Positions 1 through 24,830 of a DNA stretch of 24,830 nucleotides are shown here, in pieces (within the stretch, counting starts at the first letter, position 1; every line of letters begins with the position of its first letter). Position numbers and translations under genes: made by a program. The notes beneath the pieces are model-generated. The model saw only the letters and a list, made by a program, of their open reading frames with translations, did no database searches and was not told the origin of the DNA. The DNA comes from a virus. The stretch covers positions 1-24,830 of the IMG/VR virus record IMGVR_UViG_3300025102_006903; one strand, given 5' to 3'.

Positions 1-59
1 AGACGTATTTTACTTGGATAGTCTCGGTAGGAGTGTTAGTCCGGGTCTCCAAGAGAAAA

Positions 60-77
60 GGTGAGGAAATCCTCACC
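60..77 (-). terminator. Hairpin with T-run, possible intrinsic terminator
   Basis: A perfect 7-bp inverted repeat (GGTGAGG at 60-66, CCTCACC at 71-77) has a 4-nt loop. Read on the minus strand it is followed by TTTTCTCTT. It could terminate transcripts leaving the fibre gene at 131-928. It also lies only a few bases past the start sites expected from the promoter motifs at 87-120, so it could instead be a 5' hairpin of the next transcript. The remaining bases 1-59 contain no start codon on the minus strand and I see nothing else in them. Confidence 0.5.
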
Positions 78-86
78 CGTTCCATG

Positions 87-120
87 TATTTATATTAACT
101 GATTTCCGTTACCCTGTCAA
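87..120 (-). promoter_or_regulatory. Overlapping sigma70-type and T4-late-type promoter motifs
   Basis: On the minus strand TTGACA (120-115) is followed after exactly 17 nt by TAATAT (97-92), a good sigma70-type arrangement. The late motif TATAAATA occupies 94-87, overlapping that -10 box. Both would drive a gene beyond the left edge of the window. The -35 region lies in a 15-base block (GTTACCCTGTCAAGT, + strand 108-122) that recurs exactly at 7511-7525 in the ferredoxin promoter. Promoter function is inferred from sequence only. Confidence 0.5.
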
Positions 121-130
121 GTCCCCGAGA

Positions 131-928
131 TCAAGGACTTATATCTGGATAGACTATTATCGTATTTCCCATACTACTATGGTTTGTGCATTTATACTGT
201 AAGGTATTTGGTGCATCGAAAGGAACTTCAAATCTAATTGTTCCACTCGATGCTCCGTTATTAGTTACACCAGTGCCATATGCCGAACCATTAGATTGCT
301 GAATTTGGAAAGGATGGTTTCCACCAGAATTATTCACAAACTCATAGGTCTCTCCTCGTGCAAGATAAATTTTAGGATCGTCAGTATTACTTAATCCACC
401 TGGACCTGTAAATGTATAATGACTAGAACCATTCGCACCTAAGGTCCATGTCGAATGTACGATATCATTACCATTACCAGAGAATGATGTTGCACTAACG
501 ATACCAGCAACTGTTACACCATATCCAGTAGTTTCAAATTTCTTGGAGTTGTCGTGATAAAGTTCTACAGAACCATTTTGATTTACAATTACACCATTCT
601 CACCCACATTAGGGAGTAATTTGATTGTAGTTGCTTGAATATCAATTGGATTTGATGCTGCAGCAATTATTCCCTTAGTACTTGATGTATTATATTGAAA
701 TGTAAATTCTTGACTATTTCCCAATTCAATACGATTAGAAACTCCAGTTCCTCCGGGAACTTGAAGTCCACTAGTAAATGTAGAAATACCAGCAACATTC
801 AGAGTTCCATCAACATCAAGTTTTGCTGTTGGTTGAGTTGACCCAATACCAACACGATCATTGGTAATGTCAACGAATAAGTTATTATCCGAAACAAGAT
901 TGGCGGTATATCTGGTCTTATTTCCCAT
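131..928 (-). CDS. Fibre-like virion protein with C-terminal cupredoxin-like domain
   Basis: This 265-aa protein is probably a late virion component. Residues about 26-50 carry the VGIGSTQPTAKLDVDG and GISTFTSG pattern typical of phage fibre and neck proteins, and residues 143-153 have the 'SATSFSGNG' type repeat also seen in the large fibre gene of this window. Residues about 160-260 look like a cupredoxin-like beta domain: HPF at 205-207, then YKCTNHSSMG with C247, H250 and M253. These make up the usual His-Cys-His-Met type-1 copper ligand set in C-x2-H-x2-M spacing. The start ATG at 928 lies 14 nt after a late motif, and a clear ribosome binding site is lacking. Copper binding is inference; the domain may be only a structural fold. 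Confidence 0.7.
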   Translation of the reverse strand: MGNKTRYTANLVSDNNLFVDITNDRVGIGSTQPTAKLDVDGTLNVAGISTFTSGLQVPGGTGVSNRIELGNSQEFTFQYNTSSTKGIIAAASNPIDIQATTIKLLPNVGENGVIVNQNGSVELYHDNSKKFETTGYGVTVAGIVSATSFSGNGNDIVHSTWTLGANGSSHYTFTGPGGLSNTDDPKIYLARGETYEFVNNSGGNHPFQIQQSNGSAYGTGVTNNGASSGTIRFEVPFDAPNTLQYKCTNHSSMGNTIIVYPDISP

Positions 929-942
929 TAGACTTTTTTATG

Positions 943-950
943 TATTTATT
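943..950 (-). promoter_or_regulatory. T4-type late promoter motif AATAAATA
   Basis: AATAAATA on the minus strand overlaps the stop codon of the 79-aa gene and ends 14 nt before the ATG of the 265-aa fibre gene. It fits the N-ATAAATA late consensus of T4-like cyanophages. The implied leader is very short, which weakens the case. Confidence 0.45.
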
Positions 951-1188
951 AATCGATGTGAACCCTAATGGCACCATCACCTCTAGGGTAGATCTGAACT
1001 CCATCATCAAGTTGTTCTTTACGTGGATCGGCAAAGATTCGCGAAGAAGTTCCAGAGCGACCACTTAGTTCAGAAAAATTAGATTGCCAAATTGGCATAG
1101 AAAATGCAACATTTTGAGCGGGTTCATACCCACCCTTTGATTGATATTGTGGGACAGATCCTACAGTAGTTCCGTTAAGATCTGCCAT
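949..1188 (-). CDS. Small conserved-type virion protein, unknown function
   Basis: This 79-aa protein has no recognised domain. It is polar, glycine- and serine-rich in the middle (LSGRSGTSSRIF) and ends in a charged stretch (YPRGDGAIRVHID). No signal peptide or membrane segment is visible. Its ATG overlaps the TGA of the upstream 320-aa gene by one base (TGATG), with GAGGA 8 nt upstream as ribosome binding site, so the two are translationally coupled. Lying between fibre-like genes in a late block, it is probably a small virion or assembly protein, but this rests on context only. Confidence 0.6.
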   Translation of the reverse strand: MADLNGTTVGSVPQYQSKGGYEPAQNVAFSMPIWQSNFSELSGRSGTSSRIFADPRKEQLDDGVQIYPRGDGAIRVHID

Positions 1189-2150
1189 CAGGTAGTCCTC
1201 ACTGCTATACCATCACCAGAAATAACAGTATACTCTTCGGATCCAGAAGAAACAATAATATTATCAAATACTGTCAAATCAGTAGCAACATAAGCAAGGT
1301 TTGAATTATATCCTACAGGAACACCACCAGAGAACAACATAACATTAGGAACAACCTGTTGGTTACCACCAATATTATATTGCAATTGGAAAGCATTTGA
1401 CCAGTTTATATTGTGGTAGTAATGACTTCCTTCACTATGACCTAATCCACCATGAACTCTAGTTCCTTTTTTCGTAGCAGTTTCAAACCATCTTGTATTG
1501 AAAAATTTACTTGGTGTTGTTAGATTAGTGCCATTCTTATCAACCATTTGTGAAGCAGACTCTGTAGAATTCCACGCTTCTCCATATTGACCAGTAGAAT
1601 ACCTAAAAGAGGTTCCTCTATGGTTTGCAATTGCTCCTATTCCCCATGTTAAAGGGATAGTTGCCGCAGTCTCTGTAGTATTAGTTACTTGAATATATCC
1701 AAAAGATCCTTCTGGTTCACTATTCACATCATTGGTAAAATAAACATATCCAAATGTTCCATCAGATGCTAATGCAGTTTTTACTCTATATGTTTTAGTA
1801 GCAGCACCATATTGGTTGTAATAACTAAGAATTGTTCCTTCACCATTATTAGTGCTGGCATTTCCCTTTCCAGTTATATCATTTGTTGCGGAGTCATATC
1901 CAGTCCCCATCGTCATATGGATATAAGTGTAACCACCATAATTATCATCCTTAATTTTCATATAGACATCTTTATACGTACCAGAACCTTTGGTAATCTT
2001 ATAGATTAATGTAGTATTATCTTCAAACTGAATAGCACTATTTGCCAAACCAATAGATGGCATCAGTGCTTTGATCTTTGAGATCGCATCATTTGCCGAA
2101 GCAGATTGATCAAACGTAACGTTCGATTGTGTGGTTATTGTGACTGCCAT
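1188..2150 (-). CDS. Virion structural protein, unknown fold (fibre-associated)
   Basis: This 320-aa protein lies between the 1338-aa fibre gene and two smaller structural genes. It is rich in Thr, Ser, Asn, Gly and Tyr, lacks cysteine, and has no signal peptide or membrane segment, as is common for phage fibre and receptor-binding proteins. Aromatic and glycine-rich stretches around residues 110-135 and 230-275 (GGLGHSEGSHYYHN) could form an adhesin-like beta domain. I recognise no family. The start ATG at 2150 follows GGAGG at 12-nt spacing, inside the end of the upstream gene. A receptor-binding role is a guess from position and composition. Confidence 0.6.
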   Translation of the reverse strand: MAVTITTQSNVTFDQSASANDAISKIKALMPSIGLANSAIQFEDNTTLIYKITKGSGTYKDVYMKIKDDNYGGYTYIHMTMGTGYDSATNDITGKGNASTNNGEGTILSYYNQYGAATKTYRVKTALASDGTFGYVYFTNDVNSEPEGSFGYIQVTNTTETAATIPLTWGIGAIANHRGTSFRYSTGQYGEAWNSTESASQMVDKNGTNLTTPSKFFNTRWFETATKKGTRVHGGLGHSEGSHYYHNINWSNAFQLQYNIGGNQQVVPNVMLFSGGVPVGYNSNLAYVATDLTVFDNIIVSSGSEEYTVISGDGIAVRTT

Positions 2151-2157
2151 TTTTTAA

Positions 2158-5100
2158 TTATGCCTCCAGAGACAAGTAGTTGAAAGTAATAGTTGTGATT
2201 CCAGTAGGACCGTCATTTGTATAACGGTACTGATAATTATTCGTAACCACATCCTCAACGTTAGCAAATATTGTCTGTGGTGATAAGTAAACGGTTCCGA
2301 TTCCATTCTTGATAGTTTCAAGAAGAACACCAGATCCTGCAAGTGGGTCAGTGTAACGAGTACGGTTGGCATCTGCAGTAGCAAGGTCAGATCGATTATA
2401 AAGTCTCAACCAACCAGATGATATCCCAACAAATGACGCTGAAAGAAGAATACCAGATTTAGGTAACGTAACCGTTCCTGTCACGGTTGCTCCGTTGTTT
2501 ACGGAAGCAGTGGTAATCTCCCCTGTATTACGAGCATTAGCTGCTTTTGTATTTATAGTTGCGGTGCCTGATGAGAAGGTAACCGTCTCAATAGCATCTC
2601 CAGTGAAGTTCAGTGATGTGGCATTACCAATCAGTTGTCCACCAGATTGAATTCCTACGGAAGAAATGCCAGAAGAACCACCACCAGATACATTGACGTT
2701 AGAAATTCCAGTAATTCTACCATTAGCATCAACTGCGATTTGAGGAACTGTAGAAGCACTACCGTAGGTCCCAATACCAGCACCAGTGAGTCCTGTCAGG
2801 TTAGCACCAGAACCACCGAAAGATGTTGCGGTAACAATACCACTTGTACTAGCACTAAAGTTATTGGAGAAAGTAACATTTAATCCAACATTCGATGTAC
2901 CATCAAACTGAACTACGTTTGAGTTTACAACACCAGAGATTGAAAAATCTCTTGGGGTTTCTAATCTGTCAGTAGCAGATGCTCTAGGAGCAACAACCTG
3001 CTGAGAGTAAGAAAGAATATTCCATTCAGAATTTCCAACACCAACAATCCAATCTCCAGGAAAAGCACTACTAATTCCAGTATTAATATATGTGGCTGGA
3101 GTAACATCAGTACCACCAGTTCCAACAATGAAGTAATCTCCTGTTGTAATACCAACAGTTGGAAGTGGTTGTCCAACAGTTGGATAAGATCTCGTTTCAC
3201 CAACAACGGTATAAGATGTAATCTGACCATCAAGGGCATTATAGAAACCAACAATATTCAGATTAGTTCCTAGAGCATTAACTTGAGATTGAAGATTATC
3301 AGTTACAGAACTATTAACAAATCCTTGACCATAGTTGATAATATTAGTAGTTACAATGCCAGTGATAGATGCACCGTTACCAACAAAACCAGCAGCAGTT
3401 ACATTACCATTGTTTCTGATACGAACCGTAGCTCCAGCGTTTCTGATTTCATTACCGTTCAGATAAAGATCACCGCCAAGTTGTGGTGTCGTATCTCCAA
3501 CAATATTAGAGGTAACTGTAACCATTCCAGAAACTACTGGACTTACATCAAGTCCAGCGCCAAAGTTAATTGTTGCAGCACTACCAACTAAAGTATTATC
3601 ATCTCTAATGATTGATACTCCAGTTCCACCAGAAGTTCCAGTTGCTGCTGCAGTAAGTCTTCCGTATTGATCAACTGTAATATCAGCATTCGTATAAGTT
3701 CCAGAAGATACGCCACTAGATGCTAAACTCAGAGATACGCTCCCAGAAGATCCGCCACCAGATAATCCAGTACTAGCAGTAACACCAGTGATCAATCCAA
3801 GACTTGAAAGATTTATATTTTCCCATTGACTATTAGAAGCATTATATTGAAGTAATTGATTATCAGCAACTGATCCTATAGTTACATCATTAAGTCCATT
3901 TAAGTTAGAAGCACCAGCAACATTATTAGTCCAAAAATAATCAGAACCACTCCATGCCAAAATCTGATTATTAGTAGCAAGAGATCTGTTTAAGTGACTA
4001 TCAACAGCATTATCATTGTATACTGCTCCAGGAACGTTAGCTGTAAGACCAACTACTTCAATTAGATCACCTTCAGATGCTCCAGTATCCAATACAATGT
4101 TAGTTCCCGAAGTTGCAGTATACTCATCTTCACTCTGCTTCACACCATTTAAAAATACATCAACAAATCCAACGGTATAAGTTCCATTAAATGTAGTTTG
4201 TCCATCACTTGCAATTGTTGAAACTGCAGACTTTGTAGCAAAATCAGTAGTGGAACCAGATCCCGCAGATCCCGATCCTGCAGTGCTGACTGTAGAAATC
4301 CCACTAATTCTACCATTAGCATCAACTGTTATAACAGGTGTTGTATTTGCATCACCATAAGTTCCAGCAGATGCTCCAGTCAATGCCGTTAATCCTGCAC
4401 CAGAAGAACCAGAGGTAATAAAACCTACATTATTAGTGAGGTCTCCAACATTAGTTGGAATAGTTGGTGTATTACTTAAATCATTATAATTACCAGAGAA
4501 AGTAACCACTCCGGCAACAGCACTATTAACATAACCTTCAGTAGCATAACCAACTAGACTTGTAATAATACCTGATAAATTTTCCCCATTCCCAAAAAAG
4601 GAACCAGCAGTTATGATTCCAGAAGTATTAACACTAGAATTGGATTTTAATGTATCTGCAAAATCAGCACTAGTTGCTCTTGGAGCAACAACCTGCTGAG
4701 AGTAAGAAAGAATATTCCATTCAGAATTTCCAACACCAACAATCCAATCACCAGGAAATGCAGTAGAAATTCCAAGACTGATATAACTTGCAACACCAAC
4801 ATTACCACCACTAGTAGAAATAATTAAATAGTCACCAGTCGTAATACCCACACTTGGAAGAGTACTGCCTACACTAATATATCCTCTAGTTTCACCAACA
4901 ACTGTTAGAGATGTAACAACACCAATTGCTGCATCATAAAAACCTATGATGTTAAGATTAGTACCCAAAGAATTAATTTGAGCTTGAAGTGAATTACTTC
5001 TTGCTTCAGTAGTTAAACCTACAGTTGCTAAACCGACAAATGCTTCTGATGCCAATCCCGCAGTAGCCAGTCCAACAAATGCTTCTGATGCAAGACCTGA

Positions 5101-6174
5101 TAAAGAACCAGAGGTAATAAAACCTACATTATTAGTTAAGTCTCCAGTATCTGATGGTATAGTTGGTTTGTTACTTAAATCATTATAATTACCGGAAAAG
5201 GTGGATACTCCAGCAACAGCATTATTAACATACCCTTCAGTAGCATAACCCGTTAATGAACCAGAAGTAATAAAACCTACAACAGCATTATCAACATACC
5301 CTTCAGTAGCATAACCAACAAAAGAAGGTGGAGTGTATGTGAAAACACCGTTAGAGTTATTATATGAAAGTGCTGCAGTTCCAACAGAGTTAGTTGTTAC
5401 AGAGAGATCGGTTAGAGAAATACCTCCTCCTCCACCACTGACAGTAACAAACTCAAACTTTTTTAGAGAATGATTATACTTTAAAAACTTACCATCATAA
5501 GCAGCAGCATTAGTGGCAATGCCAACAATATCATCAAGATACTGGAGTCTAACTTCACCACCTCCACCAAGAGTGGCTAGTTGTTCTTGAAGTCTTCCTA
5601 CAAGAAGTTGATAGTGATCTTTTAACTGTTCAAAAGTTACCGGATCTTCTAGTCCCGTACTAGGTTCATTTAAAAGACCCTCAGATAATTGATTATATTT
5701 TAAAGTAAGAAGATTAATTTTTTCCTCAAGAACCCTTAAGTCAACAACCGGTTTCTTTTTTATCTCATGAAATAAATCTTCTCTAAGATCGATTATATCA
5801 TTAGAATATTTCGAGATATATGTATCTACTACTCTTTCAACCTCACCTTGATAAAGTTCAGTGAATATTTCCTTTACTTCTCTATTCTTTACATATTCAA
5901 TTGAACCTTGAACTTTGATTAAATCATTATGTCTATCTCTAATCTCATCAATTTGTTGCTCATATTCTGATACAGTCTCCTTGTCAAAAATTTCTTTCCA
6001 ATTTTCAATATCAACTATTTCTTCGCTAAGGATTTCATCAACTTCTTCTGCAGAAAACTTTTGTTCCGATAAAGTTGATTTAGTTTTTTTGAGACCTTCA
6101 TCCAAATCTTTAATCTTATTATCGATTTCTGTAGAAGGTTTCGAATATTTTACAGTTTTCTTGAAGATACCCAT
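2158..6174 (-). CDS. Large repetitive fibre/virion structural protein
   Basis: This 1338-aa protein has a charged, coiled-coil-prone N-terminus (residues about 1-200, many Glu/Lys/Leu). A glycine-rich hinge (GGGGE) comes next, then a short 'QYLDDIVGIATN' segment and a long beta-rich repetitive region. Repeats include YATEGYVNNAV, FSGNYNDLSN.PTIP, DLTNNVGFITSG, a tandem ASEAFVGLAT unit and three copies of a 'G.YG.....P.I.VDANGRI.GIS' fibre repeat. Two copies of a module of about 100 residues lie near residues 410-510 and 975-1075. The last 110 residues have a different, non-repetitive composition and may be a tip or trimerisation domain. I chose ATG 6174; the TTG one codon upstream is unlikely. 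A late motif lies at 6205-6212. It is probably a distal tail or whisker-like fibre; the exact role is unknown. Confidence 0.8.
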   Translation of the reverse strand: MGIFKKTVKYSKPSTEIDNKIKDLDEGLKKTKSTLSEQKFSAEEVDEILSEEIVDIENWKEIFDKETVSEYEQQIDEIRDRHNDLIKVQGSIEYVKNREVKEIFTELYQGEVERVVDTYISKYSNDIIDLREDLFHEIKKKPVVDLRVLEEKINLLTLKYNQLSEGLLNEPSTGLEDPVTFEQLKDHYQLLVGRLQEQLATLGGGGEVRLQYLDDIVGIATNAAAYDGKFLKYNHSLKKFEFVTVSGGGGGISLTDLSVTTNSVGTAALSYNNSNGVFTYTPPSFVGYATEGYVDNAVVGFITSGSLTGYATEGYVNNAVAGVSTFSGNYNDLSNKPTIPSDTGDLTNNVGFITSGSLSGLASEAFVGLATAGLASEAFVGLATVGLTTEARSNSLQAQINSLGTNLNIIGFYDAAIGVVTSLTVVGETRGYISVGSTLPSVGITTGDYLIISTSGGNVGVASYISLGISTAFPGDWIVGVGNSEWNILSYSQQVVAPRATSADFADTLKSNSSVNTSGIITAGSFFGNGENLSGIITSLVGYATEGYVNSAVAGVVTFSGNYNDLSNTPTIPTNVGDLTNNVGFITSGSSGAGLTALTGASAGTYGDANTTPVITVDANGRISGISTVSTAGSGSAGSGSTTDFATKSAVSTIASDGQTTFNGTYTVGFVDVFLNGVKQSEDEYTATSGTNIVLDTGASEGDLIEVVGLTANVPGAVYNDNAVDSHLNRSLATNNQILAWSGSDYFWTNNVAGASNLNGLNDVTIGSVADNQLLQYNASNSQWENINLSSLGLITGVTASTGLSGGGSSGSVSLSLASSGVSSGTYTNADITVDQYGRLTAAATGTSGGTGVSIIRDDNTLVGSAATINFGAGLDVSPVVSGMVTVTSNIVGDTTPQLGGDLYLNGNEIRNAGATVRIRNNGNVTAAGFVGNGASITGIVTTNIINYGQGFVNSSVTDNLQSQVNALGTNLNIVGFYNALDGQITSYTVVGETRSYPTVGQPLPTVGITTGDYFIVGTGGTDVTPATYINTGISSAFPGDWIVGVGNSEWNILSYSQQVVAPRASATDRLETPRDFSISGVVNSNVVQFDGTSNVGLNVTFSNNFSASTSGIVTATSFGGSGANLTGLTGAGIGTYGSASTVPQIAVDANGRITGISNVNVSGGGSSGISSVGIQSGGQLIGNATSLNFTGDAIETVTFSSGTATINTKAANARNTGEITTASVNNGATVTGTVTLPKSGILLSASFVGISSGWLRLYNRSDLATADANRTRYTDPLAGSGVLLETIKNGIGTVYLSPQTIFANVEDVVTNNYQYRYTNDGPTGITTITFNYLSLEA
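2981..3060. repeat. 80-nt near-identical direct repeat, copy 1 (in fibre gene)
   Basis: This copy matches 4676-4755 with 2 mismatches in 80 bases. It encodes the PGDWIVGVGNSEWNILSYSQ region of the duplicated module of about 100 residues. The flanking module halves have diverged much more, so this core is either under strong constraint or has been homogenised. Confidence 0.9.
4405..4437. repeat. 33-nt direct repeat in fibre gene (second copy 5104-5136)
   Basis: The 33 bases at 4405-4437 are identical to those at 5104-5136 and encode the TNNVGFITSG repeat. Related copies of the flanking YATEGYV and NYNDLSN units lie nearby. Confidence 0.85.
4676..4755. repeat. 80-nt near-identical direct repeat, copy 2 (in fibre gene)
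   Basis: Partner of 2981-3060, with an offset of 1695 nt and 78/80 identity by eye. Confidence 0.9.
5021..5098. repeat. Tandem 39-nt repeat in fibre gene
   Basis: Two adjacent 39-nt units encode the 13-residue repeat GLASEAFVGLAT(A/V). The block ACAAATGCTTCTGATGC recurs with an offset of exactly 39 bases. The reading frame is kept, so the length of the fibre could change by whole units. Confidence 0.8.
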
Positions 6175-6204
6175 CAAACAATCAACATTTCTTTCCTATG
6201 ATAA

Positions 6205-6212
6205 TATTTATT
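6205..6212 (-). promoter_or_regulatory. T4-type late promoter motif AATAAATA
   Basis: AATAAATA sits 30 nt upstream of the large fibre gene's ATG, in the gap after the 61-aa gene. AGGAAAG lies between motif and start. This is the best placed late motif in the window. Confidence 0.6.
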
Positions 6213-6217
6213 ATAAC

Positions 6218-6403
6218 CTAATACCGGTATTCGTCAAGAATATCTAGAACATAACTTAAGTGCTTCTGAACGATTTCCTGCTCACCAGGATAATAATGTC
6301 TTTTATTACCAGCTTGATCAAGAGTGGTATCCATATATGCTTTATTTTTCAGTTTCATAATTCTACATTTCAACTCTTCCACACTCACTTGATTCTTAGG
6401 CAT
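6218..6403 (-). CDS. Small basic protein, unknown function
   Basis: This 61-aa protein is rich in Lys, Glu and Leu, with an N-terminal helix-prone stretch (VSVEELKCRIMKLKNKAY) and a second helix near the C-terminus (EIVQKHLSYVLDILDEY). It has no recognised domain, signal peptide or membrane segment. The ATG directly follows a T-run that forms the tail of the intrinsic terminator at 6409-6437, and the only purine-rich stretch upstream is inside that hairpin. Translation might therefore depend on the hairpin being open or on a different transcript. Its gene lies between the early ferredoxin operon and the late fibre gene, with no overlap to either. Confidence 0.55.
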   Translation of the reverse strand: MPKNQVSVEELKCRIMKLKNKAYMDTTLDQAGNKRHYYPGEQEIVQKHLSYVLDILDEYRY

Positions 6404-6408
6404 AAAAA

Positions 6409-6437
6409 TAGACTCTCTACGTTATATAGAGAGTCTA
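6409..6437 (-). terminator. Intrinsic terminator of the ferredoxin-hli operon
   Basis: A perfect 11-bp inverted repeat (TAGACTCTCTA / TAGAGAGTCTA) with a 7-nt loop is followed on the minus strand by ATTTTTATG. It lies 3 nt after the stop of the 48-aa gene and ends right at the start codon of the 61-aa gene. Confidence 0.8.
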
Positions 6438-6440
6438 GTC

Positions 6441-6587
6441 TTAACTTGGTGATGGTGCATATACTGGTGTTAGCATTCCACCATCTGAACCATCATCGTC
6501 TTCGTCTTTACTTGCTAGTGCAAGCATAATAAAATAGGGAGTAATAATAAAAATTAGTGTTTGAAGTAGTGTCCAATCGTAGGTCAT
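6441..6587 (-). CDS. Small predicted membrane protein with acidic tail
   Basis: This 48-aa product has one hydrophobic segment (residues about 7-25, LLQTLIFIITPYFIMLALA). A very acidic stretch (KDEDDDGSDGG) and a proline-rich C-terminus (PVYAPSPS) follow. Its ATG overlaps the TGA of the preceding 21-aa gene by 3 bases, and the terminator follows its TAA, so it is the last gene of the ferredoxin-hli operon. I recognise no family. A single-span thylakoid or plasma-membrane peptide is plausible given the Hli next to it, but this is inference. Reading frame, coupling and terminator support that it is real. Confidence 0.6.
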   Translation of the reverse strand: MTYDWTLLQTLIFIITPYFIMLALASKDEDDDGSDGGMLTPVYAPSPS

Positions 6588-6649
6588 GATTTTCTTGCTA
6601 CTGCTCCGATAGGAATAAGCACCAGCAAAGCTGCTACTATAAATCCCAT
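6584..6649 (-). CDS. Tiny hydrophobic peptide, 21 aa
   Basis: This minimal ORF encodes an almost wholly hydrophobic helix (FIVAALLVLIPIGAVA) ending in ARKS, as expected for a single membrane span with a basic cytoplasmic end. Its ATG shares one base with the stop of the 35-aa Hli (TGATG), and its own stop overlaps the next start (ATGA). The chain of start-stop overlaps is the main reason to accept it. The size is like the smallest photosystem subunits, but I cannot assign it to any of them. Confidence 0.5.
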   Translation of the reverse strand: MGFIVAALLVLIPIGAVARKS

Positions 6650-6756
6650 CACCAGATACCAGGAATGATGTTACCTGTTACTGCATACGATCCCATTGCT
6701 GCAACAACACCGATCATTGCTGCCCAACCATTAATGCGTTCTGCTTTTTCGTTCAT
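6649..6756 (-). CDS. hli: High-light-inducible protein, short form
   Basis: This 35-aa protein is a minimal Hli, a one-helix member of the light-harvesting-like family that binds chlorophyll and carotenoid in thylakoids and protects photosystems under stress. Residues 6-16 read ERINGWAAMIG, matching the ExxNGxxAMxG chlorophyll-binding signature (Glu6 and Asn9 as ligands). The protein ends in the common VTGNIIPGIW. It lacks the N-terminal extension of the Hli at 7542-7760. The ATG overlaps the previous stop (ATGA) and the stop overlaps the next start, so it is expressed with ferredoxin. Cyanophage Hlis are known host-derived photosynthesis genes. Confidence 0.9.
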   Translation of the reverse strand: MNEKAERINGWAAMIGVVAAMGSYAVTGNIIPGIW

Positions 6757-6902
6757 TGTTTTTCCTCTAGTGTTTTGTTGTAGATAATGACTCTGCCATT
6801 TTCGTGAGTGAATACAAGTTCATCATCGTGCCCCCAGCAGAGTTCTTCGTATAGGGCATTCAGTTTCTCCATATCTTCATAGAGACCATTAGGATTCGGC
6901 AT
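6753..6902 (-). CDS. Small acidic protein, unknown function
   Basis: This 49-aa protein contains a helix-prone LYEDMEKLNALYEELCW stretch and a possible beta hairpin (DDELVFTHENGRVIIYN). I chose the ATG at 6902, which overlaps the end of the upstream 96-aa gene by 14 bases. A longer reading from 7067 would overlap that gene by almost 180 bases and its extra residues look like an out-of-frame shadow. The stop overlaps the hli start (ATGA). No family is recognised. Its place between ferredoxin and Hli suggests an early host-takeover role without saying which. Confidence 0.6.
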   Translation of the reverse strand: MPNPNGLYEDMEKLNALYEELCWGHDDELVFTHENGRVIIYNKTLEEKQ

Positions 6903-7179
6903 GATGTGCTTTAAGTTCAGGATTTGGTTGTGATCCGGTAAAATCTCTGCGTGATTGATTTTTGATGACGATGAAAGCATCTTTATTATACTTTCTGGTT
7001 CCAAGAGGTGACTGCCACTTCTTGTTGTACTCCTCACCAACATCAATACCAGAGACAGATGTTCCACCGATTTCTACATCGATTTCATCTTCCGGTTCCC
7101 ATCCTAGTTTATTGATAGCTCTTGCTATTTGGTTCACAAGAGTATCTTCATACTCTTCAGGATCAAGTTTACCAATCAT
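6889..7179 (-). CDS. Hypothetical protein in ferredoxin operon
   Basis: This 96-aa acidic protein has a clear N-terminal helix (EEYEDTLVNQIARAINKLGW), an acidic strand region (DEIDVEIGGTSVSGIDVG) and a C-terminal basic segment (KNQSRRDFTG). There are no cysteines, membrane segments or signal peptide. Its ATG shares one base with the ferredoxin stop (TGATG), so the two are made from one transcript and probably coupled. No family is recognised. It could be a partner of ferredoxin, but nothing in the sequence shows this directly. Confidence 0.6.
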   Translation of the reverse strand: MIGKLDPEEYEDTLVNQIARAINKLGWEPEDEIDVEIGGTSVSGIDVGEEYNKKWQSPLGTRKYNKDAFIVIKNQSRRDFTGSQPNPELKAHHAES

Positions 7180-7472
7180 CAGTAGAGATTCTCCTCTTGT
7201 TCTGTTTCAATTAAGCAGTCCGAAGTCGGATACGCAACACATGTTAGCACAAATCCGTCTTCGATTTGATCATCATCTAAAAATGATTGATCTTCCTGAT
7301 TCACTGTGCCTGAAATAACTTTGCCTGCACATGAAGAACAGGCACCAGCACGACATGAATAGTTCATATCTACTCCTTGCTCCTCAGCAGCATCTAAGAT
7401 GTACTGATCGGGTTCGCAGGTGACAGTGGTTTCTGTACCATCGGGAGTTCTGAGAGTGATATTATATGACAT
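7179..7472 (-). CDS. petF: Plant-type [2Fe-2S] ferredoxin
   Basis: This 97-aa soluble electron carrier has the length of cyanobacterial ferredoxin I. The cluster ligands are all present: C40, C45 and C48 in [13 protein letters not shown] and C78 in VLTCVAYP. The acidic surface expected for docking to reductases is kept ([19 protein letters not shown]). Cyanophage ferredoxins are known to accept electrons from host photosystem I and pass them to host or phage reductases; no phage bilin reductase is visible in this window. It is the first gene of a six-gene operon behind a strong sigma70-type promoter, so early expression by host polymerase is likely. Confidence 0.95.
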
Positions 7473-7494
7473 TCGGTTTTCTATAGAAAGTTTA

Positions 7495-7523
7495 AGTATA
7501 TAGAATTTTTGTTACCCTGTCAA
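7495..7523 (-). promoter_or_regulatory. Sigma70-type promoter of the ferredoxin operon
   Basis: TTGACA (7523-7518), a 17-nt spacer and TATACT (7500-7495) stand 23 nt upstream of the ferredoxin ATG. The -35 box lies within an imperfect inverted repeat at 7515-7540 (CCCTG ... CAGGG arms) that could be an operator. The GTTACCCTGTCAAGT block (7511-7525) is shared exactly with the promoter at the left end of the window. Confidence 0.8.
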
Positions 7524-7541
7524 GTATAACTTTGTCAGGGA

Positions 7542-7760
7542 TCAAATACCGAACGCACCGAAGAAGAAAAGACTGCCGGTTGTGGCATAAGAAAGAATCG
7601 CAGCCACAAATCCAATCATTGCGGTACGACCATTAAGTTTCTCTGCCTTCTCAGCATAGGTCTCATAACCGTAACGCTCTGCTGCAGTCTTGTCAATATA
7701 CATGCGTGGTTCTGTAGCCCACATATTCATTTGTCCTTGGTCATTGCTCGTTACGGTCAT
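7542..7760 (-). CDS. hli: High-light-inducible protein, long form
   Basis: This 72-aa Hli has an N-terminal soluble extension of about 35 residues and a C-terminal helix with the ExxNGRxAMxG signature (EKLNGRTAMIG, residues about 40-50), followed by FVAAILSYATTGSLFFF. The conserved Glu and Asn ligand the central Mg of chlorophylls in this family, and the Arg forms the stabilising ion pair. The protein would sit in the host thylakoid and protect photosystem II during infection. It has its own near-consensus promoter 27 nt upstream of the ATG and is not part of the ferredoxin operon, so the two Hlis are separately controlled. Confidence 0.93.
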   Translation of the reverse strand: MTVTSNDQGQMNMWATEPRMYIDKTAAERYGYETYAEKAEKLNGRTAMIGFVAAILSYATTGSLFFFGAFGI

Positions 7761-7779
7761 TGTTTCTTTATGAAGAACT

Positions 7780-7804
7780 GTTACATAGTATATAGTAATG
7801 TAAC
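7780..7804. promoter_or_regulatory. Inverted repeat around the hli -10 box (possible operator)
   Basis: A 7-bp inverted repeat (GTTACAT at 7780-7786, ATGTAAC at 7798-7804) encloses the -10 box of the hli promoter. It begins upstream of the expected start site, so it fits a protein-binding site in DNA better than an RNA hairpin. Confidence 0.4.
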
Positions 7805-7815
7805 AAGTTTGTCAA
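7787..7815 (-). promoter_or_regulatory. Sigma70-type promoter of hli
   Basis: TTGACA (7815-7810), a 17-nt spacer and TATACT (7792-7787) match the ferredoxin promoter in both hexamers and in spacing. It separates this Hli from the glycan operon that ends at 7829. Confidence 0.8.
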
Positions 7816-7828
7816 GCTCTGATAAGTA

Positions 7829-8539
7829 TCAATTGCTACTCTTTTGTATAATATACGCCTGTCCTTGCTCATTAAACCCATCAATATCAACATGAACCGG
7901 GTCTCCAGTAAAGTTATCTACCGGTACAACTAGTAGATAAGGTCCAGGAACTCTGTCTCCATTGAAATCATATGTTCTAAAATTAGTGGGATGAAAATGA
8001 ATAGTGATAACCTTCTTACCGGGGTTTCTACAGGTATATCCTAGTTCTCTCATATGATATGTAATCTTATTATCACATCCAGGTTTACCCATCGTATAGT
8101 TCATCTCATCACAAGTTGCTACAGGAGTTTTAAAAACCCATACATCCTGTGATGCTGAATTATCATATGGTTCAATCTCCCAGTTCTTACCATCCTTGGT
8201 AGATATCTCCCATCTACTCAATGCATAGAACTGCTTATCCATGTTGATATTATTGAAATGACGAAGAGTATCATCAAAAATAATATCTGCATTTGATACT
8301 ATGCAGATCTCTTCTTTCATGTGCTCATTACAATATTCAAAGATATCCTGATAAGAAGGTCTACCATCTCTTACTATTCTATGAATTTTAGGAGAGTCAA
8401 AATTTAGTTCAGCATCATCTTCCATGAAAAGATAAACATTATCAATGTATTCATTAGCAAGATTTTGATGAAGACAGTAAAGATACTCCCCGTTTCTCAT
8501 ATGATTACGAGAGTTAAAATATTCTATAATGAGATTCAT
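7829..8539 (-). CDS. Putative GT-A-type glycosyltransferase
   Basis: This 236-aa protein is the last gene of the glycan operon. It has a layout seen in nucleotide-diphospho-sugar transferases: an N-terminal alpha/beta part, a NADIIFDD motif at 83-90 that could serve as the metal-binding D-x-D site, and ALSRWE and SASQDVWVF (129-136). A GCDNKITYHM segment follows, where an Asp could act as base. The C-terminal 40 residues are beta-rich. There is no membrane segment. The ATG overlaps the stop of the upstream epimerase by 3 bases. Acceptor and donor cannot be read from sequence, and the family call is moderate. Confidence 0.6.
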   Translation of the reverse strand: MNLIIEYFNSRNHMRNGEYLYCLHQNLANEYIDNVYLFMEDDAELNFDSPKIHRIVRDGRPSYQDIFEYCNEHMKEEICIVSNADIIFDDTLRHFNNINMDKQFYALSRWEISTKDGKNWEIEPYDNSASQDVWVFKTPVATCDEMNYTMGKPGCDNKITYHMRELGYTCRNPGKKVITIHFHPTNFRTYDFNGDRVPGPYLLVVPVDNFTGDPVHVDIDGFNEQGQAYIIQKSSN

Positions 8540-9429
8540 TGTTCAGAAATCCAATCCATTAAATTTACCTTCGGTTCCCAACCAAATGTTCTTTTTAATT
8601 TATCATTCTTAGCAAGGGTAATTTTAGATTCACCAATTCTTGGAGGAATATTGACTTGATTGTCAGAAATCGTATTAGCAATTTCGTTAATAGAATAGTT
8701 TACTCCATTACCTACATTATATAATTGACCATAGTTCATCTCATGAACTTCCTTTGTTGCTGCAAGAATGTTTGCTTGTACGACATCAGATACGTGAGTA
8801 AAATCTCTACGTTGCTCTCCATCACCAACAATAGTAAGTGCTTCTCCTGCATCACGTTGACGTAGGAAGATGCCAATTACAGGAGCGTACTGCCCTTTAA
8901 GAGGTTGCCTTTCCCCATATACATTGAAATATCTGAGAAAAACTGTTTTGACTCCCCACAAGTCATTGTACATTTTACAAAGTTTTTCACCAGCAACCTT
9001 CGATACTGAATAAGGATTTAAACAGTCATCATTCTGAAGTTCATCATTGGGTGGTTGATTGAACCCATAACCTGATGAAGTAGAAGAGTAGATTACTTTC
9101 TTTACGCCTGCCTCTCGGGCACACTGAAGAACAGTAACCGTGCCTACACAGTTTACACTGACTGCCTCAATAGGATTTAAGATGGCAGGTTGAATTCTAG
9201 ATTCTGCAGCAAGATGAAAAACATAATCAACACCAGTCATGGAGTTTTTCAATAACTGGTAGTCTCTAATATCACCTCTTATGTTGTAAGCTTTAGGATT
9301 TCTATAAAACTCTTCGTTAGATTCTGCACTTTCATTATCATAGCAAACAACTTCATGACCCATTTCAAGAAGTTTATCTACAATGTGAGACCCGATAAAT
9401 CCTGCTCCACCAGTTACTAATGATTTCAT
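8536..9429 (-). CDS. NAD-dependent sugar-nucleotide epimerase/dehydratase
   Basis: This 297-aa extended short-chain dehydrogenase resembles UDP-sugar 4-epimerases. The N-terminal nucleotide-binding loop is TGGAGFIG (residues 6-13), HLAAES follows at about 72-77, YSSTSS at 114-119 supplies the active-site Ser, and Y140-x3-K144 (NPYSVSK) is the catalytic pair. RYFNVYGERQ is the usual substrate-side motif. The C-terminal FGWEPK is typical. It acts in the cytoplasm on an NDP-hexose, converting it at C4 or a neighbouring carbon. Which sugar is unknown; the host UDP-glucose or UDP-GlcNAc pool is the simplest source. Overlaps with both neighbours put it in the glycan operon. Confidence 0.85.
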   Translation of the reverse strand: MKSLVTGGAGFIGSHIVDKLLEMGHEVVCYDNESAESNEEFYRNPKAYNIRGDIRDYQLLKNSMTGVDYVFHLAAESRIQPAILNPIEAVSVNCVGTVTVLQCAREAGVKKVIYSSTSSGYGFNQPPNDELQNDDCLNPYSVSKVAGEKLCKMYNDLWGVKTVFLRYFNVYGERQPLKGQYAPVIGIFLRQRDAGEALTIVGDGEQRRDFTHVSDVVQANILAATKEVHEMNYGQLYNVGNGVNYSINEIANTISDNQVNIPPRIGESKITLAKNDKLKRTFGWEPKVNLMDWISEQ

Positions 9430-10070
9430 AAATCTCCTTTAGAAAAAATAACATCAACTTGAAATAAATCACCTTTCTTCAAATTATCAGTATCTTCATC
9501 CATCCAGATGTTTTCACCAATAATTTCATGATTAATAAATCCAATACTACTCATGTATTCAATCACTTCATCAAACAAAGGAGATCCTTCATTATATTGT
9601 AAAATTGAAACTTCCATTATTACGTAAGAAGATTTCTGAACCGTATTCAATCCACCTTTAATAATATCTAATTCAGATCCTTGAGTGTCTATTTTAATTA
9701 AGTCAAAACTTTTTTCAACTTCCTCAGTTACTTCATCCAATGTATATGTTTTCTTCTCGACTTTTATACTATTATCATAGTATTTCGTATTTTCTCTTAA
9801 GTAAGATGTTCCTGCACACATAGGATTTTTTGGATTCAAATGTAGAGTAACTTCTTTATTAGAATCACTCAAAAGAACAATACAATGAGAAAATGGTAGA
9901 TTTTCTAGATACTTTTCACAATTTTCATTTCCCTCTAACATCAAACAATCCACATCTTTCCATACATTTTTACAAAACATAGAAAAATCTCCACGATGTG
10001 CTCCAATATCTAGTATCGTATTAGGAGTAAATCTTTTAGACAAGTCAATTAAATAATTTTCAACATTCAT
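9426..10070 (-). CDS. FkbM-family SAM methyltransferase
   Basis: This 214-aa protein is a class I SAM-dependent methyltransferase of the FkbM type. The SAM loop is ILDIGAHRGDFS at residues 19-30, an acidic residue ends the second strand (LMLEGNE), and the family signature DLIKIDTQGSELDIIKGG lies at 123-140. FkbM enzymes commonly O-methylate sugars in bacterial surface polysaccharides. Here it would methylate a residue of the phage-directed glycan, perhaps masking it or capping chain growth. Start and stop overlap the neighbours by 4 bases each. Confidence 0.88.
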   Translation of the reverse strand: MNVENYLIDLSKRFTPNTILDIGAHRGDFSMFCKNVWKDVDCLMLEGNENCEKYLENLPFSHCIVLLSDSNKEVTLHLNPKNPMCAGTSYLRENTKYYDNSIKVEKKTYTLDEVTEEVEKSFDLIKIDTQGSELDIIKGGLNTVQKSSYVIMEVSILQYNEGSPLFDEVIEYMSSIGFINHEIIGENIWMDEDTDNLKKGDLFQVDVIFSKGDL

Positions 10071-11017
10071 AAGTATACTTCCTTAAATTTTTGACAGACT
10101 TTTTCTGGAGTGTAGTCTTGATAACAATTCCATTCTAAAGAATTTATTTCCTTCTTATCTAAATTCCTTAAGATATGAAGTATATCGGAATAATTTTCGT
10201 AATAGATTCCTTTTTCATTCAGTGTATCTATATGATTTCTTTCTGGTGATTTTTCGTAGGTGATAATAGGTTTATTTCTAACAGAAAACTCTGCACATGA
10301 TAGTCCGAATGATTCTCCAATATACCTAGCATGAAGCATGGCATCACATGTGTTAATGAATTCTACCTTTGTTTTCATATTAGAAGTTCCTGGTAGATGA
10401 ATCACTCGTTCATGCTCAATAAAAGATTCTGTAAACTGAAAAACAAACCAGATATCAGATCTCTCAGACAATACTTGTTGTATTGCTTGTTTTACAAAAG
10501 GTAAATCAAAAGTTTCCCATCCACCATTTCTACCAAGGACTAAGGCATCTTTAGGAATGGACAACTCTTCTCTCATATCTCCTTCAACCTCAGGAAGATG
10601 CACTATGTATGGGACATAAGGAACTGTATAGTTTGTTATTTTAGACAACCATTTTGATCCCATAGCATATACATCGCCATGAATCCAATCAGAGTTCCAA
10701 TTTCCACTAATTGCATTTACAAGATTTTTTGATACGGAAGATATTACTCCATCAGGAGCTCCTCCCTTTTCCATAAGAAAATATTCACATTCATTTTTTG
10801 TCAGAATATCATCTATCTCACTATTATTATCATAAGAAAAAACTGAAAACTCTTTTTCAAATTTTTTCAAAGCATCGACACTATTGGCAGGATGATTAGA
10901 GGGATACATGATAATTGGATCAACACCAAGATAATGTCTAGTCCAATATGCCCAATCGTAAATTGCTACTGTTGTTCCTCTCAGAGAGAGTGAATTATCA
11001 TGAAATGCTATTTTCAT
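10067..11017 (-). CDS. GT-B glycosyltransferase (GT4-like)
   Basis: This 316-aa protein has the two-domain GT-B plan. An N-terminal acceptor domain begins with MKIAFHDNSLSLRGTTVA, where the RGT segment resembles the usual glycine-rich first loop. A C-terminal donor domain starts near residue 150, with GRNGGWETF at 162-170 and FVFQF near 191-195. CDAMLHARYIGESFGLSCAEF carries the E-x7-E motif (E235, E243) that binds the donor nucleotide-sugar in retaining group 1 transferases. The chain is shorter than the usual 350-400. It probably adds one sugar to the glycan at the cytoplasmic face; donor and acceptor are unknown. Confidence 0.8.
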   Translation of the reverse strand: MKIAFHDNSLSLRGTTVAIYDWAYWTRHYLGVDPIIMYPSNHPANSVDALKKFEKEFSVFSYDNNSEIDDILTKNECEYFLMEKGGAPDGVISSVSKNLVNAISGNWNSDWIHGDVYAMGSKWLSKITNYTVPYVPYIVHLPEVEGDMREELSIPKDALVLGRNGGWETFDLPFVKQAIQQVLSERSDIWFVFQFTESFIEHERVIHLPGTSNMKTKVEFINTCDAMLHARYIGESFGLSCAEFSVRNKPIITYEKSPERNHIDTLNEKGIYYENYSDILHILRNLDKKEINSLEWNCYQDYTPEKVCQKFKEVYL

Positions 11018-11706
11018 TTTATTATAATAGAATTGACTAGTTTATTTCTAATTTCTGGATTATCCCAACTAATATTATATTGACTAAGATGATATTTTAC
11101 CAAACTTTCTCCAACAAATTGTTTCCAACCATCTTGCCTGTACTTTTCAAAATTATCATATATTGACGAATAAATATCCATATTTTTTGATGAAGAGATT
11201 GCTAAATCACTATTCGGAGAATCTCTCATGGCATAACAATTCACGTAATCCATAGACAAATTATACAAATCAATATCAAATCTAATTATGTCAACATCAA
11301 ATCTACATCTGATAACAATATCATATGAAAAATTATTTTCTCTTTCATATTGCATTTTCAATTGATTAGATCTTTGTATGGAAAAAAACATACTATGAAC
11401 ATTGGATGGTCTTGCTAGTTCATAATTAACATCATTAAAAGGGTTGAAAATAATTTGAGGTTCATACAAAAATACTACTGGATTATAAAATTTTTTAATT
11501 AAATCTATAGTATCTTCTCTCCAGTGATATGTTCTACCATATGATAATGTTGCGGGTAATTCCATTTTTTTATTTGACATGGAATTGTCCCACCAGGTAT
11601 GCACAAAAACTTCTGGTGAATATTTTTGTAAAATATTTTTATCAATTTGTGCATAACCCTCTTCAAGATATCTTGGTTGTCCGGAAATGCAGAGTGCTAC
11701 TTTCAT
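11014..11706 (-). CDS. Putative glycosyltransferase-like protein, SGQPR family
   Basis: This 230-aa protein starts with KVALCISGQPRYLEEG and contains EVFVHTWWD and an R-x-R-x-D stretch (IRCRFDVD, 132-139). This pattern is seen in uncharacterised proteins of polysaccharide clusters and is likely a GT-A-like fold. It is a distant paralogue of the gene at 14848-15606, which shares SGR-IR at the start and the central 'QYE.ENNF.YD...R.R.D' block. The RFDVD could bind metal and nucleotide-sugar. No membrane segment is present. It is coupled by 4-base overlaps to both neighbours. The enzymatic role is inferred from context. Confidence 0.6.
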   Translation of the reverse strand: MKVALCISGQPRYLEEGYAQIDKNILQKYSPEVFVHTWWDNSMSNKKMELPATLSYGRTYHWREDTIDLIKKFYNPVVFLYEPQIIFNPFNDVNYELARPSNVHSMFFSIQRSNQLKMQYERENNFSYDIVIRCRFDVDIIRFDIDLYNLSMDYVNCYAMRDSPNSDLAISSSKNMDIYSSIYDNFEKYRQDGWKQFVGESLVKYHLSQYNISWDNPEIRNKLVNSIIIK

Positions 11707-12155
11707 TTTAAATTACTAACATAATCACTACAGACAGCATAACAATCAGTTGCTTTTAATACATCCCAACTAATATTACATTCTTCTGGCATGACAATAA
11801 CTGTTGATGAGGTGTAAGTTTTTCCAGGATAAGACCATATATGTCCATGACTAGTCATAGTATAATCATCATTTTGATGCCAAAAATAATTGAAATTTGT
11901 TCTGGTCATAAAATCTAATGTATCGATGTCTTTACAATGAATCCAAAGATGTTGAGACATTTTTGCCAATTTAAAAAATGAGATGACATTTTTTGGTCTA
12001 TCATGTCCTAACCAGAACGTTTGAGATACTACATCATATCTTAAATCAATTTCTACATTATAACCATTTTTTATACATTTGTCAATCTGCTCAATAGTAT
12101 TTTCATCGTCTACATTAGGTCCGTTTATATTACCACGATGTGCAATTAGTTTCAT
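11703..12155 (-). CDS. Compact GDPD-like (glycerophosphodiesterase-like) protein
   Basis: This 150-aa protein begins like a glycerophosphodiester phosphodiesterase: LIAHRGN with H6, R7 and G8, then ENTIEQIDKCIKNGYNVEIDLR with E35 and D37 for metal, and GHD with H51 as possible second catalytic His. WIHCKD near 71-76 and YAVCSDY near the C-terminus also fit a TIM-barrel of this family. It is far shorter than the usual 230-250 residues, so some barrel strands are missing. No signal peptide is present. It sits between a cupin and a glycosyltransferase in a sugar-nucleotide module. It may act on a phosphodiester-linked sugar or polyol in the glycan, or have lost activity. Confidence 0.65.
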   Translation of the reverse strand: MKLIAHRGNINGPNVDDENTIEQIDKCIKNGYNVEIDLRYDVVSQTFWLGHDRPKNVISFFKLAKMSQHLWIHCKDIDTLDFMTRTNFNYFWHQNDDYTMTSHGHIWSYPGKTYTSSTVIVMPEECNISWDVLKATDCYAVCSDYVSNLK

Positions 12156-12472
12156 GCTGAATACTTATCAGAAGGAATAGATGGCCATCTTACAATAATT
12201 AATTCAGAATCTGCAAGGAACTCAACATTAGAAATTTCATTCGGTTCATAAATCCACATATCTCCCGCCTTAAGATGTTTACCAGAAACCATAAGTTCTC
12301 CCGACACAATGTAATTTAATTCATTAGTCACTTTATGGAAGTGAGGAAATGTTTCACAACCCTTCTCATGTTTATGATGAGCAACTTCAAAAAATGGATT
12401 TTTAAAAATGGATGGATTGAAGTCTCCTACAAACCACCCTGCTTTAAAGTTTGAAATATTTGCTTCTATCAC
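12152..12472 (-). CDS. Cupin-domain protein
   Basis: This 106-aa single-domain cupin has first-motif residues in FPHFHKVTNELNYIVSGE (H44, H46, E51), followed by the conserved VSGE...G turn and a LKAGDMWIYEPNE second half. The metal-binding His/Glu set appears mostly intact. Cupins of this size in polysaccharide clusters may be sugar isomerases or epimerases, ligand sensors or metal enzymes. The HxH motif alone does not separate these. It overlaps the nucleotidyltransferase-RpiB fusion by 4 bases, so a role in the same sugar pathway is likely. Confidence 0.75.
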   Translation of the reverse strand: MIEANISNFKAGWFVGDFNPSIFKNPFFEVAHHKHEKGCETFPHFHKVTNELNYIVSGELMVSGKHLKAGDMWIYEPNEISNVEFLADSELIIVRWPSIPSDKYSA

Positions 12473-13626
12473 TTCTCCAACTCCTGGATGCGAATTTGAT
12501 GACGACCACCATCAAAAGTATTTGAGGAACAAATTTTAATGTAATTATCTAATACATCATAATTCACATCCTTTGCAGGAATTGCAAAGAAATTAGCACA
12601 GTTATGACGTATTGCCATTTCCATAGAAAACTCATCATAAACAAGTGCAGAACGAATACCCCTATTCTTATTGGCACAAATATTAACTCCCTGTCCAGTA
12701 CGACAGAATCCAAAACCATAGTCACAGTCCCTTTCACCAATAGATTTAACTGCCTGTGCAATGTAATCTCGATAATCACAATCCTTATTCAATATAGTTC
12801 CAAAATCAATGTATTCTAAATTATGTTTATCTAATACTTGTTTGAATGTTTCTTTTGCATCAAATCCAGAATGATCAGAACAAATGGCAATAGGTTTATC
12901 ACCAATACGACGAGTGACATTGTCTTTATAAAAATGGAATTCGTCGGGAGTTCCAAAGACATGCATCTTGTCCACAGGTTCAGTCAAAATCTTTTTACCA
13001 TCCTCAATGAGAAGATTGTAAAGGGGTGAAATGTAAAACTCATTTTTAGTTCTCAAATCACGTTCAATCATTTCTCTAGCATACTTGCAGAAATCAGATC
13101 CTTTCTTGAATCCATATATTCCTACACATGCATTGTTACTGATTGCTTTCTTCTCAGCAGTTTCAGTCACATATCCATCTTGATTGACCTTTGCATAACT
13201 ATAATTTGATGAATTAGATTTAAATGTTAGTAGCAATCCATCACCATTCAAATCATTCATTGTATGTGGATTAAATACTGGTCCAAATTCAATATCTAAA
13301 GTATGAATTACTAATGGTGCATCATTATCGATGAACTCTTCGGCATATAAACAACTACATACAGATCCATCAGTTAGTTCATCTAAAACTACAACTTTAA
13401 TGTCGTCACCAAACTTCTTACGCAGAAGTTCATCCATATGAAAATTATATACAGTCTCGTCCCTAACTACAAAAATAAAATTGCAACCTTCATAATTTAA
13501 ACAATCTAAAGAAATATCAATAAGATGTCTATCTTTAATATTGATCAATTGTTTTGGGACTTTAAATCCTTCTTTGATAAATCGACTTCCCAATCCTGCC
13601 ATGGGAATAAGAATATTTGGTTTCAT
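12469..13626 (-). CDS. Fusion of sugar nucleotidyltransferase and RpiB-type isomerase
   Basis: This 385-aa protein joins two enzymes. Residues 1-240 are an NTP-transferase domain: PMAGLGSRF at 8-16 is the nucleotide-binding loop, VPKQL at 23-27 carries the conserved Lys, and HTLDIEF at 108-114 sits where the metal-binding Asp is expected. Residues about 243-385 are an RpiB/LacAB-type sugar-phosphate isomerase: ICSDHSGFDAK (248-258), FCRTGQG with C308 as likely base, ANKNRGIRSALVYD and RHNCANFFAI. RpiB enzymes interconvert ribose-5-P and ribulose-5-P or allose-6-P and allulose-6-P. The fusion suggests first and last steps of one activated-sugar pathway, with the kinase and phosphatase genes just upstream. 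Substrate unknown. Confidence 0.85.
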   Translation of the reverse strand: MKPNILIPMAGLGSRFIKEGFKVPKQLINIKDRHLIDISLDCLNYEGCNFIFVVRDETVYNFHMDELLRKKFGDDIKVVVLDELTDGSVCSCLYAEEFIDNDAPLVIHTLDIEFGPVFNPHTMNDLNGDGLLLTFKSNSSNYSYAKVNQDGYVTETAEKKAISNNACVGIYGFKKGSDFCKYAREMIERDLRTKNEFYISPLYNLLIEDGKKILTEPVDKMHVFGTPDEFHFYKDNVTRRIGDKPIAICSDHSGFDAKETFKQVLDKHNLEYIDFGTILNKDCDYRDYIAQAVKSIGERDCDYGFGFCRTGQGVNICANKNRGIRSALVYDEFSMEMAIRHNCANFFAIPAKDVNYDVLDNYIKICSSNTFDGGRHQIRIQELEK

Positions 13627-13628
13627 AT

Positions 13629-14306
13629 TTACTTGCCAATAATTTCAGTTGTTGCTAAATGTGAAAATTCAATCCATTCGTGGATATCACCCTCTTTCCC
13701 TAATAATTTATACAGAAAACATGAGGCAAATATATCACCCGCACCAAGAACATTTACATCCTTCAACATCAGTTCTTTTGGTAGTTTATAGAAGAACTCT
13801 TCCTCTCCATTAGACACCACACTTCCAGATGCACTATGGAGAATCACCCATCCTTTTGTAACAGAAGCAAGATATGAGAGATCACAATCTATGTCTTCGT
13901 CGGAGATAAACAAATAATCAACATAGTTTAGAAGATCTTTATTTACACTATTGCTAATACTTTTACCTGGACAAATATCAGCAGTAATAATACCACCCAA
14001 ACCAGGAATAAAATCATGAAGGGTCATTTCATTCAAGTAAATTAAGTGGTTGATTTTAGAATCAATCATCTTGACCGGATGTTGAACGAGACTCAGATTC
14101 ACTTTTGAATATCTTTTTGCCGCAGGTTTATCAACATAGATAAGAGCTTGACCAACATCAATAGGAGATAATCCAATATCAATTGTTGGATCAATCTCAA
14201 GTAATGCTTTCCAGACATTTGCCATTGATCCTAGAGTTTTCTTTTCAGTATCACCATCGGTGATGGTATCAATAGTCAGATGTCCGTAAAGAGCAATGTC
14301 CTTCAT
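13629..14306 (-). CDS. PfkB/ribokinase-family sugar kinase
   Basis: This 225-aa protein has the PfkB family C-terminal signature VNVLGAGDIFASCF, with GAGD at 188-191 and D191 as catalytic base, and an N-terminal ALYGHLTIDTI strand-loop that fits the family start. The chain is shorter than the usual 300, with much of the lid and middle region reduced. It would phosphorylate a sugar or sugar-phosphate in the cytoplasm, as the kinase half of HldE does in ADP-heptose synthesis. It lies between the KdsC-like phosphatase (1-base overlap) and the nucleotidyltransferase-isomerase fusion (2-nt gap), making one compact module. Confidence 0.82.
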   Translation of the reverse strand: MKDIALYGHLTIDTITDGDTEKKTLGSMANVWKALLEIDPTIDIGLSPIDVGQALIYVDKPAAKRYSKVNLSLVQHPVKMIDSKINHLIYLNEMTLHDFIPGLGGIITADICPGKSISNSVNKDLLNYVDYLFISDEDIDCDLSYLASVTKGWVILHSASGSVVSNGEEEFFYKLPKELMLKDVNVLGAGDIFASCFLYKLLGKEGDIHEWIEFSHLATTEIIGK

Positions 14307-14845
14307 TAAAATTTTTCCTTCAAGTCAAGTTCATAGATCTTGTCTATCACTTTATCATAAGAGAAGCAAGGAAGCAACCCATCTATCTCAAATGTATCAA
14401 AGAGTGTCATAACTACATTTTCACCACCCCTAACCGGTAAAACTTTTGCCGTTTGCTTAACAATCCTTGGAGAATCTAACATACAAACAGGATATCTTAC
14501 CTTCTTCATGATACCAATATCAAAGAGATCATCACCGACATATGCAGTTTCTTTCTCTGTGCAATCATACTGCTTCAGGATATCATCAAGATAATTTGCT
14601 TTATCACTATGGAATCCTGATCCACGATTAGCAATAACATGCAAGTTTCTGTTCTCAAGGATACTGACATTATATGGATCACCAGTCAAAAATACAACAT
14701 TAACTCCGATTGCACGGAATCGTTTAATTGCAGTCCAGTCCTTATCACAAAAAGTTTTAAGTTTAACTGTTCCTTCACGGTCATAATATTTGATGCCATC
14801 AGTCATGACACCATCAACGTCAAGAATTAAAAGTTTAATTTTCAT
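14306..14845 (-). CDS. KdsC-like HAD phosphatase
   Basis: This 179-aa cap-less HAD phosphatase of the KdsC type has motif I LILDVDGVMTDG with D9 and D11, motif II FLTGD, a conserved Lys near KANYLDDI, and motif IV YVGDDLFDIGIM. KdsC hydrolyses KDO-8-phosphate and relatives act on sialic acid or other sugar phosphates. Here no KdsA, KdsB or NeuB is visible, so a role inside the sugar module with the kinase and the nucleotidyltransferase-RpiB fusion is more likely. I chose the ATG at 14845 over a TTG two codons upstream. It is 2 nt from the previous stop and overlaps the kinase start by one base. Confidence 0.85.
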   Translation of the reverse strand: MKIKLLILDVDGVMTDGIKYYDREGTVKLKTFCDKDWTAIKRFRAIGVNVVFLTGDPYNVSILENRNLHVIANRGSGFHSDKANYLDDILKQYDCTEKETAYVGDDLFDIGIMKKVRYPVCMLDSPRIVKQTAKVLPVRGGENVVMTLFDTFEIDGLLPCFSYDKVIDKIYELDLKEKF

Positions 14846-14847
14846 AT

Positions 14848-15606
14848 TCAATCAAAAGCAAAAGATCTGTAATTGGCTCTATACGCCAATTCTGTAGTTA
14901 TATTTGGTGCTAATACGTTAGTTTTTACAGAACCAATATCTATTTCATCTGGATACTCACATTCAACAGGAGATTCTGTAGGAATAACATCAACACCAAT
15001 GTCATTTAAATATATTCCAAGTAAAGATTCTGGATGAGGATTTCCAGTATGCATTGTGGGAGTTTTATGAACATACTTAGATATGTTTTTAAATAAATTA
15101 GCATACTTGGACATTGAAACACTTGTTCCCATACCAATAATATCACTTTTCCCTAAAGGATGAACTTGCGTAAAATTCCATCTAGAAGGAATCATAACAC
15201 AATTATCATTCATTTCTTCTAAATTTAAATCAATACTTTCCAATGTCCTAAGAAAAAACCAATCTGGTCTTAATCTAAAGACATAATCATACTTAAAATT
15301 ATTTTCTTCTTCATATTGTTCTCTCAATCTATTTGCATTGTAAATATTACACCACATTTTAGATATGGGTCCACCAAATTTATATTCAGTGTCTAAGTGA
15401 TCATAATAATCATGCTCATTGATAATTAGTTTTTTTGGTTTATACAACCTATCAAATTCCAATAGATTTTTATCTCGTCCATTTCTGTTTGGAGATCCAA
15501 AAAAGAAGGTATCAACTTCATAGATATCAAAAAAATTTTTCTTGAAGTATGGAAAAGTATCTTCAAAATTCCTAATTCTTCCAGAAAAACATGCAGCAAT
15601 TTTCAT
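14848..15606 (-). CDS. Putative glycosyltransferase-like protein, SGRIR paralogue
   Basis: This 252-aa protein starts MKIAACFSGRIRNFEDTFPYF, with YDYVFRLRPDWFF at 106-118 as a candidate metal/nucleotide site. It is a distant paralogue of the gene at 11014-11706, with the same opening and the same central 'QYEEENNFKYD' block. The C-terminal half has HTGNPHPESLLGIYL, where the Glu may be catalytic as in bilobed GT-A enzymes. No membrane helix or signal peptide is present. It overlaps the upstream fucosyltransferase by 4 bases. Enzyme class is inferred from fold-like features and gene context. Confidence 0.6.
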   Translation of the reverse strand: MKIAACFSGRIRNFEDTFPYFKKNFFDIYEVDTFFFGSPNRNGRDKNLLEFDRLYKPKKLIINEHDYYDHLDTEYKFGGPISKMWCNIYNANRLREQYEEENNFKYDYVFRLRPDWFFLRTLESIDLNLEEMNDNCVMIPSRWNFTQVHPLGKSDIIGMGTSVSMSKYANLFKNISKYVHKTPTMHTGNPHPESLLGIYLNDIGVDVIPTESPVECEYPDEIDIGSVKTNVLAPNITTELAYRANYRSFAFD

Positions 15607-16466
15607 GTTAAGACTCCAGTCATTTGTTCGAATACACCTTCTAAAGTAGGTCTCTTTTCAAATAAAGGTTCTTTAAGAATAGATTGATAAAGGTTATTGT
15701 CATTATCTATCTTAACAATATCCTCCAACATAGATTCCATATCAGAATAATCACTTAAATTTAAAAAACCTTTTGTATTGAAGTCTCTATGACATTCCGT
15801 ATCGGAATAATAAATTGGAATGTTACCTGCTATCTTTGCATGTAATAGTTTTTCGGTATACCATCCACCAGGAGCAGCGTTTTCAAAACAAATTGAAAAC
15901 TTATAATTAGAAATTACTTCCATCTTTTCAAGTTCTCCAGCATGACTATTGTTTTGAGGAATTTGCATCTTGTGACACTTCCCATAACAATCAACATCCT
16001 TATATCGGTTGACCATATCTATCATATCAATTCTATTTTGATATGGTACACTAAAAACTGTACTACAAAATTTAGTTTTTTCTCTTAAGGCAAATGAATT
16101 TTCTTCAGTAAAATAATCAACAGGTATCAACCATCCAGGATTACCCCATGTTCCGGTATTGAACCAATCAACATAAAACATCCATAAAGGAATTCTAATG
16201 TTTTTAGAATCATATGAGTCAAAGAAACTAGTAATAGAATAATCACATTCATTAAAGTTTGGTCTTGGAGAACTCTCTCCATTAAAAAATATTTTTATAC
16301 AATCATTATATGATCTATGTGATTGTCCAAAAATATTATAGATTAAGCAATCACAATCTTCAGGATTACTAACAGATATGTCTTCAAATAATTCCTTGAA
16401 TAAAAATGTTATAAGGTTATGATTATAATCAAACCCTGGCCAAAAGTCAGCAAAAGAAATTTTCAT
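15603..16466 (-). CDS. Fucosyltransferase, GT10 family
   Basis: This 287-aa protein matches the alpha-1,3/1,4-fucosyltransferase family GT10. The GT10 core begins with STVFSVPYQNRIDMIDMVNR (135-154) and the 'YKDVDCYGKC' turn (155-164). YKFSICFENAAPGGWYTEK (188-206) is the GDP-fucose-binding signature, with E195 and the final YTEK. GNIPIYYSD (214-222) follows. The family moves L-fucose from GDP-fucose to GlcNAc or Glc of a glycan. It pairs with gmd and the fucose-synthase-like gene in the same operon, so the phage could make and use its own donor. A related deoxysugar such as colitose is possible. It is cytoplasmic, with no membrane segment. Confidence 0.88.
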   Translation of the reverse strand: MKISFADFWPGFDYNHNLITFLFKELFEDISVSNPEDCDCLIYNIFGQSHRSYNDCIKIFFNGESSPRPNFNECDYSITSFFDSYDSKNIRIPLWMFYVDWFNTGTWGNPGWLIPVDYFTEENSFALREKTKFCSTVFSVPYQNRIDMIDMVNRYKDVDCYGKCHKMQIPQNNSHAGELEKMEVISNYKFSICFENAAPGGWYTEKLLHAKIAGNIPIYYSDTECHRDFNTKGFLNLSDYSDMESMLEDIVKIDNDNNLYQSILKEPLFEKRPTLEGVFEQMTGVLT

Positions 16467-16468
16467 AA

Positions 16469-17095
16469 TCAGTTTTGTATAGTTGTTTTAAATTCGGGAC
16501 TTTGTATCGCAAGTGCTGGTTCGAACCAATAATTGTTTAAATTAAATTTTTCTATTAGTAAATTGAAAAAGAAGTCTGCTCCAGTGTTACAATATTTGAG
16601 TTCTGATAAAACTTTTTTTGCACCACTATTACTTATCGCATATGCATGAGTACATCTGGATCCATTGACCCTATAGACTCTCTTACCTTCAGATGTTGGT
16701 GCGTGTAATTCACAGCATGTTCCTACCCATGCAATATCCCAATCATCAGGAAGTTGATTATAAGATTGGGAAAATTCCTCTACAAAGTTATCACATAAAA
16801 TTACATCGTCCTCAAGAACCAAAGCATATTCATACTTTTTTGCAACTTCACGAATAATTTTTACATGTTTTAAGGAGAGAGATATTTCGGAAGGTTTTAG
16901 TTTTCTACCATAACCCTTTACCACTTCAAATATTTTTGGGAAATCACTTTTGATTTTTTCTTCGGACCATGTGTCTTTATCATAGTCACAAACAAATTCA
17001 TAATCAAAAATATTTTCTTCAGATAAAACCTTAATAAGTTCTTCTTTTCTATCAGTCAATTTGTCCCAATGACAAATGAAAATTTTATCAATCAT
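16469..17095 (-). CDS. Glycosyltransferase family 25 (LPS-type)
   Basis: This 208-aa protein resembles GT25 enzymes, which add galactose or glucose to lipooligosaccharide. It shows the opening IFICHWDKLTDRKEEL, GEISL-like 'KPSEISLSLKHVKI' at 67-80, ALVLEDDVIL with the EDD metal site at 95-97, and WDIAWVGTCC with AYAIS further on. I chose the ATG at 17095, overlapping the previous gene by 8 bases. A TTG four codons upstream gives a less likely start. The chain fits the short phage and Haemophilus type of this family. The exact sugar is unknown. Confidence 0.82.
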   Translation of the reverse strand: MIDKIFICHWDKLTDRKEELIKVLSEENIFDYEFVCDYDKDTWSEEKIKSDFPKIFEVVKGYGRKLKPSEISLSLKHVKIIREVAKKYEYALVLEDDVILCDNFVEEFSQSYNQLPDDWDIAWVGTCCELHAPTSEGKRVYRVNGSRCTHAYAISNSGAKKVLSELKYCNTGADFFFNLLIEKFNLNNYWFEPALAIQSPEFKTTIQN

Positions 17096-17711
17096 TTTTT
17101 TTGACAAAGAAAAGACCTCTAAGATTAAAATGATTATCTTTATATTGTGAATTATACTCTAACGCATCTTTATATGCAACTTTTCTTAGTTCTTTGGTAA
17201 TTTGCTCATCATACTCAAAACCATATCTCTTGAGATTTTCAATCCAATATTCTTTTGGTTGACAATTTACATGATGATGTCCCGGTTGTCCTGGTTCTGC
17301 ATATGTAATTGCAAGATGCTTTGCATAAGCAAATACTTCCAAGAAATTATCCCTATACTCTTCATTGACATGCTCTACGAATTCACAAGACCAACAAAGA
17401 TCATATCTATCTTCTGTTTCTAAAGTTCCTACAGAAAAATCATGATAAAAAATTTGATCCGTAAAAAGAGAATTTTCTACAACATACTTAGATCCATCAA
17501 CACCAACTACCTCATCACAATGTTTATTGAACTCTTCAATGGCATGACCCATTCCACATCCAACATCTAAAACTGTCTTAATATTAAATTTTTTACAAAG
17601 ATATTCCCACAAGTGTGGAGTATATGTTGCTGGATCTTTTTCAATTATAAATCCACCAACATGACCTTCGTTGACCATAGTGAGGTCATCGGTAATATGC
17701 ATCAAATCCAT
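17088..17711 (-). CDS. Class I SAM-dependent methyltransferase
   Basis: This 207-aa protein has the SAM-binding loop TVLDVGCGMG at 46-55, an acidic residue ending strand 2 (VVGVDGS), and DLCWSCEFVEHV as motif after strand 4. The C-terminal half contains GQPGHHHVNCQPKEYWIENL, a feature of the Methyltransf_11/23 type seen in sugar and lipid methylases. It is the second methyltransferase in the operon and unrelated to the FkbM gene, which suggests two different methyl decorations. The start overlaps the upstream stop by one base. Confidence 0.85.
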   Translation of the reverse strand: MDLMHITDDLTMVNEGHVGGFIIEKDPATYTPHLWEYLCKKFNIKTVLDVGCGMGHAIEEFNKHCDEVVGVDGSKYVVENSLFTDQIFYHDFSVGTLETEDRYDLCWSCEFVEHVNEEYRDNFLEVFAYAKHLAITYAEPGQPGHHHVNCQPKEYWIENLKRYGFEYDEQITKELRKVAYKDALEYNSQYKDNHFNLRGLFFVKKND

Positions 17712-18463
17712 TAGTTAAACCACTCCTTTCTCCATTGTTGACCGCCAGCAAAATGACGAATAATTACATCATCTCTATTTACCTTGTTAATTAAGAACTG
17801 GCAATTAGATTCTCCTTCCATCTCTGTAACGTTCCACGTTGTTGGAAGAACCTCTACATGTTCATGTAGTTCATCCAAAGAATATTCTGTCCATTCGGTT
17901 TTATCCGAATGCCATCCATAGTCTGGCAGGTTCCAAAAAGGTTTATCAGAGTGTCTCTTGATACCTGCAAGAGAATACCAAGATGCCTGTTCCCTAAACT
18001 CATGCCAAAAACTATTTACATAACCAAACCTTTCATGTCTAGACATAGCATCATTGAGAGTCCGATATCTATCTTCAGAAAGAATGTTATCAACTAACTT
18101 TCTAGACCATTCATTGACCTTGATAGAATAGTTACCCATACAATGAGTATTTCCAGAGTCAATAGAATATGAAAAAGATTTGTTTGTTTGATACAGTTCG
18201 TCAATATTTGCGATGCACATGTCGGCATCTAAATGTGTAACGATATCTCCATCAGTTACATATCCTTCCTCAAGCATTTGCTCAAGAATAGTAAACTTTA
18301 ACCAAGTATAATTTCCACGATACTTGTAAAGATTATCCTTAAGTTCAAGATACTCAAATCCATGCTTATCAGCATATTCTTGATTCCTTGGGGACATGTA
18401 AGTATCAAAGAATTGTTGTCTTTGGTCCGCATAAGAACCAAAGACTAAAAGAACTTTTTTCAT
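17711..18463 (-). CDS. GT-A glycosyltransferase, GT34-like
   Basis: This 250-aa protein begins with a Rossmann-like strand (KKVLLVFGSYADQR). WLKFTILEQML (54-64) and THLDADMCIANIDEL (76-90) follow, where D79-x-D81 is the metal-binding D-x-D. CMGNYSIKVNEWS and WHEFREQASWY fit the later acceptor-side motifs of galactosyltransferase-like (GT34) enzymes. VIIRHFAGGQQWRKEW at the C-terminus supplies the usual final His. Two reading frames overlap at each end by 1-4 bases. The sugar transferred is not readable; galactose or xylose are family precedents. Confidence 0.72.
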   Translation of the reverse strand: MKKVLLVFGSYADQRQQFFDTYMSPRNQEYADKHGFEYLELKDNLYKYRGNYTWLKFTILEQMLEEGYVTDGDIVTHLDADMCIANIDELYQTNKSFSYSIDSGNTHCMGNYSIKVNEWSRKLVDNILSEDRYRTLNDAMSRHERFGYVNSFWHEFREQASWYSLAGIKRHSDKPFWNLPDYGWHSDKTEWTEYSLDELHEHVEVLPTTWNVTEMEGESNCQFLINKVNRDDVIIRHFAGGQQWRKEWFN

Positions 18464-19371
18464 GTATCTTTTCCAGTTAAAACATATTCAACAATATTAT
18501 TTGTAGTAAAACACTCCATGACTTTATTATACCCATTTTCAGCTATTTTTTCTCTTTCACTATCATTGTTCAAATAGTAGTTTATTTTTTCAAGAGCTTC
18601 TTCTTTTGTCGAATAAAAAACTATCTCATGATCTTCTTTAAAAATTTTATCTAGTTGTTTTGATTCTGATATTCTATCAGTAATGACCATCTTTTTACAA
18701 GACATTCCTTCAAAAATTCTTCTAGTAACTTCACCCCATCTTGCTTTTTGAAATACTATTTTACCATTTCTATACAAATCTCCATTCTCAATGTCTTTTA
18801 AATTATTTTTTAGATAAAAAGAATCTCCAAGATTTTCTTGCAAATATGAAACAACTTCTCCACGATTGCCATACATAGAAGTCACAACATCAAAAGGAGT
18901 ATAACTTGTCAGTGATGGATAAAATATTTTAGGATCAGTCCAATGTGATGTAAAAATACAATCATATCCCATCGATTTATATTGTAAATAACATTCAACA
19001 TCTGGAGTAAGTATTAAATCAGCATTTTCAGTTCTTTGCACGTTGTAATGAAATGTTTGTGGTTCGTCTCCACAATCAACAACCAACTTACTCTTTGGAA
19101 AAGTTTCTTTATTAAAATACTTATCACAATCTGCTGGTCCACAAGACATATAAAGAATAATATCTGGAACAAAATTTCCAGAATCATAATCTTTTTTTAA
19201 CTCCAACATTCCATAAGAATCTCCTCTTGGAACTGGATATTGTCTAATTTCAGTGACAGTAGGATTATCTACAAAAGCATCGTACACTCCTTTCGGAGTT
19301 GACCAGTATCTTTCTTTACCAAATTTATGATATTCTTCAATAGAATATCCAGAAATCATAGCTACTTTCAT
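18460..19371 (-). CDS. CgeB-like GT-B glycosyltransferase
   Basis: This 303-aa protein fits the CgeB/spore-protein type of group 1 transferases. It has an N-terminal domain with DIILYMSCGPAD (70-81) and VVDCGDEPQTF (97-107), and a donor domain with ARWGEVTRRIFEGMSC (210-225), KKMVITDRIS and the distal EIVFYSTKEEALEKINYYL. The RRIFEGMSC segment is the nucleotide-sugar-binding helix of this group. The end, 'REKIAENGYNKVMECFT', is also typical. Operon neighbours overlap by 1 and 4 bases. It probably adds a hexose to the growing glycan. Confidence 0.8.
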   Translation of the reverse strand: MKVAMISGYSIEEYHKFGKERYWSTPKGVYDAFVDNPTVTEIRQYPVPRGDSYGMLELKKDYDSGNFVPDIILYMSCGPADCDKYFNKETFPKSKLVVDCGDEPQTFHYNVQRTENADLILTPDVECYLQYKSMGYDCIFTSHWTDPKIFYPSLTSYTPFDVVTSMYGNRGEVVSYLQENLGDSFYLKNNLKDIENGDLYRNGKIVFQKARWGEVTRRIFEGMSCKKMVITDRISESKQLDKIFKEDHEIVFYSTKEEALEKINYYLNNDSEREKIAENGYNKVMECFTTNNIVEYVLTGKDT

Positions 19372-20225
19372 TAAACCCTCTTAATAATGTTCTCAAAGAC
19401 ACCTTGAAGTGAAAAGTAATCTTGATAGAGTTCCTTACCCTTCTTTAACATCTCATTGTATGTATCGTCAGAAATACTCTTCAAAATATCGTAAGTATTT
19501 CTAATATTGTCCTCATCAATTATAACACAGAATTCTTCCCAATCCAATTCATCAGACCAAGGAAGTGCATGATCATCAGAAATATAAACAGGAACAGTAT
19601 TCAATTGAAAGGACTCATAAAGTCTGAAACTTGTAGTTCCATAACCTCTAGGACATAGAGAAAACTTAGAAGCAGACATAACATCAAGGAAGTTATTTAA
19701 TTTTTCTTCTCCAACATTAATATCCCAGTTTCCTGCCTTAACAAGACAATCATCTTTATCACGGAATGCCTTTACCATATCAGTTCTTACCCAATAAGTA
19801 TTAGAACCAATAAAGGAAGCAAAGTATTTGTGCTCTCTTTGAGGTACGTTAGGAATAGAAGAACACACTAATGGAATAGGAATTACATTTCCCTTCTTAC
19901 GATTACCACCTGCACAGAAAATCATGGTATCTTCAGGAAAATCTTCAAAAGGACCATCATCCTGCTGACAAATGGTAAAGTAAGACCCATCAGAACTCAA
20001 AGTTTCATAGAGCAAATTTTGAAGATCTGGATAAGGTTGTCCACCCCAGATACGATTACAAAAAAGATTTGACCAGAAGATATCAATATATTCTCTTTCA
20101 GGTTTATCTTTTAACTGTTGATAGTGACTATAAAAATACTCCTCAAGATATTCTCCTTGATGATATGGAGGATATGTTGGTGTAAGAGACTTTGGTCTCA
20201 AATAATTTTCTTTCAAATAAACCAT
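19371..20225 (-). CDS. Exostosin-like glycosyltransferase (GT47-type)
   Basis: This 284-aa protein carries the exostosin domain signature near its C-terminus, SASKFSLCPRGYGTTSFRLYE (about 184-204). This continues into FQLNTVPVYISDDHALPW, with the Arg and Glu that contact the donor UDP-sugar. FASFIGSNTYWVRTDM and DFSL-like spacing further upstream fit too. Exostosins in eukaryotes build heparan backbones; bacterial and phage relatives act in surface polysaccharides. There is no signal anchor, so it acts in the cytoplasm. It overlaps the upstream gene by 13 bases, the longest overlap of the operon. Confidence 0.83.
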   Translation of the reverse strand: MVYLKENYLRPKSLTPTYPPYHQGEYLEEYFYSHYQQLKDKPEREYIDIFWSNLFCNRIWGGQPYPDLQNLLYETLSSDGSYFTICQQDDGPFEDFPEDTMIFCAGGNRKKGNVIPIPLVCSSIPNVPQREHKYFASFIGSNTYWVRTDMVKAFRDKDDCLVKAGNWDINVGEEKLNNFLDVMSASKFSLCPRGYGTTSFRLYESFQLNTVPVYISDDHALPWSDELDWEEFCVIIDEDNIRNTYDILKSISDDTYNEMLKKGKELYQDYFSLQGVFENIIKRV

Positions 20226-20884
20226 AGTCCTTCCTCCTTAAACTTATCGATTTTGGTTTCTACACCAACCATCCAATTATTATGAACAATCATAGCATTT
20301 TCTTTTTTACCTTGCTGATAATATACATTACCGTTAGGAAATAAATCTTCAGATAGCAATGCTACATTATCATTATACTTTGTAAGTCCAATACGATTCA
20401 TGATAAGTTGATCATCATCAGAATCATCGGCACCACACTCTTCTACCAATTGACGACATTCGGGAGTCTCATTAAATACCATAAATCCAGTGCAGATTGT
20501 AGACCCAGGAGCATCAGTTTGAAATAATACTTCTTCATGACCAGTAAGAATTTCTACAGGATTTTCTTTAAATACAATATCAGTATCAACCCACATTAGG
20601 TTGGGATGTTCTTTATGTACTTGATTAATAATTTTCCATTTGTGTCGAACTACATTTCTAAATCCACTATTACTATCAAAAGTCCAATCTTGGTATTCTC
20701 TTAGGTTACTATTCATATAGAGAAAAGCACCTTTATATCCTTCAAGAATTAAAGATCTATAAACTTCCTCATCCATACAAGCAATAATAAAGTCATCCAT
20801 ATTAATGCCCACTTTTTCAGCAGACTTCAACATATTCAGACAAATATCATGGCATCCATAATTTAAGAAAGTTAGAAATTTCAT
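20213..20884 (-). CDS. Nucleotide-diphospho-sugar transferase, GT77-like
   Basis: This 223-aa protein resembles the Nucleotid_trans domain of GT77-type enzymes. MWVDTDIVF at 97-105 holds the D-x-D (D100, D102), STICTGFMVFN at 128-138 is the conserved core, DSDDDQLIMN supplies the DDQ motif, and MIVHNNWMVG near the C-terminus has the final His. The chain is short but complete for the fold. Members transfer galactose or arabinose with a divalent metal. It overlaps the fucose-synthase-like gene by 4 bases. Confidence 0.8.
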   Translation of the reverse strand: MKFLTFLNYGCHDICLNMLKSAEKVGINMDDFIIACMDEEVYRSLILEGYKGAFLYMNSNLREYQDWTFDSNSGFRNVVRHKWKIINQVHKEHPNLMWVDTDIVFKENPVEILTGHEEVLFQTDAPGSTICTGFMVFNETPECRQLVEECGADDSDDDQLIMNRIGLTKYNDNVALLSEDLFPNGNVYYQQGKKENAMIVHNNWMVGVETKIDKFKEEGLWFI

Positions 20885-21831
20885 TGATCTTTATACCATT
20901 CGTAAGTTGATTTAATACCCTCTTTCAAATCAATCTTTGGTTCCCATCCAAGAGATTTAATTTTAGTTACATCCAAAAGTTTTCTTGGTGTTCCATTTGG
21001 TTTAGAAGTATCCCATGTTGTTTTACCAGGATATTCCACAATACCAGAAATCATATTTGAAAGTTCTTTGATTGTAATATCTTCACCAGTTCCCACATTG
21101 ATAATATCAGGATCATTATAATCCCTCATACAAGTATAACATGCTTCAGCAAGATCATCAACATGAAGAAATTCTCTCCTTGCTGAACCATCACCCCATA
21201 GTTCTACATCTGGCCACCAAGGACCTCCCATATCAACACTATAACCATCAGTTGTAGCATGATGATATTTTGCAATCATCGCAGGAAGAACATGCGAACT
21301 TTCTAAATCAAAATTATCATTTGGACCATATAAATTTGTAGGCATCAAAGAGATAGCATTAAATCCATATTGTTGATGATATGCCTGACACATCTTGATA
21401 CCAGCAATCTTTGCAATAGCATAAGAATCATTACTAGGTTCAAGAGGACCACTCATTAAATACTCTTCTCTAATAGGTTGTTCACATAATTTTGGATAAA
21501 TGCAGGAAGAACCAAGAAACAAAAGTTTTTTAACACCAAATTTGCGAGCAGCATGAATAATGTTTGATTGAATCATCAAATTATCATAGATGAAGTGTCC
21601 GGGATAATTCTTATTAGCACCAATACCACCCACCTTTGCAGCAGCAAGATAAACATACTCAGGTTCATTGATTTGAAAAAACCTTTCAACATCTTCCTGA
21701 CGACGTAAATCCCAATGAGAAGATGGTGATGAAAGAATATTAGTATATCCTTTCCAATGAAGCATACGAATAATTGCTGACCCTACAAGTCCAGTATTAC
21801 CAGCAACATAAATTTTAGATTCAATATTCAT
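20881..21831 (-). CDS. fcl: GDP-L-fucose synthase-like epimerase/reductase
   Basis: This 316-aa short-chain dehydrogenase acts as GDP-4-keto-6-deoxymannose 3,5-epimerase/4-reductase, giving GDP-L-fucose with NADPH. The nucleotide loop is AGNTGLVG (10-17). LAAAKVGGIGAN (62-73) is a fucose-synthase hallmark, GSSCIYP holds S108/S109, Y137-x3-K141 is the catalytic pair, and H180 in ESSHVLP is the second acid. Length equals WcaG/Fcl (about 320). With gmd in the same operon it completes GDP-fucose synthesis from GDP-mannose. A ColD-like gene lies between, so it might also, or instead, act as the ColC-type reductase on the 3-deoxy intermediate. Confidence 0.9.
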   Translation of the reverse strand: MNIESKIYVAGNTGLVGSAIIRMLHWKGYTNILSSPSSHWDLRRQEDVERFFQINEPEYVYLAAAKVGGIGANKNYPGHFIYDNLMIQSNIIHAARKFGVKKLLFLGSSCIYPKLCEQPIREEYLMSGPLEPSNDSYAIAKIAGIKMCQAYHQQYGFNAISLMPTNLYGPNDNFDLESSHVLPAMIAKYHHATTDGYSVDMGGPWWPDVELWGDGSARREFLHVDDLAEACYTCMRDYNDPDIINVGTGEDITIKELSNMISGIVEYPGKTTWDTSKPNGTPRKLLDVTKIKSLGWEPKIDLKEGIKSTYEWYKDQ

Positions 21832-22994
21832 AATTTCTCCAAAATAAATTCAAGTAATTTAATTTCTTTGTCTCCAATAAAATGATTATTACCTAGATAA
21901 ACCCCATTATCATGTACAAAATCAACATTCAGTTTTTCTTTTTGAGTATCAATATTATAATTTTTTAAAAATGGTTGTCTTAAAAGATTGCCACCAATAA
22001 TAGGTCTGTGTTCAATAGCATTTTCATCAAATTCTTTTTTCAAAAAATGTGAAGTCTTTTTATCTTTACATAATAATGGAAAACAAAAATTACTTATGCC
22101 ATCATGATACTCTGGAACTACAAACTTTTCTGAGTATTTTTTTATGAGAGATATGAACTTAGAATAGTTTGCATTCCTCCTCTCAATATACTTATCAAGT
22201 CTTTTCAATTGAGACATTCCCAGTACAGCACATAACTCTGTGTTTCTAAAGTTATATCCATCAGTTACAAACATAAACTGTTTAGATATCTGCGGATACT
22301 TATCAACATATTGTTGAAATCTTTCAGACTCCCTTGCCAATCCATGAGATCTTTTTATCCTCATCAGATCATACAGGTCATAATTATTAGTAGAAATCAT
22401 TCCACCTTCAATTGTTGATATGTGATGTCCAAAATAAAAACTGAATGTAGAACCTAAAGAATCAGATCCTACTTTTGCACTGTCAGAATCTTTACATCCA
22501 TGAGACTCACATACATCATCTAAAAGTATTGCATTGGGAAAAAGTTTAGAATACTTATCTCTATTTGCAGGATATCCTATGAGATGTGTGATAAAAATAA
22601 GTTTTATATCAGGATGTTTTTTTGCAATATATTCCAAATCCTCTTCACAAAAACTAAAGTTTTGAAGATTGATGTCACAAAAAATGGGAGTAAATCCCAA
22701 TTGAATTACTGGTCCAACATTTGTTACCCATGTATCCGCAGGCACTAAAACCTTATCCCCATCCTTCAATCCATATAGTTCTTTTATAGATGAAAGAAGA
22801 AGATAATTAGCAGTGCTTCCGGATGAAACATATAAAGAATACTTAGATCCTAACCAATTGTTCCATTCAGATTCAAACTTTCTAACCTTTGGACCATTAG
22901 TAAATCTATTTGAGAATAAACAAAAGGATGCCATTTTGACTCGATCAGATAATGTTAGATTATCTTTCATCAATGGCCATTTAATATCACTCAT
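21828..22994 (-). CDS. ColD-like PLP-dependent sugar 3-dehydratase (DegT fold)
   Basis: This 388-aa protein has the DegT/DnrJ/EryC1/StrS fold: [11 protein letters not shown] (55-65), VPADTWVTN (84-92) and [10 protein letters not shown] (157-166), where Asp binds the PLP ring nitrogen. At the place of the PLP-binding lysine it reads [14 protein letters not shown], so H190 replaces Lys. This His is the mark of C3-dehydratases such as ColD (GDP-4-keto-6-deoxy-D-mannose 3-dehydratase), which use PMP/PLP and glutamate to remove the 3-OH; it argues against a plain aminotransferase. ColD is similar in length. It lies directly between gmd, which makes the ColD substrate, and the reductase, as in colitose clusters. 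GDP-specificity is inferred from context. Confidence 0.85.
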
Positions 22995-23982
22995 GAATAC
23001 ACATGTCCTGAACTAATTGATTAAAAGAAATCTTAGGTTCCCAACCCAATTTTTCTTTTGCCTTGGTGGCATCACCTAATAAAGTTTCGACTTCAGCAGG
23101 TCTGAAATATTTAGAGTCAACTCTGATAACCGTTTCTCCATCAGAATTGATACCAACTTCATCAAGACCAGATCCCTCCCATCTGATGTTCATACCAAAA
23201 TATGGCGCACACTTTTCAACAAATCTACGAACTGAATATTGCTCTCCAGTGGCAATAACGAAGTCTTCTGGTTGTTCTTGCTGAAGCATTAACCACATTG
23301 CTTCAACATAATCTTTGGCATGACCCCAATCACGAAGTGCATCAAGATTGCCAAGATATAAACATTTTTGCTTACCTTCAGAAATTGCTCTGAGTGCTCT
23401 TGTGATTTTACGAGTCACAAAGGTTTCACCACGTCTTGGTGACTCATGATTGAACAGGATACCACTACAGGCATACATTCCATATGACTCACGGTAGTTC
23501 TTTACAATCCAATATCCATACAGTTTTGCTACACCATAAGGAGAACGTGGATAGAAAGGTGTGGTTTCTGTCTGCGGAATCTCCTGCACCTTACCATAGA
23601 GTTCACTGGTAGATGCTTGGTAAATACGAACTTTATCTTCCATACCCAGAAGACGAACTGCCTCCAGCACACGGAGAGTTCCCATAGCATCAGTTTGAGC
23701 AGTATATTCAGGCATTTCAAAGGATACCTTCACATGACTCTGAGCACCAAGATTATAAATCTCATCAGGTTGTACCTGCTGAATAACCCTAACCAAGTTT
23801 GTAGAGTCTGTCAAATCACCATAATGAAGTTTTAATTGATCATAAATGTGATCAATTCTATGTGTATTAATCAAAGAAGCACGACGTACAATACCATGAA
23901 CTTCATACCCATTTTCAATAAGAAGTTCTGCCAAGTATGAACCATCTTGCCCCGTAATTCCAGTAATTAGAGCAACTTTCAT
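22987..23982 (-). CDS. gmd: GDP-mannose 4,6-dehydratase
   Basis: This 331-aa protein converts GDP-D-mannose to GDP-4-keto-6-deoxy-D-mannose with tightly bound NADP. The nucleotide loop is [12 protein letters not shown] (6-17), RRAS and YGDLTDS (54-60) follow, [10 protein letters not shown] (121-130) gives the T125/E127 catalytic residues, and Y149-x3-K153 is in [26 protein letters not shown] and [17 protein letters not shown] are diagnostic of Gmd rather than of other dehydratases. It is the first gene of the 21-gene glycan operon, with the terminator-bearing leader immediately upstream. No GDP-mannose-making genes are present, so the host must supply substrate. Confidence 0.96.
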
Positions 23983-24002
23983 TTATAAGAATACTTTTTA
24001 TT

Positions 24003-24031
24003 ATTATACTAAAAAAGGACGGTTTATGCAA
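24003..24031 (-). promoter_or_regulatory. Possible weak promoter before gmd
   Basis: TTGCAT (24031-24026), a 17-nt spacer and a consensus TATAAT (24008-24003) lie just before gmd. The -35 is poor and overlaps the terminator hairpin, so this could be chance in AT-rich DNA. Confidence 0.3.
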
Positions 24032-24040
24032 CCGTCCTTT
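24011..24040 (-). terminator. Intrinsic terminator/attenuator in the glycan operon leader
   Basis: An 11-bp perfect stem (AAAGGACGGTT at 24014-24024, AACCGTCCTTT at 24030-24040) with a 5-nt loop is followed on the minus strand by six T residues. It ends 28 nt before the gmd ATG, downstream of the structured leader. It would stop transcripts from the upstream small genes, or act as a regulated attenuator. Confidence 0.85.
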
Positions 24041-24210
24041 ATAGGTCTTGCCATGCACGCCACTTATTCTTTTACAGGAAATAAGAAACCTGGCGGGAGT
24101 TTCCTCCATCCGCACCACTTGCTCTTTGGGGAAGCAAGAAACCAAAGTAGGGTCTATGACTCCACCAGTACTGTTATAGTCCATCCGTGACTTTCAGGGG
24201 GATCCCGACC
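24041..24210 (-). ncRNA. Structured leader RNA with tandem covarying hairpins (candidate riboswitch-like element)
   Basis: There is no acceptable gene in this stretch of about 170 nt, but it is dense in hairpins. Two copies of a 29-31 nt element (24060-24090 and 24115-24143) share flanks CCACTT and AAGAAACC on the + strand. Their 6-bp stems differ in two base pairs in a compensated way (CTTGCT/AGCAAG versus CTTATT/AATAAG). Between them is a hairpin with a 3-nt bulge and a GAAA tetraloop on the minus strand (24093-24113). A longer imperfect stem lies at 24151-24182. It precedes a terminator and gmd. Position and company match the wcaG RNA motif known from cyanophages upstream of exopolysaccharide genes; the manA motif is an alternative. 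Membership is not verified. Confidence 0.6.
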
Positions 24211-24219
24211 AGGGCTAGT

Positions 24220-24474
24220 TTATCGACCTACCGAGTCTTTAACATAAGCAGGAACACCATCGGGGTCTAACCAACATGTATAATCATGATCTTCCATAGC
24301 AGTCATCAACTGCATTTCATTATCACAAAGATACATATCACGATAACGACCCGTGTATGAATCTACTTTTTGAATACGACAGTCTGGCATACCATTAGTT
24401 TCTAGTTTGCCAACTTGAATGTAACGATAAGGAAACCGTTCAAGGAGAACAGTTGGTTTCTTAGTCACTTTCAT
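24220..24474 (-). CDS. Hypothetical protein, 84 aa
   Basis: This 84-aa protein has a basic N-terminus (MKVTKKPTVLLERFPYRY) and a more acidic second half (DNEMQLMTAMEDHDYTCWLD). It has no recognised domain, membrane segment or signal peptide. I chose the ATG at 24474 rather than a TTG one codon earlier, because it overlaps the stop of the preceding gene by one base (TGATG). With that gene it forms a two-gene unit behind a strong early-type promoter. It is probably one of the many small early cyanophage proteins of unknown role. Read-through from it would enter the structured leader of the glycan operon. Confidence 0.65.
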   Translation of the reverse strand: MKVTKKPTVLLERFPYRYIQVGKLETNGMPDCRIQKVDSYTGRYRDMYLCDNEMQLMTAMEDHDYTCWLDPDGVPAYVKDSVGR

Positions 24475-24692
24475 CAAATAACCTCGACAGTTTCAAGATC
24501 TTGGACCAAGCAATCGACCAAGATTTCATAATCATCTAGTGGTTCTCCGGAGAATACCACTCCTTCTGATTCATAATATTTACGGACTTTTCTGTAAAGT
24601 TTCGGACTCTTTACATCAAGAAAAAAATCTCCATTTGACGCAGCACGAAGTGTGCTGATATCTTTGGTCTTGAATTTTTCAGTCAGTGCCAT
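24474..24692 (-). CDS. Hypothetical protein, 72 aa
   Basis: This 72-aa protein has a basic N-terminal half (KFKTKDISTLRAASNGDFFLDVKSP, then KLYRKVRKYY) and an acidic C-terminal half (EPLDDYEILVDCLVQDLETVEVI). No family is recognised. The ATG at 24692 lies 23 nt after the -10 box of a near-consensus promoter, with only a weak purine stretch as ribosome binding site. It is the first gene of a two-gene unit that runs toward the glycan operon, and early expression is likely. Confidence 0.65.
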   Translation of the reverse strand: MALTEKFKTKDISTLRAASNGDFFLDVKSPKLYRKVRKYYESEGVVFSGEPLDDYEILVDCLVQDLETVEVI

Positions 24693-24714
24693 TGTCTGTT
24701 TTGTTTACCTGTCT

Positions 24715-24743
24715 ATTATAAGGTGTTATGAGTATGTAGTCAA
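24715..24743 (-). promoter_or_regulatory. Near-consensus sigma70-type promoter
   Basis: TTGACT (24743-24738), a 17-nt spacer and consensus TATAAT (24720-24715) precede the 72-aa gene. Hexamers and spacing match the other early-type promoters of the window. It is the nearest strong promoter upstream of the glycan operon. Confidence 0.8.
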
Positions 24744-24747
24744 GTGT

Positions 24748-24765
24748 GCCAGAAAGAAATCTGGC
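24748..24765 (-). other. Hairpin just downstream of tRNA-Pro
   Basis: A perfect 6-bp stem (GCCAGA / TCTGGC) with a 6-nt loop lies 2 nt after the tRNA 3' end. There is no T-run after it, so it may serve as a 3' processing or stability signal rather than a terminator. Confidence 0.5.
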
Positions 24766-24767
24766 AA

Positions 24768-24830
24768 TCGGGACGACAGGATTCGAACCTGCGACATCTC
24801 GCTCCCAAAGCGAGTGCTCTACCAAACTGA
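24768..24830 (-). tRNA. tRNA-Pro (anticodon TGG), 5' end cut by window
   Basis: The last 63 bases form most of a tRNA on the minus strand. The anticodon stem CTCGC/GCGAG holds a TTTGGGA loop with anticodon TGG (24807-24805). The T-arm is GCAGG-TTCGAAT-CCTGT, and the 3' acceptor strand CGTCCCG ends with A at 24768. The 3' CCA is not encoded. Part of the D-arm (AGTTTGGTAGAGC) is visible, while the 5' acceptor strand lies beyond the edge. Phage tRNAs usually offset codon bias against the host. Confidence 0.92.

Follow-up and report, generated by a model that had tools for sequence, protein, structure and literature searches.

Does the structured RNA encoded between a small phage gene and gmd belong to the operon that follows it or to the unit that it ends? 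The question arose from a window of 24,830 nucleotides of viral DNA (IMG/VR record IMGVR_UViG_3300025102_006903; the window is this whole stretch), in which two hairpins of the same design are encoded on the minus strand ahead of a block of glycan genes. Their stems (CUUGCUU/GAGCAAG, ~24138-24118, and CUUAUUU/GAAUAAG, ~24085-24063) start about 53 nt apart and differ by two compensated pairs (G-C to A-U and C-G to U-A), whereas the flanks GUUUC...AAAG...GUGG are conserved. A GAAA-capped hairpin stands between them, and an intrinsic terminator with a T-run separates the region from the gmd start codon at 23982. All these elements had been described in the initial annotation and were found again, as was the co-oriented block of 21 downstream ORFs; those tested are mostly sugar-nucleotide or transfer genes and include a GDP-mannose dehydratase, an aminotransferase, an epimerase, glycosyltransferases and a methyltransferase.

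The guess that the region may be a wcaG RNA proved right. An Rfam scan matched RF01761 (wcaG) over the full length of the model (positions 1-98) with 93.3 bits against a cut-off of 42 and an E-value of 4.3e-18 (1.9e-20 in a separate search), and the alignment at the window comprises two similar hairpins, the middle hairpin and the conserved segments GUGGUGCGGAUGG and GUGGCG. The manA RNA (RF01745), which had been named for the same covariance-model search, epsC/EAR and the other Rfam families gave nothing above cut-off at the array, only sub-threshold chance matches with E-values up to 10. By its sequence the window element belongs to wcaG, a candidate RNA family known since 2010, and the tandem arrangement taken to be possibly new is not novel, since both hairpins are already part of the Rfam consensus. 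Weinberg et al. (2010, PMC2864571) listed wcaG among the probable riboswitch candidates and placed it ahead of exopolysaccharide or high-light genes; Rfam gives its type as Cis-reg. The folding energy of the 98-nt wcaG, calculated without pseudoknots, is unremarkable (z -0.33), and folding energy was discarded as evidence for structure because the values (z -0.33 to -1.53) are uninformative.

The array in the window has the order B1-B2-A1-A2. The interval 24011-24210 originally assigned to the feature does hold the elements named, but its upper limit is too short: B1 and B2 extend the feature back to ~24237, across the stop codon of the upstream gene. Type A modules have the pattern GUUUC-stem-loop-stem-GUGG and type B modules the pattern AGUC-nYGGnnn-GACU-(A-rich)-CUGGUSGG; a type C module (UAGUCUUUGCCAAUAGACUUUAAACUAGAUGGU) was seen in annotated phages. 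Only type A is present in Rfam, and B modules had no Rfam match in the window or in five further loci scanned. Module number and type vary widely (13 arrangements), and 100 wcaG loci had two features beyond the Rfam model, extra upstream modules and a stereotyped downstream segment. By this comparison, wcaG forms the distal end of a longer chain built from type A and type B modules, with type C in relatives. Besides, an extra module (CCCCUUCCGUGUGGUUG...) was seen downstream of the two wcaG hairpins in several relatives (L021, L025, L026, L069, L070, L116, L126 and L131), often before tRNA-Gly.

Table 1 Features of the array and its surroundings in the window
Feature	Position	Strand	Basis and remarks
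Predicted sigma70-type promoter TTGACT-17-TATAAT	24715..24743	-	11/12 consensus match only; upstream of two small genes
Small ORF, phrog_552	24474..24692	-	Position of Syn9 gp205; family match and synteny
Small ORF, phrog_481	24220..24477	-	Matches Syn9 gp206; own stop codon inside module B1
Module B1	24203..24237	-	GAC-UCGGUAG-GUC-GAUAAAC-UAGCCCUGGUCGGG; spans stop codon of upstream ORF; B-module covariation
Module B2	24160..24192	-	AGUC-ACGGAUG-GACU-AUAACAGUACUGGUGGAGUCA; B-module covariation
wcaG RNA (RF01761), A1 and A2	24049..24146	-	Covariance-model match
Module A1, probable H-type pseudoknot	24110..24146	-	Flank UUUGG with loop CCAAA; stem CUUGCUU/GAGCAAG
Linking hairpin GGAG-GAAA-CUCC	24096..24107	-	Sequence and Rfam alignment
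Module A2, H-type pseudoknot	24051..24092	-	From covariation; flank CAGG with loop CCUG; stem CUUAUUU/GAAUAAG; conserved tail GUGGCGUGCAUG
Intrinsic terminator (11-bp stem, T-run)	24008..24040 (hairpin 24040-24014)	-	Prediction; position conserved in 84/100 loci
Predicted terminator-fused promoter	24003..24031	-	-35 variant TTGCAT (24031-24026) inside hairpin; 17-nt spacer; -10 TATAAT (24008-24003)
gmd, GDP-mannose 4,6-dehydratase	22987..23982	-	PF16363, E 2e-155; first gene of 21-gene glycan island (7829-23982)
hli (7542-7760) and ferredoxin (7179-7472)	7179..7760	-	After island

Relatives were collected by scanning IMG/VR with a 15-base motif core, to which further module patterns were added later, and about 200 of them were compared. 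In complete phages wcaG lies at a single locus (12/12; Syn1 has two adjoining matches there). A pattern scan of S-SM2 also gave one locus only, with the remaining matches near the shuffled level, and a generic element spread over the genome was therefore rejected. Module arrays stand at the same gene ends in phages that are absent from the wcaG matches, such as Syn9, ACG-2014a/d and S-RIM2, and the C module was found in 277 phage records, all named cyanobacterial phages, in one place each; P-HM2 and P-SSM2 had no clear module at the corresponding gene end. One pattern scan of cellular genomes gave 18 matches in unrelated taxa, none titled cyanobacterium. In S-CREM1, wcaG, manA and abiF all lie within ~0.9 kb (PMC9964418). 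One relative (L018:13624-13660) has an abiF RNA in the midst of its tRNAs, and a wcaG array is in that region too; in these phages the tRNA region has the appearance of a structured-RNA cluster.

The earlier claim of selection on RNA structure, to be checked by compensatory stem changes in related cyanophages, was borne out by strong covariation across the relatives and by the RF01761 match itself. Among unique terminal A modules of one geometry, the beginning of the loop can pair with the 4-nt flank in 62/63, in 9 different combinations, compared to a mean of 26.9 and a maximum of 38 with shuffled pairing and 0 after a slide by one column. In an alignment of 39 terminal A sequences, 99.8% of the cells are paired, both partners vary in 8 of the 11 pairs, and the score for covariation amounts to 0.627 (0.261 shuffled, ≤0.179 slid). 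Judged by this covariation, the terminal A module is an H-type pseudoknot. Covariation was weaker for A1 (112/138, shuffled mean 89, maximum 102). All 88 unique B-module sequences (88/88) allow a Watson-Crick pair between one loop base and a base before CUGG (70 C-G, 18 U-A), which we take as a lead because the pairing came from an exploratory search of all column pairs.

The upstream border of the arrays is equally regular. A coding stop lies within -10 to +29 nt of the first module in 168 of the 209 arrays with enough flanking sequence, and 9 abut the 3' end of a tRNA; first modules at an upstream stop codon or tRNA 3' end account for ~85% of the arrays, and several of those outside these classes start with module types outside the scan or are chance coding matches. 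Where the sequence before the array exceeds 2.5 kb, phrog_481 or phrog_552 precedes it on the same strand in 124 of 135 cases. A B-like module sits at the phrog_481 stop in 31/32 loci in which the array follows directly and in 53/109 in which another gene separates phrog_481 from the wcaG array, compared to 14 of 1802 stops of other genes on the same contigs. Since phrog_481 is widespread (461 phage records), these numbers tie the array to a locus and are no proof of a function with that protein. In L002, L033, L016 and similar loci, small genes (phrog_2318, a coiled-coil MSKYD family and an MTPYEL family) separate the module at the phrog_481 end from the wcaG array; the last codons of phrog_2318 contribute part of an A module arm. 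In the window, a tRNA cut by the window end (24768-24830; anticodon region UGG, proline) lies just upstream of the two small genes, and the predicted promoter that follows it is likely the start of the transcript ending in the array.

Downstream of the array the first feature is a tRNA in 32 cases and a gene in 166, all co-oriented, with one doubtful convergent case (L133). Convergent downstream genes had been considered as a means to tell a leader from a 3' UTR and were given up: the single doubtful case in ~199 makes the comparison uninformative because genes of these phages are mostly co-oriented. The downstream genes are mixed (glycan enzymes, 2OG oxygenases, CpeT, outer-membrane-like proteins); the most frequent class is that of glycan genes, with 104/159 of the downstream proteins similar to two reference glycan islands. 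The window has the order phrog_552, phrog_481, array, 21-gene island, hli, ferredoxin, and S-IOM18, S-RIM8 and Syn9 have the order gp205, gp206, gp207, array, with or without a tRNA, and hli, with gp205, gp206 and gp207 of S-IOM18 corresponding to phrog_552, phrog_481 and phrog_604. In island-less phages, genes related to hli/ferredoxin come next to the array or are separated from it by a tRNA or a small gene. On the simplest reading of these gene orders, glycan islands were inserted directly after the array, between it and hli-ferredoxin, and this would account for the association of wcaG with exopolysaccharide as well as high-light genes. After hli and ferredoxin the window encodes tail-fibre-like proteins (2158-6177 and 131-928), so probable host-recognition genes adjoin the glycan island.

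Between array and island, the terminator is a conserved companion: one lies within ~110 nt after the array in 84 of the 100 wcaG loci. In 72 of these 84, a -35-like hexamer in the hairpin is followed by a TATAAT-like hexamer (spacing 17 in 70), an arrangement found in 10/80 control terminators from the same contigs and S-SM2. In a larger set the spacer was 17 nt in 109/112; a run of 6 T is accompanied by 2 further bases (61 loci) and a run of 7 T by 1 (44 loci), so T-run and gap lengths compensate and the 17-nt spacing is kept. The fused arrangement occurred in 92/104 glycan-type loci and 17/55 others, counts that are not independent because the loci are related. A strict consensus scan omits the fused promoter because TTGCAT, the commonest -35 but a poor consensus match, agrees with TTGACA at only 3/6 positions; the call rests on conservation, and both promoters in the window are consensus predictions. 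As a sequence pattern, a terminator with the -35 in its arm or loop and its T-run inside a fixed 17-nt spacer is a compact terminator-promoter punctuation unit. It looks like a transcription-unit boundary at which the glycan operon starts after wcaG, and its frequency argues that gmd probably starts its own transcript there. Searches of the open literature on cyanophage transcriptomes gave no paper that maps transcript ends at this locus.

How far do these findings fit an RNA that acts on what comes after it? The initial annotation had seen a ligand- or protein-controlled attenuator, and a leader of the downstream operon that senses a ligand or protein and controls termination before gmd is also what the literature proposed (PMC2864571) and what the Rfam type implies. 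An intrinsic terminator indeed follows just after the array, as it would after an aptamer, and the prevalence of glycan genes downstream speaks for such a leader. Nevertheless, we consider it quite unlikely. The co-evolving alternative pairing expected of an attenuator was not found: terminator arms pair with their own arrays as well as with swapped ones (-9.61 and -9.48 kcal/mol), which gives no sign of a switch, and a 6-bp match in the window (GGAUGG/CCGUCC) was rejected as it does not co-evolve across loci. The array's position follows the upstream genes, arrays lie at the same spot in island-less phages, and tRNAs are directly downstream of some. At most glycan-type loci (92/104) the promoter-like element comes after wcaG. 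A riboswitch or attenuator as the mechanism of the window element is thus not supported by these comparisons. As regards the annotated role of wcaG as a 5'-UTR cis-regulator of exopolysaccharide or high-light genes, an annotation that lies outside the covariance model, a promoter-like element stands between wcaG and the next gene in 72 of the 84 terminator-bearing loci and tRNAs are frequent neighbours; such a role may nonetheless apply. Glycan genes being the commonest class after the array, a regulatory link may exist, and regulation of the glycan operon by read-through from the array is possible. Read-through is also the core of processive antitermination, as by HK022 put or Bacillus EAR, in which the element would carry transcription across the following terminator into the next genes; arrays directly before terminators and co-oriented downstream features would suit it, but cyanophage genes are mostly co-oriented in any case, read-through is not needed with promoters downstream, a terminator is lacking after several arrays and no match to epsC/EAR or any other Rfam family was obtained, so that we regard it as very improbable.

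With moderate confidence, we instead read the element as a 3'-UTR or gene-end pseudoknot array at one conserved cyanomyovirus locus, which closes the upstream unit and acts on the RNA that it ends. Location, modularity and pseudoknots of the array are established by sequence comparison; the overlap with the stop codon, the terminator and the promoter signals together point to the array as the 3' end of the upstream RNA. Starting across the phrog_481 stop codon, it would form the 3' untranslated end of a phrog_552-phrog_481 transcript closed by the terminator, and the glycan operon would be transcribed separately from the terminator-fused promoter. As a compact 3'-terminal barrier, the array may stabilise the upstream mRNA or let a stable RNA be released; stabilisation or release is our proposal for its function. 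Against the gene-end reading, in compact phage genomes any intergenic element is near an upstream stop, a terminator is missing from some arrays, which continue into a tRNA or the next gene, and one might expect a 3' stabiliser of general use to recur at many genes and not at one locus. The single locus per complete genome, the variable neighbours, the location among tRNAs, the vicinity of manA and abiF RNAs in S-CREM1 (PMC9964418) and the strong structural covariation would also suit a stable non-coding RNA gene, co-transcribed by chance with upstream genes or tRNAs, processed out and acting in trans or binding a protein, much like the stable RNAs C and D of the T4 tRNA cluster. Such a trans-acting processed RNA is a serious rival, although an unlikely one: module number and type are highly variable, inserted genes interrupt arrays, and an independent RNA gene would not usually overlap a stop codon, as the first modules do.

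More broadly, wcaG may be the part so far seen of a phage RNA class not yet described. Its exchangeable modules, some of them pseudoknots by covariation, would overlap stop codons, be carried by genes at one hypervariable cyanomyovirus locus, form 3' UTRs and affect the upstream RNA through its stability, its processing or the termination of translation; that wcaG became a riboswitch candidate would be a side effect of glycan islands landing after it. We put this forward tentatively, as close to an even chance. wcaG has been carried as a likely riboswitch candidate for 15 years, and later cyanophage papers repeat the regulation of exopolysaccharide and high-light genes without tests. If the gene-end array is real, searches for sugar-nucleotide ligands pursue a mistaken model, and culturable phages, e.g. 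S-SM2 or Syn9, would allow tests of a 3'-end RNA element that is widespread in phages.

Compared to wcaG as catalogued, the window element shares the full-length RF01761 match, the two hairpins with the middle hairpin, the cyanophage origin and the downstream glycan genes. However, the model covers the last two modules only, and the window unit adds upstream B modules without Rfam match; its hairpins pair, by covariation, as pseudoknots, whereas the Rfam structure line is nested and has none; and its position fits a 3' UTR, whereas wcaG is catalogued as a leader. The 3' UTR of tobamoviruses contains tandem pseudoknots in an upstream pseudoknot domain. Like the array, this domain consists of consecutive H-type pseudoknots after a stop codon, but the likeness concerns only how the two may work: virus and sequence are unrelated, and the array has no tRNA-like end, though real tRNAs follow some arrays. 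Closer in kind of phage, the tRNA cluster of T4 holds the stable RNAs C and D, for which we know of no role. The likeness lies in stable-RNA-like elements in the tRNA region of a T4-like phage; unlike RNAs C and D, the array is tied to protein genes at their stop codons.
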